Source: Chitinispirillaceae bacterium (lineage in GTDB: Bacteria; Fibrobacterota; Chitinivibrionia; Chitinivibrionales; Chitinispirillaceae). Taken from it: DNA of 64,000 nt. The position numbers and the translations under genes were made by a program. Positions 1 to 64,000 of this stretch are shown here, one piece after another; positions within the stretch are counted from its first letter, which is position 1; every line of letters begins with the position of its first letter. The notes below the pieces were generated by a model. That model saw only the letters and a list, made by a program, of their open reading frames with translations, did not search any database and had not been told where the DNA came from. The stretch spans positions 1 to 64,000 of the forward strand of contig JAFGIN010000049.1 of the NCBI GenBank assembly GCA_016929595.1, given 5' to 3'.

Positions 1-451
1 GGTGTACTTTTAAAAATAGTCCCGGAATAACCACCGGGACTTTTTATTTGATTTAAATCCAATGTTTTACGTATATATCCTCTTCAGCAAAACAGCTAAT
101 AAATATTACATAAAATACTTTCATTCAAAACATGCAACTCTTTGGTGGGTCTGATTAATTTGTTTAATGGGTCCGTTCTTTTCCGGCGGTAGCATATAGT
201 AAAGATATTTTGTTGTATTATGTTTTAAATCAATAGCTTAATAATAAAAATTAATTTGCTGTTTCTCAATATTTTTAATTACATCCGCCTGTTATCCCAT
301 TCAAACTAAATTGTAGTGTGTCTCTCAATAATCGTTTGATTAATTTCAAATGCGGAACAACCATTGGCCATTAATGAAAAATATTAGTTTTATGAGTATT
401 CAGACTAATGTAAATGACCCAAATTGAATCACTTACATTACATTTTTCTAC
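1..451. other. Intergenic stretch at the left window edge
   Basis: I find no convincing gene here. It holds the hairpin terminator described separately near the left edge and otherwise AT-rich sequence. An imperfect inverted repeat lies at 406-417 and 429-440, just beyond the stop codon of the GTPase gene. Neither strand carries a T-run after it, so I do not call it an intrinsic terminator. Confidence 0.6.
18..47. terminator. Rho-independent terminator, probably bidirectional
   Basis: A perfect 8-bp stem (AGTCCCGG at 18-25, CCGGGACT at 34-41) with an 8-nt loop is followed by a T-run on the plus strand. It is preceded by an A-rich run that serves the minus strand in the same way. It probably ends a gene lying left of the window and may also stop transcription leaving the defence island. 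Confidence 0.8.
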
Positions 452-2710
452 TTAAGAAATAAATTCAGCTCTGAATTCTTTTGCAGCCTCCCGGAATAAA
501 CTGCGGAGGACATCAAGAAAATCAGATGCCTCTTTTTCTGGTATCGCCTGGGGTACAGGTGCGACACTTTCATAAATTGTACGAACTTTTCTAGCACGAT
601 TTATAGTCGAACCCCTTCCACTCAGTTGATATGCATCTTTCCAATTTCCAGTATTTTGCATTGCCATACGTTCTCTGATAAGTGCCAGTAATTTTCTGGT
701 TGTCCTTTCTGATATTTGCTGCGCAACAAGTTCTTTTTGCTCTTGAGAGGCATTTTCTGGTTTCCATCGTCTTGGGTTATTGATAAAGCTAACCAATCTA
801 TCAAGCATTGATTGCAATAAGTCTGCGATTGGCTTGAGGTTATCATATTCGTCAGCTGTTTGTTCCGCGTATCTTTTTGAAAGTGCTTTTACTCGTGACC
901 AATGCTCTGGTTTAATGGAGTCTAAGACAGAGAGATTAAGCCTGGAATTCCACTGCTGATGGAACGAACTGTATGCAGAATGGATACACAACACAAAATT
1001 AGCCATATCATAAACTGGTATAGCATCAGATAAAGGTACTTTTTCAATTGATGCCATGAAAAATTTGATCATTGCTTTTAACTGATCAATTGTACCTTTC
1101 GATCGCTCTCCTAAATTTTCATTCAGGCGTCCGAGAAAGAAGGTCCTCCCATTTTCGAGCATTTTTAATAGTTGTGTGCCTGTATTTGAAATTGTTTGAG
1201 AATCAATAGCTTGTAACGTATTTCGAATTGAACCGAATACATGTTCACGTTTATCATGAACTGTTGGTAAATTAGGTCCGGAAACCTGGTCGAAATGAGT
1301 CAATGCAACAACCACTTTTCTTGCATGCCCTGAAGTAGTAAGAGATCTCAAAGCACTGGCAGTTGCGGCCTGTGCGGGTTGTTGGGCATTATCTACAATT
1401 ACAATTGTATCTGAATAATCAAATTTATCGATAATTGACGATGAAACATTGGTTGCAGTTGAAGGTGTATGGCCCAATCCTTCACCGTCTAAAAACACAA
1501 TTTTAGGAAATGGTTCAGCTTTATTCCAGTTTGGTATAAATGGTCCCTTTACCCGCATGCCACTTACGACAGGTGCCAGCAAGGCACCAAAATATGATGC
1601 ATAGTTACTTGAAAAGCGGTTTATGGTTTTGAGAAACAATGCACGATCATCACAGATAAAATTCCAACTGACAGGCCATTCATCAGAAGTATCTCTTTCA
1701 AGTTGACCCTGATCAATTAAAGTGAATTTGTTTTCAATAATATTTAGGATATCATCAACAAGAGTTTGAGTTTTATCAGAATTCTGAGCATTTTCTTCTG
1801 ATAAATCTAAATATGCTATTTTATCAACGGGTTGTAATGAGTCATATTTATCGCCTAATCCTTGTGTTACAGATGCCTCAATTTCTTCAGCGATGTTTTT
1901 TATTACTGATATAATTTCATGTAACTTATCATTTAATAACCTTTTATCTGGTATGGAACTATCTTCATTTATAGTTTCTGGTTCATATTCATGTAATTCA
2001 TCTTCGTCATAATTGTCCTCATCCTCCTTCAGATCTTTAGGAAGCGGATAACTTCCAAGAACATAGCTAAGCCTGAATCTTTGCTCTTTATGTTCTAATA
2101 GGTTGCGTGCAATTTGCAGATCATTTTGTCCTTCAATTGCTGATAGAGTACTTGCTATAACGCATTCTTCGACATACATCCTTGTCTGCTCACGTGAAAG
2201 AAACGAAACAGCACACTCGAATTGTCCTTCAGATAAGATAACCTCAGTATCAAATGTTGTAGTTTTAGCGGTGGAAACAGATGGAAACCGTTCCTTAATA
2301 GGATCAGTACCAATAAATTGCCTAAGTAAGGTAGTTTTACCTGCTCCTGTTGTACCAAGTAAAAGAACTTTACTGTATCCATCTTCGATTGTAGGTAAGG
2401 GTAGTATTCCATCTCTAATTTTAATAGGTGGAATCACTAAGCCAGTCACATTCTCAAAAAAAGCTCTTATAACTATAGAATCAAACTTTTCTTCTGCAAT
2501 TTTACGTGCAGATTGAGTCCACATATTTTTATCGGAAAGTAGCTGATTAATCTGCTCGATATAATTTTCAGCTTTTTGCTCATCGTCAGTTCCAAGGCCC
2601 CTTCTGACTCTTACCGATTTTCCACCTTTTGTTTTTAAAGGGTGAAAAAAGATTGCGCACCAACCGTTTCTACCTCTACTCAATTTTGCCGTAAAACCTT
2701 TTTTATCCAT
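452..2710 (-). CDS. GTPase with N-terminal integrase-type DNA-binding domain
   Basis: The protein has 752 residues. Residues 1-60 resemble the AP2-like/arm DNA-binding domain of tyrosine integrases (GRNGW near the start, then a basic VRVRRGLGT strand and a helix). A P-loop GTPase core follows: G1 GTTGAGKT at about 119-126, G3-like DGEG near 410 and G4-like THFD near 470. A long helical insertion between G1 and G3 includes an acidic run (about 235-255). The start is set by GGAG six bases before ATG 2710. The two ATGs further upstream (2737, 2728) have no ribosome site and fall at or before the predicted transcription start. It has its own promoter and operator, 300 bp from the next gene. A role in phage sensing or as a mechanical GTPase is only inferred from position at the end of a defence island. 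Confidence 0.75.
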   Translation of the reverse strand: MDKKGFTAKLSRGRNGWCAIFFHPLKTKGGKSVRVRRGLGTDDEQKAENYIEQINQLLSDKNMWTQSARKIAEEKFDSIVIRAFFENVTGLVIPPIKIRDGILPLPTIEDGYSKVLLLGTTGAGKTTLLRQFIGTDPIKERFPSVSTAKTTTFDTEVILSEGQFECAVSFLSREQTRMYVEECVIASTLSAIEGQNDLQIARNLLEHKEQRFRLSYVLGSYPLPKDLKEDEDNYDEDELHEYEPETINEDSSIPDKRLLNDKLHEIISVIKNIAEEIEASVTQGLGDKYDSLQPVDKIAYLDLSEENAQNSDKTQTLVDDILNIIENKFTLIDQGQLERDTSDEWPVSWNFICDDRALFLKTINRFSSNYASYFGALLAPVVSGMRVKGPFIPNWNKAEPFPKIVFLDGEGLGHTPSTATNVSSSIIDKFDYSDTIVIVDNAQQPAQAATASALRSLTTSGHARKVVVALTHFDQVSGPNLPTVHDKREHVFGSIRNTLQAIDSQTISNTGTQLLKMLENGRTFFLGRLNENLGERSKGTIDQLKAMIKFFMASIEKVPLSDAIPVYDMANFVLCIHSAYSSFHQQWNSRLNLSVLDSIKPEHWSRVKALSKRYAEQTADEYDNLKPIADLLQSMLDRLVSFINNPRRWKPENASQEQKELVAQQISERTTRKLLALIRERMAMQNTGNWKDAYQLSGRGSTINRARKVRTIYESVAPVPQAIPEKEASDFLDVLRSLFREAAKEFRAEFIS

Positions 2711-2719
2711 AGAGACTCC

Positions 2720-2793
2720 GTTGTTCATGTTGTTCATTTAATATACACTACAAAAAATCAGTATGCAAGAAAAAATTGAACAACGTGAACAAC
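2720..2793. promoter_or_regulatory. Four-copy TGAACAAC operator flanking the GTPase promoter
   Basis: Two tandem copies of the octamer TGAACAAC (one base between them) read on the minus strand at 2720-2736, and two more read on the plus strand at 2777-2793. The two 17-bp arms are inverted repeats differing only at the central base. One arm covers the predicted +1 and the other sits just upstream of the -35. This suggests autoregulation, perhaps by the gene product's own N-terminal DNA-binding domain. Confidence 0.65.
2740..2768 (-). promoter_or_regulatory. Sigma70-type promoter of the GTPase gene
   Basis: Read on the minus strand, TTGCAT (2768-2763) and TATATT (2745-2740) are separated by exactly 17 bp. 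Transcription would start near 2733, leaving a short leader before ATG 2710. This supports the shorter protein start. Confidence 0.6.
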
Positions 2794-3012
2794 GTTACGT
2801 TTTTTCCAAAATTGTGGATGCTTTAAACGACTTGAATTGATTTTGATTGTATAGGTAGCATTAGTTGCTGTAAGGATGGACTGAAGCGCTTGGATGTGTT
2901 AGATCTACCCTCTTATCCAAACCGGAAGAATGATCAAGGCTGGGAATTTTTAGCTTTATGAGACTGAATACAGCATTTCGTTCATTACTCTAAAACACCT
3001 TCCAACTACAGT

Positions 3013-3444
3013 TCACAACGCCGAATTATCAATATACTCTCGAATCCTTGCATTTGACCAGTTTGCGGCCTTTGCAAATACATGTTCATTCAGGATGTAC
3101 TCTGTTACACTATCCAAGTTGGTTGGACAAGTTTCAAGATTGTCATTCTCATTATCATCCAGTTCGTAACTATCTTCTGTCTGAAGGAAAACGGCATCCT
3201 GTTCGTAGGGCTTGAGTTCAGTAACTTTACCATAAACGAATTCCCTGACAGTATCCTCATAGGTTTCCCACAATAATTCCTTTTCAAACTGTACCTGGAC
3301 ACATATTTCATCCCATAAATTTCCCAGGTCAGGCCTTACATCCTTATAATACTGGCAGTAGGAAATTGTTTGTCGAGTAACCCGCTTACACGCATTTTCT
3401 GCAATAATTTCAACTATTCTGGATTCACATCTTTCTCTACTCAT
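3013..3444 (-). CDS. Small protein of unknown function, last gene of the helicase operon
   Basis: The 143-residue protein is not a family I recognise. Its N-terminal half is mixed-charge and probably helical (SRERCESRIVEIIAENACKR). The middle is acidic (residues about 95-115) and the C-terminus reads NARIREYID. ATG 3444 has AGGT eight bases upstream. A TTG at 3468 would overlap the helicase stop by 4 bp and is the alternative start. The gene follows the SF1 helicase directly and must be co-transcribed with it, so it is likely an accessory subunit of the same system. No catalytic motif is visible. Confidence 0.65.
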   Translation of the reverse strand: MSRERCESRIVEIIAENACKRVTRQTISYCQYYKDVRPDLGNLWDEICVQVQFEKELLWETYEDTVREFVYGKVTELKPYEQDAVFLQTEDSYELDDNENDNLETCPTNLDSVTEYILNEHVFAKAANWSNARIREYIDNSAL

Positions 3445-3464
3445 TTTTTTTACCTGCTTTATAA

Positions 3465-5558
3465 TCAAATCCCCAAAAGCTCAGACTTTCTCCCCACTCC
3501 TGTAATCGTTACATTCTCTCTTGCACGGGTAACGGCGACATAAACCATCGATTTCTCATTCCTCAGATAACTTTCCTGTTCTTCTTTTGCATAATCATCA
3601 AAATCAAATGGCTTTGCCGGGACTGTTCTATCGTTTGTGTCAACTATGAAAATGTGTTTAAATTCCAAACCTTTAATTCTGTGGAAGGTTAAAAGATTTA
3701 CCACATTATCCGCAGAGCTTCTTTCTGATCCATTATCATCATAGGGAATTTTGAGCTTGTGAAGCTCGTTACGGAATTCCTTCAAGCCATCTTTTTTTCG
3801 TGCACAAATGGCTATATCAGAATGCTGGCATCCCTGCTCAAAAAGATGTGTCAAACTCTCGAAAACAGAACTGACTTCCTCTTCTTTTGTTTTAAAAACA
3901 GTATAAGTTGGTTTGATGCCATGGTACAGGGAGATATACCCAGCTTTCTGTTCCTCTTCTCCATTGTAGTTATCATATTTGCAATCAGCAATGACAGAAA
4001 CTGCCAGTTTTTTAATTTCTTCGGTCGTTCTATAATTTATTCGTAAGCGGTGACTTCTTTTTCCCCGAATATTGATACCCGCTTGTGAAAAGTTGATACA
4101 TTTACTGTAAATAGATTGTAATGGGTCACCAACAAGAAACAGATCATTATTTTTTTCAGGTACAAGGCATCGGATTAGGCGCAATTCGACGTTTGAAAAG
4201 TCCTGTAGCTCATCAATTATACAATAAGTAAAAGGTGTGCTCTTAATCCCCTTGCAATGGGTCGAAAGAATATTATAGAGTTCATCTTTATAGTACAGAT
4301 TATTCCCGGAACGTTTTTTGTCGAACTTCTGGAAGAATTCCCAGATCTCCTGTCGTTGCCTTCTGGTAATTGGTTTACCACGCCCTTTTCTTGATGTTCT
4401 CACATACTCATCAAAGTTCTGGATTCCATTATAGAGAATAACTTGTTTATATTCCGCTTCAAGAAACTCCGGAGAAAAGCTTGTAAGTACTTCTGCGACT
4501 ATCTCCTCCCAGAACTCGGAGGCATTTTTAACTGAATCAATTTCGAAAACTTTGAAACCATTCGGTAGTAATGAATGCTCTTTTACAAGTGAATATACAA
4601 GCTTATCAATATTTATGAGGGTGATGTGGCTTGTATCGATATTGAGGCCTTTGATCAGCCCCGTTAAATTTTCTGTAAGTGCCTTTGTGAATGTTGAAAA
4701 GAGAATCTCTTCACCAGCTTGTCTGATCTCACTGAGGTATTTCAGACGATGGAGTGCTGCAACAGTTTTACCGGTACCTGCACCGCCGCTCACTTTCACG
4801 GAACCTTTAAAATCTCCACTGACAAGTTTCCTTTGTGACGGGTGCAAGTAGTATTTCCATTTACTCAGGCTTCCCGACAGTGCTTCATTAAAGAGTGAAT
4901 CATCAGTCAGTTCAATAAAAGACCGCTGGTTATTAAAACTTTTGACCTGTTTATCCGGATCTTCATCACCGACACGACCTTCACTTATCTCAGTTATAAG
5001 CTCATCGATCTTTGCGCCCTCAAGGAGATAAAAGAGGTTCTCAAATACATCTGCAGGAATAAATTTTTCTAATTTTTCCAGATCAACTAAAGTATCTATG
5101 TTCCTGATCGATGGCAGAAGTACTTCCGGTACTCCTATTTTTATAAGTTTTTCAGAATCAATTCGACCAAAGAATGTTTTCTGAACAACTTCAACAGGAA
5201 TAGCAGGTGTCTCGTCGAGTTTAGCTTCAGGAGCGGTGAACATCTGTACCGATTGTGTAACCTCATTCCATTGGAACACTTTATTCGCAGCCCAGGCATA
5301 TGCCTCATCATGGTGATCTACCCATAAGAGATAGAATACATCACCTGCCTCTGGCGATTTAATAATGGCACGATATGTTTGATCAACACGTGCAGATCGT
5401 AGCGACTTATCTTTGTTGTTCAAAAGAGGTTCGAGATGTATCCCGGCAGCTTTTGAATCTTCTCTGAATTTCTTTTGGAAGTCAACAACCTTTTTCTGTA
5501 TTGTTTTAGGCAGGTTGATAAAAGAATCCCAGAATTTATCGTATACCAGTAGTTTCAT
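3465..5558 (-). CDS. SF1 (UvrD/Rep-like) helicase with RelE/ParE-like N-terminal domain
   Basis: The protein has 697 residues. Residues 1-95 have the layout of a RelE/ParE-type fold, ending in a WVDHHDEAYAWA stretch, as seen at the front of some UvrD-like helicases. The SF1A helicase core follows: Walker A GGAGTGKT (about 257-264), DELQD (Walker B), GDPLQSIYS (motif III), NYRT (motif IV), HRIKGLEF (motif V) and VAVTRAR (motif VI). The motifs look intact, so an active 3'-5' DNA translocase is expected. The gene overlaps the giant helicase by 23 bp, so the two proteins are translationally coupled and probably act together. Whether the N-terminal domain cleaves RNA, binds a partner or is a structural relic cannot be read from sequence. 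Confidence 0.85.
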   Translation of the reverse strand: MKLLVYDKFWDSFINLPKTIQKKVVDFQKKFREDSKAAGIHLEPLLNNKDKSLRSARVDQTYRAIIKSPEAGDVFYLLWVDHHDEAYAWAANKVFQWNEVTQSVQMFTAPEAKLDETPAIPVEVVQKTFFGRIDSEKLIKIGVPEVLLPSIRNIDTLVDLEKLEKFIPADVFENLFYLLEGAKIDELITEISEGRVGDEDPDKQVKSFNNQRSFIELTDDSLFNEALSGSLSKWKYYLHPSQRKLVSGDFKGSVKVSGGAGTGKTVAALHRLKYLSEIRQAGEEILFSTFTKALTENLTGLIKGLNIDTSHITLINIDKLVYSLVKEHSLLPNGFKVFEIDSVKNASEFWEEIVAEVLTSFSPEFLEAEYKQVILYNGIQNFDEYVRTSRKGRGKPITRRQRQEIWEFFQKFDKKRSGNNLYYKDELYNILSTHCKGIKSTPFTYCIIDELQDFSNVELRLIRCLVPEKNNDLFLVGDPLQSIYSKCINFSQAGINIRGKRSHRLRINYRTTEEIKKLAVSVIADCKYDNYNGEEEQKAGYISLYHGIKPTYTVFKTKEEEVSSVFESLTHLFEQGCQHSDIAICARKKDGLKEFRNELHKLKIPYDDNGSERSSADNVVNLLTFHRIKGLEFKHIFIVDTNDRTVPAKPFDFDDYAKEEQESYLRNEKSMVYVAVTRARENVTITGVGRKSELLGI

Positions 5559-8500
5559 ATTCCGTTTCCCTTAATTCATCTATACTAACTAATGTAAAAC
5601 TATTTTTCTCAAAAATTTCTTTATCAGCTTCAGAGTATGGATTGTATACTTGTTTTGTTGATGTCATAATAAGTTCTGCCTCTGCTAACACATTACCATT
5701 TTCATCGAGAAGCGAATTGAGTTGTATTTCATCCTCTTCTGATTGCAGGAGCCCAGCATTGTATAGTTTCCATAGTGCATCATGCAACACCGATGGAAAT
5801 GCAGCAATAATGGCATCAATGTTTATTGTTACATCACAGGGTGTTTTTTGTTCGGTTGATTCATAATCAAAGAATTGAATCAGATTGAAAATTGCCCAGA
5901 ACTGGTTCCAGCTTTTTTTATCGATCTCATCGGTACTATTAACTGTGTATCCTCCAAAGAGAGTACTATTTTTTATATTTACCGCAAATTTAGCCGCAAA
6001 CAGGGGATTCTGTTCTACTAACGAAACAGGTACCCAACCATCTAATGTTCTATTATTGATACAGAAAGTATCCATTACACTATTCTGTAATGCATCCTGT
6101 ACCTTATCAGGAGCAAATGATGGTGTAAAAAGTTTCTTCTGAAAGAAAGCACAATAGAGTGAAATATCATTCTGGATCTGCTTGATAGTATCTATAGATT
6201 TAAGTGCTTCAAGCAATCGTATAAAGTTATTCTCAAATTTTTTAGGAGCAGTTGTATCTCTTTTTACTGCTTGCAAAAGTGTAGCTCTGGTTTCCAGAAA
6301 CCCTTTTTCTGCATGAAGTCGATCGTGGAGAAAATCGTTGCGTTTAGCCTTATCATCTTCACTAAGGTATCCATCAAAATGTTCAATATCATCCCATGTC
6401 AATGTCCATGTATAATGATTTCCAGAATTAACAACAGCTTTTCTTTTCTCTATATCTTTTAAAAAGCTGTTATGCTCTTTTGATGCGTGGAACTGATACC
6501 CATCGAGATATATGGCAATTCTGTGTAATGAACTCTTATCTTCGACTACTAACCCGTTTATTTCACAATGTGTACATATAATCAAAAAGTCTGTACGGGT
6601 ATGAAATTCAACTCCATCTGCACGACCAAGATTCACTTGTGGTCTGATATGAAAGTGCAGCTTTTTATAATGATCCTCATATGATAATTTGTAGGAGATG
6701 GTACCGTCATCATTAGTTTCTGAAATGCGCCAGTTTTCATTTTTGTTTGCCAATTTTTTGAGGCTTCGGATAAACCGCTCTTCCAGTTCTGATTCTTCAA
6801 TATTACCACTGTTTGTCAGATTTCCTAAACCACTGGGATGTGTCTCCCAATCCTCGATTCGCTTAACAATCTCTTCAAACCTTTTTTCTGCCTTGGCCCT
6901 GCTTAATTCTGCCTGGTGATACTGATTCGAATATGAATAGATGCAATGGTAGCAACCATCTTTATCCATATACTGACATGAACAGCTCTTAATCTCCTTA
7001 TAAGAAGCTAGCAGAAGTTTACTGAATTCATTAACATTAAATATTTTTTCGAGATAACCGGTACCACCGGGGATTGAATCATATAGTACGAGATATTTAT
7101 CGAATTTTGTGGTGATGTGATTATACTCACTATATACGGAAATTCTTATATGTTCCGGGTTTCCTTTGAAATACTTTTTCAAACCCAATTCGATACCAGC
7201 CTGAAACATTTTGATTTCAGCATCACTGTTTAGTTCCTGAACAGGGAGTAGAATCTTCAATGCTTCCGTCTGCATCTGCCGAAAGAAGAAAACCTCTTCA
7301 AAAACATCATCCGAAACGCCATTGTAATTTCGGTCTTTATATTTACAATAGCCATAGTGAAACTTGTAATCATTTCCATTTACTTTTTGACGAACATGCG
7401 AGGAGCTTTTTCCGCACAACCTGCAGGTAATAAAGCCATGAGCGGGGGCTTCCGTTTCATTAATTTTTACTTTTCTCGGATCAACAACATCTTTTCTACC
7501 GAGATTAGTGTCGGTAATAGTTACCTCTTTAAAGAACTCAATCCCGAATGGAATATCTTTCATTGCATAAGCACCACGGGAGTTATTCTCTTTGAAGTTG
7601 AAATGCTGAAGAACATTGTAGCGAATTTTTTCTCGTTCATCACTACTGTCATTTATTGATGCATCTGACTGATTGTTGAATGATTTTACTGAAAGTAATT
7701 TCGCAAAGGTGTGTACATTTGACGATGATCCCCACGATTCATGGTTACATTTGGGGCAATACCCTTTGGGTGCTGTCTCATCCATTTCGATATGATCACA
7801 GTTTGAACAGAAGCGCTTTTTATGAAAACTGTTTCTGTCTGACCAATCAAAGGTATTGATACCTGTTACCAGGAACTTAAACCCCTGTGAATAGAAAAAA
7901 TTATCCGGGGCAAACTCCTTAAGTGCCTGGCTTGCAGCCCTCACAATTTCAAAATCTTTGTTCAGTGGTACTTTGTTACTTGAAGCAGCCTGGTTACCGA
8001 GTACTTTTGCAGTAAGTGTAACGCCGGTTTCGGGAAAGGCATAGTTTGGAAGAGCTCCCGCATTAGTCAGATGCTCCAGAGTGTTCCGCTTCTTGATCGA
8101 CATGATAATGCCACCAAGATTCTTTTTTTCGTTCTCAAGTTCAATCCGTTCAGGGTCTTTTTTACCTAATTTAAGTTCTTTAATCCGGAGTTCTATTTCT
8201 TTACGGATTTCCTGAATTTTATAAATATCATCTTTTAAGTTAACAAAGATATTCCTGTTGAACTGGTAGAAGTTATCACTGTCAAGCTCATACCGGAGAT
8301 GATCAAAGACTTTAGCATCCACATCATGAAGATACCCGTTTTTGAATGAATTGAACAGTTTGTCTTCATTAACTTTAATGTAATGCAGAATCTTATTTAC
8401 AAAGAAATCAGTAGACAGAAGATCTGAAGTTTCAATACGCAGTGCATTGATATTGTGTGGAATATGGTTATTTTTAGGATCGAGACGGGTCCAGGAATCG

Positions 8501-11500
8501 ATACAGAAAGCAAAAAAATGACGTTTCAGGATCTCCTTAGCCTCAATATAACAGCCAGGTGTATTGACCTCTCCCACCATCATTTCCAGTGGTTCTGTAT
8601 AGTAATAAAGATCGTGATCCTTACTTTGTGCAAAGTTTACAACAAGTGCAGAACCAGACGCGCGCCCTGCACGTCCTATACGCTGAAGAAAATTTGATGG
8701 CTGTGGTGGAATAGAATTGTTGATCGCCGTATTGAGCGTACCAATATCGATTCCCATTTCAAGAGTACTTGTTGCTACAAGTGCATTTCTGGAATTGAAA
8801 TTCGGTCTGGTCTTAAAATCTTCTTCAAGAAGTTCCCGTGGCTTACGTGGAATCAGGCCCGTATGATCTGCCGCGTAGATCCTTGGAGAACGGTTCCGGT
8901 TATAGACAAGTTGATAGTAATTATTCTTTTCAACAACATCATCTATTTTGTATGCACCCTGACACCGGTGTACAAGGCACTTACCACCTGTTAAATCATG
9001 TTCAGTCTCGCCAACAGTTAACAAGTGTCCACATTCTGAACATGAATATGCTTTTATGTTATGAGTTACAAAGAGCTTTTGCGGGCTAATAGCAACATTC
9101 GTTTTTTCTTCGGTATTCGCTTTATCTACAATGCCGATCTTTACCATAGCCTCGATAAGTTGTGTGTAAAAATCATTTACCATGTCTACATAATTTGATG
9201 CAAGCGGAAAACATTTTTTATAGTATTGATGAAACCAGTTTGATGTTTTTGCATGGGTACTGTCCAGGAGTCCCCTGGATTCGGGATAACTGGTAAGAAG
9301 TTTAGGTAAACGAGTACGCGATCCAAATTTTCTGTTGAGAAAATGGCGCGAATCCTTCATCCAGTTCAAGTCCCACAACTTGAGGTCGTGTTCTCGGAAC
9401 TTTTCCAAATAACAGTGGCTTACCGCTCCACGCACCCGAACACGGTGCAGCACCAGTTCTATAAAACGTAAAAACGAGTCTTTATCAATTGTACCTGATC
9501 TATCATTTTCACGTAACCACGGCTCCATAGAGTTCCATACAGCAAGGAGATCTTCTAAAACGAAAAATGTTGCTGATGACAAGGTCTTCTCTAACGTTCT
9601 ACCAATCTGTGCGTCATAACCAAATTCGGAAAAACATTCCCAGGTGATACGATCGTCAAATTCCTTTACGAAGTGTAGCTCATAAAACCCACTGTCGTTT
9701 TTATAATCCTGCGGGGCTGATTTACCAAGGTAATCAGTGGGATAGAAGCGATAGTAAAAAGCATCGAGAGGATTCTTCCCTGTCTCATCGGAATGCTGTT
9801 TCCAATAGGTAATAAACTCACCGGCAAGTTCCTGCAACGATATAGCCCTGTCCAGCTTGTTGATAACTCGCTGCAGTGATGAACGAAAGGTGAAACGGTA
9901 ATTTCGCGCTTCAATAAATCCTGCCTGATGTGCAGCATCCTGCACAGAATTAGTGAATGCCAATACTTTTCGATTCTGCTCATTCTGTATATCAAGATCT
10001 GTTGCCAATACCTGGCTGACCGTAATACTGCTCAGTGTGGCGACACGGGTACCAATGATTGAAACACCGTTTCGTGTATTACACTCCGGGCAGACATGGT
10101 CATTATAACCACTGCTGGTAAGTTTTCTGAATGCGGTGATGTCTGTTCTTTTATCTTCGGTGTCACTATGCAAGATAAGTGTTACATTATCAATAAATTT
10201 GTGAAAAGTATCATTTGCCTCATAACCGCAATCGATCGCATCCTTCTGTGAAAACCATGATGTTCTATTTGCAAAGTAGATGTGTTTGTGATTCGAGAAA
10301 AACTTTTCGTAGATATCATTGATCTCTTTTTCGAATCGTTCTTTATTGTCATGTTTGATACCTAACCATCCTGATGCACCACATTCACGGCAGAACCATG
10401 GTGGCAACGCCAGACGGTCATCCTGATCGATATCAGCCTTCCAGGTAAAGTGCGGCTGCTCACTGATTGTTCTGAGCACACCACTAAGTTCCCGTATCCA
10501 GAGCTGTGTCTGTATGTAAAGAAACGGTGTTTTACGTCCATTCTGTTGATCAACTACGTAAGCTTCAGATATCAAAGAAAAGAGCGATAGAACAATACTC
10601 TCTTTAGGGTTGAATTGAAACTGCTCATTCCACTGAGGGACATCTCTGAAGTTTTTGTTGCGACTCGAAAGATTCTTTACGATAGTCTCCAGTGTATGGA
10701 CACCTTTATCCTTGTTCACCACGGCAACAAGATCCTTAACAAGCTTCAGTTTTATCAGATCCTGGGCAAGGGTAGACCTGTCCATCTGCCAGAACCCAAT
10801 CTGCCGTTCGATATACTTATCATAACCTTCACCAGTCAGCGGTTTTACATCTTTAAGAACATTGGTTCGTGGTGTAAACGTTTCCAGTAAATCATCATCC
10901 GCAAAGAATTCTTCAACCGTGATTCTTTTTTCAGCAACAATGCAGTCCGGTTGAATTGTTTCCCCAAATATCTTCGATGCATAATCAGAAAGCTGCAGTG
11001 AAGCATCCTCACCGGTACCGATTGTTGCAGATGTTCCAACAGGGCAAAGGTGATTTTCCGGAATAGACAGTTTCAGCTTCAGACGACGGATCAGATTGGC
11101 TACATCAGTTCCCTGAGCACCATCATAGGTGTGCAACTCATCAAGAACAAGGAATTGTAAGAGTTCAGGATCCTGGTAATTCCCCAGCCAGAGATCGTTG
11201 TAGTTTCCCTTCATCAATCCATAGTCAAGCATTTTAAAATTGGTCAGAAGAATATCCGGCGGGGATGACAAAATTGATTCCCGGTTTTCAATGATATGAT
11301 CCGGACCCATTGTCTTAGGGTATTTCGCAGCATCCTTTCCCTCACCGATAAACAGACCTGCAGTAATCCTGCCCCTCAGCCGCTGATCATCATTGATATA
11401 CCCAGCAAGTCGTTTTGCCTGATCCGTCGCAAGCGCATTCATTGGATAGAGAATAATAACCTTGATCCCCTGGCGATGCAGATTGCGATGACAATAGTCA

Positions 11501-11850
11501 AGAATCGGAAACAGAAATGATTCAGTTTTTCCTGAACCGGTCCCAGTAGTGATAATAGTTGGTTCAGCTTTTTTGCCAACGGTACTGAGACGATGCCACG
11601 ATTTTACCTGATGATCATAGGGGAGCCATGATGGCTTAATTGTTAATGGAATATTCTGAAGGTCATTTTCGTTTGCTTTAACAAATGGTAGTTTCAGCGA
11701 TAAATAGGGACCTTTGAACATTCCTTCTGATGGATGAGTGACAAAATCGTAAAACGCTTTGTGCACCTCTTTATCCTGAAAAGTGAAAGTCGCTTTAAGA
11801 TATGCGAGAATCGACTCCTTAATTTCAATTGCCTGATTGAGACTTAACAT
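5536..11850 (-). CDS. Giant DEAD-box helicase with DUF1998 and C-terminal nuclease-like domain (DruE or DrmA/DrmB-like)
   Basis: The protein has 2104 residues. The N-terminal helicase lobe carries Walker A TTGTGSGKT (near 100) and DELHTYDG (near 240). A very long insertion separates it from lobe 2, which carries TSTLEMGIDIG (near 1030) and QRIGRAGRASG (near 1056). Several Cys pairs that could form zinc ribbons occur (CRECG near 490, CPECN near 590, CSECG near 940, CSNCD near 1345, CRLCG near 1475). The DUF1998 signature CSCQYMDKDGCYHC lies near 1640. Beyond it (about 1765-1840) RADGVEFHTRTDFL, YLDGYQFH and DIEKRK resemble a Vsr/DUF559-type endonuclease. Druantia DruE and the DISARM DrmA+DrmB pair share the helicase-DUF1998 plan. 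I cannot assign it to one of them without a profile search. It probably translocates on and cuts invading DNA together with the neighbouring proteins. Confidence 0.85.
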   Translation of the reverse strand: MLSLNQAIEIKESILAYLKATFTFQDKEVHKAFYDFVTHPSEGMFKGPYLSLKLPFVKANENDLQNIPLTIKPSWLPYDHQVKSWHRLSTVGKKAEPTIITTGTGSGKTESFLFPILDYCHRNLHRQGIKVIILYPMNALATDQAKRLAGYINDDQRLRGRITAGLFIGEGKDAAKYPKTMGPDHIIENRESILSSPPDILLTNFKMLDYGLMKGNYNDLWLGNYQDPELLQFLVLDELHTYDGAQGTDVANLIRRLKLKLSIPENHLCPVGTSATIGTGEDASLQLSDYASKIFGETIQPDCIVAEKRITVEEFFADDDLLETFTPRTNVLKDVKPLTGEGYDKYIERQIGFWQMDRSTLAQDLIKLKLVKDLVAVVNKDKGVHTLETIVKNLSSRNKNFRDVPQWNEQFQFNPKESIVLSLFSLISEAYVVDQQNGRKTPFLYIQTQLWIRELSGVLRTISEQPHFTWKADIDQDDRLALPPWFCRECGASGWLGIKHDNKERFEKEINDIYEKFFSNHKHIYFANRTSWFSQKDAIDCGYEANDTFHKFIDNVTLILHSDTEDKRTDITAFRKLTSSGYNDHVCPECNTRNGVSIIGTRVATLSSITVSQVLATDLDIQNEQNRKVLAFTNSVQDAAHQAGFIEARNYRFTFRSSLQRVINKLDRAISLQELAGEFITYWKQHSDETGKNPLDAFYYRFYPTDYLGKSAPQDYKNDSGFYELHFVKEFDDRITWECFSEFGYDAQIGRTLEKTLSSATFFVLEDLLAVWNSMEPWLRENDRSGTIDKDSFLRFIELVLHRVRVRGAVSHCYLEKFREHDLKLWDLNWMKDSRHFLNRKFGSRTRLPKLLTSYPESRGLLDSTHAKTSNWFHQYYKKCFPLASNYVDMVNDFYTQLIEAMVKIGIVDKANTEEKTNVAISPQKLFVTHNIKAYSCSECGHLLTVGETEHDLTGGKCLVHRCQGAYKIDDVVEKNNYYQLVYNRNRSPRIYAADHTGLIPRKPRELLEEDFKTRPNFNSRNALVATSTLEMGIDIGTLNTAINNSIPPQPSNFLQRIGRAGRASGSALVVNFAQSKDHDLYYYTEPLEMMVGEVNTPGCYIEAKEILKRHFFAFCIDSWTRLDPKNNHIPHNINALRIETSDLLSTDFFVNKILHYIKVNEDKLFNSFKNGYLHDVDAKVFDHLRYELDSDNFYQFNRNIFVNLKDDIYKIQEIRKEIELRIKELKLGKKDPERIELENEKKNLGGIIMSIKKRNTLEHLTNAGALPNYAFPETGVTLTAKVLGNQAASSNKVPLNKDFEIVRAASQALKEFAPDNFFYSQGFKFLVTGINTFDWSDRNSFHKKRFCSNCDHIEMDETAPKGYCPKCNHESWGSSSNVHTFAKLLSVKSFNNQSDASINDSSDEREKIRYNVLQHFNFKENNSRGAYAMKDIPFGIEFFKEVTITDTNLGRKDVVDPRKVKINETEAPAHGFITCRLCGKSSSHVRQKVNGNDYKFHYGYCKYKDRNYNGVSDDVFEEVFFFRQMQTEALKILLPVQELNSDAEIKMFQAGIELGLKKYFKGNPEHIRISVYSEYNHITTKFDKYLVLYDSIPGGTGYLEKIFNVNEFSKLLLASYKEIKSCSCQYMDKDGCYHCIYSYSNQYHQAELSRAKAEKRFEEIVKRIEDWETHPSGLGNLTNSGNIEESELEERFIRSLKKLANKNENWRISETNDDGTISYKLSYEDHYKKLHFHIRPQVNLGRADGVEFHTRTDFLIICTHCEINGLVVEDKSSLHRIAIYLDGYQFHASKEHNSFLKDIEKRKAVVNSGNHYTWTLTWDDIEHFDGYLSEDDKAKRNDFLHDRLHAEKGFLETRATLLQAVKRDTTAPKKFENNFIRLLEALKSIDTIKQIQNDISLYCAFFQKKLFTPSFAPDKVQDALQNSVMDTFCINNRTLDGWVPVSLVEQNPLFAAKFAVNIKNSTLFGGYTVNSTDEIDKKSWNQFWAIFNLIQFFDYESTEQKTPCDVTINIDAIIAAFPSVLHDALWKLYNAGLLQSEEDEIQLNSLLDENGNVLAEAELIMTSTKQVYNPYSEADKEIFEKNSFTLVSIDELRETEYETTGIR

Positions 11851-11866
11851 GTTTTAATTTTCCAGT

Positions 11867-13375
11867 TTATTTTCTGGAGGTTACTTCCCAGTAACCACCT
11901 TTATCGGGTCCAATTCGTTTAAGTAGTCCATTTTTTCGCAAATTACGGATATTCCAGTCAACAGTGTGGTATGAAATAGATAACTTTTCTGAAATGCTTT
12001 TTACAGTGATTTCCCTGTCATCCTGAATAAGCCGAAGAATTTTCTCCGTAGTTTTCTCCGTAGTTTTCTCCGTAGTTTTCTCCGTAGTTACACCGCCAGT
12101 TTCAATGCCAACTACGTTTTTTGGTGTTTCACTGTCTTTTTCCCCGACGTTTTCACCGACACCATTTCTTGTTATATCTTCAAATTGTTTGATTGTCTCT
12201 AGTTTAAAACTCAGTATAACGGAATCGAATTCTATTATGTACTCTGGCCTTGTGTCATTATAAGCCCTCCAGTTGTCATCGATTTTATCGAGGCCAAATC
12301 CGGCGTTTTCTGCGAGTTTAACCATCCGGAAAAGTTTTGCAAGTACCGGGTTTCTGGGTAATGAAATATCTTTACTTTTCAGTTCACTGAATGGTTTGGG
12401 CAAACCACCCGGGTTATAATACTCTATACGATCAGTAAAAATGCGTATGCGGGAGCGGGATGGCGAAAAATAATCGGCATGCATGAGCATGTTAACCAGT
12501 GCTTCACGTATGCTGACAAGTCCGGGAGAGAGCTCCTCTCCAAACCCTTCAGCAGTCAAAGTAAAATGTACATCTACTTTTTGTTTTAATCGGGCAAAAC
12601 ACTCAAAGTAGTATTCCCAGAGATTTTCCTGTTCATCGAGTCTAAACGTGTAACGCTGTCTTGCATCTGTATATGATGTACCCGGAATTTCAAGCAGATC
12701 GATTCGGAAATCCGGGAAATGTTTTTCGATTGCATCCCGTTTACCAAGCATGAGAAGACCCGCAAAGGTACACTGATCACCATCCATGATACGCATCTTC
12801 TGTAAAAATTCTGACTCATCATACCGGTTGTAACTGGCATTGGGGCTGAATCGAGACATGTAATCGCGGTAGCGTCGCAGTGATGTGTCATTCAGGCTGT
12901 TCCGGCTGGTGCCCGGCGCTGTTTTTGTTGTTCTGGTGCCAAACGCCCGGTCGCGCAGCATACTGTCAATCTCTTCAGATGTCGCGCGTTGGTCCCCACT
13001 GCCCCTGCGGATAAATGTATTCGCCTGTGTGTTGAAATAAACAGGTTTATTGGGGTGTACAGGGATGTAAAATGCAATAACCGATTTTTCATTAAATGTG
13101 AAATGTTCCTGCTTTGTATCAATAAAGACATTAAACTTTTCACTTCGCAGGGTATTTAAAAAGTCCTGTGAAAGTTTTTCGGCATTGCCAACCCCTGAAA
13201 TCTCGTAATTCTTTTTATTTTCAGTAACACCTAGTACCAGCCATCCTCCGCTGGTATTGGAAAACGCTGATACTGTTTCCCATACGGACTTAGGAAGTTC
13301 ACTCTGAGCAGCTTTTACCTCGAAATCTTCCCATTCGAGGTTTGTAAGTTTTTGTATAAGTTCTTCTTTATTCAT
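11867..13375 (-). CDS. AlbA/Schlafen-type ATP-binding protein with C-terminal HTH (COG2865-like)
   Basis: The protein has 502 residues. An AlbA_2 (Schlafen-like) domain fills the first 130 (DFEVKAAQ, then SGGWLVLGV). A GHKL/HATPase-4-type region follows at about 285-365 (REALVNMLMHADY, NPGGLP, GFGLDKI). A low-complexity linker repeats KTTE four times, and the C-terminus is a winged helix (about 440-500, ISEKLSISYHTVDWNIRNL). Such proteins usually act as DNA-binding regulators. In defence islands they often sit beside methylases and helicases as sensors or regulators. The gene lies 16 bp upstream of the giant helicase, with which it forms an operon. It has no clear Shine-Dalgarno before ATG 13375. 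A REP-like cluster separates it from the methyltransferase gene, so it may have its own promoter. Confidence 0.85.
   Translation of the reverse strand: MNKEELIQKLTNLEWEDFEVKAAQSELPKSVWETVSAFSNTSGGWLVLGVTENKKNYEISGVGNAEKLSQDFLNTLRSEKFNVFIDTKQEHFTFNEKSVIAFYIPVHPNKPVYFNTQANTFIRRGSGDQRATSEEIDSMLRDRAFGTRTTKTAPGTSRNSLNDTSLRRYRDYMSRFSPNASYNRYDESEFLQKMRIMDGDQCTFAGLLMLGKRDAIEKHFPDFRIDLLEIPGTSYTDARQRYTFRLDEQENLWEYYFECFARLKQKVDVHFTLTAEGFGEELSPGLVSIREALVNMLMHADYFSPSRSRIRIFTDRIEYYNPGGLPKPFSELKSKDISLPRNPVLAKLFRMVKLAENAGFGLDKIDDNWRAYNDTRPEYIIEFDSVILSFKLETIKQFEDITRNGVGENVGEKDSETPKNVVGIETGGVTTEKTTEKTTEKTTEKILRLIQDDREITVKSISEKLSISYHTVDWNIRNLRKNGLLKRIGPDKGGYWEVTSRK
12040..12087 (-). repeat. Four perfect 12-bp tandem units in the AlbA-family gene
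   Basis: TTTTCTCCGTAG (plus-strand reading) occurs four times head to tail without a mismatch, encoding four KTTE units in the linker before the HTH domain. The unit is a multiple of three, so copy-number changes alter linker length without breaking the frame. Confidence 0.9.
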
Positions 13376-13695
13376 AATATGCGTATTCTTTAAATATGAT
13401 ATTTTTGTTAATAATTGTGATATTATTTATCCCGCCCTTACAGGGCTTGAAAACCGTTGTAACCATTTCGTTAACCCGGCAACCCAGGCCTTCGCATTCG
13501 CTACTGCCTGGGCTATTAAATCACGCCCTTTCAGGGCTAATATTCAATGGGTGTCATCCCATTTTCTAAGCTCTGAAGGAGCGGTATACAATAGCCCGGG
13601 CTGAAGGCCCGGGTTATTGTACGCAAATTAATTTTTTAGCCCTGAAGGGGCGTGATAATTGCCAATTGACATACCACACTCTCTCATAACTAATA
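13376..13695. repeat. REP-like hairpin cluster inside the defence operon
   Basis: At least five short GC-rich palindromic elements lie in an otherwise AT-rich gap. They are CGCCCTTACAGGGCT (13433-13447), a CCCAGGC/GCCTGGG hairpin (13483-13512), CACGCCCTTTCAGGGCTA (13522-13539), a 14-bp-arm hairpin at 13587-13621, and an inverted copy of the third element (13637-13657, AGCCCTGAAGGGGCG). The inverted outer copies and the central long hairpin resemble REP/REPIN elements mobilised by RAYT (Y1) transposases. They could also act as a transcriptional attenuator or mRNA stabiliser between the two gene blocks. No gene is seen here. Confidence 0.75.
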
Positions 13696-16600
13696 TCACC
13701 CTTCCGACTCCCCTCTCTTTACGGGAGAGTGGCTGGGCGGTGCACTGAGTCCCGATGTGTCGGGATCGAAGTGGGAGAGGTCAAAAACCATCTCAAAATG
13801 CGCCCACGCGGTTTTGTAATCCTCTATACGATCGCATTTGTCGAATGGAGCAGGATAGATCACCTTTTTGCCGTAATATAGTTCACTTTTTGTAATGGTA
13901 TGTTCATACGTTTCTCCGGCTTTCATATCACGGATTTTTTCCCAGTCCGGACGGTCGACTCCTACGCCGTTGAGCCCTTTGGAGCAGGTGAAAACAATAT
14001 TACCTGTTGTATCGTACCAGGTGTCATCTTCGTTCTGCTGAAGAACAGGGAACTGCACATTGTAAATTAGTATAAGCTCTTCGAGAGTTAAACCCAGAGC
14101 CATTGCGGTGATAACATCTATCTCAACAAGGGCTTGTCTGCGCTCATACCAATTACGGAGAGGAGTTACCCACTGCCACTCTTTTGTGAGCGTGTGGAAT
14201 GGTTTGAGACGAGGGTCGTTTTTACTCCAGATATCTTTAATGAATGATTCCTGGAAGTTGCGTTCCCAGAGAGGGGCGTAGTATTTGTTGAGGCAGTTGA
14301 GAAGTAATGTACGGCTTAATAATATTGTTTCGTATTTTTCAGGTATTTCAATAGGAAATTTGCTTACAGTATCGTAGTTTACATGACCCTTTCCAATAGA
14401 TTTTACAAAAAAGTCCATAATAATAGAACACGTTATTGCACAAAGGGCAACTACAGTTTTCTCTTCAGGAAAAGAGATCGTAAAAATTGTATTAATATGT
14501 GAAATTTTTGGAGCAATTATCGCCGGTTGGAGTGATCTCTCAGATGAAGTACCTATCATTTCCTTAAATGATAATCTATACTGGTCTATCCACAGCCTTT
14601 CATCGAAATCCTTTTTAGTGTATTCTAAAAATTTTTCCATTTCTATTGCTGGACTATAGTTCACAGTAGGAACATAATTCTCTTCAATTTCACTTAAGTT
14701 AACGACATCAAAATCAGAATTCAGTAAGCATGGCACTCTTGGACTCTTATAAATCGGTGTACCAACAAAGAAATTGGGCCCACTATATATAATTTCATAA
14801 TTCTCAATATTGCCAGTTATAGTTTTTCTACTTATTATCCCATTATTTACGGCATTTGTTTGATGAAAGCATTCAGTAGTAAAAAATTGTGTGTCTCGAA
14901 CAGCTTTACCACCTCCAATTTTCTTTAGTACTGAAACAATTTCTTTTGAATGCGTACTTATTAATTTTACAGTTTCCCAATTATCATTTCCTTCAAATGT
15001 TTTTGAAATAGTAAGCAGCTCATCTTTTGTAATATTAACGACCCTAGATCTATGGGGATGAATATTCCAAACGAGTTTTGCGGAATTAACATCTTTTACT
15101 TTATACCCCCCAACAAATCCTTCACCATTGTGTACAAAACACCCGTCTATTGTTGCTGGATGAAATAAATTATTTATCGAAATAAAACGAACATTGTTTT
15201 TAATACTCCCGTAAACATGTACTCCGTAAATAGTTTCGTGATGGACTTCAGCAAAAAGGACTAACTCATTCCTAAACTGAAAATGGTAAACCAATCGCTG
15301 GTACACTTCTTTACGTAATAAAAACCCATTCGGATCGTCATAAATACCTTCTGGATGTAGTAACCCTAAAAATCCATTCTGAGAAATCCAATGAAAACCA
15401 TTTTCAATTACACACTTGTATAAATTTGTCTGTTGTCCTTTGAGAAGAGGATAATTCTGAAATGCATTCATAAATGCACTAGATGCTTCTATTTCAATTG
15501 CCTCAGCATAATAGTTTTCTTTTTGTTGGACAATTGATAAAAATTCCTGTTGCATTTTCCTCGCCTGAGGCGCAGACGCTTGTCTTATCTCAAGTTCAGG
15601 AAATACCTCACTCATAACCCCTTTTTCCTCAAAGGTAATCTTCAACCACGGTGGGTTCCCGACTGCAATATCAAACCCACCCTTTTCCCTGAACACTTCT
15701 ACAAATTCCAACTGATAATGAAAGAACCTGTACATCTCTGCATATTTCGTTACCAGTTTCACCCTGTTATTATCAAACAGTGTTGTTTTTCCTACATGGT
15801 CTGCCAGTTCTTTCCCTGCCTGTAAACTCTTCTCTTTTTTTCGATAATTCGCAAGATCCTCAGCGGTTTCGGTGCCTTTCAAGGTATAATCCAGAATATA
15901 GAGGATATCTTCATACCATTCATAGCGACTCGGTAGATCTGCAGCCTTTCGTACATCCCAGAACCACAAACTGCACCAGTAGTCCATAATCATCTTCAGT
16001 TTAAAATAGGGAGCGTTGTGGTTAATACGCTGATTAGCAATCTTTTCTTTCTCTTCGTAGCTGCGAAGATCAAGTTTCCCCTGTTTAGCAAGATCATCTG
16101 CACCAAAAACAATGATACTGCTATTAGTGTCCTCGTTGATTCGTTTCTGATAGATGTAATGTTCTTCTAAAAGTACATCTATCTTTTCAGAGATCTTTTT
16201 CAGTTTAAATACTTCATCGGCATCAATGGGTGCGCAAAACTCCCTTTTCCATTTACTGACCTTTGCCGCTTCAACAGGGTATTCCGATTTAAGTAATGCG
16301 ATCCCTGCAGAGGAGAGCATACCGGTATCCGGCAGCAGAAAGTGATAGATTTCGTTATCTTTACGCTGGATACCGTTTTTACCGAATGAGAGGTGTTTGG
16401 GCTCAGTTGTCCACCACTCTTTTTTATCCTTCGGTTTTTTGGGATCAGATTGTATTGCACTGGTGGTGTACACTTTCAGCCAGGCACCGACAACCGCGTT
16501 ACCAGTACCCAGACGGTATCCGAAAAACGGTGTCTGCATATCCTTGTGTATCACATTCAGCCAGAGTGATAGTTTGCCAAGCTCTACTGCAGTCGGGTTG

Positions 16601-18537
16601 ATATCCACACCATACACATTGCGCAAAGCGATATACGATTTTACTTTCTGCAGCTCTTCCCGGTATTTATCAGGCTCAAGGCGCCAGTTGGTGGCTTTCT
16701 GTTTTTTAAGTTCCTGCTGGCGATACTGCAGGTACGCTTCTGCGAGCTGGTTGATAACTTCATTGTGGAAGGCAGCAGCACCCATCGCTGGTTCGAGAAT
16801 CTTCAGTTTTAAAAGATCCAGAGCTGTTAATTCACCCTTGTCCAGTTTCTCAAGTATCGGTTTGAGGGTATACTTCACGGTGCACTGGGTGAGCACTTCG
16901 GGAGTATAATATGATGCCGATTTCTGGCGATCACGACCACTCAGGCGATAGATGAACGTTCCCTTTGGTATAATCCTCATGATGTCGTTTTCATCATGGT
17001 AGATCTCCTTTATATCGAAATCATCCATGCGTGAACGGGGAACAAGAAAGGAACCTTCATCGCGGGAAACTTTAGCAGAGTTTTCTTTGTCGGTCAGTTT
17101 ACGATGAGCTTCGATATAATCAGTTTCAGCAAAAAAACCACGGAATGCAAGGAGACTTTCGTAGACACTTCCGAGCTGGTTGATCCCGAGATTAGCATAC
17201 GATATACGACCACGAGCTTTGTTTTTCTGCTTTTTTGAAAGTGAGAGCTGACAGATAATCTCCTGCCAGATTACATTTCGCAGTTTCACTTTTGGTAATA
17301 TTTCAATAACCGTATCATTAAATAGTGGTGAATCAAGTTTGCGAATTTTAAAGCTGCGGTTTGCACCATCGTTTTCCCGGTACCCTGTGTTGAGTAACCG
17401 GAAGAGCAGACATAGGGATTCATGAAAGAAGAATCCGTTTTGACTGCTTGCGGTATTAAGTGGAACCTGCTCAAGATCGCGAAGCATTTCAAGAGAACAG
17501 CCCTTGAGGTAAACATCATCCTTTGATGGCAGAATATCCAGATCTTCACGGGATTCTGCATAGAAAAGAAACAACAGGCGATACACATAGGTGAGACATT
17601 CGTTTTTCAGTGTGTCTGCATTAATGCTGTCAACAATATGCCCATGCTCTACAAGATAGAAGACTGCTTCATTGGCAATCTTCTCTACAGCCTGGATTAC
17701 CCCCTCTTTAAGATCCTGCGTCACCTCATACGCTTTTTTATGGCTCTCTTCATCGAGCTGTTCCATCAAGACAATTTCAGACTGCGGAGCAAGCGTCTCT
17801 TTTGCCAGAAGCGTGTAGAAGAGGCTGTAGTAATTCCTGTCAACAGCAGCTTCATCAAAGAGCTCCTCCAGATCAAACTCCAGATAGCTTCCCCGAAACC
17901 ACTTTTCCTGTTCAAGCAGATAGACAATATTACCGGCGCAAAGAAGGATGTACTTTGGTCTACGGTGACCATCGAGCAAAAACAGTTGTGAAACCGCTTT
18001 ATTTATCACCATTGGCGATATTTGAATGCCTTCTGGAACGGTAAACACATTAGCCCACTGTAAACGGTTGTATTTTTGGGCACTTTTTTGAGTTGTATTA
18101 CTTTCTTCACTTTCGTACTGTTGTTCAAAGAGCCCATCCGGTTCCTCATCTCCCACTTTTATGAGAGAGTGCATCTCCATTATCATCAGGTGTGGCTGAA
18201 CATCACGATAAAGCGTATTACGTACCGGCAGTACCCGTTTTTCATCAACCGGGAACAGATCGCCATAGTCAGTATGCTCGCTGTCATATCCCAGCACCTT
18301 AAGTATTTCTTTATTAAAGGCACAGGTCACCGTAACTTTATCTTTGCAACGCAGGTTACCTTCGAAAATAGTTTTTTTGTACCGGAAGTACTTATCCTTA
18401 AGTGATCCGATGCGTTTTTGGATATCTTTAAGTGCTTCGGGGGCGTACCCGGTCTTTGCTATGGCTTCTTTAATGAAATCATCATTGAAGTAGTTTGACG
18501 AAAAATAGTCACCGATATTATGTAGAAATTTGATCAT
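13696..18537 (-). CDS. Large N6-adenine DNA methyltransferase (DrmMI/Eco57I-like)
   Basis: The protein has 1613 residues. The SAM-binding motif I (LEPAMGAAAF) is near 582 and the catalytic motif IV (GNPPW) near 960. The long stretch between them and the C-terminal region are typical of single-chain methylase/specificity proteins such as type IIG enzymes, PglX and DISARM DrmMI. It should methylate adenine at host sites to mark self DNA, with target recognition probably in the C-terminal third. I see no clear nuclease motif in the N-terminal 550 residues, but this was judged by eye. The start lies 9 bp after the SNF2 helicase stop, with AGGT upstream. The last 25 residues are encoded by sequence resembling a common intergenic repeat, so the true C-terminus may have been altered. 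Confidence 0.85.
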   Translation of the reverse strand: MIKFLHNIGDYFSSNYFNDDFIKEAIAKTGYAPEALKDIQKRIGSLKDKYFRYKKTIFEGNLRCKDKVTVTCAFNKEILKVLGYDSEHTDYGDLFPVDEKRVLPVRNTLYRDVQPHLMIMEMHSLIKVGDEEPDGLFEQQYESEESNTTQKSAQKYNRLQWANVFTVPEGIQISPMVINKAVSQLFLLDGHRRPKYILLCAGNIVYLLEQEKWFRGSYLEFDLEELFDEAAVDRNYYSLFYTLLAKETLAPQSEIVLMEQLDEESHKKAYEVTQDLKEGVIQAVEKIANEAVFYLVEHGHIVDSINADTLKNECLTYVYRLLFLFYAESREDLDILPSKDDVYLKGCSLEMLRDLEQVPLNTASSQNGFFFHESLCLLFRLLNTGYRENDGANRSFKIRKLDSPLFNDTVIEILPKVKLRNVIWQEIICQLSLSKKQKNKARGRISYANLGINQLGSVYESLLAFRGFFAETDYIEAHRKLTDKENSAKVSRDEGSFLVPRSRMDDFDIKEIYHDENDIMRIIPKGTFIYRLSGRDRQKSASYYTPEVLTQCTVKYTLKPILEKLDKGELTALDLLKLKILEPAMGAAAFHNEVINQLAEAYLQYRQQELKKQKATNWRLEPDKYREELQKVKSYIALRNVYGVDINPTAVELGKLSLWLNVIHKDMQTPFFGYRLGTGNAVVGAWLKVYTTSAIQSDPKKPKDKKEWWTTEPKHLSFGKNGIQRKDNEIYHFLLPDTGMLSSAGIALLKSEYPVEAAKVSKWKREFCAPIDADEVFKLKKISEKIDVLLEEHYIYQKRINEDTNSSIIVFGADDLAKQGKLDLRSYEEKEKIANQRINHNAPYFKLKMIMDYWCSLWFWDVRKAADLPSRYEWYEDILYILDYTLKGTETAEDLANYRKKEKSLQAGKELADHVGKTTLFDNNRVKLVTKYAEMYRFFHYQLEFVEVFREKGGFDIAVGNPPWLKITFEEKGVMSEVFPELEIRQASAPQARKMQQEFLSIVQQKENYYAEAIEIEASSAFMNAFQNYPLLKGQQTNLYKCVIENGFHWISQNGFLGLLHPEGIYDDPNGFLLRKEVYQRLVYHFQFRNELVLFAEVHHETIYGVHVYGSIKNNVRFISINNLFHPATIDGCFVHNGEGFVGGYKVKDVNSAKLVWNIHPHRSRVVNITKDELLTISKTFEGNDNWETVKLISTHSKEIVSVLKKIGGGKAVRDTQFFTTECFHQTNAVNNGIISRKTITGNIENYEIIYSGPNFFVGTPIYKSPRVPCLLNSDFDVVNLSEIEENYVPTVNYSPAIEMEKFLEYTKKDFDERLWIDQYRLSFKEMIGTSSERSLQPAIIAPKISHINTIFTISFPEEKTVVALCAITCSIIMDFFVKSIGKGHVNYDTVSKFPIEIPEKYETILLSRTLLLNCLNKYYAPLWERNFQESFIKDIWSKNDPRLKPFHTLTKEWQWVTPLRNWYERRQALVEIDVITAMALGLTLEELILIYNVQFPVLQQNEDDTWYDTTGNIVFTCSKGLNGVGVDRPDWEKIRDMKAGETYEHTITKSELYYGKKVIYPAPFDKCDRIEDYKTAWAHFEMVFDLSHFDPDTSGLSAPPSHSPVKRGESEG

Positions 18538-18546
18538 AGGGAAAGG

Positions 18547-21414
18547 TTACCTGTTGTAAAAGACAGAGATAATTTTGAGGTGCGCATCCTGGTTAAGTGA
18601 AGTCAGATCTTTATAATACTGGCTGGAAGTTTCGAGAATGGTTTTTATTTCAAGTAGACGGTCTTCATGCTTCCGTTTAACATAGCCGAACATGGGTTTA
18701 TCGTCAAAATCAATATGTAATTGTTCACTTGCACCTTTTTCCCAGTTTTTGAGTTTCTCCTGGTATACTGCGGCCATTTTCTCCATCTCAAGCTGTTTAA
18801 TCTGCTGTTTCTGATGCATATACATTTGCGAACCAAATTCGATTGCATCCGGTAGCAGTTCTGTTAGTTGTTCAAGATCGGTACTGCTGATCTCCTGTGT
18901 GAGAAGTGGATCTGCAATCTTGTAGGTACTCATGAACTCTTTTAACGTAATCGGCCTTGAGTGCATCCCTCCATCAATACGCATCGGAACGACAAAGAAA
19001 TCTGAAATAACCGATTGACCAACATTATTAGCGACCTGGCCGTGAAGTACAACCCATGCACTGTTTTGAGGTACATCTTTAACCTTAGCAACAAGTGCAA
19101 CATTCTTATCAACACCCGCTTCAAGTTTAGTCATCAGGTATTTGATAACGGGATGAAGATCGTAGAGCATCTGAAACTTTGCCCATTCACCCTTTTTCTT
19201 ACGTGCTTCCTTAATTGCATTTTGCACAGTAGTTTTATCGAGCGATAGACGATAGGGTTCGTTCATCGCAGGTTTTGCCTGTTTAGGGATATCAAACAGT
19301 ACTCTGTTTAGTTCTTTATTGTTGCGTATTTCAAGATAAGTGGTATCAACGAATTCTGCATCATCAGCACCGAGCAAACGATCCGTTTTTAGTTGATCAA
19401 TCAAATCTCTGTAATAATCATATTCCGATTTGTATAATGAATATTCTTCCTGGACAGGTTCAGGATCTATCCGCGCTGGTGTCAGATCAGATTCATCTTC
19501 ACCAAAAAGAAGATCGAGATCAAACTCTTCGAGAAAGTTTTCATTTCCACCAGCAATAGCTTTTTCAACTTCGTCCTCTTCAGCCTGTGAATCATACAGG
19601 TTCATGACAGAACCGGCATCACCAAGGGATTTATAGACTTCTTCCTCTTTTTTCGTAAGATTTTCAAGAATGTGAAGATCTGTTTTCAACCCTTCGAGTT
19701 CTGATAGTGCAATCAAATAATAAATATACGGTGTTTGCGACTGTCCATAACGATCGATACGACCATTGCGTTGTTCAAGGGTAATCAGCGACCAGGGGAT
19801 ATCGTAGTTAAACATCCGGTGGCAATAAAAATGAAGGTTAACTCCCTGCGAACCGGCATCTGAAGTAATCAGGACACGAATGTCCGAATCCTCTTTACCG
19901 AAGTCTTCAATAATCGCCTGCTGTTCAGTATCTAACAATCCGCCATGGAACAATGCTATAGCCTTGTCATCAAGAGCGAAATCTTCCTTGATTCTTTTCT
20001 CAAGGTAAGTAATGGTGTCGATACGTTCTGCAAAGACAACGATGCGCTCATCCTTTTTTCTTCCTGCCCAGCCCAGTTCAAGAAGTGTTTTTCGAAATGC
20101 ATCATATTTTGCATCTTTCTTTTTACCAACGATCAATTCAAGCTTTTCTAACAGATCATTAAGAACTTTGCTATTATTACTTACCCGTTCGGAAACTTCT
20201 GTTTTTTCTTTGATACGTTCAATACGGTTTTTCAGACTGCTGAGAGCAGCTGATGGTGAGGACATATATCCTTTAAAAAGACCGGTCGAAAACAGAAAAT
20301 CTTTACGGCCACTATTTTCAGTGTTTCCAAAAAGATCTGTTGTAACATTTTTAATATGCTGGAGTGCTGTGAATTTTATCTCCTGCTGAAGTTTCAAGAA
20401 TATCTCTTCCTCAGGATAGAGTGCTGTATGCACCGGAACAACCTTTCGATCCTGAAAATTGGATCGCACACCTTCATCAAGGATATCCTTCTTGAATCTC
20501 CGCACATAATAGGGTTCAACATCCGTTTTGCCATATTCACCATTTTTAGGGATCGCCGTTGGCTCTATCATATTGATAAGGTTTGCAAACGATTCTTTTT
20601 TTCCATTGTGCGGAGTTGCAGAGGTCAAAACGAGTGATTCACATCGGGTAGCGAGATCCTGAGCAAGACTACCGCGCTGGCTGGAACTGTTGGCAACGGT
20701 GTGGCATTCATCAATAACAATGATGTCCCAGCGTGTCTTTTCAATATAGTGACGGAATTTCGCATCGTTTTTAAGGGTGTCAATGGAGATAATTGTTTTA
20801 TCATAATATTCAAAAGGGTTCTTGTTCGCCGGGAGTTCCGATTTAATCATGGCAATTCCCTGTGAGTCAAGTCGCACCAGTGGAATCGCAAATCTGCTCC
20901 AGAGTTCCTGTTGAAACTGGGCAAGAACCGATTTAAGCGCCAGAACCATTATCCGTCGCCCTTTTCCTCTTTTTATCATTTCGGAAAGGAAAATCCCAAC
21001 CTCGATCGTCTTTCCAAGACCGACGCCATCCGCAATAAGAATTCGTGGACGCGGTAATTTAAAAGCTTTTAACGTCGGGTCATACTGGTAATCTGCGCAA
21101 TTAAAGGCTGCTTTATTAGCGATAGTTACTTTACTTGAATAATTAGTTGAATGGCGCAACTGGGTTTCGAGAAAAAGACGAGTGCGTCGGTAACCATAAT
21201 CGGTATCTGCGACAAGAGTGGTTTGTGCTGGATCGAGCATTTCAATATCAGCATCAATGCTTGTGTCAAATTTGAAGGTTTTCCCTTTAACTAATTCACT
21301 GATACCTTCTGCATCAATTAGAGATGAACCATCGAAGTTTTCCCTGACATCAGTAACAAGAAAATCCTCTCCTCTGGCTCCGATTCTTGCTCCAGGAACG
21401 AGTGCTTTTTTCAT
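18547..21414 (-). CDS. SNF2-family helicase (DrmD-like)
   Basis: The protein has 955 residues. Walker A is DGVGLGKT (near 130), motif II DECHT (near 236) and motif III SATPHNGKKES. The C-terminal lobe has SDAGSQGVNLHF and the motif VI EQRNGRIDRYGQ (near 555). This is the RapA/DrmD-like branch of SNF2 proteins, which use ATP to move along double-stranded DNA. An acidic linker follows lobe 2 and a helical C-terminus completes the protein. The order SNF2 helicase, adenine methylase, then helicase/DUF1998 gene is that of class 1 DISARM. Its ATG overlaps the stop codon of the upstream regulator gene (ATGA), so both are translated from one message. Confidence 0.88.
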   Translation of the reverse strand: MKKALVPGARIGARGEDFLVTDVRENFDGSSLIDAEGISELVKGKTFKFDTSIDADIEMLDPAQTTLVADTDYGYRRTRLFLETQLRHSTNYSSKVTIANKAAFNCADYQYDPTLKAFKLPRPRILIADGVGLGKTIEVGIFLSEMIKRGKGRRIMVLALKSVLAQFQQELWSRFAIPLVRLDSQGIAMIKSELPANKNPFEYYDKTIISIDTLKNDAKFRHYIEKTRWDIIVIDECHTVANSSSQRGSLAQDLATRCESLVLTSATPHNGKKESFANLINMIEPTAIPKNGEYGKTDVEPYYVRRFKKDILDEGVRSNFQDRKVVPVHTALYPEEEIFLKLQQEIKFTALQHIKNVTTDLFGNTENSGRKDFLFSTGLFKGYMSSPSAALSSLKNRIERIKEKTEVSERVSNNSKVLNDLLEKLELIVGKKKDAKYDAFRKTLLELGWAGRKKDERIVVFAERIDTITYLEKRIKEDFALDDKAIALFHGGLLDTEQQAIIEDFGKEDSDIRVLITSDAGSQGVNLHFYCHRMFNYDIPWSLITLEQRNGRIDRYGQSQTPYIYYLIALSELEGLKTDLHILENLTKKEEEVYKSLGDAGSVMNLYDSQAEEDEVEKAIAGGNENFLEEFDLDLLFGEDESDLTPARIDPEPVQEEYSLYKSEYDYYRDLIDQLKTDRLLGADDAEFVDTTYLEIRNNKELNRVLFDIPKQAKPAMNEPYRLSLDKTTVQNAIKEARKKKGEWAKFQMLYDLHPVIKYLMTKLEAGVDKNVALVAKVKDVPQNSAWVVLHGQVANNVGQSVISDFFVVPMRIDGGMHSRPITLKEFMSTYKIADPLLTQEISSTDLEQLTELLPDAIEFGSQMYMHQKQQIKQLEMEKMAAVYQEKLKNWEKGASEQLHIDFDDKPMFGYVKRKHEDRLLEIKTILETSSQYYKDLTSLNQDAHLKIISVFYNR

Positions 21415-21773
21415 AGGTTATATCCTATATATTGGATAATAGCTGATAATATGATTGATGAAATGTTTGGTTTTACACCAGATGTTGCAGTAATTTGTTT
21501 TTGTGTATCAAGGATCATCTGTTTTAACTGTGAATGCACTCTGATCTCTAACCGATTATTTTTGGGCAAGTCATCATCTGGGATAATTTGTGGAATTTGA
21601 GGGTTATTCTGTCCAAAGCCGACAAATTCTTTAATCGCCCGATTTGCAGTTTCCATAATTGATTCGAGGTTTTTTTCGCAATATGCCTCAAGTGCGTTTT
21701 TAAGATCAGTACTTAAACGAACCTCGATTCTTTGAGTTTTGCTTTTTGATTCAGTCTGTGGTTTGCGTGGCAC
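21411..21773 (-). CDS. Ribbon-helix-helix-type regulator leading the DISARM-like operon
   Basis: The protein has 120 residues. Two similar segments (QRIEVRLSTDLKNALEAYCE near 15-35 and NRLEIRVHSQLKQMILDTQK near 72-92) each look like a beta strand followed by a helix, as in ribbon-helix-helix DNA-binding proteins. It may be a tandem RHH protein that can bind two half-sites as a monomer. The start is GTG 21773 with AGGA seven bases upstream. It is the first gene of the operon and overlaps the SNF2 helicase gene by 4 bp. The gap in front of it holds repeated CGTAC/GTAC sites that are probably its operator. The likely role is autorepression of the defence operon. Confidence 0.75.
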   Translation of the reverse strand: MPRKPQTESKSKTQRIEVRLSTDLKNALEAYCEKNLESIMETANRAIKEFVGFGQNNPQIPQIIPDDDLPKNNRLEIRVHSQLKQMILDTQKQITATSGVKPNISSIILSAIIQYIGYNL

Positions 21774-21852
21774 TTTTTTTCCTGTGTAACTTATTGAAAT
21801 ATATGCTAAAAGAAGATTGAAAAAAGAAATATACTATTTTGATGTTGTTTTG

Positions 21853-21955
21853 TACGGTATTTTTCCGTATCTTAAATACGTACGGTTTGTGTAGTACATT
21901 TAAAGTCGCGATTTGCGATATTTTTTTGGAATAAACGTACGGTATATGTAGTACG
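21853..21955. promoter_or_regulatory. Operator array before the RHH-led operon
   Basis: ACGTACGGTTTGTGTAGTAC (21878-21897) and ACGTACGGTATATGTAGTAC (21935-21954) are direct repeats starting 57 bp apart. Each is also an inverted pair, CGTAC-N10-GTAC. A third, different palindrome (TACGG at 21853-21857, CCGTA at 21865-21869) lies nearer the gene. The regular sites suit a dimeric or tandem RHH repressor. The promoter must lie in the same 190 bp, though I cannot fix the -35. Confidence 0.65.
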
Positions 21956-21964
21956 TTGTTTCTT

Positions 21965-24328
21965 TTAGTGAAAATGGATCCGATTTTCTTCAAGAAAATG
22001 AATAATTTTATCTGCTCCCCACTCATAAGCAATCTCCCGGCATGAAGCTTCAATTCTATACCCATACCGTGTTGGAGAAACACATTTCTGATTTGGATTA
22101 CCACCTTTATCAACCATCATTTTGAATGCTTCAATGAAGTTCATTTCTGCAGTCATCATTAAAGGAGTGTAATTCCGAAGGTAGCCATTGTTGTGTTTTT
22201 GATTTGGATCTGCACGATGATCAAGAAGTAGCCTAATAATCTCAAGCATAGCATGTTGTGGATAGACGACAGATAAAAGCTTATAACACATTGAAGTAAT
22301 GTTGTCCAAATCTTCATCCTGACGCATCGTCTCAATGAAATCACGAACTTCGTCGTTAGTTTTTCCATGTAAGAATGGATTTCCTCTGCGGAAACCATCC
22401 AATTGATCTGGGTGGATCATTGGTCCGGGACGCTCCCAAACCTTACTTTGCTGTACTGCTTTATAAAGTGGTGATAGTAGATCTAAAGAATACTTTTGAT
22501 TAACGGTGGCACCTGACTTCAGAATGGCTTCAACAATTTTCGGTTTTCCCGTTTCTACTGCACATCCCAGGCATGTCAATTTTTTCTTATTGGCTGTAGT
22601 GTTAATTGTAGTTGTCGTTGGTTTATATGATGATAATATCAAATCAAATAAGTGCGTATCATTTAATTCATTAGTAGTATTGCCTGAAATCACTGTCGGG
22701 ATGAGCTTTTGAATCACAAATAATAACGCGGATTCACCAGATGAACTCAACTCATTTATATCTGCACCCTCTTTTAGTAATTGCTCTACAGCATCAGAGT
22801 TTCCTTGCTCTGCAAAAAAAACGATCTGAGGGTATACCTTACCCGAAATGGTAAATTTCAAATCCGGTTTTTTTAAATTGGGTGTTCGATAGGAGTCTTC
22901 CGGCCCCAGAAAAATAAGACCATCTTGAGGGTAATTACGAGCTCGAACCGGAAGATCTGAGAAAAAACATATTTCAGGGAAATATTCAACAAAGGTATTT
23001 GCCCATGCATTTACTTCCCAATCTTCAACAACAAAATCTTTACTTCTTGAGGTTTTATTTGCGACAGATGGGTTTTCTGGCTCATGTTTGGGGCCTCCCA
23101 ACAGATTGAAAACTATACCTTTTTGCTTTAACCTTTTTACGAATGGACGATCATCAAAGAATGATGCTAATGCAAGGGCTTCATGAAATGATTCTAAAAG
23201 ATCAATATCACCAGTGTACCAGATACTCTCCATGCAATCATTATAGTATTTAAGTGCAGCATCATGATTCCCTGTAAAAAGCGCATATTTGCCCAGAATA
23301 CGGGAACGCTGCCACCAGTGAATATCAACAGAAGGGGCAAGTGATATCAAATCATCCAAAGCTTTCTCAATTTTTTCTGGAGAAACCAGGGTAGTTTCCT
23401 TTGGACCTGGTTTCCATAGATCTTTTAAAGAATTGTACGCCTTATAATAAATATCATCAACACACTTTCCATTTGATGTTTTATAATTCCACATGTTAAT
23501 AAAGGTGTTCTGTTTTTCATCAACGCTCTGACTCATTGCATTGATTAGTTTTTCTTTAGTAGTTATATTCTCAGTTGCTTTAAAGAAATTTTCCAGACAC
23601 TTGGCACTAAAGAAGATGATATTAATTAAGTCTTTTTCTTTGTTAGATAATCTGGCATGCACTTCAAAACGTTTTAGAAAGTCAAAAAGATTTGTATTGA
23701 GAGCTTTCTGTTTACCTGTACACCATCTTTGAGATCTCTCCTGTTCACTTTTTTTTGTTTTTTCATCTAATTTTTTTCGAAATTCAACATATTTCATCTC
23801 ATATTGCTCGTTAAGCCATTGAAATGCTCCAGCTACCGGGTTTGCAGAGCGAAAAAGATTTTTTAAAAGCGTGATCTCGTTATCCTGGTAATCAACAAAT
23901 TCCAAAAGACACCCAAATAGAATAGGACCTGCTACATTTTCAATGATTACAGGGAGCACTTGTGCTCTAGTAAACCATTGTAATGAATTCTTGCTAAACT
24001 CTTTATCAATTGCATCGATGACAAAAGCAGGTTTAAAGTTATTTTTAATCTCTTCAGCATAAGCACCATCTATAATATCGTATTTAAGATTCTCTAAAAC
24101 TCTTTCCGCATTTTTTGAATGTGTTTCGAAGGGAAGCTTAAATATTTCGTTACACAGTTCGGTAACTAACTCATAGTCAAATTTATCTTCTCTGGCAAGC
24201 AGATCTAAATTACGACTTTTAGGTTTTGTTTCAAGTATGTGTGCGATTTCTCGCAGAAACTCACCCAGAGATGGGCATGGCGGAGTGTAACCTTCAGGTT
24301 TTAACGATTTAAATTCATTTATCGGCAT
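21965..24328 (-). CDS. Ankyrin-repeat protein co-encoded with viperin
   Basis: The protein has 787 residues. The first 500 are mostly helical and belong to no family I recognise. From about 505 there are ankyrin-type repeats: AVEQLLKEGADIN (near 520), IVEAILKSGATVN (near 600), EIIRLLLDHRADPN (near 715) and AFKMMVDKGGNPNQK (near 750). No enzyme motif is visible, so a protein-binding or scaffolding role is the safest reading. The ATG is preceded by AGGAG at seven bases and overlaps the viperin gene by 14 bp, so the two are translated together. This makes it a candidate partner, regulator or effector for the viperin. Confidence 0.78.
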   Translation of the reverse strand: MPINEFKSLKPEGYTPPCPSLGEFLREIAHILETKPKSRNLDLLAREDKFDYELVTELCNEIFKLPFETHSKNAERVLENLKYDIIDGAYAEEIKNNFKPAFVIDAIDKEFSKNSLQWFTRAQVLPVIIENVAGPILFGCLLEFVDYQDNEITLLKNLFRSANPVAGAFQWLNEQYEMKYVEFRKKLDEKTKKSEQERSQRWCTGKQKALNTNLFDFLKRFEVHARLSNKEKDLINIIFFSAKCLENFFKATENITTKEKLINAMSQSVDEKQNTFINMWNYKTSNGKCVDDIYYKAYNSLKDLWKPGPKETTLVSPEKIEKALDDLISLAPSVDIHWWQRSRILGKYALFTGNHDAALKYYNDCMESIWYTGDIDLLESFHEALALASFFDDRPFVKRLKQKGIVFNLLGGPKHEPENPSVANKTSRSKDFVVEDWEVNAWANTFVEYFPEICFFSDLPVRARNYPQDGLIFLGPEDSYRTPNLKKPDLKFTISGKVYPQIVFFAEQGNSDAVEQLLKEGADINELSSSGESALLFVIQKLIPTVISGNTTNELNDTHLFDLILSSYKPTTTTINTTANKKKLTCLGCAVETGKPKIVEAILKSGATVNQKYSLDLLSPLYKAVQQSKVWERPGPMIHPDQLDGFRRGNPFLHGKTNDEVRDFIETMRQDEDLDNITSMCYKLLSVVYPQHAMLEIIRLLLDHRADPNQKHNNGYLRNYTPLMMTAEMNFIEAFKMMVDKGGNPNQKCVSPTRYGYRIEASCREIAYEWGADKIIHFLEENRIHFH

Positions 24329-25187
24329 ATACTACTCCTTTCCGGTATCTTTTCATAAATGTTCTTTTGTTAAAAATAATCTGTGCAAGTGCAGTTTCAA
24401 GACCTGTATTGTAAATTACATCACTATAGTGATACTCCAAAGGGTTACCGTTTTGAAAAAATCTCCCAGAAGGATCAATCATCAGGTAGCTATTGGTCAT
24501 ATCAACATTATCTTCATACCACACATTACCGTTTCTGTCTTTATTTACAATATTAAAGTTTTTATATTGTTCATCTGAAATTCCACAATTAGAACCAAAT
24601 GGCAGTTGTCTAAGCACTTTTATTTTTTGGGGCCCAAGTGTCTGTAGTTTAGGAACTATGACTTCATTCCAGTTAAAAGCATTGACTACCACATTGAATT
24701 TAATAATGCAATCAGAGTTTATTTGTCTGATATCATTGACTGTTTTTACAAGAGTTTCATAATCGAGTATTTTATTTTGGTTGGTAGATCTTCCAATTTT
24801 ATTGTTTGTATCCATAGAGAAAGAATCCACTGAAATACCCACAACTGAAAGCATAGAAACAAGCTCCATATTTTTTCCAAGGAGAGAGCCATTGGTGATA
24901 ATTGAACATTCGAATCCGTGCTTCGTAGTTGCAGATGAGATAATTTCTTTCAGGTGACTTCCTAAAACCAGAGGTTCTCCCCCAGCAAAATTAATTCTCA
25001 CCTTTTTGTTAACAAAATCAAACTCATTAAAATTTTTACTGAGCTTGGATTTTGAGAGTGCATTAAAAAGGCTTTCAACAAGATATTTATCTTTCCAGAT
25101 CTCCTGAAAACTCCTCCATTTTGAAAAACAATAATGACATGAATAGTTACATTTTTCAGTGATGTGCCAGTTGTAAATAAGTTGCAA
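24315..25187 (-). CDS. Prokaryotic viperin (antiviral radical SAM enzyme)
   Basis: The protein has 290 residues. NWHITEKCNYSCHYCF holds the radical SAM CxxxCxxC cluster site (Cys13, 17, 20). FAGGEPL is the SAM-binding GGEP motif. GISVDSFSMDTNNKIGR, KFNVVVNAFNW and the SYLMIDPSGRFFQ stretch match the pattern of animal viperin (DSFDEEVN..IGR, KINSVINRFNV, SYLILDEYMRFLN). Prokaryotic viperins make 3'-deoxy-3',4'-didehydro nucleotides that terminate phage RNA synthesis. The N-terminal amphipathic helix of animal viperin is missing, as expected. The start is TTG 25187, directly after the stop of the upstream gene, with GGAGG five bases away. No nucleotide kinase gene, a frequent neighbour of such enzymes, is seen next to it. 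Confidence 0.9.
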   Translation of the reverse strand: MQLIYNWHITEKCNYSCHYCFSKWRSFQEIWKDKYLVESLFNALSKSKLSKNFNEFDFVNKKVRINFAGGEPLVLGSHLKEIISSATTKHGFECSIITNGSLLGKNMELVSMLSVVGISVDSFSMDTNNKIGRSTNQNKILDYETLVKTVNDIRQINSDCIIKFNVVVNAFNWNEVIVPKLQTLGPQKIKVLRQLPFGSNCGISDEQYKNFNIVNKDRNGNVWYEDNVDMTNSYLMIDPSGRFFQNGNPLEYHYSDVIYNTGLETALAQIIFNKRTFMKRYRKGVVYADK

Positions 25188-25433
25188 CTATGCCTCCACT
25201 TTTTTGAGTGTTTTTATCTTTTTTTCGTAAAGATCATGGTTACTCACAAAAATGGAGCCCTCTACAGAACGTAATACACGATAATTACTGTTGAGTCTGA
25301 ATGAGTACCAGTATTTAAGACCTGATACTTTTTTCCACCCGGTTCCAGTACGAAGAATTCTGCCTGAAACAACCGTTAATGCTCGGTTCTTTACCTTATC
25401 CGGGACAGGGCCTGCGAAATTCAACTCGATCAT
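25188..25433 (-). CDS. RelE/ParE-like small protein upstream of viperin
   Basis: The 81-residue protein has WKKVSGLKYWYSFRLNSNYR followed by a VSNHDLYEKKI ending, the layout of RelE/ParE-superfamily toxins in which a central strand carries Arg and the last strand ends in a His-Asp-Tyr motif. The ATG has AGGAG seven bases upstream. Its stop codon abuts the viperin TTG, so it is the translational leader of that gene. No classic antitoxin gene is next to it. The only upstream gene is the SMP-like protein. It might be a true ribonuclease toxin, a repurposed fold or a regulator of the viperin unit. Confidence 0.7.
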   Translation of the reverse strand: MIELNFAGPVPDKVKNRALTVVSGRILRTGTGWKKVSGLKYWYSFRLNSNYRVLRSVEGSIFVSNHDLYEKKIKTLKKVEA

Positions 25434-25491
25434 ACCTTATCTCCTTTATTCTTGTATGTCTATGAAGAGATGCCTCCCCATAGTATCCGGG

Positions 25492-25641
25492 TTATTTTTT
25501 TCCTGCATTTCTGGCTGCTGCTGATTGTGATCGTGCCGCGAAACTGCCCTTTGCTACAGTGCCATCGCCAGCTTTCGCTGCAGCACTCTGTATGCGAGAT
25601 GCCGCAGATGTGGTCATAGACGTAGACTTTCGTTTTGACAT
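25492..25641 (-). CDS. Small basic SMP-like protein, first gene of the viperin unit
   Basis: The 49-residue protein is rich in Ala, Ser and Lys. SAASRIQSAAAKAGDGTVAKG and the following SFAARSQSAAARN form two similar alanine-rich halves. This pattern recalls the seed-maturation-protein (SMP) repeat found in small bacterial proteins. The start ATG 25641 has AGGAG about nine bases upstream and is preferred to the in-frame ATG at 25686, which has none. It lies 58 bp before the RelE-like gene on the same strand. Function is unknown. It could be a stress protein or the partner of the RelE-like protein. Confidence 0.6.
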   Translation of the reverse strand: MSKRKSTSMTTSAASRIQSAAAKAGDGTVAKGSFAARSQSAAARNAGKK

Positions 25642-26421
25642 AAGATAGTTTCTCCTTTTAATGAGGGTACTTCGGTCTTTTTCCAATCACATGTGTTATA
25701 AAATCTAACAGAAAATTGTTTTGTAAGCGACCGCGCCAATGGTCAAAAAAATGTGGACTTGTATGTAATGCATCCAATTATTCACTTTTCCTGAGTCTGA
25801 TGAATAACTGCAGCATTTAAAAGAATTCTGAGAGGGGCATCGGAACTGGTCAAGCATGATGGGCTTCTTTAAGGAATTATTGATTCGCGGGTAATAAAAT
25901 CAGTTGTGTTATGAACAAACGAATTTGAGTATTTTCTATTCTACATTGAGATTATGAAAAATCACCGAACCAATCAAACAATCTGTACGTCCAATCTGGT
26001 AATTCTGAATCTATCTGCGTACTAACACCATTTATGTTAGAAAAACATGGGATAATTGTTAGAATTGTGTTAGAAATTTGGTTATTTTTTGATCAAAAAT
26101 TAAATTCAAATAACAAATCATATCTCAGATTCTTCCGTTCTTTTACACAGGGTTTTAATAATTGTTTTCAGGTGGGTAAAACTGCCAGAGAAATTTAAAG
26201 GTTTTTAACTACTATATTATTTATGTACCAAAAAAGATATGAAGTGCTTTTGTGTGCCTTTTGAGCAGAAAGGTTTTACTGAATCTCAGTTATCCCGTCA
26301 TGCGGGGTGGCACAGGATTCAGAGAAAGCTTTTTGACAAGGAAACAAATGCAATTCGCTTTGAATCTGGCATATAAATCAGGTAATTAGAGTTTCTTTCA
26401 AAATGAAAAGGCGTCCGGATT
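25642..26421. other. Divergent intergenic region between defence island and phosphate transporter
   Basis: This 780-bp gap separates the leftward island from the rightward transporter gene. It must contain both promoters. The clearest structure is the set of 11-bp-phased TGTTAGAA repeats listed separately. A 45-codon open frame at 26239-26376 lacks a ribosome site and is not called. No tRNA, integrase or obvious attachment site marks an island boundary. Confidence 0.55.
26022..26078. promoter_or_regulatory. Pho-box-like 11-bp-phased direct repeats
   Basis: TGTTAGAA occurs at 26035, 26057 and 26068, that is at offsets of 22 and 11 bp, with a degenerate unit in the missing position. An inverted CTAACA lies at 26022-26027. 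PhoB- and PhoP-type response regulators bind direct repeats with an 11-bp period, and the reverse reading (TTCTAACA) is close to the TTAACA half-site. The downstream gene is a phosphate transporter, which fits, though the site is about 345 bp from its start codon. Confidence 0.5.
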
Positions 26422-28119
26422 ATGGAAAGTACACAACTGACTACTGAACTGATTATCCAGATGGGTTCAAATGCTCTTGGGGGGCTCTGCATATTTCTTC
26501 TGGGAATGAAATACCTTTCTGATGGAATACAGGCTGTAGCCGGGGATAAAATGCGAAAAATGATCGCACTGGTTACCGATAATCGTTTTGCAGCTTGTGG
26601 AACAGGTGTATTTGTTACTACAATAATTCAATCAAGTTCTGTTACGACGGTAATGCTAGTTGGGCTGGTAAATGCCGGTATTATGACTCTTCAGCAATCA
26701 ATAGGCGTTATTCTAGGCGCAGATATTGGTACTACTATCACCGCATGGATCGTGGCCATTAAAGTTACAAAATATGGTCTTTTAATCACTGCCATATCTG
26801 GTTTTTTCTACCTTTTCAGCAAAAATGAACGCAACCGTTTTATAGCAATGCTGATAATGGGGCTGGGGCTTGTGTTCTTCGGATTGTTACTTATGGAAAA
26901 AGGTGTTGAACCGCTCAGGTATCATAGTGGATTTATAAGCCTTTTTTCCAGCTTTTCACCCAAAACCTTCTGGGGTGTAATTAAGTGTGTCTTTGTTGGA
27001 GCATTTGTTACAGCTGCCGTCCAGTCATCTTCAGCAACAGTTGCAATTACTATCACTTTAGCCCGGGCAGGGGTAATTGATTTTGATACGTCGGTGGCGC
27101 TGGTACTGGGTCAGAATATCGGAACAACAATCACCGCATTCTTTGCATCAATCGGTACATCAATACAGGCCAGAAGAGTTGCATATGCTCATATATCTAT
27201 AAAAATTATGGCAGTTATTTTAACTGTTCCACTTTTTTTCCTGTATTTGAAGCTACTTAATGTAATTATCAACCCGAATGCTGAAATAGCAACACGAATC
27301 GCTCTGTCGCATACCATTTTCAATGTTCTGCTGGTGCTTGCATTTATCCCTTTCATCCAACATTTAAAGCAATTTCTGGAGTATGCTTTTAAAGATAAGG
27401 ATCCCAACAAAATACAGGCACTTGTTAAACTCGATAAACGTTTGATGGAAACGCCTGTTATCGCCATTGAACAGTCGCGCCGCGAGGTTATTCGCATGGG
27501 TGAAGTTGTTGGCGCGATGATGAATACCCTCAAAGAGATCATCTCCGGCACTGCCGAAAACAGAAAAGAAAAAATTGAAGCCCTGTTTAATCAGGAAGAG
27601 TATCTTGATAGAATGCAGCAGGAGCTCGTTGTTTTTCTGACGCTGCTGCTTTCTCAGGAGCTGATCTCAAAAATCGCAAAAGAAACTCAGGAACAGCTCA
27701 AGAGGGCCGATGAATACGAGTCTGTAAGCGATTACATCGTCGTCATATTGAAACTGTTACTCCGTCTTGAAAATGCTAAACTGGCTTTAGATGAAGAAGA
27801 AGTGAAAGATGTTCTTGACCTGCATGACTCTGTTGATAATTATTACAAGTTTATATTTAAAGCGTTCTGTGATGATTTACCAAATATTATTGTGGCGGCC
27901 CGATCACGCGGAGATGCAATTACACATCAGTTCCGTCAGATGCGCTCCCGACATCTTGCAAAACTCTCAGAAAAACATCTTGATCCGCTCATTTGTACGG
28001 TCTATCCCGATATCCTCAATGGGTATCGTCGTATGAAGGAACATCTCTTTACATCGGCTGAAGCTGAAATGGATGATAAAGATGAACTCTCATCACTAAG
28101 TCTCGTTGAGGTAAGTTAA
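26422..28119 (+). CDS. Na+/phosphate cotransporter with PhoU-like C-terminal domain
   Basis: The 565-residue protein belongs to the NptA/PNaS family. Residues 1-320 hold about eight membrane helices with the two inverted-repeat signatures TTIIQSSSVTTVM and TAAVQSSSATVAI, whose QSSS motifs form the Na+ and phosphate site. Conserved GADIGTTITAW and GQNIGTTITAF segments follow each. Residues from about 345 form a helical PhoU-like domain in the cytoplasm, thought to tie transport to phosphate regulation. It is a single-gene unit reading away from the defence island, and the phased repeats upstream suggest phosphate control. Confidence 0.93.
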   Translation: MESTQLTTELIIQMGSNALGGLCIFLLGMKYLSDGIQAVAGDKMRKMIALVTDNRFAACGTGVFVTTIIQSSSVTTVMLVGLVNAGIMTLQQSIGVILGADIGTTITAWIVAIKVTKYGLLITAISGFFYLFSKNERNRFIAMLIMGLGLVFFGLLLMEKGVEPLRYHSGFISLFSSFSPKTFWGVIKCVFVGAFVTAAVQSSSATVAITITLARAGVIDFDTSVALVLGQNIGTTITAFFASIGTSIQARRVAYAHISIKIMAVILTVPLFFLYLKLLNVIINPNAEIATRIALSHTIFNVLLVLAFIPFIQHLKQFLEYAFKDKDPNKIQALVKLDKRLMETPVIAIEQSRREVIRMGEVVGAMMNTLKEIISGTAENRKEKIEALFNQEEYLDRMQQELVVFLTLLLSQELISKIAKETQEQLKRADEYESVSDYIVVILKLLLRLENAKLALDEEEVKDVLDLHDSVDNYYKFIFKAFCDDLPNIIVAARSRGDAITHQFRQMRSRHLAKLSEKHLDPLICTVYPDILNGYRRMKEHLFTSAEAEMDDKDELSSLSLVEVS

Positions 28120-28363
28120 TAGTGGAGTTGCATGCATGCCAAAGATTTACTTCCGTCGCTCTTCTCCGGGGATGAAACGCTTATATGATCGAATGGATAG
28201 AGGGTGGTTATTATGATGAATTTATAAGGTATGATTTTAAAACGATGGCAAATCAGGCTGGTTGCAGCTCTTTTACGGAAGAACCGTTTAAGAACTGCAC
28301 ATTGTTCACTTTTGTGCCTCAGTGACCGCCAGCATCAGCTTAAACATATAACTTTTCAACGCA

Positions 28364-28513
28364 TTACGCAGAATAAGATAATCTGCCCAGACAATCCCTG
28401 CAGAGTTGAGTGAACAGCGATACAAGGTTTTCAAAAAAGATGTAGCAATGCGCCTTAAGTACCTGTTTTAAAAGGTAAATAAACAGAATCAATTTTGCAA
28501 GAATCATTTTCAT
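28364..28513 (-). CDS. Small hydrophobic peptide directly after scpB
   Basis: This 49-residue frame begins with ATG 28513. An exact AGGAGG lies seven bases upstream and the scpB stop lies 18 bp upstream, so it would be co-translated with scpB. The product starts MKMILAKLILFIYLLKQVL, one possible membrane segment, followed by a Cys-containing tail. I recognise no family. The near-perfect ribosome site is the main support. A chance frame remains possible. Confidence 0.45.
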   Translation of the reverse strand: MKMILAKLILFIYLLKQVLKAHCYIFFENLVSLFTQLCRDCLGRLSYSA

Positions 28514-28531
28514 ACTGTCTCCTCCTGTTCT

Positions 28532-29839
28532 TCAGGTTTTATCCGGGATTGTAACTTCAAAATCACCCTCATCATTATCGGAACTATCAGTGGTGACATC
28601 ATGTTGTGTCTGCTCATTTCCATCATTTTTGAGAATTATTTCAGTTTTCTGATCGTAGAGGTCATCACTTTCAGATGGTTCACCATTTTCCATGTTTTTA
28701 GATTCAATTACACTCGTATCAGAGCTGGATTCTCTGATCTGGAGAGTTGTCTCTGTCAACTCTTCATCGGAGATATCATCTTGAATTTCAAACCCATCGG
28801 TATACGTTACCATTTTTTTCTTATTGCGTTTTGTTCCTGAATTAGCTGCTTTCTCATCACTGTTTGCGACTTCTCTCTTAATTGAAGCGGCGTCATTATT
28901 GTTTTTACCGGCTCTGGCGTTATCATTTTCCAATTCGATATCACCATTGCTGTTTATAGATAAATCAACAGTTTCGGATAAAATTTCAGATGCATCCTCC
29001 GGCTCTTCAGAAGGTACACTGTCCGCCAGTGAATTTGCTTTGTCAACTACATTCTCTTCAGTTACAACCGTCGCCGCTGTTTCTCCTGTTTGAGTTTGGG
29101 AAACAATTTCAGACTTTTCTGAAGAATTGTCATGTTGAACGCCCTCGGTCGAAGAGCCTTGTTCTTCATCGGGAACAGTTGTCTGAGATTCGGTCTGAAG
29201 TTCATCGATAGACAGTTCGCTGATCTTTTCCCGCGCAATCGCTTCGAACTCTTCCAGACGTGGAAGATCGTCGATTTTGTTGAGTCCAAAGTATCTCAAA
29301 AAGTCGTTTGTAGTACCATACTGAAGTGGACGACCGGGTTTATCACTTCTGCCGGTAATAGTAATCAGACGTTTTTCGAGAAGTGTCTTCATCGCACCAT
29401 CACTGACAACACCACGAATCGCCTCTATCTCAGCTTTACTAAGAGGCTGTTTGTAGGCAATAATTGCAAGACACTCAAGCGATTGAATTGAAAGCTTTTT
29501 AGCAGCTTTTTCCTTGAAAATCTGACGCACCCAGGGATGATAATACGACACCGTCCTGAATTGATACCCCCCCCCAATTTCAACAATTTCAAATGGGTGA
29601 CGTTCTTTCTGAAGAATCTCATTAATTTTATCCACCATTTTTCGTATCTGGCGCGCATCGGGATTATCGGGAAGAATTGTTTTCAACCTCGATGCAGGCA
29701 TGATCTCTTCAGAGGCAAACAACAACGCTTCAAGAATACGAAGAGTATCGGGCGGCGGCTCCTTGCTATCCGGTTCCGGAAGCTCCTCACTTGTCGAAAC
29801 CTCAATTTCGGCAATGTCATCCTGTTCATCTGTGCTCAT
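28532..29839 (-). CDS. scpB: Segregation and condensation protein B with long acidic tail
   Basis: The protein has 435 residues. Residues about 28-195 are the ScpB tandem winged-helix domain (ILEALLFASEEIMPASRL, then QSLECLAIIAYKQPLSKAEIEAIRG and GRSDKPGRPLQYGTT). ScpB pairs with ScpA to bridge SMC dimers in chromosome condensation. The family is normally about 180-200 residues. Here another 230 residues form an acidic, Ser/Thr/Asp/Glu-rich, probably disordered tail. The ATG has GGAGG at the proper spacing. It lies 135 bp after scpA on the same strand, the usual pairing. I see no smc gene in the window. Confidence 0.93.
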   Translation of the reverse strand: MSTDEQDDIAEIEVSTSEELPEPDSKEPPPDTLRILEALLFASEEIMPASRLKTILPDNPDARQIRKMVDKINEILQKERHPFEIVEIGGGYQFRTVSYYHPWVRQIFKEKAAKKLSIQSLECLAIIAYKQPLSKAEIEAIRGVVSDGAMKTLLEKRLITITGRSDKPGRPLQYGTTNDFLRYFGLNKIDDLPRLEEFEAIAREKISELSIDELQTESQTTVPDEEQGSSTEGVQHDNSSEKSEIVSQTQTGETAATVVTEENVVDKANSLADSVPSEEPEDASEILSETVDLSINSNGDIELENDNARAGKNNNDAASIKREVANSDEKAANSGTKRNKKKMVTYTDGFEIQDDISDEELTETTLQIRESSSDTSVIESKNMENGEPSESDDLYDQKTEIILKNDGNEQTQHDVTTDSSDNDEGDFEVTIPDKT

Positions 29840-29974
29840 AGAACCTCCATGAAATGGTCATTTTTGATACTGCTCAAGAGTCAAAATCCCGTATCCATCC
29901 CGAGCTCTGGATGAATACTGACTTCTGGATACCCAGAGTAGTAGCATTTTTTTGAAAATTTAAAACTGTTTTCG

Positions 29975-30886
29975 TTACTCTTCTGATAACTCTTCACCGG
30001 ACAAGCCAGATACCTGCCTGTCACTGTCTGTTTGGTGTTGTTCAGGTTCTATTGGTGATGATTCTGATGGAATTTGTTCTGATTCTATTGTTTCTACCTG
30101 TTCTGTTTCAGCGCTGCTTCCATAAAGATTTTGTTTGTCGTGTCTTTTAACCACGAAAATGGCACCGAAATTCTCTTCCTGCCTGAAACGAATCTCCTGC
30201 ATCTTAACTAATTCTAAGATTGCCATGAACGTCACGACAAGTACAATCTTTCTGTAGTCCCCGGAGAACAGTTCTTCAAAAGCAACTTCTTCGGACTCGC
30301 TAAGTACTGACAAGATATGTTCAATACGATCATCTATCTTAACATTATCAACTTCAACTACATGCCTGTATTCAGCCTGAGGATCTGCAGCCCGTTCAAG
30401 AATTTTTTTAAAGGCACTTAAAAGATCATAAATACTGAGATTTCCAAGATCAATTTCCTCATTTGAAATACTATGCTCGATTACTTCAGCTTGTCCTCTG
30501 GCGAATGCACCAAACTGTTCTGTTTCAAACACTTTCAATGTTGAAGCAGCTTCCTTAAACTTTTTATAATCAAGCAGTTGTTGAATAAGCTGCTCGCGGT
30601 TATATATCCCGTCCTCCTGCTCTTCAAGAACTTCACCCTCCTGAGGCGGCAGGAGTTCTCTGGCTTTTAAACGGATGAGGGTGGCAGCCATGTGGAGGTA
30701 TTCTGATGCGACATCGATGTTGAGCTCACGAATCTTATCAAGATATTCGATGTACTGGGTAACAATTTCTGTTACAGATATGTCGATAATGTTAACTTCA
30801 GCTTTATTAATTAAATAAAGGAGAAGATCAAGAGGTCCCTCAAATTGATCTAATTTGACCTCATATTCTTTCTGCCGTTCCTGCAC
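29975..30886 (-). CDS. scpA: Segregation and condensation protein A
   Basis: The protein has 303 residues. The kleisin N-terminus reads FEGPLDLLLYLINKAEVNIIDI, followed by YLHMAATLIRLKARELLP, the hallmark of ScpA. The C-terminal winged helix is around 200-255 (VAFEELFSGDYRKIVLVVTFMAILELVKM). As the kleisin of the bacterial condensin it closes the SMC ring and binds ScpB. About 45 residues at the end are Glu/Ser/Gln-rich and beyond the usual length, as in the partner ScpB. The start is GTG 30886 with GAGG five bases upstream. Confidence 0.93.
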   Translation of the reverse strand: MQERQKEYEVKLDQFEGPLDLLLYLINKAEVNIIDISVTEIVTQYIEYLDKIRELNIDVASEYLHMAATLIRLKARELLPPQEGEVLEEQEDGIYNREQLIQQLLDYKKFKEAASTLKVFETEQFGAFARGQAEVIEHSISNEEIDLGNLSIYDLLSAFKKILERAADPQAEYRHVVEVDNVKIDDRIEHILSVLSESEEVAFEELFSGDYRKIVLVVTFMAILELVKMQEIRFRQEENFGAIFVVKRHDKQNLYGSSAETEQVETIESEQIPSESSPIEPEQHQTDSDRQVSGLSGEELSEE

Positions 30887-30988
30887 TCAATCCTCGATCG
30901 TAAAAGAGATAATTTTTCAGCCAGGATGAACTGAAAAATGGATTCAGGCAGTATAAGTACCTGAATCTACAACTAAAGTATTACTAAA

Positions 30989-32818
30989 TTATTCTACGGT
31001 GACACTCTTTGCAAGATTTCTTGGCTGGTCTATCTCACACCCCCTGATCGCCGCGATATGGTAGGCTAACAACTGAAGAGGAATCACTGCAAGCAATGGA
31101 CTCAGCATTGCAATTGTTTCGGGTATGTAGATCACATGCCGTGCATACTTTTGAATATTGGTATCTCCCTCACTGGCAATTGCGATTACACTTCCTCCGC
31201 GCGCGTTCACTTCCTGAATATTAGAAATTACCTTATCATAAACAGCATCTTTAAGGGCCAGAATCACTGATGGCATATCTTTATCAATTAATGCAATAGG
31301 CCCGTGTTTCATCTCTGCTGCGGGGTATCCTTCTGCATGCACATACGAAATCTCTTTTAACTTCAAAGCACCTTCAAGAGCAACGGGGAAGTTGTATGAT
31401 CGCCCTAGATAAAGAAAATTGTTATGTTTTGCGTAGATTTCTGCAATGCTTCTGATATGATCATTCTGCTTGAGAATCTGACGTACCTTTTCCGGAATTT
31501 TCGAAAGTGCAGTTGCAATCGTAACACCATCACTGTGTGAAATGCGTCTCATTCTTCCAAGAAGCAACGTAAGTAATGATAATACAGTAAGTTGAGATGT
31601 AAACGCTTTGGTTGAAGCAACACCGATTTCGGGTCCTGCATGAAGATACACACCGCCATGGGTTTCACGAGCTATTGTCGATCCAACGACATTACAGATT
31701 CCAAGAACGGTTGCTCCCTTATGGGACGCTTCCCGAAGTGCTGCCAGAGTATCTGCTGTCTCACCAGACTGACTGATTACAAAAACAAGCGTATGTGAAT
31801 CGATAATCGGATTTCTGTAACGAAATTCTGATGCGTACTCGACCTCGACCGGGATCCCTGCAATATCTTCAATCATAAATTCACCAACGAGTGCAGCATG
31901 CCAGCTCGTACCACAGGCAACAAAGATAATTCGTTGAATTCCACGGAGTTCCTGAAGTACCAGATTGAGGCCGTCCAGGCGCGATGTTCCCTCACTGATC
32001 AGTAAACGTCCTCGCATCGCGTTTTCTATCGTTTCAGGTTGCTCAAAAATCTCTTTCAGCATGAAATGCTCAAATCCACCTTTAGCCAGGGAATCTGCAT
32101 CCCATTCTATGTTATGGATTTCAGCATTAATTTTGTGGTTGTCGAGAGTGGTAACACTGTACTGATCTGGTCGTAACTTAATGATATTGTTATCTTTAAG
32201 ATAGATAACCTTCTTGGTATGCCGAACGATCGCTGATGCATCTGATGCGATAAGCATCTCATTTTCACCGACACCAACAACCAGGGGCGAACCCTTACGA
32301 GCACCAATAATTTCGGTAGGGTTATCATGAGCGACTACAGCAATTCCAAATGTCCCCACAACTTCGAGTAATGCTCTTCGAACCGCCATCTCAAGATCAT
32401 CTTCGTAGTAGATCCCTATAAGTTGAGCAAGCACCTCAGAATCAGTCTCTGATGAAAACCTGATCCCGTCATCAATAAGTTTATCTTTCAAACGGGCATA
32501 GTTTTCAATAATTCCATTATGGACCAGGGCGATTTTATTATTTTGATCACAATGCGGATGCGAATTTATCAGTGATGGTGCGCCGTGGGTGGCCCAACGG
32601 GTGTGTGCTATTCCAATTTTTGGTCCGCCTTGACAAATCTGGTTTGTGATCGATCTGAGATGGTCTACTTTTCCCTTATCCTTATGGACCGATAATCCCT
32701 GGTCATTAATCATGGCTATTCCGGCACTATCATAGCCACGATACTCAAGCATGCTTAATCCTTCAATTAAAATCGGGTACGCTTCACGGAAACCGGTATA
32801 GCCAACGATTCCACACAT
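30989..32818 (-). CDS. glmS: Glutamine-fructose-6-phosphate aminotransferase
   Basis: The protein has 609 residues, the normal length. Cys2 of MCGIVGYTG is the N-terminal nucleophile of the glutaminase domain, with HTRWATHG following. Two SIS domains bind fructose-6-phosphate (CGTSWHAAL, SQSGETADTLAAL, STKAFTSQ), and the C-terminus DQPRNLAKSVTVE is the conserved end that reaches the active site. It makes glucosamine-6-phosphate for cell wall and LPS. GGGAG lies ten bases before the ATG. The gene is 102 bp before scpA and could be in the same transcript. No glmS ribozyme fold was seen in the leader. Confidence 0.97.
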   Translation of the reverse strand: MCGIVGYTGFREAYPILIEGLSMLEYRGYDSAGIAMINDQGLSVHKDKGKVDHLRSITNQICQGGPKIGIAHTRWATHGAPSLINSHPHCDQNNKIALVHNGIIENYARLKDKLIDDGIRFSSETDSEVLAQLIGIYYEDDLEMAVRRALLEVVGTFGIAVVAHDNPTEIIGARKGSPLVVGVGENEMLIASDASAIVRHTKKVIYLKDNNIIKLRPDQYSVTTLDNHKINAEIHNIEWDADSLAKGGFEHFMLKEIFEQPETIENAMRGRLLISEGTSRLDGLNLVLQELRGIQRIIFVACGTSWHAALVGEFMIEDIAGIPVEVEYASEFRYRNPIIDSHTLVFVISQSGETADTLAALREASHKGATVLGICNVVGSTIARETHGGVYLHAGPEIGVASTKAFTSQLTVLSLLTLLLGRMRRISHSDGVTIATALSKIPEKVRQILKQNDHIRSIAEIYAKHNNFLYLGRSYNFPVALEGALKLKEISYVHAEGYPAAEMKHGPIALIDKDMPSVILALKDAVYDKVISNIQEVNARGGSVIAIASEGDTNIQKYARHVIYIPETIAMLSPLLAVIPLQLLAYHIAAIRGCEIDQPRNLAKSVTVE

Positions 32819-33223
32819 AGTTGATAATCTCCCATTAGTTGGATAAAATAGCTTAACCCTTTGAATTATTATGCTATTATATCATTGGTTGAATTCATTT
32901 TAGAATGAAAATATTCATAGTTGGGATGTTCCAAAAATTACTATTCAAATATAATTAGAGCCTGCAATCCAGAGAATCACCATTTGAATTAATACTTATA
33001 AATTAAATAGCTGATGCTAACTCTCAAGTGTACAATATCTGTACCTGATTGAAAAGTACTGTTTACTATTTGAATAATACCAGGTGAGCGAGAGTGAAAG
33101 CTGATTCTTTAGGCACCATAACAGATTGAATTTTTAAAAATTAAATAGTGCAGGGGGATTTCCTTAAATTATACTTTATTGAGAGACTTCATTATTGGGC
33201 ACTTAGTTTTCGGAGATGGTATA
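32819..33223. other. Intergenic region between glmS and the small Cys/His gene
   Basis: The gap is AT-rich and holds two divergent starts. Apart from the glmS promoter I see no repeats, hairpins or further frames worth calling. Confidence 0.55.
32876..32884 (-). promoter_or_regulatory. Extended -10 promoter of glmS
   Basis: On the minus strand TGATATAAT is a full extended -10 element (TG-N-TATAAT) placed about 58 bp before the glmS ATG. The -35 region (TCTAAA at 17 bp) is weak, which is usual for extended -10 promoters. Confidence 0.55.
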
Positions 33224-33577
33224 ATGGGATCACAATGTAAAGGTATAACAAAAAGTGGTACACAGTGTAAAATGACCGGAGTCTTCCCAAATGGTTACTG
33301 CCGACTTCACCAGAGCCAGTACACCGTTGAAATTGAGCAAGATACAGAAAAATCTGACACTGTTGCAGCCGATGAAAAAATAAGCAGCAAAGCTGACACC
33401 ACCAATGAAACTATAAGCTGCGGCGGTGATAATCAATCAACAGATCGGACGGAATCACTTCAAAAAAACGATAAATCGGGTTGCGGCTGTTTCATCAAAC
33501 TTGGAACGATTGTCTGTACCTTTTTATTTTTTGCTGCATTGTTCCAGCTTTCAAAAAAAATGATTAATAAGAAGTGA
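33224..33577 (+). CDS. Small Cys/His-motif protein with C-terminal membrane anchor
   Basis: The 117-residue protein begins with QCKGITKSGTQCKMTG followed by YCRLH, a compact CxnC-xn-CxxxH pattern likely to bind one zinc ion, as in the small C/H-motif domains often annotated DUF5763-like. The middle is polar and acidic. The C-terminus has a Gly/Cys patch (SGCGCFIK) and one hydrophobic helix ending in lysines, probably a membrane anchor with the N-terminus in the cytoplasm. The start at 33224 has GGAG eight bases upstream and is preferred over 33179. Function is unknown and it stands alone. Confidence 0.7.
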   Translation: MGSQCKGITKSGTQCKMTGVFPNGYCRLHQSQYTVEIEQDTEKSDTVAADEKISSKADTTNETISCGGDNQSTDRTESLQKNDKSGCGCFIKLGTIVCTFLFFAALFQLSKKMINKK

Positions 33578-33609
33578 TTCTGCAACGCTACGGCCGTCTC
33601 GGCTCCGCT

Positions 33610-33765
33610 CGACGACCGGGTTGGTCGGTGTATCGTGACTCTGCCCGACGACCGGGTTGGTCGGTGTATCGTGACTCTGCCCGACGACCGGGTTGGTCGG
33701 TATCGTGATTCTGCCCGATGACCGGGTTGGTCGGTATCGTGACTCTGCTCGATGACCGGGTTGGT
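33610..33765. repeat. Tandem 34/36-bp GC-rich repeat, five copies of the core
   Basis: The core GACCGGGTTGGT recurs with unit starts at 33610, 33646, 33682, 33716 and 33750. The first two steps are 36 bp and the later ones step by 36, 34 and 34 (a GT is lost). Copies differ by one or two bases and adjoin directly without spacers. The array is much richer in GC than its surroundings and lies between the ends of two convergent genes. Confidence 0.85.
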
Positions 33766-33798
33766 AATTTTAAGGTTGTAGGAGCAGGTTATGAAGGA

Positions 33799-36700
33799 TT
33801 ACCGGGACTGAATACCCAATCTTTCGAGAAGCGTTCCATCTTTTAGATACAGGTTTGTTATTGCAGTGCAGTATGCGACACCGGCCCGGGCTTCATCGAG
33901 CTGGGCACCGATGAGGTCACGCTGAACCTGCAATACGATGTAGTCGGTTGATTTGCCATTATCAAGTTTTGTCTGTTCAGCCGCGAGTTTTTCCTCCTGA
34001 AGTTTTCTGGCTTCTGTGGCCGCATCTATTTGACTTATCGTTCTATTAACTTCAACCCATGCGGCTCTGACATCAAGTTGAATTAGATTTTTGAGATTTG
34101 AAATTGAATGTTTCAGTTGATCGCGGGTCAGTAGCGTGCGCTGGTGTTTGATACGAGCGATACCGTTAGTTACCGGAAGGGAAAGAGACAGGCCGGCAGT
34201 AAGGATTTTGGCCCTTGTGGACGTGTCGGGTTTAAATGATTCAGAAAAAGAGTTTGCGTAGGCGGTACCGGATAGCGATATAAAAAGATCGAGCTTCGGA
34301 AGAAGCCCGTTACGGGTCTGGATAATATCCAGCTCACCTTTCTCAAGCAGGTTGTTTGCAAGCCGGAAATCGGGCCTGAATTTCTGAGCTGCCTGCAGAT
34401 GCTGGTGAATCGAGTCCGGAGCAGATGGCGAAACAGGTGTATCTGTAAGCAGGAGAGGGCGATCTGCAGAAAAAAGTGTATCGCTGGTAAGATATGCAAG
34501 TCGGAATTGAGTTTTCTGAAGAGCTGCCCTGGCATCGATCAGATTTTTTTTCCGTGTCGCAACCTCGGCCCGTGCTGAAACAAGATCAAGCGGGGCTGCT
34601 TTCCCTACGTTGAGCCGTTGTGTCGATTCGAACAGGAGCCGCTCGGCAAGCTGCATCGAACGGGTATGAATCTCAACCTGTTTCTGAGCCAGATAGAGAT
34701 CCCAGTAGGCGTTCTGCACATCTGCAAGGAGATTTTGAGTGACTGCAGTAAGTTCTTCATTACGCATCGATACATCGATGGATGCCTTTTTTATCGGTAC
34801 AAGATTTACTTTTACACTGTTGTTTGCCAGGAGTGCCTGGGTGACTGACAGATCAAGCTGGTTACGGTATCCGGCGTTCACCGATGGAATTCTGAGATTA
34901 TATGATGGTTCAGCGGATGCCGACACACTCAAACCGGTTCCGGTAGGAAGAGACTCAGTAATTTTTACACTGCCCTGGTAATCAGGAGGGGAACTTTCTC
35001 CGTCAATTAGTTTGCGGCTTTGACCAAATGAAGCTGAAAATGATGGCTCGTATCTGAATTTCAGTTCATTGACATATTTTTCTGCTATTGCAAGGTCTAT
35101 CTTGTCAATGCGAATCGTTGGGTTGTTCTGAGCGGCTTTTGTCAATACATCCTGGAGTGAGAGCTGCAGGGTATCGGAGGCGGATGATTGAGCTGCAACA
35201 GATGCCGGCGCTGTCATAGACACTACAAAAAGGACAAACAGTGTGAGTTTACCAGCCAGTTGCATTGTTGTATCAGCTTGTTTTTTGCTGCGTTTACGAT
35301 GTCTGTGTTCTTCAACCAGCGAATAGATAACAGGGATGAGAAAAAGTGTGATAAATGTAGATGAAAACAGACCCCCGATAACAACACGAGCCATTGGCGC
35401 CTGTGCTTCACCACCTTCACCAAGAGCAAGAGAAAGGGGTAGCAGGCCCAGAGCAGTGGTCGAAGTACTCATAAGGATAGGTCGTAATCTTCTGGTACCA
35501 GCGGCCCTGATAGCTTCAAAAAGCTCAACATGCTGTTCTCTTCGTAATTTGTTCATATAATCGATGAGAATAATGGCGTTATTGACCGCAATTCCGGCAA
35601 GAACAATACATCCGAGAAATGCCTGCATTGAAAATGGTGTACCGGTGAGATATAAGATCGTAACTACACCAACCAGCGCCATGGGTATGGAGAAGAGAAT
35701 GATAAAGGGATCTTTGAATGATTCAAATTGTCCGGCCATGACAAGATAGATCAGAACAATGGCAAGAAACAAACCAAACATGAGTTCATTTTGTGCTTTC
35801 TGCTGTTCTTCATAGTCACCTCTGATGACAATAGAAAACTGGGCGGGTACAGTGACATTGTGGACAGCATCCCGTATGTCATTGACAATAGAGCCAAGAT
35901 CTCTTCCGGAGTAGCTTGCATTGACTGTGACAATGCGTTCCCTGTCACGGCGTTCGATCTGTACCGGTCCTGAAGCACCATTGATAGATGCTACAGACTG
36001 AAGAGGTATTGTCAAACCTGCTTTATTAACAATGGTGAGATTGTTCAATTGGTTTATGCTGGTGCGTTGTTCTTCAGGCAGTCTGACAATAATCGCATAC
36101 TCTTTACCGTCACGGCGTATTGAAGATGCCTGGGTTCCACCCATTGCTATCTGGACGGCACTGCCGATCTGCGAGGCTGTCAGGCCCAGATCTGCAGCTT
36201 TTTTGCGATTTATGGTAATGGTGAACTCAGGCATACCGGCTTCTCTACTGACTTTTGTGTCGGTTATTCCTTTGATATCCGCTACAATTCCGGATAGTTC
36301 GTTAGCGAGTTTCTGCCCGCTTTCCAGATCATAACCCCGTATTTCAATGCCGATGGTTTGAGCGTCGGATGATCCCATTCTCATTATAAAAAGTCCCTGT
36401 CCCTCCCGAACCCGGATTGTGGTACCGGGGATTGCGATAAGCTTTTTACGCAGCATTGTTGCGATTTGTGTTGTGGAACGTTTACGTTCACTTTTGGAAA
36501 CAAGAGAGACACGTATCTCTGCACTGTGGCTTCCGGTGCTTCTCCATCCACTGTTGCCGATAGATGATAACATATACGTAGCTTCAGGTACTTCCCTTTC
36601 GATAATTTTCTCTACAATGGCAGTTGCGCTGTCCATGAGCTCGAGTTTTGTTCCAACCTCCATCTCAAGGTTGACACGGACTTCATTCTCGTCACTTGAA

Positions 36701-38373
36701 GGCATTAGTTCCATTCCGATAAGAGGAATCATCAGTATCGAGACAACGAGTAAACTGAATGAGATGATGATGACTGGCAGCCGATGTTTCAGAGCCTGGT
36801 TCAGGAGTCTGCCGTATTTATCTTCAATAGAAAGGTAGACTTTTTCTGAATACTTAAAAAGAGTGGAAAAAAAGCCGCTTCGTTTTTTATCTGGTGGACT
36901 GATTTTGAGGAATTTTGAAGTCAGCAGTGGTATAAGTGTAAGAGCTGCGATAAGAGAGCAGGTAAGGGAGAATGATACTACAAATGCGAGTTGCTGGAAC
37001 ATGATTCCCGACATTCCACGAATGAAAATGACTGGAAAAAAGACAACGAGTGTGGTCAGTGTGCTGGCAACCACTGCAGATGCGACTTCGGAGACACCGC
37101 GTGTCGCGCAATCTGCAGGCTTGCCGCCCTGTTCCCTGTGATGAAAAATATTGTCAAGAACAACGATCGCGTTGTCAACAAGCATACCGATACCCAGCGC
37201 AAGGCCGCCGAAGGTCATCATATTCAACGTTAGTCCGCCAAAATAGATAAGTGAGAACGAGGCGATAATTGATACAGGAATCACTGTAGCTATGATAAGA
37301 GTACTTGAAATATTACGAAGGAAAATAAGAAGAATTATAATAGCAATGGCCCCGCCAAGGAGCAGAGAAATGGCGACTGACATGATCGCATTTTTAATAT
37401 AAACCGATGTGTCCATAAGTGGTGCAATATGAATTTGCGGAATGTCAAGGTTGATGTTTTTGATTTCCCGCAATACTCCTGCTGCTGCCTGCACTGTATT
37501 TACACCTGATTGTTTGCTGACTGCAAGCCTGAATCCGGGTTTGCTATTGATTCTCACGATCGAGGTGATCTCTTCAAGGCCGTCAGATACTTCAGCTACA
37601 TCGCCAATGGTAATGGGTACTCCATTTTTTACCGCAATAATGGCGTTTTTGACATCATCGCTGCTTCCATATTCCGCAAATGTCCTGACAATCACTTCCT
37701 TGTTGCCATCATCGACTATGCCGGCCGGTATATTGCGGTTTTCCTGTTTCAGGGTGTTTACTATCATATCCGGCGAGATTTGCAGTGCTTCAAGCGCAGC
37801 GGGTTTCAGTTTTACGTGTACTTCTCTTTTTGAGCCTCCCCGCATGTCAACTGATGCCACTCCCTCGACACGTTCGATACGGTACTGAACCTGATCCTCG
37901 ATCAGCTGCTGAACATCCGCAGGGTCGAGCTCTGAAGCTATTCCGAGCATCAGGATCGGAAATGCGGAAACGTCAAATTTACGTATCAGAGGCCGTTCGA
38001 CATCTTCAGGAAGTCTGCCGAGGACTCTGTCGATACGGTCGCGAATATCATTGACTGCAACGTCAAGATCGGTTCCCCATATAAATGTGGCGCGAACTCT
38101 GCTGGTACCTTCTGATGATGTAGAGGTGAGTTCCTCGATACCCTGTACCGCTGCAAGTGCTGATTCGATCTGTCGGGTAATCAGCTCTTCCACTTCCTGT
38201 GGGCCTGCATTCTCATAACTGGTAATAACAGTGATTGTCGGGTAGGTAATTTCCGGCATCAGGTCGATAGGAAGGCGAGTGAGTGAGAAAATACCTATGA
38301 TAATAACAATTGTGTAAATTACGGTGGTGAGAACCGGGCGTCGAATCGGCAAAGAGATGAATGAGTTACTCAT
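33799..38373 (-). CDS. RND efflux transporter fused to a TolC-like outer-membrane channel
   Basis: The protein has 1524 residues. Residues 1-1030 form a complete HAE1/AcrB-type RND pump: TM1 followed by a porter domain, GMLVDNAIVVLDN in TM4, and a second half with its own six helices. After a basic cytoplasmic stretch (HRHRKRSKK) a hydrophobic segment at about 1038-1055 ends in APASVAAQ, like a signal peptide with a cleavage site. Residues 1057-1524 are a TolC/OMF channel with the usual two helical-hairpin repeats. Pump and channel are normally separate proteins, although RND-OMF fusions are known in the Bacteroidota heavy-metal pumps. The adaptor gene overlaps upstream by 4 bp, so one operon encodes the full tripartite pump. 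Substrate is unknown; drugs or lipids are more likely than metals. Confidence 0.92.
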   Translation of the reverse strand: MSNSFISLPIRRPVLTTVIYTIVIIIGIFSLTRLPIDLMPEITYPTITVITSYENAGPQEVEELITRQIESALAAVQGIEELTSTSSEGTSRVRATFIWGTDLDVAVNDIRDRIDRVLGRLPEDVERPLIRKFDVSAFPILMLGIASELDPADVQQLIEDQVQYRIERVEGVASVDMRGGSKREVHVKLKPAALEALQISPDMIVNTLKQENRNIPAGIVDDGNKEVIVRTFAEYGSSDDVKNAIIAVKNGVPITIGDVAEVSDGLEEITSIVRINSKPGFRLAVSKQSGVNTVQAAAGVLREIKNINLDIPQIHIAPLMDTSVYIKNAIMSVAISLLLGGAIAIIILLIFLRNISSTLIIATVIPVSIIASFSLIYFGGLTLNMMTFGGLALGIGMLVDNAIVVLDNIFHHREQGGKPADCATRGVSEVASAVVASTLTTLVVFFPVIFIRGMSGIMFQQLAFVVSFSLTCSLIAALTLIPLLTSKFLKISPPDKKRSGFFSTLFKYSEKVYLSIEDKYGRLLNQALKHRLPVIIISFSLLVVSILMIPLIGMELMPSSDENEVRVNLEMEVGTKLELMDSATAIVEKIIEREVPEATYMLSSIGNSGWRSTGSHSAEIRVSLVSKSERKRSTTQIATMLRKKLIAIPGTTIRVREGQGLFIMRMGSSDAQTIGIEIRGYDLESGQKLANELSGIVADIKGITDTKVSREAGMPEFTITINRKKAADLGLTASQIGSAVQIAMGGTQASSIRRDGKEYAIIVRLPEEQRTSINQLNNLTIVNKAGLTIPLQSVASINGASGPVQIERRDRERIVTVNASYSGRDLGSIVNDIRDAVHNVTVPAQFSIVIRGDYEEQQKAQNELMFGLFLAIVLIYLVMAGQFESFKDPFIILFSIPMALVGVVTILYLTGTPFSMQAFLGCIVLAGIAVNNAIILIDYMNKLRREQHVELFEAIRAAGTRRLRPILMSTSTTALGLLPLSLALGEGGEAQAPMARVVIGGLFSSTFITLFLIPVIYSLVEEHRHRKRSKKQADTTMQLAGKLTLFVLFVVSMTAPASVAAQSSASDTLQLSLQDVLTKAAQNNPTIRIDKIDLAIAEKYVNELKFRYEPSFSASFGQSRKLIDGESSPPDYQGSVKITESLPTGTGLSVSASAEPSYNLRIPSVNAGYRNQLDLSVTQALLANNSVKVNLVPIKKASIDVSMRNEELTAVTQNLLADVQNAYWDLYLAQKQVEIHTRSMQLAERLLFESTQRLNVGKAAPLDLVSARAEVATRKKNLIDARAALQKTQFRLAYLTSDTLFSADRPLLLTDTPVSPSAPDSIHQHLQAAQKFRPDFRLANNLLEKGELDIIQTRNGLLPKLDLFISLSGTAYANSFSESFKPDTSTRAKILTAGLSLSLPVTNGIARIKHQRTLLTRDQLKHSISNLKNLIQLDVRAAWVEVNRTISQIDAATEARKLQEEKLAAEQTKLDNGKSTDYIVLQVQRDLIGAQLDEARAGVAYCTAITNLYLKDGTLLERLGIQSR

Positions 38374-39581
38374 CGGAGGGCTCCTTTTTTGTCGGACTTC
38401 TTACGGTTCTCTTTTTCGGGTATGCTCCCTTTAGCAACATTACCGGTTATGACAGGAGCGTTATCGGAAAGCAGGTGCTGACCCAGAGTAACAACCTTTC
38501 CATCAGGTAGCGGCGAAGTAATCTCAGCATGTGTCTGATCTTTTATTCCCACAACAACCGGTACAAGTCGTGCGATTTCATTTTTGACAACAAACACGGC
38601 ATCGGAACCTTTTCTGACAACGAGTGCGCCGATGGGAACCAGCTGGACGTTTTGTTTTTGCGATAAATCCATAACAATACGGGCGAACATTCCAGGCTTG
38701 AGTTTATGTGCTTTGTTTACAACAGCAATTTCGGTAAGTGCGGCACGTGAATCTGTTCTGAATGCAGCCGAGGCTCCTGAAACGATACCGGTAAAAAAAG
38801 TGTCGGGCAATGCATCAACGGTAATTCTGCATGGTATTCCCTTTTGAATGAAAGGATAATCCCGCTCTGTTACCGGTATCTGTATATATACAGTGTCAAT
38901 ACCAACAATGGTCAGAACGGGAGTGTTAACAGAAAGAAGAGCACCTTCATCGGTGTGACGTTCAGAAACGAAACCGCTCTTTGATGAACGGAGAGCGGTA
39001 TATCCAAGTCGTGTGCGTGCCTGCGAACGGGCTGCGACACGTTGTGCATACTGAGCTTCAGCAAGAGCAAGTCTGGATTGCTGTGCAGTGAGCTGTGTCT
39101 CAATCGCATCAAGATCTGCCTGAGATGAAATTCCCTTCCCGACAAGATCCGAAATTCGTTTGAATTCACGTTCGATGTATGATGTCTGCGCTTTAGCTTC
39201 ATCAATCGATGCCTGGCTTACTTTCACCTGCGCTGAGGCTTCATCAACTGCCAGTCTGAATTCGGTATCTTCTATCTTGCCGATAACTTCGTTTTTATGT
39301 ACTTCATCCCCAATTCTCTTTGTTATTTGTGAGAGACTCCCGGCTACTTTTGCGGCAATTTTATACGTATATGATGCACCGATGGTTCCGGTGAATTCGC
39401 GCTGTTGAATAATATTTCCTGTTTTAATCTCATCAACCTTGACTGCAATCGGCCCTTTTGCCTGTCCACCACCTCCGAAGGATGGTTTTGCTGCACCTGT
39501 TTTGGATGGAGAGAAGATTCTGAATACAACAGCTATGATAAGAGCGACAACAATGACTGAGATAAAGAGTTTTGTTTTCAT
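38370..39581 (-). CDS. RND periplasmic adaptor (HlyD/MFP family)
   Basis: The 403-residue protein starts with a membrane anchor (KLFISVIVVALIIAVVF). A barrel-sandwich (lipoyl-like) domain follows, split by a helical hairpin of about 100-170 (Ala/Gln/Ser-rich coiled coil), then beta-barrel and membrane-proximal domains (VFVVKNEIARLVPVVVG). It bridges the inner-membrane pump to the outer channel. The stop overlaps the ATG of the RND-OMF fusion. A Lys/Arg-rich tail ends the protein. No local repressor gene is adjacent, so control of the pump is unknown. Confidence 0.92.
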   Translation of the reverse strand: MKTKLFISVIVVALIIAVVFRIFSPSKTGAAKPSFGGGGQAKGPIAVKVDEIKTGNIIQQREFTGTIGASYTYKIAAKVAGSLSQITKRIGDEVHKNEVIGKIEDTEFRLAVDEASAQVKVSQASIDEAKAQTSYIEREFKRISDLVGKGISSQADLDAIETQLTAQQSRLALAEAQYAQRVAARSQARTRLGYTALRSSKSGFVSERHTDEGALLSVNTPVLTIVGIDTVYIQIPVTERDYPFIQKGIPCRITVDALPDTFFTGIVSGASAAFRTDSRAALTEIAVVNKAHKLKPGMFARIVMDLSQKQNVQLVPIGALVVRKGSDAVFVVKNEIARLVPVVVGIKDQTHAEITSPLPDGKVVTLGQHLLSDNAPVITGNVAKGSIPEKENRKKSDKKGALR

Positions 39582-39910
39582 AGTTTCGACCTGATTTTTC
39601 GAGCAGAACGGGTAAGTGTGAATAATCCATGCAATTACGATTAGATTCTGGTAATCTGTTTATGTTACAGGAACGCAGAAAAGTTTGTATGAATATAAGT
39701 TCGAGGGATAAAAAATAATACACACTATACGATAATGATTGCTGAAATAATGCAGAGCGTCTGTGAGGTAGAATTCAAAAGGGTGATAAGGACAGTAAAT
39801 GTGGAATAATAATAACCAAAGTAAAAATAAAAAAATGATACAAAAAAAGGGACCAGCAACAATGGTCCCTGCATGTGCGATTCAAATCTGATTAAGAAAT
39901 AGCTATTATT
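39582..39910. other. Intergenic region upstream of the efflux operon
   Basis: It contains the promoter side of the efflux operon and, at the far end, the hairpin terminator of the beta-helix operon. No further frame or repeat stands out. Confidence 0.5.
39841..39870 (-). terminator. Rho-independent terminator of the beta-helix/SurA-like operon
   Basis: AGGGACCA (39848-39855) and TGGTCCCT (39863-39870) form an 8-bp stem with a 7-nt loop. On the minus strand the stem is followed by TTTTTTTG. It lies about 40 bp past the stop codon of the beta-helix gene. Confidence 0.8.
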
Positions 39911-40747
39911 TTAGAAATTTTTGTTACAATCTCCAAAGGTGTTATTATTCATATCGACTATATTCATGTTACTGGGATATATAGATCCACTACCTTCGCA
40001 ATGTTTGAAATAGTTTTCATCTAAAACAACCTTGGTATAAAATGTTGCCCAAAAACTGAGAGGAGCCCAGGCATATCCAATACCATAGTCTATTTGGCTT
40101 AAGGTATTTTTATACATATCAACAAATAAAGAATAATGACCATTATAGATATGCATCAATCCGTTGATAGTGTTCCGAAAAAATGAAAGACTTGATTTGG
40201 TTCTTGGCGTTATCAGGATTGCACCATCTGTTACATCGTTATCATTAAAATACAAGTTTCCTGTTAAATCCAGTTCAAGCAGGGGCTCTCCCAGGTTTGC
40301 TTTGTTATTTAAAAAATAAAAATTTTTGACATCCCCAACAATTCCGTTGCCGTAGGGGTTTGGATCATTTGAACGAAAATCGCAATTTGTAATTCTTATG
40401 TTGGTACACTTCGTAAGAGAGAAGTCTCCACCACCTATAAATTCAATTCTAAGATTATTAATTGTAATACTACTACCGTTATTGAAATTGGCATCCGATA
40501 CTTTGATGCTTTTTGTTTCTGATGTCATTGATTGGATGGTTAAATAACTTTTGTTTATTATAGTAAAACTGGTACTGTTTACATCTTCAGCAATTAAGAT
40601 TCGATCTCCACTGGCTGCAGCATCAATCGCAGCTTGAATAGTAGTATATGGTCCGCTACTGCTTACAACTCTATCAGTTCCCCAACTCGAAACAACAACA
40701 GCAGCAGACAAGACGATAAGCGAACGACCTAAAATTTTTTTAAACAT
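39911..40747 (-). CDS. Exported right-handed beta-helix protein
   Basis: The 278-residue protein has an N-terminal signal peptide (LIVLSAAVVVSSWG). TIQAAIDAAASGDRILIAED is the typical start of a pectate-lyase-like parallel beta-helix, followed by repeated short turns ending in N/D (LTIQSM, ITINNL, IRITNCDFRSND, FYFLNNKAN, LYFNDNDV, VVLDENYF, NIVDMNNNTF). No lyase or hydrolase active site can be named. Such folds occur in surface polysaccharide-binding or cleaving proteins. AGGAGG precedes the ATG. It is 17 bp downstream of the SurA-like gene, so the two are co-expressed. Confidence 0.75.
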   Translation of the reverse strand: MFKKILGRSLIVLSAAVVVSSWGTDRVVSSSGPYTTIQAAIDAAASGDRILIAEDVNSTSFTIINKSYLTIQSMTSETKSIKVSDANFNNGSSITINNLRIEFIGGGDFSLTKCTNIRITNCDFRSNDPNPYGNGIVGDVKNFYFLNNKANLGEPLLELDLTGNLYFNDNDVTDGAILITPRTKSSLSFFRNTINGLMHIYNGHYSLFVDMYKNTLSQIDYGIGYAWAPLSFWATFYTKVVLDENYFKHCEGSGSIYPSNMNIVDMNNNTFGDCNKNF

Positions 40748-40764
40748 TTTTCCTCCTTAAATTA

Positions 40765-42696
40765 TTAATTCTGGTTAATTTGATAATTGAAGTCGCACAT
40801 GATTTCTTTACTTGCTAATGTAATAATTCTGGTATTTACTTTCAAACTTTCCATCCAGGTTTTAAATTTTTCAAATCTTTCCTCGTTTTTGTCAAACTTT
40901 TCTCGGCGGCTGAAGCTTTCAGGAGTTTTCTGTTCAGCATCGGAGATCGGGATAGTCTTTCTGTAGGCACCAGCAGTAACCACAGTCCTTTTGAAGTAAT
41001 GTTTCCTGTTCATTTGCATATATGCATTATGCAAAATAACAGTATCTGACATAAATGGTGAATATGCAGGTCCCATTTCATTTACAATAAGACTATCTTT
41101 GATCTGATTTCTATACACATTCGACCTTATTATACCCTTCCCTTTTTTAATTTTTTTAACTGCAATAAGCCAATCGCCGAGGTCATTATTTATTTTTATA
41201 ATCTTTTTGTCTGCAATCGTCTTTTTGTCGTGCATCAATTGGCATAACGATAGCTGAATATCAAATGGCAGGAGTGTTGAATTCCTACTGAGGAAAGCAG
41301 TTTTAACCTGGCGTTCCCCGTATGTTTTTGGAGTGTTCATATTTACATCAATTTCAAAAGTATCAATGGGAGTATTGAACCATCGGTTATTTGTAATGAT
41401 CTTATCTGCTTCGCATTCTAAAACAGAGTCAAGATTTCCCCATTTTTGTCTTGTCGCAAGATGAATAAGCTCAAGCCTTACTTCTTCAAAGGGTTTCTCA
41501 TTTATCATATAAATAGTGTCACATCGTAAAATGAAATACCCATATGCTGTAGTAATTACATCCGAAATCTGCTTATATTTTAAAGTGTCACCGGCATATT
41601 TAAGCGGGATCGGTAATTTTCTCAAATTCAAGGTTGTCCAGGGGATTGTTGAATCACTTACAAGCTGATTATTGTTTTTCGCTTTCAACAATTCAGTATG
41701 CATGGAATCAATAATTTCTCTGTTGGTACTACCAATAACCGAAATTCCCACCTCTTTTTTTTCTTTAAAAAGCTGGTCGTAATACTGGCCATAGGTTTGC
41801 CACAGAATGGATACATCTGTAACAGGTTTGCCAAAATTGTATGTAGATTTATATAAATGCGCTGAAAGTAATTTTGTTTTTATTTCTTTGTTTGCGTTTA
41901 ACGAGTCTGTAAAACCTGATTTAACTGCTTCATTGGAAAAAAATCTGTCTGCTGCAATCTTATGAAGAGCATACCCGATTGCAGAATCTTTAGATATCTT
42001 TTTTGGAATTTTACAAAATTTCAGTTGTCTGTTAAAATCTTTCACTGTTATGTAACAGTCAGACTGGTCTTTACTGGAAATCAACCACTCGTTACTTTCA
42101 GGAAATATTTTCAAGTCTTCAGTATTCCATGGCTCCTTATTTTTAAGTTCTTTTGCGTACTGTTCCTTTTGAATGGTAAACTTTATTTTAGATAGGTATT
42201 CCTTTATGTCTTTACGAGACATTAACGATTTTAATTTTAAATAGTGATCAACATCTTTAATTGTTAACCCGGCATCATCACCATAGAACTTTTGAAATGT
42301 CTTAAATTCCTTTATAATTTCATCTTGTACATATCGTGAACCAAAAGTTCTCTCTAAGTATTTTACGGCTAATATCTCATCTTTTATATTATGTTCCACC
42401 AGAGGAAGTCCTGGAAACATAGCTGTAAACTCTTTTGCTTTTTTTTCAAATTCATTATTGTTAATTACGATACCATCCTCTTGTGCTTTATTTGAAAAAA
42501 TGGACACATCATTTATTACCCAATCCTGATAAAAAGAATATCGGTCTGACGGTGTCATTGCCTCAGTATCTGAGAAAGGATTCCGTTCCTCATTTGCGAA
42601 AGAAGGTAAGACAACTTTTAGTAGAACAATTAATGCATATTTTAATATTTGAAAGCAATCGTTTACTGTACGATTCCGAAATTTTAGTTTTTTCAC
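40765..42696 (-). CDS. SurA/PpiC-like exported chaperone (tentative)
   Basis: The 643-residue protein has a hydrophobic N-terminus (ALIVLLKVVLPSFA) that looks like a signal peptide. The next segment (YSFYQDWVINDVSIFSNKAQEDGIVINNNEFEK) resembles the SurA N-terminal helix. A later stretch (YKQISDVITTAYGYFILRCD, about 385-405) has the end of a parvulin domain, where GY(H/F)I is conserved. The remaining C-terminal 230 residues are unassigned. Parvulin-type proteins help outer-membrane or secreted proteins to fold, and the neighbour is an exported beta-helix. The start is GTG 42696 with GAGG about ten bases upstream. The assignment rests on weak local similarity. Confidence 0.6.
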   Translation of the reverse strand: MKKLKFRNRTVNDCFQILKYALIVLLKVVLPSFANEERNPFSDTEAMTPSDRYSFYQDWVINDVSIFSNKAQEDGIVINNNEFEKKAKEFTAMFPGLPLVEHNIKDEILAVKYLERTFGSRYVQDEIIKEFKTFQKFYGDDAGLTIKDVDHYLKLKSLMSRKDIKEYLSKIKFTIQKEQYAKELKNKEPWNTEDLKIFPESNEWLISSKDQSDCYITVKDFNRQLKFCKIPKKISKDSAIGYALHKIAADRFFSNEAVKSGFTDSLNANKEIKTKLLSAHLYKSTYNFGKPVTDVSILWQTYGQYYDQLFKEKKEVGISVIGSTNREIIDSMHTELLKAKNNNQLVSDSTIPWTTLNLRKLPIPLKYAGDTLKYKQISDVITTAYGYFILRCDTIYMINEKPFEEVRLELIHLATRQKWGNLDSVLECEADKIITNNRWFNTPIDTFEIDVNMNTPKTYGERQVKTAFLSRNSTLLPFDIQLSLCQLMHDKKTIADKKIIKINNDLGDWLIAVKKIKKGKGIIRSNVYRNQIKDSLIVNEMGPAYSPFMSDTVILHNAYMQMNRKHYFKRTVVTAGAYRKTIPISDAEQKTPESFSRREKFDKNEERFEKFKTWMESLKVNTRIITLASKEIMCDFNYQINQN

Positions 42697-43149
42697 TTTT
42701 TAGAACCTCTACATTTCAAAAACTGATAAGGTCACAAGTTTCTTAAACTGTTGTACCGTTTAAATGATCAATTAATTTCATCCAGGTGAAATTCAGCAAC
42801 AGTATGAAACGATAACACAAGAAAATTGTATTAAAATCAATAACTATTCAGGTACATTGTCTTCAATCGCGAAATAAGTACCTTAATAGTTACAAAGAAT
42901 ATTCAGTATTCAAATTAATTATTAGCAAGCAATGAGTCCTCTCCTTGATAATTTTCCAATGGATAAGATATATTGTGGTTGCCCAATTTGCCAATTTATA
43001 TTTTGAGAATATTATGTTAAAAAAATTATTAGATGCATTAATATTGTAATGTTAAAAAAGTCGGAAAAAAACATATGAAAACTAATCGTTGACTGGAAGG
43101 GGGTAAAACAGTATCGAAGTCCATTTTAGCAAAAAATAACGGTTTTATT
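42697..43149. other. Divergent promoter region
   Basis: This 453-bp AT-rich gap separates a leftward and a rightward gene and must hold both promoters. A rightward candidate is listed separately. No frame or repeat is worth calling. Confidence 0.5.
42988..43015 (+). promoter_or_regulatory. Candidate promoter for the membrane/spermidine-synthase-like gene
   Basis: TTGCCA (42988-42993) and TATTAT (43010-43015) are separated by 16 bp. The region is AT-rich, so chance matches are likely. The leader would be about 130 bases. Confidence 0.35.
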
Positions 43150-46100
43150 TTGAGTGGGGAAATCAGGCAGGTTTGGGATCATTTGATTTATTTTTACCCA
43201 TATTTGAGAATAGTGAGTATATTTTCTGAATTAAAATCATACTGTTTAAAAAAGGATCCCGAAATTAACTCCACAACAGTTGTATCATCCCTCTATTTTT
43301 TACTGTTTTTTTTATCCGGTGTTGCAGGTTTAATCTATGAGTCAATCTGGTCGCACTATCTCAAGCTTTTTCTGGGTCATGCAGCCTATTCGCAGACGCT
43401 GGTACTGGTTATTTATATGGGAGGAATGGCTGCGGGAGCCTGGATAGCCGGTGCACTACTGAAGAAAATACGAAACTGTTTAAAGATGTATGCTGTAGTT
43501 GAAATTGTTTTAGGAGTTGCAGCACTTGCCTTTCACCCTGTTTTTCAATGGTATATTAACGTTTCTTATGATAATGTGATCCCGTTTCTTGATAATCCAA
43601 CCCTTATTTTCTGCTATAAATGGATCACGTCATCGATCATAATTCTTCCTCAGTCGATGCTGCTCGGGTCCACATTTCCACTGATGGCTGCGGGTTTTAT
43701 CAGGCGTTTTCCTGGTAGTGGTGGTTATAAACTGACGTTTCTCTACTTTGCAAATACTTTTGGTGCATCTGCAGGGGTGCTCCTCAGTGGGTTTGTACTG
43801 ATAGGTTCAGCCGGACTGCCGGGAACGATCGTGACTGCAGGGATAATCGATATTATTGTGGGTTGCGCGGTGCTGTCACTATGCTGGAGGGATGACACCG
43901 TGTCTTCAATGGTAGAAGAGACGGCACGTCATGACTGTGATACACAATGGGATGCTGTTAGTATCAAGAGAACCCATCTTGTGCTGATTCTTTTTGCCGG
44001 AGCTACCGCTGCGGCATCATTCATGTATGAAATCGGCTGGATCCGTATGCTCAGCCTTGTACTTGGGAGTTCAACGCACTCTTTTGAGATGATGCTCAGT
44101 TCGTTTATCCTGGGGATGGCGCTGGGTAGTTTCTTTATCAGAAAAAGAATTGACAAAATCAGGAATATCCCCATGACGCTGGTAATCGTGCAGGTGTTAA
44201 TGGGTCTGACGGCTCTTATTTCGATACTGATTTACAGCAAGATGTTTCATTTTATGCATTTTGTGATGGCTGCACTTTCAAAGAGTGAGCAGGGGTATGT
44301 TCTGTTCAACCTGTTTTCAGATGTCATCTGCATGGCTGTAATGCTTCCGTCAACTATCTGTGCAGGGATGGTTCTGCCGCTTATCGTTCATTTCTTTTAC
44401 CGATGCGGTTATGGTGAAGAATACATCGGAAAAGTATACGCAGTGAATACTTTTGGAGGCATCGTGGGAGTAATTGCGGCAACCTGGCTGCTGATGCCGC
44501 TTACCGGAGTACGTTTTCTTGTAACTATCGGCGCTCTTATCGATGTCAGCATCGGGCTGGGATTGTTAGTTTACTTCAAAGAGGAGTGCGGCGGGTGGCT
44601 GCGGAAAGCATTACCTGCTGTTTCAGGAGCTGTTATCGTTGTAGCAATCCCTGCAGGAAACCTTGATCCGGTCCTGATGTCATCAGGGGTGTTTCGAAAC
44701 GGGACAATATATAAAAATAAAAAATTCCTTAGCCTTAAAGATGGAAGAACCGCTACTATTGCACTATATCAATCTAATGACAAAATGGTACTTTCCACAA
44801 ATGGTAAAGTCGATGCCAGCGTAGACATACGAAAAGGCGTGAGCGCAGATGAGTATACGATGTCGCTTGCGGCGGTACTACCTCTGGCGATACTTCAGGA
44901 CAGCTGCTCTGCGGCCGTTATCGGAATGGGTTCCGGGATGACCGCTCATTATCTGCTTATGGATTCGACAGTGCGCAATGTAGAGGTCATAGAGATTGAG
45001 CCTGCGATGGTGCAGGCGGCAAAACATATTGGTAAAAAGGTCGAAAATACGTTCAAAGATCCACGTTCTCACATTTTTATTGATGATGCCAAGACTTTTT
45101 TTTCAACAGGAAACAGGAAGTATGATATCATTGTTTCTGAACCGTCAAATCCCTGGGTGAGCGGTGTGGCCGGACTCTTTTCAAAGGAGTTTTTTGACCG
45201 GATAAGAAACCATCTCACCGATCAGGGGGTGCTTGTTCAGTGGTTTCATAAATATGAATCTGACATCACTATACTCTCCTCAATTTTTCGTGCACTGCGT
45301 CAGTACTTCCCCCATTTTCAGGTGTATACAGCCGGATCAGATATTATAGTGATTGCAGCAAAAGACAGTAGTACTGATCTGAGTTTGAAACGGAATGTAT
45401 TCGCAATGCCCCCTGTTGAGCGGAGCATGGCGCTTATGGGCTTTCAATCATTGCAGGATCTGCGGGTGCTGCATTTTTCATCGGGAAATACGTTCAATGC
45501 TTTTTTAAACGTGTACGATGTTGAAGATAATTCTGATTATTTTCCCTATGTCGATCTCTATGCTGTAAAGTACAGGTACTTGGACAAAGAAATATATCAG
45601 CTTGATACGCTTCGAAAGAACATTGTTCCCGTGCGGAGCATTCTGGATGGTGATACCGGTACAATCGGGTACATTCCACGTGAAAAGTATCCTGCACTTT
45701 CAAACTTTGAATACTATCATGAAGCAAAGCGGCTCTACAGGGACATTGTCTCGTTTGACACAATGCAGGTTACTTCTGAGCATGATGTCGATAATGCTGC
45801 TTATATATTCGATTATTCGTTATTCTTTCCTTCAAAAATAAATTTCGGAAAACTTCATGGTACGTTAATGGAACTTTTCGAAAAGACCATGCCCTTTCTC
45901 TCGCCTTTTGAAATGAGTGAAATCTGGAAAAATATTTCAGAAAAAACGGCAGAGGTTGTTCTTGACGATTATCAACAGCAATGGATGCGCTATTTTGGAG
46001 CTCTGTGTCAACGGAACTATGAAGAACTGAGAGAGTTGTCATTTCAGTTGCTTCCGCAAAACGGTGATATTGAAGATAACTATATAAATATCATGCTGAT

Positions 46101-46275
46101 TGAATCATTTCTTGCGGCATCGAAAGTTACAGGAAATCGTGATGAGTGTGAGAACGTGTTGAAACGGTATGAAGGCACAATGAGTGCAGGGTTAATGATA
46201 CGTATGCTTGCACAGGAGATTGGAATCGATCTGAACAGAAAGTATAGAATAGGGGTATTCATGGCAGGCAGGTGA
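43150..46275 (+). CDS. Fused membrane transporter-like/spermidine-synthase-like protein
   Basis: The 1041-residue protein has about twelve membrane helices in residues 40-490, starting FLLFFLSGVAGLIYESIWSH, the conserved start of this family. A Rossmann methyltransferase-like domain of the spermidine-synthase fold follows (VIGMGSGMTAHYLL near 580, then EIEPAMVQAAK, DDAKTFF and VSEPSNPWVSG). The C-terminal 290 residues are soluble and helical without a recognised domain. The aminopropyl donor site of true SpeE is not obvious, so real polyamine synthesis is doubtful. The start is uncertain: TTG 43150 has no ribosome site, and GTG 43213 is an alternative. It is a single-gene unit. Confidence 0.82.
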   Translation: MSGEIRQVWDHLIYFYPYLRIVSIFSELKSYCLKKDPEINSTTVVSSLYFLLFFLSGVAGLIYESIWSHYLKLFLGHAAYSQTLVLVIYMGGMAAGAWIAGALLKKIRNCLKMYAVVEIVLGVAALAFHPVFQWYINVSYDNVIPFLDNPTLIFCYKWITSSIIILPQSMLLGSTFPLMAAGFIRRFPGSGGYKLTFLYFANTFGASAGVLLSGFVLIGSAGLPGTIVTAGIIDIIVGCAVLSLCWRDDTVSSMVEETARHDCDTQWDAVSIKRTHLVLILFAGATAAASFMYEIGWIRMLSLVLGSSTHSFEMMLSSFILGMALGSFFIRKRIDKIRNIPMTLVIVQVLMGLTALISILIYSKMFHFMHFVMAALSKSEQGYVLFNLFSDVICMAVMLPSTICAGMVLPLIVHFFYRCGYGEEYIGKVYAVNTFGGIVGVIAATWLLMPLTGVRFLVTIGALIDVSIGLGLLVYFKEECGGWLRKALPAVSGAVIVVAIPAGNLDPVLMSSGVFRNGTIYKNKKFLSLKDGRTATIALYQSNDKMVLSTNGKVDASVDIRKGVSADEYTMSLAAVLPLAILQDSCSAAVIGMGSGMTAHYLLMDSTVRNVEVIEIEPAMVQAAKHIGKKVENTFKDPRSHIFIDDAKTFFSTGNRKYDIIVSEPSNPWVSGVAGLFSKEFFDRIRNHLTDQGVLVQWFHKYESDITILSSIFRALRQYFPHFQVYTAGSDIIVIAAKDSSTDLSLKRNVFAMPPVERSMALMGFQSLQDLRVLHFSSGNTFNAFLNVYDVEDNSDYFPYVDLYAVKYRYLDKEIYQLDTLRKNIVPVRSILDGDTGTIGYIPREKYPALSNFEYYHEAKRLYRDIVSFDTMQVTSEHDVDNAAYIFDYSLFFPSKINFGKLHGTLMELFEKTMPFLSPFEMSEIWKNISEKTAEVVLDDYQQQWMRYFGALCQRNYEELRELSFQLLPQNGDIEDNYINIMLIESFLAASKVTGNRDECENVLKRYEGTMSAGLMIRMLAQEIGIDLNRKYRIGVFMAGR

Positions 46276-46584
46276 AACTCGTCTGAAACAGGGGGGCTAT
46301 TGTATTAGCGACAAGCATAGAGTGTGTTAACGGTCTCATTTACAACGCAAAGATTTTCATTTCGTAGTCGGTATCGGTATCGAAAAGCACAGTAATCGAG
46401 GATCGATCCCCATTCCGACGCCCACAGCGCTCCCCCGATAACTACTATGCCGGTAATTATGAGACCGTTAATTATTCATCGTAAAAAAAATCGGGAGAAG
46501 TTTTTTCTCCCGTTAAAAATGAGGAAAATGACGAAGTTACTGTTTCCTCCCGACAGACAAAGGAATTCAGGAAGAAACCACCTA
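46276..46584. other. Intergenic region with long inverted repeat and a terminator
   Basis: It lies between two convergent genes. TTAACGGTCTCAT (46327-46339) and ATGAGACCGTTAA (46459-46471) are perfect 13-bp inverted repeats around about 119 bp of sequence that is richer in GC than its surroundings and contains CGGTATCGGTATCG. This could be a small MITE-like element or a structured RNA. A hairpin terminator lies further right. Confidence 0.6.
46484..46512 (-). terminator. Rho-independent terminator of the small beta-barrel gene
   Basis: CGGGAGAA (46492-46499) and TTCTCCCG (46505-46512) form an 8-bp stem with a 5-nt loop. The minus strand continues ATTTTTTTTA. It lies about 75 bp past the stop of the outer-membrane protein gene. 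Confidence 0.8.
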
Positions 46585-47130
46585 TCAGAACAGTAAACCG
46601 ACCCGTGCAGAAAAGGACATAGGCATACCGTCATTACTGCCGATATCTCTGAAGATGAAATTTGCATTAGTCTCTACGTTGATCTCAAGCGGTGCACCAC
46701 GGAACATCAGAAGTCCAAATGTACCGGCGACATCAAAGCCGAAAACATCACGGTCGTCAGCAGATTTAGCGTATCCGACACCAGCACCCGCTCCAACAAA
46801 CGGAGAGATTGCTCGTGAAACAGGGTAGAGATTTGCACCTATCAAAGCAGAGGTGATAACCGATTCACTAAAATCAGTTGTAGCTTCGAGTACAGCTTTT
46901 GGAGAAAAATACTTATTCAGGCTCCATTGTCTGCCTCCGTAGAACTGTACTGCCCAGTCTTCTGCCTTGAGATTGTCAAGAGTGCCAGGACCAGCCCCCA
47001 GAAAGAAAGCATCAGGTGCCTGATATGCTCCGTCACCGTAACCGTTGGATTCATAGGACGTGGAATCCATTTGTGCAAATGTTGAAAAGGAAAGAGCGAT
47101 GGTAAGAAAAGCTGCAAAAAGAGAACGCAT
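46585..47130 (-). CDS. Small outer-membrane beta-barrel protein
   Basis: The 181-residue protein has a signal peptide (MRSLFAAFLTIALSFSTFAQ). Alternating hydrophobic strands then contain WAVQFYGGRQW, ISPFVGAGAGVGYA and a final SFSARVGLLF. The C-terminal Phe is the recognition signal for the BAM complex. The length fits an eight-stranded OmpA/OmpX-like barrel. It is probably a structural or adhesive surface protein. It is a single-gene unit with a terminator downstream. Confidence 0.8.
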   Translation of the reverse strand: MRSLFAAFLTIALSFSTFAQMDSTSYESNGYGDGAYQAPDAFFLGAGPGTLDNLKAEDWAVQFYGGRQWSLNKYFSPKAVLEATTDFSESVITSALIGANLYPVSRAISPFVGAGAGVGYAKSADDRDVFGFDVAGTFGLLMFRGAPLEINVETNANFIFRDIGSNDGMPMSFSARVGLLF

Positions 47131-47358
47131 AAAGCCTCCTTTTAATTGTGATGAAACCTGACAATGAGAGTCTCTCCGGAATACCTCTCGTGTAACTATT
47201 CAAAATAAGCGTGCAAATGCTATACCCGTTATCGTACACTTCCGGTATTTTATTCAATGTTGAAGTTGTGATGAATTATTTTAAGACAGTAGACTGAAAG
47301 CTGATTTGTGCATAAGTATCAGATATCCAGTATCAGATATCCACAGGGGTGTAAAACA

Positions 47359-48174
47359 ATGGCTGTAAATAAGGGAATCTTTATAGAGAAAAAAAACAGA
47401 CATGAAGCGATTGTCATGGCAACAGGTTATGATAGTGCAATAGCCGCAATGGAAGAGGAGGCTGGCGTCGATATCGTTCTTGTTGGTGACAGTGTGGGGA
47501 CAAACGTTCTGGGATATCAGATTGAGACTGAAGTTACGATGCAGGATATGATTCACCACAGTAAGGCAGTATCAAGAGGTCTTAAAAATACCTATCTGAT
47601 GGTTGATTTACCGTATGGTTCAACAGCGGATCCTTTCATCGCATTTGAGAATGCACAATTGCTTCAGGATGCAGGGGCAGATTGCGTCAAAATTGAGGGC
47701 TGGGGCGAGAATAAGCAGGTAATCGAATTTTTAACGGGTAAAGGAATCGATGTGTGCGGGCATATTGGATACAATCCGCAGAAACATGGGCCCAGGGCTA
47801 AAGTGTTTGGAAAAGATGCGCAGCAGGCCGGCGAATTGATAAAAAGCGCTCAGACCATTGAGGATGCCGGGGCAATGATGATTGTAATTGAGAAGGTGCC
47901 ATCTGAAGTTGCGGCATTGATTGCAAAGAAGTGCAGAATTCCAATTATTGGTATCGGAAGCGGTTTTGACTGTGATGGTCAGGTTCTGGTGATAAATGAC
48001 ATTCTGGGGTATGGAGTGAAAACATACAAACATGCCAGGAGATTTATGGATTTCAGGACTCTGGCATTGGGGGCGCTCGGTAATTACTGTGATGAAGTCC
48101 GAAGCCGGAAATTCCCCTCAGAGGAAAATTTGGTTCATATTGATCCATTGGAAATGCCGAAACTGACTTCCTGA
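47359..48174 (+). CDS. panB: 3-methyl-2-oxobutanoate hydroxymethyltransferase
   Basis: The 271-residue protein is of normal PanB length. VLVGDSVGTNVLGY and MVDLPYGS carry the two metal-binding Asp residues, VKIEGW the substrate region, GHIGYNPQ a conserved loop, and VIEKVPSEVA the catalytic Glu region. It transfers a hydroxymethyl group from methylene-tetrahydrofolate to 2-oxoisovalerate, the first step of pantothenate and CoA synthesis. ATG 47359 with a GGGGTG upstream is preferred over ATG 47308. No panC or panD lies beside it. Confidence 0.95.
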   Translation: MAVNKGIFIEKKNRHEAIVMATGYDSAIAAMEEEAGVDIVLVGDSVGTNVLGYQIETEVTMQDMIHHSKAVSRGLKNTYLMVDLPYGSTADPFIAFENAQLLQDAGADCVKIEGWGENKQVIEFLTGKGIDVCGHIGYNPQKHGPRAKVFGKDAQQAGELIKSAQTIEDAGAMMIVIEKVPSEVAALIAKKCRIPIIGIGSGFDCDGQVLVINDILGYGVKTYKHARRFMDFRTLALGALGNYCDEVRSRKFPSEENLVHIDPLEMPKLTS

Positions 48175-48315
48175 TCCAGGTGCCGGTCATGCAGATATAA
48201 TTAGTCAGTATAACGGGTACAAAATATAGCATAGCGTTCAGAAAATTACTATATTAGGTGAATGATACAAGACGCGTCAAGGTAGATGTTTACATGGTAA
48301 TGTATCTGAATAGTT

Positions 48316-48522
48316 TTATGCCAGCTTGCATGATGTCAAGTGTGTGCTTTTGTCGTGCTTTGTCAGATACCAGAAGTAAAGGGTGTCGTCTTCTTTGGTA
48401 AAACTGCTTTTCAGGTCTCCGCAGGGGACAATTCTACCGTGTTTTTTTCTGGCCTGTGATAAAAGTATCACTTTTGCTTTTCTGTACGTTCTGGCATTTG
48501 GCGATGAGCTGTTCCTTTTCAT
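48316..48522 (-). CDS. Small basic hypothetical protein
   Basis: The 68-residue protein is basic at the N-terminus (SPNARTYRKAKVILLSQARKKHG) and has a compact RIVPCGDLKSSF stretch followed by DDTLYFWYLT. It resembles a real small globular protein more than a chance frame. AGGAG lies about twelve bases before the ATG. The opposite strand also has open frames (48383-48607), but their composition is poor. I recognise no family. Confidence 0.5.
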   Translation of the reverse strand: MKRNSSSPNARTYRKAKVILLSQARKKHGRIVPCGDLKSSFTKEDDTLYFWYLTKHDKSTHLTSCKLA

Positions 48523-48643
48523 GGTGGATACGCTCCTGTTATTCAGGCAAAATTATAGAAATCATAAGGTTAACATCTTTTTTCATTCAGGTATTCAGGC
48601 TGCGTGATTCTCGTTGCAGTGTATCTGAAACCCGGGGTTTTTT

Positions 48644-50470
48644 ATGAATGTACCTTTTTATAAAGTTCGTGTGTTTCAAACGATTATTTTGTCACTTTTT
48701 TCATTGCTGATTATATCATCCTGTGAGTTATTCAAAAAGGAAAAAAACGAGGAAATCTGGAAGGTTATCAAACAGGATGTGGAGCTACCCCGGGAACAGA
48801 CACTATATATAGGCGGATTTCAATGGGGACCGCCTGCCAGTTTCAACCCTCTTGCTGTCACACCTGCATGGCCGGTGACCGGAAATGTCAATCTCATGTA
48901 TGAAGCGATGTTCGGGTTCAATCAGCTTGATGGAAAGCTGCATGGCATTCTGGGTGAATCTTATGAAAAACACGCAAATCAGATAATAGTTAATTTGAAT
49001 AAACAGGCACGCTGGAGTGATGGCGTGCCGTTGACTGCGACAGATGTTGTCTATACCTTTTTTTGCCATAAACGGTACACTACAAATTTCAGTCTTGTAT
49101 GGAACTACATTGACAGCGTTTATGCCGATGGAAAGCATACCGTTGTAATTGAATTCAATGATAAAGATTATAATCCATTGATTGTACAGGATGTTATAGC
49201 TGGTCTGCCAATCCTCCCGGAGAAAGTATTCAGTGCTCTCGAGAAAAATGCATTCGAGTCTGCCGGTGAGCGCTCTGTTGCTCCCGATAATAACGAGATT
49301 CTCGAAAAACTGCGTGAATTCAAAAATGATTCAGGAATTGTAATTTCGGGTCCTTACAGTCTCTATGCATATACCAATGAAAAAATCATCCTGAAAAGGC
49401 GTGATAGTTATTGGGGCAAGGTTCTTCATGATGGTCAGCTTCCATCGCCTTCCTATATCGTTCACAGCTCTTTTCCAACTAACGCTGATTACAATCAGGC
49501 ATTACAGGATGGAAGGCTGGATCTTTCATCAACATTTTTTCCGGAAATCTGGAAATCATTCGACAAGGGTATCAAGACATGGTACGCAGAGTCACCCTAT
49601 TATATTCCTGGTGCGATACCTTCTTTGTATATGGGGCTCTCAAAAGCACCTTTTGATGATGCAGCGTTCAGGCTTGCTGTTGCTCATGCGATCGATTATG
49701 ATAAGATTACGAAAGAGGCTGTGTATGGGTACTCCCCTCGCCTCCGTGCCGGTTTTATCCTCCCTTTCGGTCCGGAAAAGCAGTTTTTTTCAGAGAAAGA
49801 CATGAACCAGTTTGGAATTTTATATGATCCTGTTACAGCGAGAAAAATTCTTAAAAAGGCTGGTTACTCATGGGGCAGGGATTCAATGCTTATCGATCCG
49901 TCCGGGAATAAAATCCGGACTCTTTCAGTCCAGTGTCCTCAGGGGTGGAGTGACTGGGAAGCAACAATCCGGGTTATCGTTGAGGGTTTACGGTCTGTCG
50001 GCATTGATGTAAGAGAGCGGTTTGTTGATTATGGAACGTGGGACGATGAACTGAAACGTGGATTGTTTGATTTTTCGATGAAGACTCCCTATCCGGATCA
50101 GACCGCTTCACTGCCGTGGTCAAGGTTTGAGCAGGTGATGAACAGTAAGGATCTGGCTCCTGTGGGGGAAGTAGTATTCCGGAATGAAGGAAGGTACAAA
50201 AATCCTGTTGCTGATTCACTGCTGAAGCAGATTCCATCAGCCACTAATCCTGAGCAGCTCAATAAACTGTATCGTGATTTAAATCAACTCTTTGTAGCGG
50301 AGATGCCAGTTATTCCCCTGATGTATCGTCCATGGTTATTTTATCAGTTTAATACGAAATATTGGGATAATTATCCAATCGGGGAGAACGCGTATGCACC
50401 TCCGCAATGCCTCATGGTTGGAGCTGGTATCGAGGCGTTATGGGGGATTACTTCAACGCAGTCGAAATAA
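48644..50470 (+). CDS. Oligosaccharide/peptide-type solute-binding lipoprotein 1
   Basis: The 608-residue protein has a lipoprotein signal ending at IISSC (Cys27). It belongs to the family 5 solute-binding proteins of Opp/Dpp importers. TLYIGGFQWGPPASFNPL and ARWSDGVPLTATDVVYTF are typical, and SGPYSLYAYTNEKIILKRRDSYWG is the conserved core. The GFQWGPP start resembles the cellobiose- and xylo-oligosaccharide-binding members described in Thermotoga, so a sugar ligand is plausible. It lies 260 bp before a paralogous binding protein. Length is within the family range. Confidence 0.9.
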   Translation: MNVPFYKVRVFQTIILSLFSLLIISSCELFKKEKNEEIWKVIKQDVELPREQTLYIGGFQWGPPASFNPLAVTPAWPVTGNVNLMYEAMFGFNQLDGKLHGILGESYEKHANQIIVNLNKQARWSDGVPLTATDVVYTFFCHKRYTTNFSLVWNYIDSVYADGKHTVVIEFNDKDYNPLIVQDVIAGLPILPEKVFSALEKNAFESAGERSVAPDNNEILEKLREFKNDSGIVISGPYSLYAYTNEKIILKRRDSYWGKVLHDGQLPSPSYIVHSSFPTNADYNQALQDGRLDLSSTFFPEIWKSFDKGIKTWYAESPYYIPGAIPSLYMGLSKAPFDDAAFRLAVAHAIDYDKITKEAVYGYSPRLRAGFILPFGPEKQFFSEKDMNQFGILYDPVTARKILKKAGYSWGRDSMLIDPSGNKIRTLSVQCPQGWSDWEATIRVIVEGLRSVGIDVRERFVDYGTWDDELKRGLFDFSMKTPYPDQTASLPWSRFEQVMNSKDLAPVGEVVFRNEGRYKNPVADSLLKQIPSATNPEQLNKLYRDLNQLFVAEMPVIPLMYRPWLFYQFNTKYWDNYPIGENAYAPPQCLMVGAGIEALWGITSTQSK

Positions 50471-50730
50471 AAGATTGCTATTGGGTAGTTATAAATTATT
50501 TTAGGAGCGTTTAGCCGCATCAAAATCATCTATCTTTCAAATGCGTTCTATAAGACTAATATTTCTCTTTTGCTTTGTTTAGAAATTTTTTAGAACAATA
50601 GAGTGTCTGTTTGTGCTGATTCAAAAAGTCTATTTGCCAGAGATCAGAACTAATTCATATATTTAATCACTAAATCGAAACATTTGTTGGATTTGTGTTA
50701 AACATCTTCCAGGAAAAGGATAAAGGCGGT

Positions 50731-52569
50731 ATGAAGAAGGGAAAAAACGTAACGGTTTTTCTTATGGGCGTGCTTCTTAGCGGGTTGCTTGCATTACAAT
50801 CGTGTGGTGGAGGAAAGCCGAAAGAGCCAACAGATGAAAGCGGGTCCAGTTTTCCGAGAACTAAAACGCTTTACCTGGCTGGTTCGCAGTGGGGTGATCC
50901 CAATACGTTCAACCCTCTGGCAGAGAGCTGGCAGGCTGCATGGCCGGTGGGAGACCGGTTCAATCTCATGTACGAACCATTACTGGCATATAACTCTTTA
51001 GATGGAAAAATCGAACCTGTTCTTGGTACGCTTGTTTCAAAAGATAATGACAGTATCGTTGTAGATTTGAATCCGGAGGCAAAATGGAGTGATGGAACTC
51101 CGGTAACATCCGCAGATGTAAAATTTATTTTCGAGCTTGGGCGTAGATTCAAGAATGCTGCAACCGCTTTCACCGTTGAATTCATTACCGGAATAAATGT
51201 TGCAAAAGTTGATGTAAATGGTGTTTCAGTAGAACGTCTTTCCTTTATTGTTGATAAAAAAGGTCGCAACAATCCGCTTGTGATCCTCGATCATCTTCAG
51301 GCCGTAAGAATTGTTCCTGCTCATGTTTTCGAGAAGCTTTTGTCGGAAAACAATAATGATCTCAGTGCTGTTCAAAAGTTGAAAATTGATGATAATCCTG
51401 TAGTTTCCGGTCCATACAACCTTGAGACCTATTCCAATGAAAAAATTGTTGTCAAGCGTCGTGATGATTACTGGGGAGCTAAGGCAATTTATGGAGGAAA
51501 ACTTCCAGGACCTCAGTACATAATTCATCCGATTTTCAAGAGTAATGACCACTTCGCAATTGCTTTGCAAAAAGGTAACCTCGATGCTTCTCAGACATTT
51601 ATTCCCCGCATCTGGTTAAAAAAGAAAGATGGTGTTTCGACCTGGAAAGCAGACGCACCTTACTATGTTCCGGGATCGATCCCGATGTTGTTGATCAACA
51701 CTACAAAAGCGCCACTCAATGACAAAAATTTCAGAAGAGCCCTGGCTGCGGCGATTAACTACGCAAACATCAAGGAACTGGCTGTTTCAGGGTATTCACC
51801 CGACATTCAGCCGGGACTTATCATGCAGAGTGGCATTGAAGGAAAATATTTCAGTGCTGATGATGCAAAAACGTATGGTGTAACATATAATCTCGAAAAT
51901 GCAAAGAAAATGCTTGCTGATGCAGGGTACAGAAGTGTTTTTAAATCAGATGGTTCTCTTGATTATATGACCGACAAAGCCGGAAACAAACTACCGACTC
52001 TTTCGATCAAGTCGCCTGCAGGTTGGTCTGACTGGGAGGCTATGGTCAGCATTGCTGTAAAAGGAATGCGTGATGCCGGTATCGATGTTCGTGAAGGGTT
52101 TGTTGATGCGGGGCTTTACTGGCCGGCGCTGCCTTCCGGCGATTTTGATCTTATCATGCATAAACCAGCTGCAGCTGTTACTCCATCACTGCCCTGGAGC
52201 CGTTTTGAATCGATCATGTCATCAAGAAACTGGGTACCGGTTGGTGGTGACAACAAAATGAATGAAAACCAGGGCCGGTACAATCAGCCGGGAACAAAAG
52301 AATACAACAAAGCAGTTGATAGTCTGCTCAAAGTGATACCGATCTTATCTGATGATGCACAGCTTACCGAAGCGTATCGTCAGCTCAACAAGATTTTTAT
52401 GCAGGATCAGCCGGCACTTCCACTTTGTCATCTTGCAGAACAGTATTACGAGTTCAGCAATGCTAACTGGAAAAACTGGCCCGATGAAACAAATCCATAC
52501 GCCCCGCCTCTTCTTCCCTGGATTGGGGCAAGTACAAAAATCCTCTGGCAATTGCAGCCTGCGAAGTAA
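50731..52569 (+). CDS. Oligosaccharide/peptide-type solute-binding lipoprotein 2
   Basis: The 612-residue protein is a paralogue of the preceding one and has the same order of conserved blocks (TLYLAGSQWGDPNTFNPL, AKWSDGTPVTSADVKFIF, SGPYNLETYSNEKIVVKRRDDYWG). The lipobox is LALQSC (near Cys24). ATG 50731 is chosen because the lipoprotein signal starts there; the in-frame TTG at 50695 has no ribosome site. It directly precedes the permease gene (9 bp), so this copy is likely the main receptor of the importer. The two proteins may bind different oligomers. Confidence 0.92.
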   Translation: MKKGKNVTVFLMGVLLSGLLALQSCGGGKPKEPTDESGSSFPRTKTLYLAGSQWGDPNTFNPLAESWQAAWPVGDRFNLMYEPLLAYNSLDGKIEPVLGTLVSKDNDSIVVDLNPEAKWSDGTPVTSADVKFIFELGRRFKNAATAFTVEFITGINVAKVDVNGVSVERLSFIVDKKGRNNPLVILDHLQAVRIVPAHVFEKLLSENNNDLSAVQKLKIDDNPVVSGPYNLETYSNEKIVVKRRDDYWGAKAIYGGKLPGPQYIIHPIFKSNDHFAIALQKGNLDASQTFIPRIWLKKKDGVSTWKADAPYYVPGSIPMLLINTTKAPLNDKNFRRALAAAINYANIKELAVSGYSPDIQPGLIMQSGIEGKYFSADDAKTYGVTYNLENAKKMLADAGYRSVFKSDGSLDYMTDKAGNKLPTLSIKSPAGWSDWEAMVSIAVKGMRDAGIDVREGFVDAGLYWPALPSGDFDLIMHKPAAAVTPSLPWSRFESIMSSRNWVPVGGDNKMNENQGRYNQPGTKEYNKAVDSLLKVIPILSDDAQLTEAYRQLNKIFMQDQPALPLCHLAEQYYEFSNANWKNWPDETNPYAPPLLPWIGASTKILWQLQPAK

Positions 52570-52578
52570 GGGAGCTAC

Positions 52579-53652
52579 ATGCTGAAACAGTATCCAACGC
52601 TACGATATATTCTGCAAAGGGGAGGGTGGTACTTTCTCACCTTCCTTGTTGCGGTAACGATTAACTTTTTTCTTCCGCGTCTGGGCGCCAATAATCCTGT
52701 AGATATTATTATGGGAAAAAGTGCCAGTGGTCTCAGTGCTGAAAACGCAAGGATAAAAGAGGAATCATACCTGAAAGAGTTCGGCCTGGTCAAAGTTGAC
52801 AAAGGAGAAATAGTCAGAAATGCCGAAGGCAAACCGGTGAAAGCTTCCGGGCTTGAACAGTTCGCAAATTATATCAAGATGTGCTTCAAGGGAGATCTGG
52901 GAACATCATTCCAGAAGTATCCCAAAAAAGTTCTTGATGTTATTGCTGAGGCTGTCCCCTGGACTATTGCGCTGCAGCTTCCGACTATCCTGTTTGGATG
53001 GATTATCGGGAACGTACTTGGTGCGCTGGCGGCATATCGCCGGGGAGTTTTTGATCGTGTCTTTTTCCCTGTTGCGCTGCTTATCAGTTCTTTTCCTTTT
53101 TTTGTATTTGGAATGTTACTGGTGTATTACTTTGCAGTTGTACTGAACTGGTTTCCTGCAATGGGAGGGTATGCTCAGGAGATTATCCCCTCTTTTTCGT
53201 TTGAATTCTTACGGTCTGCTGCATACTACTATGTGCTTCCGTTCTTCTCGATTTTCCTGATCCTTGCTGGTGGTCAGGCAATCGGTATGCGTTCCATGGG
53301 TATTTATGAGCTTGGCACAGATTACATAAAGTATGCAAAATGGCTTGGTCTGAAAGAGAGTAAGATTATTGCATATCTATTCCGCAATGCGATGCTGCCT
53401 CAGTTAACTGGTCTGGCATTGTCGCTTGGAACCATGATCAGTGGAGCTCTTATTACCGAAATGATCTTCTCTTACCCGGGTCTTGGTATGGCTATTCTAA
53501 CTGCAATTCAAAACAATGATTACCCGATGATACAGGGGTGTACACTGTTGATAACAATCAGTGTGCTGATTGCAAACTTCACTGTGGATATCCTGATAGG
53601 TTTCCTTGATCCCCGAGTCAAAGCCGGCCTTCAGATCGGGAAGGGGAATTAG
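52579..53652 (+). CDS. ABC importer permease 1 (DppB/OppB type)
   Basis: The 357-residue inner-membrane protein has an N-terminal helix (YFLTFLVAVTINFFLPRL), a periplasmic domain and five further helices. The EAA-type coupling loop reads YIKYAKWLGLKESKIIAYLFRNAMLP, which docks on an ATPase. It pairs with the next gene product to form the translocation pore. GGGAG lies seven bases before the ATG. Confidence 0.93.
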   Translation: MLKQYPTLRYILQRGGWYFLTFLVAVTINFFLPRLGANNPVDIIMGKSASGLSAENARIKEESYLKEFGLVKVDKGEIVRNAEGKPVKASGLEQFANYIKMCFKGDLGTSFQKYPKKVLDVIAEAVPWTIALQLPTILFGWIIGNVLGALAAYRRGVFDRVFFPVALLISSFPFFVFGMLLVYYFAVVLNWFPAMGGYAQEIIPSFSFEFLRSAAYYYVLPFFSIFLILAGGQAIGMRSMGIYELGTDYIKYAKWLGLKESKIIAYLFRNAMLPQLTGLALSLGTMISGALITEMIFSYPGLGMAILTAIQNNDYPMIQGCTLLITISVLIANFTVDILIGFLDPRVKAGLQIGKGN

Positions 53653-53653
53653 G

Positions 53654-54487
53654 ATGAAGATATTAAAAAATTTACTGAAATCGCCAATGTTTGTTACTGG
53701 CTTAGTGCTATTTCTGGCAACAATAATTCTTGCGTTGATTGGTCCATACGTTCACACGATAACCATGGAGCGTGTGGGACCGCAGTATGCACCGCCTGCA
53801 GCTCAGTATCTCCTTGGTACTGATGACCTTGGCAGGGATTATGTGTCGTTGTTGATCAGAGGGCTGCGTTCATCATTGTATGTGGGCTTTCTTGCTGGTA
53901 TTATTGCAACGACTGTAGGAACACTTCTGGGGATTTATGGAGGATTCAAGGGTGGGTGGATCGATGATCTTATCAATATGATAACAAATCTGTTTATCGT
54001 GATTCCATCATTTGTCATTCTTATTCTCATAAGTTCAAGCTTAAAAGATGGGCGTTCACTCACTTTGATCGGTCTGATCATTGGTATGACAACCTGGACG
54101 TGGTCTGCCCGTGCTGTTCGTGCGCAGTCTGCGGCATTAAAAAGTAAAGACCATATATCTCTTGCAAAAATCAATGGGGACGGGACACTTGCTGTTATTG
54201 TCAAGCACATTCTTCCCTATCTTGCATCGTATGTGTTTATGGTGTTTATTCTTCAGGTTGCATCAGGGATTCTCTCTGAGGCGGCAATCTCGATGATTGG
54301 CCTGGGGCCTCTTGACACAGTTTCTCTGGGAACAATTCTTAATCAGGCGAAAAACAATGGTGCGCTTGGTGATGGTGTATGGTGGGCGTTTATCCCGTCA
54401 ACCGTTATCATTACCGTTATTGTATTTGCTCTGTATCTGATCAATACGTCTGCAGAAGGCGCATTCAATCCTCGCTTACGAAAGTAA
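53654..54487 (+). CDS. ABC importer permease 2 (DppC/OppC type)
   Basis: The 277-residue protein has six membrane helices. The conserved LLGTDDLGRDYVSLLIRGLRSSL segment typical of DppC lies near 53-75, and the EAA loop is in AQSAALKSKDHISLAKINGDG. Its ATG follows the previous stop after one base; the upstream ATG 53606 would overlap and lacks a ribosome site. It is the partner of the first permease. Confidence 0.93.
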   Translation: MKILKNLLKSPMFVTGLVLFLATIILALIGPYVHTITMERVGPQYAPPAAQYLLGTDDLGRDYVSLLIRGLRSSLYVGFLAGIIATTVGTLLGIYGGFKGGWIDDLINMITNLFIVIPSFVILILISSSLKDGRSLTLIGLIIGMTTWTWSARAVRAQSAALKSKDHISLAKINGDGTLAVIVKHILPYLASYVFMVFILQVASGILSEAAISMIGLGPLDTVSLGTILNQAKNNGALGDGVWWAFIPSTVIITVIVFALYLINTSAEGAFNPRLRK

Positions 54488-54498
54488 ATAGGAACAGT

Positions 54499-55470
54499 AT
54501 GTCAGTATTTGAAGTACAAAACTTAAGTCTCCACTATCTGACCCGTTTCGGTCAGAAGATCCATGCGGTAACTGATGTTTCCTTTACGATGGAAAAGGGG
54601 GAGATTCTTGGAATTGCCGGAGAGTCCGGTTGCGGAAAATCAACACTTGTCAATGGGTTGATGGGGCTTTTCATACCACCGTTATATCCTACCAGTGGTG
54701 ATGTGCGTGTTGGCGGTGAATCCCTGATGAACAGATCGCCGAAGGATATTCGTGAAAATGTGCTTTGTCGAAAGGTGTCGATGATACCCCAGGGCGCGTT
54801 CAATGCTTTGAACCCTACATGCAAGGTTAAAGATATTGCTGCGGATGTGATCGCAGCGCATATGAAGGAAGTTGATAAAAAACACATTTATTCAAGACTT
54901 CGTGAACGGTTTGATCTCTTTGGCATGAATACCGACAAAGTGCTTAACTCCCATCCGATTCAGTTGACTGCCGGTGAGCGTCAGCGGTCGGTTATTGGAA
55001 TTTCGACACTGCTCAATCCCCAGATGGTGATTGCGGATGAGCCGACATCGGCTCTTGATGTTACTACTCAGAAAGTGGTAATCAAGATGATATTTGATCT
55101 TCTGGAAAAAGGCATCTTTTCCACGATGATTTTTATCACTCATGAACTGCCGCTGCTTCGTCATGTAGCCGACAATATCGCAATCATGTATGCTGGTGAG
55201 TTTGTTGAGGTTGGCACAACGGAACAGATCGTTTTTGATCCACGGCATCCCTATACAAAAGCGCTGATGGGGGCGATGCTCAGTGCAGAGCCCGGGCAAA
55301 AGCAGAAGAAGCCCACAGCAATTGAAGGGGCTCCGCCGAACCTTGCAAATCCTATTGAAGGGTGTCGGTTTGCAGAACGGTGTCCGGTTGCTAAACCCGA
55401 GTGCCGGAAAAATAAACAGGATATACGAATGGTTGCCGGCAGACAGGTGAGGTGCGAATATGCAGAATAA
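54499..55470 (+). CDS. ABC importer ATPase 1 (DppD/OppD type)
   Basis: The 323-residue protein has Walker A GESGCGKST (41-49), Walker B VIADEPTSALD, and the C-terminal oligopeptide-type extension with four Cys (CRFAERCPVAKPEC, later VRCEYAE) that may hold an iron-sulfur cluster, as in other Opp/Dpp ATPases. The ABC signature is TAGERQR in place of LSGGxxQR. AGGA lies before ATG 54499; the longer upstream frame is discarded. It works as a heterodimer with the following ATPase. Confidence 0.92.
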   Translation: MSVFEVQNLSLHYLTRFGQKIHAVTDVSFTMEKGEILGIAGESGCGKSTLVNGLMGLFIPPLYPTSGDVRVGGESLMNRSPKDIRENVLCRKVSMIPQGAFNALNPTCKVKDIAADVIAAHMKEVDKKHIYSRLRERFDLFGMNTDKVLNSHPIQLTAGERQRSVIGISTLLNPQMVIADEPTSALDVTTQKVVIKMIFDLLEKGIFSTMIFITHELPLLRHVADNIAIMYAGEFVEVGTTEQIVFDPRHPYTKALMGAMLSAEPGQKQKKPTAIEGAPPNLANPIEGCRFAERCPVAKPECRKNKQDIRMVAGRQVRCEYAE

Positions 55471-56278
55471 TAAAAATATATTTACAGCTAGTAACTGTAC
55501 CTGTGAGTTCGGCAGCGGAAAGAAAATTGTCCGGGCTGTCGATAATGTTACCTTCGAGATCAAAGATGAGGAGATTGTTTCTCTTGTTGGAGGGTCCGGG
55601 TGTGGAAAGAGCGTACTTGCCAAAATCATGCTTGGACTTCATCATCCCACCAGCGGGACATTCCTTTATAATGGCAATCCCATAACAAATACAAAGATTC
55701 ACTGGCGTGAAGTGCAGGCTGTTTTTCAGGATCCGTTCAGCTGTTTTAATCAGTTCTTTACAATTCGTTCACAGCTCAAAGCGGCTTTTGGAATCATGAA
55801 AGATAAACCATCCACGAAAGAGATGGAGGACAGAGTCGATCAGGCGCTTCTGGCGGTAAATATCAAACCACCCGAAATTGAAGGAAAGTACCCGTTTGAG
55901 CTTTCAGGTGGACAGATGCAGCGAATGCTTCTTGCGCGTATTTTTATATTACGGCCCAAAGTACTTATAGCTGATGAGCCGACCAGTATGGTTGATGCCT
56001 GCGTACGGGCAAATATTCTTGATTACCTCATGAAATTAAAAGAAGAGCTGAAGATGACTATCGTGTTTATTACGCACGATATCGGTCTTGCTTATTACGT
56101 AAGCGACCGGCTCTTTATTATGCATAAAGGAAAAATTGTTGAGCAGGGATCGCCCGATGAGGTTACCTCCTCTCCAAAGAGTGAGCATACGATTCAGTTG
56201 CTTGATGATATTCCGGAAATTCACAGGGATTGGATTGTAAGGAGTCCTTCGGCGAAATTGGCTCATCCTGCGGTTTGA
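55460..56278 (+). CDS. ABC importer ATPase 2 (DppF/OppF type)
   Basis: The 272-residue protein has Walker A GGSGCGKS (44-51), Q-loop AVFQDPFSCFNQ, signature LSGGQMQRM and Walker B LIADEPTSMVD. It lacks the Cys-rich C-terminal extension seen in many DppF proteins. It overlaps the first ATPase gene by 11 bp. With a canonical signature here and a divergent one in its partner, the two ATP sites are probably not equal. Confidence 0.92.
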   Translation: MQNNKNIFTASNCTCEFGSGKKIVRAVDNVTFEIKDEEIVSLVGGSGCGKSVLAKIMLGLHHPTSGTFLYNGNPITNTKIHWREVQAVFQDPFSCFNQFFTIRSQLKAAFGIMKDKPSTKEMEDRVDQALLAVNIKPPEIEGKYPFELSGGQMQRMLLARIFILRPKVLIADEPTSMVDACVRANILDYLMKLKEELKMTIVFITHDIGLAYYVSDRLFIMHKGKIVEQGSPDEVTSSPKSEHTIQLLDDIPEIHRDWIVRSPSAKLAHPAV

Positions 56279-56612
56279 TCTATTCATGAGCCGTTTCTTA
56301 TAAAGAATTTTCAAAGTTGAGGTTGCGGATAACTGCGTTAAAAAACCAGATAGCTGCAATGTCGTGATGTGAGAATTTAGCGCTTAAGTATAATCATACG
56401 GCTGTGAGGAGCGTTGAATTAATAAAACCTTGCAATGTTACTGTGAGTAAAACTGAAGAATTTGCGTTTAAAAGCACTTCAGTAAAAGAGTTATAAGACA
56501 TAATTGCTGAAATGGTTTAAGAATCGGCTGTAATGAACCTGTAAGCAGTTATTTTTTACTAAGACAGGATTGAATTACTACACATATACTAACGACTCCA
56601 AAGGAGGGTTGG
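56279..56612. other. Intergenic region between importer operon and outer-membrane genes
   Basis: The 334-bp gap holds no frame or hairpin I can support. A strong ribosome site for the next gene (AAGGAGGG, 56601-56608) ends it. The gap suggests a separate promoter for the outer-membrane genes, but no clear -35/-10 pair is seen. Confidence 0.5.
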
Positions 56613-59000
56613 TTGATAAGAATGAAGAGAAATATTTCCAGATTTCTGGTGGTTGCTCTGGTGGCAATGTCGCCGGGTATTCTCCAGGCTGAAATGTCGG
56701 CGCAGGATTCTGTTGCTTTTCAGGAGTATCTTGACTCGGTTGGTGTTTCGAGAAGTGATCTTGAAGCGAAGGTGCAATCAACGTTGATGTTTGGCGGGTC
56801 GTCGCCGGTGTCCTTTTCCGGTGAAGGTAGGTTTAAGTTCCAGTTTCATCAGTTTGCGGACTATCCAACTTTCATGAAAGAGGATAGAACATGGCTACAG
56901 TCAAACTGGGAGGGGAATGAGTCTGCAATTCGTCTGGGTATGGTGGCACGGGCAGGAAGAAATACTGTTCTCTGGTCGAAAATTGGTTTTCAGAATACAT
57001 TACCCGGCTTACATAGAAATAATAAAGAAGCGGACCTTAAGAATGATGGTTTTACAGCGCAGGGTTTACATCATAAGGATAATGCTCCGGCAATTATTCA
57101 TGAAGATATGTGTGCTGGTATAGCAGTCAGGACAGTGCCTGCATCATTCTGGTTGAAAATGGGTGGCGTACACTGGGTAGAAGCATCACCATTGACTATC
57201 TGGAAATCACAGCCAAGAACATTCGCATGGGAATATCTGCCGTTTGAAGTTGAGCAGCCGATTGCCCGGTATTTTGAATACAATATTGCAAAAGGAGAGA
57301 AATCCGGTCGCGCAGCATGGAATAAAAAAGCGTTTCAGGGTATAAATTTTGAAAGCATCAATCTTCCCGGAAACCTCTATTTTAATTTTATATATGGCAC
57401 CTATGAACGGTATGATAATGACCAAAGAGAGTATTTTGATTTTTCCAATGATTACGCGCTTGCAGATCACGGTGGCGCTCTTAAAGCGCAAGGTGTTGGT
57501 GACTGGTATCGAAGGGTTTTCCACGCCAGGGTTGCTGCCAGAGAACTACTGGGGAGAATTACACCGTCACTTAACCTGATGGTGTATACTTATGACCATG
57601 AAATCTGGAAAAATAAGACTTTTCAAAAACATATTGTATTCCCTTCTGATAATAAGAAAATGTTTTATAAAGAGCCAGTTTTAGCGTCATTTGAGTTACG
57701 TGGGCCAATAAACGAAAAGCTTTCTATTCATACCGATTTTGCATTTGGAAATCTTGATACGACCTGGATATATCTGGACAACATTGGAACTGACACAAAC
57801 GGATCTGCTATAGAAGGTTTTAAAGAAAGACATAACCGTTCGCCGTTGAGTGGCGCTTTCTATACAAGACTGGAGAGCAAGTACCTTTTACCGGTTAATA
57901 TGGATGTTGCAATTATTGGAAAGAATTTTTATTCACCGCTCTCTTTTTCTCCACCTGTTGATGCGTTTTTCCCTTTTGGAGCTAATCTATTGGGACCGGG
58001 TAAATTTATAGGTAGAGGGGAAGCTTCGCCGTATATCAGGAATATGGCTGGTATCAATTTTCAGGTTGTTCCTGAGCTACCTGGATATGGCCATCTGAAA
58101 TTCAATTATGGTCAGCATTTTCAATTACAAGAAGCGAGAGATCTTATTTACTTCCCCTATCGTTTGAATGGACAGGATCTGTTCAGCTCATTTCACTCTT
58201 CATATAACAGATGGGGAAATGAAGGTATCGCAACCTCCTTAAGAGCTCCGATAAACGAACGAATGGGTGATGTCAGTTTTCGAACAGAAGCCAACGAAAA
58301 TCCTCTTGGTTTCGAGGGCGGTGGTTTACGATCTGATTATCTTGCCATGTATGATGGATTTGTTGCATATGAAAATATTGACCAGGCAAAGGGGAATCTG
58401 GCAAATTACGATAATTCCAATTTCTTTTTCGAGAACAAAAGTGGTGATGAAGATTACGTATATGCAAAGGGGCCTGGTGATACACTGAAAAGTAAAACTG
58501 CATTCGTACCTCACCATCAGAAGTTTACATTTAATTTTGATGCAGATTGGGCGTATGATTTTGGGGCGATGCTTGGTTATCCCAGAGACCTGTTTTTTAG
58601 TGCTTATTTTGCGCTTAATGGTGTATCTACATCGTTTACACCTATTGCTTTTAACGATAAATCGGAAGATATGTTGCTATGGGGTACTTATCTGAGACTT
58701 GAGCCGGCGATTGCACTCACAAAAAAGTTTTACCTGCTGGGACTGGCGGGGTTCGAAAACTGGCGGTCGCAAAAATCCTATCAGGCGATAAAAGATCCTG
58801 TTAGTGATGTACCGGTTGATGTGTACTATTTGCCAATCGACTATCGCGATTATGCTGTCGGGTTGGGATTTGACTGGGATATGCTGGCAAGAGTTGGACT
58901 TCACGGGCGTTTTAAATATATGTGGCATGATGACATTAACTATATGTCAAACTGCTATAAAGGGCCGGTGATTTCAACAGAAATTAAAATGTGGTTTTGA
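56613..59000 (+). CDS. Large outer-membrane protein 1
   Basis: The 795-residue protein has a signal peptide (SRFLVVALVAMSPGILQA) and then many aromatic, alternating strands typical of an outer-membrane barrel. The C-terminal residue is Phe (EIKMWF). A glycosidase or ligand motif is not visible. The start is probably TTG 56613, five bases after AGGAGG; ATG 56622 is 14 bases away and less likely. It follows the importer genes and precedes a second barrel and a glycosidase, so it may pass sugar oligomers or dock them. Confidence 0.75.
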   Translation: MIRMKRNISRFLVVALVAMSPGILQAEMSAQDSVAFQEYLDSVGVSRSDLEAKVQSTLMFGGSSPVSFSGEGRFKFQFHQFADYPTFMKEDRTWLQSNWEGNESAIRLGMVARAGRNTVLWSKIGFQNTLPGLHRNNKEADLKNDGFTAQGLHHKDNAPAIIHEDMCAGIAVRTVPASFWLKMGGVHWVEASPLTIWKSQPRTFAWEYLPFEVEQPIARYFEYNIAKGEKSGRAAWNKKAFQGINFESINLPGNLYFNFIYGTYERYDNDQREYFDFSNDYALADHGGALKAQGVGDWYRRVFHARVAARELLGRITPSLNLMVYTYDHEIWKNKTFQKHIVFPSDNKKMFYKEPVLASFELRGPINEKLSIHTDFAFGNLDTTWIYLDNIGTDTNGSAIEGFKERHNRSPLSGAFYTRLESKYLLPVNMDVAIIGKNFYSPLSFSPPVDAFFPFGANLLGPGKFIGRGEASPYIRNMAGINFQVVPELPGYGHLKFNYGQHFQLQEARDLIYFPYRLNGQDLFSSFHSSYNRWGNEGIATSLRAPINERMGDVSFRTEANENPLGFEGGGLRSDYLAMYDGFVAYENIDQAKGNLANYDNSNFFFENKSGDEDYVYAKGPGDTLKSKTAFVPHHQKFTFNFDADWAYDFGAMLGYPRDLFFSAYFALNGVSTSFTPIAFNDKSEDMLLWGTYLRLEPAIALTKKFYLLGLAGFENWRSQKSYQAIKDPVSDVPVDVYYLPIDYRDYAVGLGFDWDMLARVGLHGRFKYMWHDDINYMSNCYKGPVISTEIKMWF

Positions 59001-59033
59001 AATAATAAAATGTACTTTATAAAAGGAGTATCG

Positions 59034-60935
59034 ATGCTCAGGAGAATTGCTCTAATTTTATGTGTTGGGCTTATCGCTGGGGCCAGTGCCGATCAGGATA
59101 AGCTGGATAAAGTCCAGAAAAGTCTTGACAATATAATGGCCAAGGCAGGTATATCATTTAATGGTGAGTTTAAATCGCAATATTTTAATTCCACTTTAGG
59201 AGGTGATCAGGTAGATAGTGCTCTTCGGGCAACAGAATCAAATGAATTTACCTCCGTTGATTTCGATATTCAGGCGCGTCCGAATACCGCGGTAAGTGGA
59301 AGATTGATCTTCCGGATGCATGAGAACTGGCAGAATTTCTTTTCGGATATTGCAAACCCGATATTTACCCGATGGATAAGTATTGATGGAACACCTAAAG
59401 ATATTTTCAGGTTCAGTATCGGAAATTTCAAAAGAAAATACAGTCCGTTGACATTGTACGCACCGGAACTGGAAATGATGTATGAACCATACATATTTGA
59501 ACGTCAGCGACAGATCGCCATGGATGAATTTTTCCTTGGGGATAATAATCGTGTTATGCAGGGTATAGATCTCGGTTTTGATGCGGAAGTGGCTCCAATA
59601 TTCAATGAATTTCATCTTGGAGTAATCGGTTCACGATTACGGAGTTCAGAAGTAAACTACAAAAATGGTGCCCGTTCAGTTGAAGAATTTGAAATGGATC
59701 CTTTGATGAGCAAGTATTTTTCTGGTGTAAATCTTGATCTTACCTTTCTCAAGGGTGTCCAGTTTGGCGGTACTTTTCTTTACATCTTTGACCACCTGAA
59801 ATCGTATAAGGTTGATAAAAGTAATGACACTGTAGCTGAAGAATTAGCACAGCGTACAGGTATCTTATCAGTACGGCCAGGAATCGATATCGCGAAAACC
59901 GCTGGGATGTCTGAAAATGTCCAGCTTAAAGTAACTGCAGAATTAGCTCGATCATCTGATGATTCCACATGGTTTGATAAAGAGAAAAAAGAGTTTTTCG
60001 ATACAGCAAAGGTTGGTACCGCAATAAATGTGAGAGCAGATTTTGGTATTAAACCAGGTGAAGCCTTTGGTCTCAGATTGAATGCTTCACTGATCTCGAA
60101 TAGTCGCTATTTCCGAAATGAACTCGCTCAGACGCCGACATTCATTGGACAAAGAATAATGAACATCGAAAATGACAATGAGAAAAAGTATACTCATTAC
60201 TCAACGTATGATGCGATGTATCACTCAGTTTTTAAATTCGTTTTTAAGGATAAAGCGAATGGTTATATGAAAGGCCCTGCCATGAAGAATTCTTACTATA
60301 ACGGAATTCTAACAAGTAAAGAGATGGAAGAAATTGCCCTGGATCCATCTCTTCAGCTTGTCATGCCATTCGGACCTGCAACACCAAACAGGGTTGGTTT
60401 GACAGGTGATTTGTGTGTGTCTCTTTTAAATAACGGTATTGAATTGAAAGGGTTGTTCAAATCTCTCAATGAACAGGAAGCTTATTTAGATTCTTCCGGT
60501 TTTGACATTACAAAATTCACCGAAATTGGTGCAGGTCTGAAAATTGAATTAAGCAATCTTATTAAATCGATGGAGCGTCCATTCAATGTGTCTTTGAGTA
60601 TGGTAAAATCGGCTGCACTTAATCAAGGAGAACTGACAAAGTTAGATTACGCATCTACAATTGTCAATGCTGGGCTTTACTGGAAATTCCTGAAAAGAGC
60701 CGCATTGCTTGGCGGATTTCAGAGTATTGATGGTGTCATGACCTTTGGAGACACACTTGTCGGCGCAAAGGCAAATCACTGGTCTGCAGGACTTGAATGG
60801 AGTGTTTCAGATGGCGCATCAGTTGTTGGCTCTGTTGGACAAATCGTCTCTTTCAGTGATGAAGGGACCGAACTGCAATATAGAAGAGACTGGTACCAGG
60901 GACTTATTGATGTCTCTTTACGAGTTAAGTTTTAA
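59034..60935 (+). CDS. Large outer-membrane protein 2 (porin-like)
   Basis: The 633-residue protein has a signal peptide (RRIALILCVGLIAGASA), a short helical stretch (DKLDKVQKSLDNIMAKAG) and then about 600 residues of beta strands ending VSLRVKF with a terminal Phe. The short helix may be a periplasmic anchor or coiled coil. AAAGGAG precedes ATG 59034, 33 bp after the previous stop, so both outer-membrane genes are in one transcript. Probably a porin-like channel for products of the neighbouring enzyme, though substrate is unproven. Confidence 0.75.
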   Translation: MLRRIALILCVGLIAGASADQDKLDKVQKSLDNIMAKAGISFNGEFKSQYFNSTLGGDQVDSALRATESNEFTSVDFDIQARPNTAVSGRLIFRMHENWQNFFSDIANPIFTRWISIDGTPKDIFRFSIGNFKRKYSPLTLYAPELEMMYEPYIFERQRQIAMDEFFLGDNNRVMQGIDLGFDAEVAPIFNEFHLGVIGSRLRSSEVNYKNGARSVEEFEMDPLMSKYFSGVNLDLTFLKGVQFGGTFLYIFDHLKSYKVDKSNDTVAEELAQRTGILSVRPGIDIAKTAGMSENVQLKVTAELARSSDDSTWFDKEKKEFFDTAKVGTAINVRADFGIKPGEAFGLRLNASLISNSRYFRNELAQTPTFIGQRIMNIENDNEKKYTHYSTYDAMYHSVFKFVFKDKANGYMKGPAMKNSYYNGILTSKEMEEIALDPSLQLVMPFGPATPNRVGLTGDLCVSLLNNGIELKGLFKSLNEQEAYLDSSGFDITKFTEIGAGLKIELSNLIKSMERPFNVSLSMVKSAALNQGELTKLDYASTIVNAGLYWKFLKRAALLGGFQSIDGVMTFGDTLVGAKANHWSAGLEWSVSDGASVVGSVGQIVSFSDEGTELQYRRDWYQGLIDVSLRVKF

Positions 60936-60969
60936 TTCCTGACCATAGTACCTCAGAAATGGAAAAATT

Positions 60970-63900
60970 ATGAATAAAAATATGCGATTGTCCATAGCTG
61001 CTGCACTATGCATGTTATGCACAGTGGGTGCATCATTTGCACGACTGGAAATCAAGCCACTGAAAAAAGCAGGTGCAAAAAAAGTTGAAACGACGGTGGA
61101 TTCAAAAGTAGTCTACCGGTTTTTCGATGAAGATTTTATTTCCGGTGGGTATGCCTACTGGTATCCGGATAATTCAAAGGTGTTTATTCCTGAAGAATCC
61201 GGAAAGAACGGTGAAGTTGCTTTACAGTTCGATCTTGATGCAAAAGATTACTCTGGTGGCTCTGTTTGTTTGTACAATCTTCTTTACGATTTAACACCGT
61301 ACCTCTCTGCCGGAGCTCTTCAGTTCTGGGTCAAGGGAAATGCCGGTGGCGAAATTGCCTGGGCAGCCCTGGTTGATGAGGAAAACACTGACGGGAAAAA
61401 GGTCGTTGTACGTTTACCGCTTCAGAATTACGGTGGCATCAGCAATGAATGGAAACAGATAAGCATACCTCTTGCTGATTTTGGCATGAGAGGTGTGTTC
61501 TGGGATCCAAAGAAGAGAGTTGAAATTCCTGAAAGGTTTGCATGGGAATCGGTAGGGGAATTCCGTTGTGAAATCAAGAAAAACGACAATCCTGACTGTA
61601 AGATATGGATCGATGATATATTTATTGTCAAGGATGCGTTCAAACCAAGAGAGGTTGTTTACACAAAGGGATGGGATGAGTACGATTACTCAGCATCAGT
61701 TCCCGATATGTCACAGAAGCCATCAGTGAATGAAGTTGTCAAAATGTATGATAATGGTGTTCCTGCCGGAGGATTCTGTTATGTATATGGCGGTAAAACA
61801 TCCTATAAAGAGCAGGAAACTGTTTCCAAGACAAATACCGGAGTGCTGGTCAGTGTTCTGGATAACAAGGATTACTCTGGTGTAACAATGGCGTTAGGTG
61901 CTGGAAAAAGCGTTGATGTATCGGATCTCAAGAAAAAATCGGGTTCTGGTCTTGCATTCTGGGCAAAAGGAGCAGCGAATGTCAATGCTGTGTATATCGG
62001 GTTGCTTGATGATGAATCTGATGGAATGAAGGTGCAGAGTAAAGTAGCTATTACCGATTACGGTAAGCTCGATACAAACTGGAAGTACTTCATGATTCCG
62101 ATGAAAAGTTTTCAGGATCAGGGTAAATACTGGGACGAGAATAAAAAAGCTGAAGTGCTTGGTGATGTGATGTGGAATCAGATTAACGAAATCCGTTTCT
62201 CGACTAACAAAAGTGAGAACAAGGTGTCGGGTGATTCAGTCGTTTTCTACATTGATCAAATTTCTTTCATCGATAGCATTCCAGGATATGTAGATCCCGA
62301 TGAATACTGGGCTGCATTTAACTCAAAACTGCCGGATGTACTCATCGATGATTTTGAGGATGATACAAAAAACAAATTCTGGGAGGGGAATCAGGGTCCG
62401 AAATCCGAGATCCGTGGTGAGATTGTAAAGAGTGGTGCAGAGAATGGCGGGAAGAATGCTCTTGCAGTCATATACAGAATGGGTGACTATTGTGATATGG
62501 TTTTCGATTTTCAGAAGACCTCTTCACCTGCGGAATTTCGTGACTGGACAAAGCACTGGGGCATTAAATTTGATATGTATACGGACAAACCGTATCAGGG
62601 TATCAACGTTCAGGTCAATGATGCCGGTATGGAGGTATTTATAGCCACTGCGGGATGTGCAAAGGGGTGGCATGAAGTTATTGTTCCTTTTAAGGCTTTT
62701 TACAAGTTTCCCTACTGGCAGCCACCCGAAGCTGTACAGAACGGAAAGTTTGATATGGAAAATATTATAACGATGGACTTTAAACCATCAGGTGAAGGAA
62801 CAAGCGGTACCTATCTGATTGACAATATTCGTCTCACAAATGACAGGGAGGCAAAGAAAGTGGCGGCTCCCGAAAAAGTTGCCTTGAAACTCACTGCTGA
62901 TCCTTCAGTAGTAGTAACAGAAAAGATTAATGATGGTGTCTTTGGTATTAACGCAGCACTATGGGATGGTGATATGTTAAAACCGGCAACCATTCAGTAT
63001 GTTAAAGACGTAAATCATGCTGTTTTGAGATATCCGGGGGGATTGAGAGCTGATGATGATCATTGGGAAGAGATCCTCAATAAAAAGGACTGGATGGTCG
63101 ATGTCGATGAATTTTTAGAATTCTGTAAACAAACGAATACAACGCCTATGTTTACAGTCAATTTCGGCTCAGGTACTCCTGAAGAGGCTGCAAAATGGGT
63201 AAAGCATGTCAATGTTGATTTGAAAGCGAATGTCAAATACTGGGAAGTCGGAAATGAACTTTATGGAGACTGGCATCCATTCCATTGCACCGGTGAAGAA
63301 TATGGTAAAAAGGCTGCAGAATTTATCAAGGCTATGAAGGCTGTTGACCCAACTATAATTGTTACAACGGTCTGGGTTCTTGAAGGTACATGGAACAAGG
63401 ATGTTTTCCAGTACACAAAAGAGCTTGCAGATGGAGTCAATGTGCATCATTACCCGCAGCATGCCGGTGAAGAAAATGATGCCGGATTACTTGCTGCTCC
63501 CAATAGCCTTGATGAGATCATTCCAGGTGTTAAAAAGCAGTTGGAGGAGTGGGGTGTGCCTGGGAAGAAGTATGAAATATGGCTTACAGAGTGGAATTCT
63601 GTCGATTTTAAACCAGGTCCGCAGACTCTTGGGATAGTCAATGCGCTTTTTGTAGCAGACTACCTTGGAAAACTTGCGGTGCACAATATCGAGCAGGCAT
63701 CCTACTGGGATATACATAATGATATCACCGAGCAGGGTGGCGACTATGGGTATCTGTCAAGGACTGGAGCTCCCGATGGTGATAATATTCCTCGTCCGTC
63801 ATATTGGGCATTTAAACTTGCCAGTGAAAGTCTCAGAGGTAAGTTGTTAAAATCTTCAAGTGGTAATGAAGACGTTTCGACCTATCTTACAGAGAAAAAT

Positions 63901-64000
63901 GGAAAGAAAACGCTCATGATCGTTAACAAAAAGCCGGAAACAAAAGCTGCTATTACAATCTCTGTACCGGGTTTCACGGGTAACGCAGTTGTTAAACAGC
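60970..64000 (+). CDS. Secreted glycoside hydrolase (GH51-like) with three jelly-roll domains, partial
   Basis: The open frame runs beyond the window; 1010 residues are visible. A signal peptide (LSIAAALCMLCTVGASFA) leads to three beta-jelly-roll modules, each ending in the same type of strand (IWIDDIFIV near 212, FYIDQISFI near 428, YLIDNIRL near 615), as in CBM11/CBM30-type carbohydrate-binding domains. The catalytic TIM barrel starts near 650. RYPGG (near 687), YWEVGNE (near 758, acid/base Glu) and WLTEWN (near 873, nucleophile Glu) fit clan GH-A and in particular GH51 arabinofuranosidase-like enzymes. The ribosome site is weak, and ATG 60982 is an alternative start. It probably releases sugars that the neighbouring importer takes up. 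Confidence 0.82.
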   Translation, partial: MNKNMRLSIAAALCMLCTVGASFARLEIKPLKKAGAKKVETTVDSKVVYRFFDEDFISGGYAYWYPDNSKVFIPEESGKNGEVALQFDLDAKDYSGGSVCLYNLLYDLTPYLSAGALQFWVKGNAGGEIAWAALVDEENTDGKKVVVRLPLQNYGGISNEWKQISIPLADFGMRGVFWDPKKRVEIPERFAWESVGEFRCEIKKNDNPDCKIWIDDIFIVKDAFKPREVVYTKGWDEYDYSASVPDMSQKPSVNEVVKMYDNGVPAGGFCYVYGGKTSYKEQETVSKTNTGVLVSVLDNKDYSGVTMALGAGKSVDVSDLKKKSGSGLAFWAKGAANVNAVYIGLLDDESDGMKVQSKVAITDYGKLDTNWKYFMIPMKSFQDQGKYWDENKKAEVLGDVMWNQINEIRFSTNKSENKVSGDSVVFYIDQISFIDSIPGYVDPDEYWAAFNSKLPDVLIDDFEDDTKNKFWEGNQGPKSEIRGEIVKSGAENGGKNALAVIYRMGDYCDMVFDFQKTSSPAEFRDWTKHWGIKFDMYTDKPYQGINVQVNDAGMEVFIATAGCAKGWHEVIVPFKAFYKFPYWQPPEAVQNGKFDMENIITMDFKPSGEGTSGTYLIDNIRLTNDREAKKVAAPEKVALKLTADPSVVVTEKINDGVFGINAALWDGDMLKPATIQYVKDVNHAVLRYPGGLRADDDHWEEILNKKDWMVDVDEFLEFCKQTNTTPMFTVNFGSGTPEEAAKWVKHVNVDLKANVKYWEVGNELYGDWHPFHCTGEEYGKKAAEFIKAMKAVDPTIIVTTVWVLEGTWNKDVFQYTKELADGVNVHHYPQHAGEENDAGLLAAPNSLDEIIPGVKKQLEEWGVPGKKYEIWLTEWNSVDFKPGPQTLGIVNALFVADYLGKLAVHNIEQASYWDIHNDITEQGGDYGYLSRTGAPDGDNIPRPSYWAFKLASESLRGKLLKSSSGNEDVSTYLTEKNGKKTLMIVNKKPETKAAITISVPGFTGNAVVKQ

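Follow-up and report, generated by a model that had tools for sequence, protein, structure and literature searches.

In the window, which is the whole stretch of 64,000 nucleotides analysed here, the gene of a predicted dynamin-superfamily GTPase is preceded by a promoter that lies between two facing pairs of short sites. Since this array accompanies the N-terminal domain (NTD) of the protein across phyla, the GTPase very probably controls its own gene, and comparisons of sequence make it likely that it does so by binding the array itself. They support the reading of the initial annotation, in which the integrase-arm-like N-terminus of the protein binds a symmetric operator at its own promoter. 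Within such self-control, repression is clearly favoured over activation. The features of the locus are the following.

2777..2793 (+): site pair 5' of the -35, two TGAACAAC opposite in orientation to the gene, step of 9 bp; exact match, genome-unique, conserved in homologues
2763..2768 (-): -35 hexamer TTGCAT, 3/6 to consensus; sequence and scoring
2740..2745 (-): -10 hexamer TATATT, 5/6 to consensus, spacer of 17 bp; sequence and scoring
2720..2736 (-): site pair 3' of the -10, two TGAACAAC in gene direction, ahead of the Shine-Dalgarno, step of 9 bp; exact match, genome-unique, conserved
2716..2719 (-): Shine-Dalgarno-like GGAG, 5 nt ahead of ATG 2710; sequence
452..2710 (-): predicted dynamin-superfamily GTPase, 752 aa; ORF, alignments, predicted fold; alternative ATG at 2737
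2453..2710 (-): NTD, residues 1-86, proposed DNA-binding head; model, alignment, DUF6538 similarity of other members
1040..2392 (-): region of the dynamin-like G domain (residues 107-557), which includes a helical insert; AlphaFold model, highest VIA-align Z 15.6

An exact-match scan of the 64-kb window places TGAACAAC at 2720-2727 and 2729-2736 on the minus strand and at 2777-2784 and 2786-2793 on the plus strand, which bears out the four-copy symmetric array described around the GTPase promoter. The octamer has 11 occurrences in the window (mean of 3.34 and maximum of 9 in 100 shuffles), 7 of them in further places beyond the four of the array. The tandem 17-mer TGAACAACNTGAACAAC is found at the two array places only in the genome of 6,599,087 bases, and its backwards control at none; a search for other tandem pairs, suggested beforehand, leaves them confined to the GTPase promoter. 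In the direction of the gene, the array reads GTTGTTCA-C-GTTGTTCA ahead of the promoter and TGAACAAC-A-TGAACAAC behind it. The complete order on the minus strand is the inverted pair (2793-2777), 8 bp, TTGCAT (2768-2763), 17 bp, TATATT (2745-2740), 3 bp, the direct pair (2736-2720), GGAG (2719-2716), 5 nt, and ATG 2710. The GTPase probably starts at this ATG (MDKKGF...) rather than at ATG 2737, given that the former is aligned with the starts of the homologues; the frame from ATG 2737 would translate the right pair as MNNMNN.

Homologues of the GTPase were found in 11 plasmid records (8 of them fetched for locus comparison), in at least 74 genome_contigs loci, and in 16 IMG/VR loci. Phage records gave no match to the gene, and within its own phylum it is present in 1 of 167 genomes, namely its own. 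The window and 98 loci provided 99 proteins, of which 82 have the NTD, 13 lack it, and 4 are partial. Clustering at 70% identity reduces them to 55 clusters (44 with the NTD, 9 without, and 2 partial). The partial proteins (L056, L076, L085, and L099) were excluded from the NTD counts. Two of these, L056 and L076, look like frame-broken copies because the NTD is seen in a separate reading frame.

The initial annotation would have been contradicted by a repeat that is not conserved upstream of homologues; the array is instead kept across phyla in loci with the NTD and is absent where the NTD is absent. A strict core, G[A/T]ACAAC within 220 bp, was defined before the outliers were inspected. It occurs at least twice in 71 of the 82 NTD loci and at least three times in 57, and has zero sites in all 13 NTD-less loci; in windows taken from the same loci as background, two or more sites occur in 1 of 1475, and the fetched loci have no strict pair elsewhere. 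Under a relaxed rule, written after inspection of the outlier loci, a site pair lies upstream in 40/44 NTD clusters (76/82 proteins) and in 0/9 NTD-less clusters (0/13 proteins). At least three of the four sites are present in 33/44 NTD clusters (67/82 proteins) and all four in 26/44, while three of four are found in none of the 9 NTD-less clusters. The same rule applied to 4320 random 420-bp windows returns 34 pairs, 9 cases with three of four sites, and 0 with all four. On clusters, the association between three-of-four sites and the NTD has a Fisher p of 3.8e-5, which is not corrected for descent. In a tree of the GTPase part, the NTD changes between present and absent 5 times; the site pair follows in 4 of the 5 independent pairs and never goes the opposite way (p 0.125), and for three-of-four sites the same test gives 2 to 4 of 5 pairs (median p 0.25). 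The putative operator is conserved with the gene, as in autoregulated transcription factors, and is missing without the putative DNA-binding domain, with no pair in 13/13 NTD-less loci at a tree p of 0.125.

Several loci depart from the common layout. Among the 11 NTD loci with fewer than two strict sites, L007, L055, L063, and L082 have facing pairs with a drifted core; the other seven are L005, L012, L025, L041, L044, L057, and L061. The NTD clusters without a relaxed pair are L012, where two right-hand sites lie about 22 bp apart, L026, L046, and L057. The apparently frame-broken L056 has no strict core nearby and a relaxed pair only, L025 has a single site pair only, L020 has six sites, more than usual, and in L005 the array precedes an upstream DUF4258 gene. 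When one mismatch to TGAACAAC is allowed, the NTD-less L008, L009, and L011 each show one single near-site and no pair. In L041 both site pairs have the same orientation, with the core GGAACAC, and its close relative L044 has the downstream pair only, in the same odd orientation. The Rhodococcus loci L057 and L061 have the NTD and no recognisable array. They are sister to an NTD-less Rhodococcus clade and perhaps represent an intermediate state.

The array is rare outside these loci. Scans of 2.9 million IMG/VR contigs for the complete array, using DNA only, returned 2 contigs at the 11-bp step and 12 at the 10-bp step, and 14/14 carry the GTPase when compared with the list of 16 GTPase contigs. 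The 14 contigs correspond to 3 protein clusters and therefore do not count as 14 independent cases. The scans require strict cores and a step of exactly 10 or 11 bp, a pattern to which the 9-bp form of the window does not belong, and they missed the GTPase loci L092 and L099 among the 16. In 385 genomes of one class, scanned by the array only, the 10-bp-step array is found in a single one, the seed genome; one of the 385, G175 (the genome of L023), has the gene and no strict array. Strict pairs are present in 29 of 37 genomes with the gene. In 34 of these, which were also searched for the NTD, 37 strict pairs are situated at the gene; another 11 are scattered elsewhere and never make two facing pairs. 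These stray pairs are at chance level, since the 37 genomes contain 22 occurrences of the backwards control pattern. In the 9 genomes of NTD-less copies there are 2 stray pairs against 3 occurrences of the control. One NTD per genome was found in 34/34 (121 first-look candidates scored in 5 of the 34), in a frame of 749-898 aa, which is the size of the GTPase; none was found among the matches listed for the 9 genomes of NTD-less copies (121 first-look candidates scored in 4 of the 9).

The NTD is probably a DNA-binding domain. Its model (pLDDT 84.5) has three strands and one helix, followed by two further helices, and so presents at the N-terminus the layout of three strands and one helix given as canonical for arm-binding domains (PMC8138268). 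The earlier description as integrase-arm-like holds for this layout, but the kinship in sequence and fold is weak. Of 41 members, 13 match Pfam DUF6538 at E<=0.1 (lowest E 3.8e-4), and the window's own NTD is not listed among these matches. DUF6538 lies at the N-terminal end of both tyrosine recombinases that were checked (L103 and L105). An hhalign comparison of the NTD with seven DUF6538 segments gives a probability of 21% and an E of 0.001; the segments come from 7 of 9 DUF6538 loci, leaving out L102 (weak) and L109 (by eye no integrase). A PDB sequence search with the NTD gave a single match (E 1.2), and its fold matched nothing at E<=0.001 in the PDB and viral models. The top VIA rows for the fold are enolase-family entries at Z <=6.5, a level that is common by the tool's own account. 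In the phylum of the window, DUF6538 was found in 1 of 150 genomes, below cut-off.

The rest of the protein is predicted to be a dynamin-superfamily GTPase, which is more precise than the initial term "GTPase". Alignments place the P-loop GTTGAGKT at 119-126, DGEG at 408-411, and THFD at 471-474. The G4 motif of a large G domain is usually [N/T]KxD-like, and THFD has H where K is usual. The AlphaFold model of the 752-aa protein, built with 38 sequences, has a mean pLDDT of 86.3. A Foldseek search of the PDB returned the bacterial dynamin pair (5oxf), SynDLP, and BDLP at E 7e-7 to 2e-4, with low TM-scores to the query (0.16-0.28 in the first 14 rows). VIA-align gives Fzo1, mitofusins, BDLP, and IniA at Z 12.8-15.6, the best over residues 107-557, and whole-length fits to BDLP and IniA are loose (rmsd 5.8-8.8). 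The protein has the P-loop, the DxxG, and the [N/T]KxD-like motif that define the large G domain of the superfamily, with a fold Z of 15.6. No Pfam or NCBIfam model matched the protein at cut-off, weak matches lying around the P-loop. In PADLOC the only match is mad8 (E 2.1e-4), whose best stretch of 26 residues around the P-loop falls short of most of the protein. Over 19-residue stretches, the window protein is nowhere strongly hydrophobic (maximum Kyte-Doolittle mean of 1.33), and means above 1.6 occur in 3 of 55 cluster representatives (L062, L085, and L099). The stretch lies near residue 655 in L062, an NTD member from Acidobacteria, and near residue 785 in L085, a remote relative from Aureivirga; both are strong and possibly touch the membrane.

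Across 114 sites the consensus is GGAACAAC. The search rule fixes positions 2, 4, 5, and 6 and restricts position 3 to A or T; at the positions outside the rule, G1 is found in 92 sites, A7 in 100, and C8 in 103. The step inside a pair is generally of 10 or 11 bp, being 9 twice (both in the window) and 12 once; L037 has steps of 9 and 11 and was entered as 9 in the comparison with the protein. Between its strands 2 and 3, the NTD has a loop of 9 residues in the window, 10-11 in most members with a 10-bp step, and 12 in most members with an 11-bp step. A loop of at most 11 aa goes with a step of at most 10 bp in 38/40 tree rows, and a loop of 12 with a step of 11 in 24/29; L038, L051, L017, L059, L077, and L080 depart from the pattern. 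Loop and step change only 3 times each on the tree, which covers 90 of the 99 rows (the other 9, in part NTD members, are short or have no GTTGAGK string) and on which the independent-pairs test has no power. The correlation is hence a lead and no proof. As a lead, it is what one would expect if neighbouring heads touch.

The initial annotation called the window's promoter near-consensus with 17-bp spacing. The spacing is indeed of 17 bp and TATATT matches the consensus at 5/6 positions, but TTGCAT does so at only 3/6, which makes the wording generous. A consensus promoter scan of 2700-3020 did not have this promoter among those listed, and when the inner region is shuffled 50 times, 4 of the shuffles score as high as the real one. 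The layout in relatives was measured in the 25 of 44 NTD clusters that have both pairs. There, a sigma-70-like promoter lies between the pairs with a mean score of 9.8 (vs 2.7 for shuffles), and it exceeds all 50 shuffles in 19 clusters, the window's cluster being among the other 6. The spacer is 17 in 20/25, a count that is partly built in because the score penalises other spacers. The -35 is TTGACA in 15 clusters. From the end of the upstream core to the -35 there are 8-9 bp in 18/25 clusters and 7-10 bp in 23/25, and the distance from the -10 to the start of the downstream pair varies from 1 to 20 bp.

We propose that the arm-type N-terminal domain would bind the short sites with one head per site, so that each tandem pair would hold two adjacent subunits, spaced by roughly one turn of the helix, and the promoter of the gene itself would lie between the two facing pairs. 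Occupation of the downstream pair would cover the start site and the leader, and binding to the upstream pair would abut the -35. Both pairs would jointly keep the promoter low in a cooperative way, perhaps through a loop held by contacts between GTPases. Under stress or infection, subunits might be drawn off the DNA, for instance because they oligomerise at a membrane or at some other target, and their withdrawal would free the promoter and lead to more GTPase being made. One may extend this, tentatively and with somewhat less than even confidence, to a switch made of one protein: a bacterial dynamin that would double as a sequence-specific transcription factor, having arisen by the fusion of an integrase-type arm domain with a dynamin GTPase. 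Its DNA-bound form would be both a dormant store and a sensor, withdrawal would deploy the protein and induce its gene, and the hairpin loop of the head would set the spacing of the sites (9, 10, or 11 bp).

The main alternative to repression is itself a form of self-binding, in which the upstream pair would activate by way of RNA polymerase contacted at the -35, repression being left to the downstream pair alone, resulting in a homeostatic or switch-like circuit. It would fit the near-fixed distance to the -35 next to the variable one behind the -10, but a steric role also accounts for the former, and the -35 is already TTGACA in most of the clusters measured. Near-consensus promoters are seldom in need of activation. 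We give this mixed scheme a modest but real chance.

A less probable option, and to us a rather poor one, is that the array serves chiefly to anchor the GTPase, as a docking site or in a centromere-like manner, with promoter control being secondary. Multiple sites, inverted symmetry, and proximity to the gene would all suit an anchor, as would the presence of the gene on plasmids (11 records). However, the sites are in register with the promoter, and copies also occur on chromosome-titled records, e.g. L047.

The window GTPase gene is the last gene behind a defence island that comprises a DruE-like helicase, a UvrD-type helicase, a Schlafen/HTH protein, a type IIG methyltransferase (also DrmMI-like), a DrmD-like SNF2 protein, an ankyrin protein, and a viperin homologue. 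The row of genes at 5536-21414 (-), with the DruE-like 2104-aa helicase, the Schlafen-AlbA/HTH protein, the type IIG/DrmMI-like methyltransferase, and the DrmD-like SNF2, is mixed, with parts that recall Druantia, DISARM, and type IIG systems together. Adjoining the DrmD-like gene, a 120-aa protein at 21411-21773 (-) resembles by eye two tandem ribbon-helix-helix units and has no such Pfam match. The viperin homologue at 24315-25433 (-) matches pVip with an E of 1.3e-79 and is followed by the ankyrin-repeat protein; the 81-aa protein ahead of it is RelE/ParE-like by eye and has no Pfam match. The UvrD-type helicase at 3465-5558 (-) begins with about 95 residues that by eye resemble a RelE/ParE-type toxin fold, and for which Pfam lists no RelE/ParE part.

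The statement that the GTPase belongs to a defence island is accurate for the window, where the island surrounds the gene, but a comparison with control regions does not establish a general association with defence: PADLOC models matched 62 times among 106 neighbour proteins (12 loci) and 32 times among 128 control proteins, with many matches redundant per protein. Of 20 control regions requested from the same genomes 15 existed, and 12 of the 15 pairs were kept by a size filter applied before scanning. Neighbour families recur in 5 of the 55 loci at most, and the most frequent one resembles, by its start, a type I restriction subunit. The GTPase gene looks like a solitary gene that is sometimes beside mobile or defence genes, and a function of the protein in defence would be a guess.

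This context also bears on the idea that the sites are targets of another regulator encoded in the island, such as the 120-aa protein or the Schlafen/HTH protein (11867-13375), both of which share the island with the GTPase gene. Tandem short repeats are often the targets of ribbon-helix-helix repressors, a habit that would fit the 120-aa protein. Yet the array tracks the GTPase across phyla while no neighbour family does so beyond 5/55 loci, it is missing where the GTPase has no NTD, and the tandem pair is found in its own genome at the GTPase promoter only. We consequently reject this explanation, which we rate slightly below that of the anchor. Lower still is an action of the sites in RNA, as a leader element or a block of the ribosome site: the downstream pair does lie in the leader, where it adjoins the Shine-Dalgarno (window) or is near the start codon (homologues), but the upstream pair is inverted and ahead of the -35, hence outside the transcript, and we reject this reading too. 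A chance repeat, to which the 7 further copies of TGAACAAC in the window might point, has practically no probability and is rejected, given that the array is conserved upstream of homologues and rare elsewhere.

The self-control that we favour has a parallel in RptR, described as a dedicated 9-kDa repressor from a phage defence island (PMC12255303). RptR is reported to repress its own promoter through short 9-bp direct repeats lying over it, with 6-bp palindromic sites overlapping the -10, and protein and site are conserved and tied to restriction systems. In contrast, the putative regulator here is a 752-aa GTPase, and the sites are non-palindromic and lie on both sides of the promoter. Arm-binding domains of integrases read accessory DNA sites with three N-terminal strands and one helix (PMC8138268), whereas here the head is joined to a dynamin-like GTPase and the sites are in its own promoter, with weak matches in sequence and fold. 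In its predicted G domain and, loosely, in its helical parts the protein resembles bacterial dynamin-like proteins (BDLP, SynDLP, IniA, and the 5oxf/5owv pair), but it differs from them by the NTD and the promoter array, by a large helical insert before the DxxG, and by having no strongly hydrophobic stretch. Among bacterial dynamins, DynA of B. subtilis is described as delaying phage lysis (PMC8844932). GTPase genes are also known from bacterial conflict loci, where GTPase-centred systems are described as pairing them with a GAP1 partner gene (PMC7159879), whereas the loci studied here have no conserved partner. The words "dynamin", "integrase", and "operator" are absent from the accessible text of that study, and a literature search found no report of this GTPase family.

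The known role of bacterial dynamins is to remodel membranes. If one of them does read DNA, it would link the state of a GTPase to gene control in one protein. The array, the head, and the natural copies without both form a ready test set. Moreover, as the IMG/VR scans illustrate, the array is a DNA signature that singles out an unnamed GTPase family on its own.

Follow-up and report, generated by a model that had tools for sequence, protein, structure and literature searches.

A Probable ARMADA Type II Anti-Phage Operon with a Schlafen-Like Gene between armB and armC in a Chitinispirillaceae Bacterium

Organization of the Locus

The locus lies in a window of 64,000 nucleotides, which is the whole stretch of DNA that was analysed. 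The minus strand carries seven ORFs at the positions given by the sequence-only reading; the ORF list and codon use bear them out, with coding-like codon use in the frames of these ORFs and not in the other frames. Domains were assigned by Pfam and PADLOC (2023) profile searches of ORFs spanning 452–25433. The features are listed below, with gene names following the assignment argued in the later sections.

21411–21773, minus strand: RHH-like small protein, 120 aa (ORF), sharing 4 nt with the start of armA
18547–21414, minus strand: armA, BrxHII/RapA-like SNF2 helicase, 955 aa
13696–18537, minus strand: armB, PglX-like N6-adenine methyltransferase, 1613 aa
13410–13700, no strand: palindromic-repeat spacer between armB and the Schlafen gene, with several repeats of the GCCCTNNAGGGC type
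11867–13375, minus strand: protein with Schlafen (AlbA_2), GHKL-type HATPase and winged HTH domains (Pfam), 502 aa, cargo in the armB/armC slot
5536–11850, minus strand: armC, YprA-family SF2 helicase and putative nuclease, 2104 aa
6940–7197, minus strand: MZB/DUF1998 zinc-binding domain of ArmC (domain match)
6388–6792, minus strand: Vsr-like putative nuclease segment of ArmC
3465–5558, minus strand: armD, RelE-like domain fused to a UvrD/GajB-like SF1 helicase, 697 aa
5214–5558, minus strand: RelE-like domain of ArmD (AlphaFold2 model and Foldseek)
3013–3468, minus strand: 151-aa small accessory protein with coding-like codon use, sharing 4 nt with the end of armD

The gaps along the operon are −4, +9, +320, +16, −23 and −4 nt. 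At the sole loose junction, the methylase is separated from the AlbA gene by a spacer of 320 bp that bears repeats; all other neighbours overlap or lie at most 16 nt apart. The spacer may hold the Schlafen gene's own promoter. It was also checked as a mobile element; only partial copies were found, at one other site in the genome, and no claim of mobility is made.

The small genes at the two ends of the locus were considered as core components and rejected, being essentially without conserved relatives; neither has recognisable relatives in other ARMADA loci. The 120-aa protein has no Pfam or PADLOC match and is regarded as a putative RHH protein from its residues. Its one distant homologue among 168 genomes of the phylum (in G018) is not located upstream of an ARMADA system or of a co-directional defence gene. 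The gene is a possible local regulator outside the ARMADA core, and the suggestion that a single regulator governs the whole gene set is not supported, since the RHH-like gene is not conserved. The 151-aa protein has no homologue in the same 168 genomes, nor in Pfam, PADLOC or the PDB.

Further features were noticed elsewhere in the window. Directly upstream of the ARMADA genes and on the same strand (21965–25187), a gene for pVip, a prokaryotic viperin (265 bits, CxxxCxxC motif), is followed by one for a 787-aa ankyrin-repeat protein. On the other side, 275 bp past the 151-aa gene, a 761-aa P-loop protein (452–2737) shows weak STAND/AAA matches and an integrase-Arm-like N-terminus. A 1524-aa ORF at 33799–38373 joins an entire RND pump (ACR_tran) to an outer-membrane efflux domain (OEP), an unusual combination of pump and channel in a single chain.

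Core Proteins

ArmA contains the Pfam domains SNF2-rel_dom and Helicase_C, is recognised by the DrmD/BrxHII models of PADLOC and matches RapA structures with an E-value of 2e-34. It is 36% identical to E. coli ArmA, with K135 and D235 kept. ArmB (40% identity to E. coli ArmB; G586 and N961 kept) is matched by the Eco57I family of Pfam and by PADLOC model PDLC03614 at 1635 bits, and features an NPPW motif at 961–964.

ArmC combines DEAD, Helicase_C and MZB domains in a single protein matched by the DruE/DrmA models of PADLOC. Its identity to E. coli ArmC is 32%, and K108 and D237 are kept. With regard to the zinc modules and the BrxA-like insertion that go with ArmC in ARMADA Type II, many cysteine pairs are invariant. 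The sequence-only reading had described a methylase–SNF2 pair as in class 1 DISARM and a DruE-like giant helicase, and these domain assignments were confirmed by Pfam and PADLOC. The C-terminal segment of ArmC is Vsr-like and a putative nuclease, as judged from the motifs RxDF ... IYLDGxQFH ... D..KR ... TW. The residues E, Q, D, D-G-H, D, R and D are invariant across sets of 14 and 22 relatives, and a weak match to the Pfam family MTES_1575 was obtained for two of the 22. A fold search with the whole 455-aa C-terminus returned nothing significant, and a profile search of the PDB with the C-terminal region gave no match; Tdp2-like matches of the C-terminus were weak (E about 0.3) and were set aside.

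ArmD is assigned by the UvrD family of Pfam and by the GajB models of PADLOC. It is 35% identical to E. coli ArmD, and K264 and D449 are kept. The first 115 residues model as a RelE/YoeB fold: the AlphaFold2 model (pLDDT 85.5) was matched by Foldseek to YoeB, RelE and YafQ with E-values of 2.7e-5 to 1e-3, which bears out the earlier proposal of a RelE-like domain on the SF1 helicase.

Identity of the System

ARMADA has been described as a system of a BrxHII-like helicase, a PglX-like methylase and a YprA-like helicase (Bell et al., bioRxiv preprint, September 2025; PMC12458937). Type II adds to this core a GajB-like helicase with a fused RelE-like domain, and is represented by E. coli NCTC 12900 and ATCC 8739 (PMC12458937). 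Protection by E. coli ARMADA II is broad, direct and non-abortive, and all four genes are required (PMC12458937). The proteins of the locus were compared with ECs_5261–5264 of E. coli O157 Sakai, in which the residues and their numbering are exactly those mutated in PMC12458937. In this alignment, all eight mutated residues are kept in the locus proteins.

The locus also follows the armA-armB-armC-armD order of E. coli O157, apart from a single additional gene at armB/armC. The sequence-only reading had proposed a search for the same gene order in other genomes, and the four genes were indeed found together in order across phyla, including on cyanobacterial, alphaproteobacterial and actinobacterial (Actinomycetota) plasmids. 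In a tree of 23 proteins, the locus ArmC is placed in the E. coli ARMADA II clade with 100/100 support, separate from four helicases of ARMADA I and from that of E. coli Druantia III, the one Druantia type in the tree. The PADLOC 2023 search of the locus ORFs had no ARMADA-named model among its matches, and the core was split over the DrmD, REase_MTase_IIG, DruE and GajB models.

Because the ArmC tree, the gene order and the catalytic residues all agree, the locus is assigned to ARMADA Type II. It is most probably (a probability of roughly 0.88) an anti-phage operon that is a divergent member of this named system and carries second-layer cargo in its slot. The earlier claim that the set corresponds to no named system does not stand, as these four genes in this order define ARMADA Type II (PMC12458937). 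The notion of the gene set as one system holds for the four core genes and fails for the AlbA, RHH-like and small-protein genes, which are not core.

Several deviating loci were encountered among the relatives. A Cylindrospermopsis ARMADA II locus (L079) has C-D followed by A-B, and hence the order is not fully strict. In a Flavobacteriaceae ARMADA II locus (L023), ArmB and ArmC are broken into many frames, either in a decayed copy or by assembly errors. Two loci of G518 (L049 and L050) have ArmC and an ArmD-like frame, but neither armA nor armB occurs within 20 kb upstream.

Two other identities were weighed against ARMADA Type II. A new DISARM/Druantia hybrid, as the locus had been labelled, would fit the PADLOC 2023 calls, which are DrmD for ArmA (316 bits) and DruE for ArmC (312 bits). 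As in class 1 DISARM, an SNF2 helicase is paired with a PglX-like methylase and a YprA-type helicase is present; however, the helicase and the DUF1998 part are in one 2104-aa ORF in place of a separate drmA and drmB pair, and a RelE–UvrD helicase is added. No DrmC-type phospholipase-D nuclease was found by Pfam or PADLOC among the tested ORFs of 452–25433, in agreement with the earlier remark that such a gene is absent. With Druantia Type III, the locus shares the giant YprA/DUF1998 helicase, for which DruE gives the best PADLOC models, but it has a methylase and an SNF2 helicase, its ArmC falls in another clade, and neither DruH nor DruABCD partners were among the best PADLOC matches of the locus ORFs. 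The matches to DISARM and Druantia models, such as DrmD and DruE, concern common modules only, and the tree and the gene content, in which the entire four-gene set fits ARMADA II, rule out the hybrid label, leaving it a very small probability.

The second identity, a stand-alone Type IIG restriction-methylase beside unrelated helicases, draws on the PADLOC label of ArmB as REase_MTase_IIG at 1635 bits. It is hardly credible, given that the four genes are linked in order across phyla and that in E. coli none of the relatives functions without the others (PMC12458937); this conserved linkage rules it out. BREX PglZ and BrxC gave no matches in the tested ORFs of the island. The locus resembles ARMADA II of E. 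coli in gene content and order, domain plan, all eight catalytic residues compared and ArmC clade. It differs in its 32–40% identity, in having a Schlafen gene at armB/armC, in the RHH-like gene upstream and the 151-aa gene downstream, and in its host lineage.

The armB/armC Slot and its Cargo

The 502-aa cargo protein is matched by the Pfam families SLFN_AlbA_2 (1.5e-18), HATPase_c_4 and HTH_24, and by the structure of Schlafen 8. In its AlbA_2 active site, E14, E19 and K21 are kept, and E52 stands in place of the usual D. The genome (6.6 Mb) has three AlbA_2 genes in total. A relative with 61.6% identity is located upstream of armC in G026. The protein is predicted to be a Schlafen-like RNA-cutting protein.

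In the ArmD tree, the Bacteroidota relatives and the phylum of the locus form one lineage with 100/100 support. Extra genes just upstream of armC were found in 13 of the 14 loci of this Bacteroidota-related (FCB) lineage vs. 3 of 17 elsewhere, where G026 and G687 were counted from the armC side only, armB not being seen on their stretches. The enrichment has a Fisher p of 4e-5 before allowing for shared ancestry, and in shuffles of labels on the ArmD tree, 2 of 500 needed as few changes as observed. The sole empty armB/armC junction in the lineage is that of G821. In E. coli, the junction is tight in 514 of 518 genomes. The inserts differ in their modules and are nearly always co-directional with the operon:

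Source locus: Schlafen–HATPase–wHTH protein
G026: Schlafen protein (61.6%) and two GmrSD-like genes
Gramella: McrB–McrC and helicases
Algoriphagus and G315: AbiEii with partners
G780, G673 and G1203: TmtA (Tiamat-like) proteins
G894 and G656: homologues of the TmtA proteins of G780, G673 and G1203
G687: MkoA-like helicase and PIN-LOTUS protein
G1144: Schlafen-like protein
G622: small genes

The PADLOC matches of the cargo include TmtA (up to 1263 bits), MkoA and PDC-M62AB; we take the PADLOC names TmtA and MkoA to denote Tiamat and Mokosh, respectively. At the same junction, between the methylase and the YprA helicase, a Nostoc ARMADA I-like locus (L069) has a gene for an AAA ATPase together with one of the radical SAM family.

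The preprint on ARMADA reports a strict gene order and makes no mention of such a slot, nor of Tiamat, AbiE or GmrSD (PMC12458937). An earlier paper of the same group placed McrBC near a "DISARM-like" cassette (PMC11090510); this resembles Gramella, where McrBC adjoins the ARMADA-like set, but a slot with interchangeable modules was not described there. The lineage-specific cargo slot at armB/armC thus appears to have no description in the literature searched. In BREX, the insertion of BrxU or Schlafen genes (PMC8565348, PMC12839542) likewise puts another defence gene inside the operon of a methylation-based system. BrxU has been tested as a defence layer that is nested in BREX and complements it (PMC8565348). 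The Schlafen–HATPase–wHTH architecture, the same as that of the cargo described here, is reported beside BREX from no fewer than 1017 taxa, with the interpretation of a backup RNase (PMC12839542). The locus differs from BREX in having no PglZ/BrxC core and in its insertion site, the ARMADA armB/armC junction.

By analogy with these cases, the cargo of the locus is most likely a second defence layer. The wider proposal, that armB/armC in the FCB lineage is a dedicated exchangeable cargo site which wires a second defence layer into operon expression as a built-in backup effector, has an even chance of being correct. It competes with ordinary turnover of the defence island without functional meaning, as might be expected from the general clustering of defence genes, from the inserts in three loci outside the lineage and from the Fic genes (two loci) and the AlbA gene (one locus) found at armA/armB. 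Such turnover is the less likely explanation: within one lineage, 13 of the 14 loci have different, nearly always co-directional modules at a single junction, and in most of them armA/armB and armC/armD are tight.

The function of the cargo itself can be read in two ways. The AlbA domain named in the sequence-only reading is present, but the "regulator" assigned with it is one option for this Schlafen–HATPase–wHTH protein, a Schlafen-type effector being the other. As a transcription regulator of armC–armD, it would make use of the winged HTH and the GHKL-type ATPase domain, its gene lies 16 bp upstream of armC, and the usual catalytic D is replaced by E. The AlbA_2 domain nevertheless retains two acidic residues and the K, the same slot in relatives is mostly occupied by effector or restriction genes, and the homologous architecture near BREX is classed as an RNase effector (PMC12839542). 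A purely regulatory role is a real but tentative option, and the effector reading is followed below.

Proposed Mechanism and Implications

The following mode of action is inferred and goes further than what the gene content, the clade, the residues and the fold show. ArmB would mark host DNA by N6-adenine methylation, ArmA, ArmC and ArmD would find and unwind unmarked phage DNA, and the Vsr-like end of ArmC would cut the unwound, unmarked phage DNA. The cargo, presumably co-expressed with armC–armD, would provide a second layer once the main system fails, acting by modification-dependent restriction or by RNA cleavage and growth arrest.

The assignment corrects the hybrid call to a named system and extends ARMADA II to a lineage with a layout unlike that of the reference. 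The operon slot can be mined, any gene at armB/armC in this lineage being a candidate new defence module. There is also a testable case that BREX and ARMADA, methylation-based systems so unlike each other, share one kind of Schlafen accessory.
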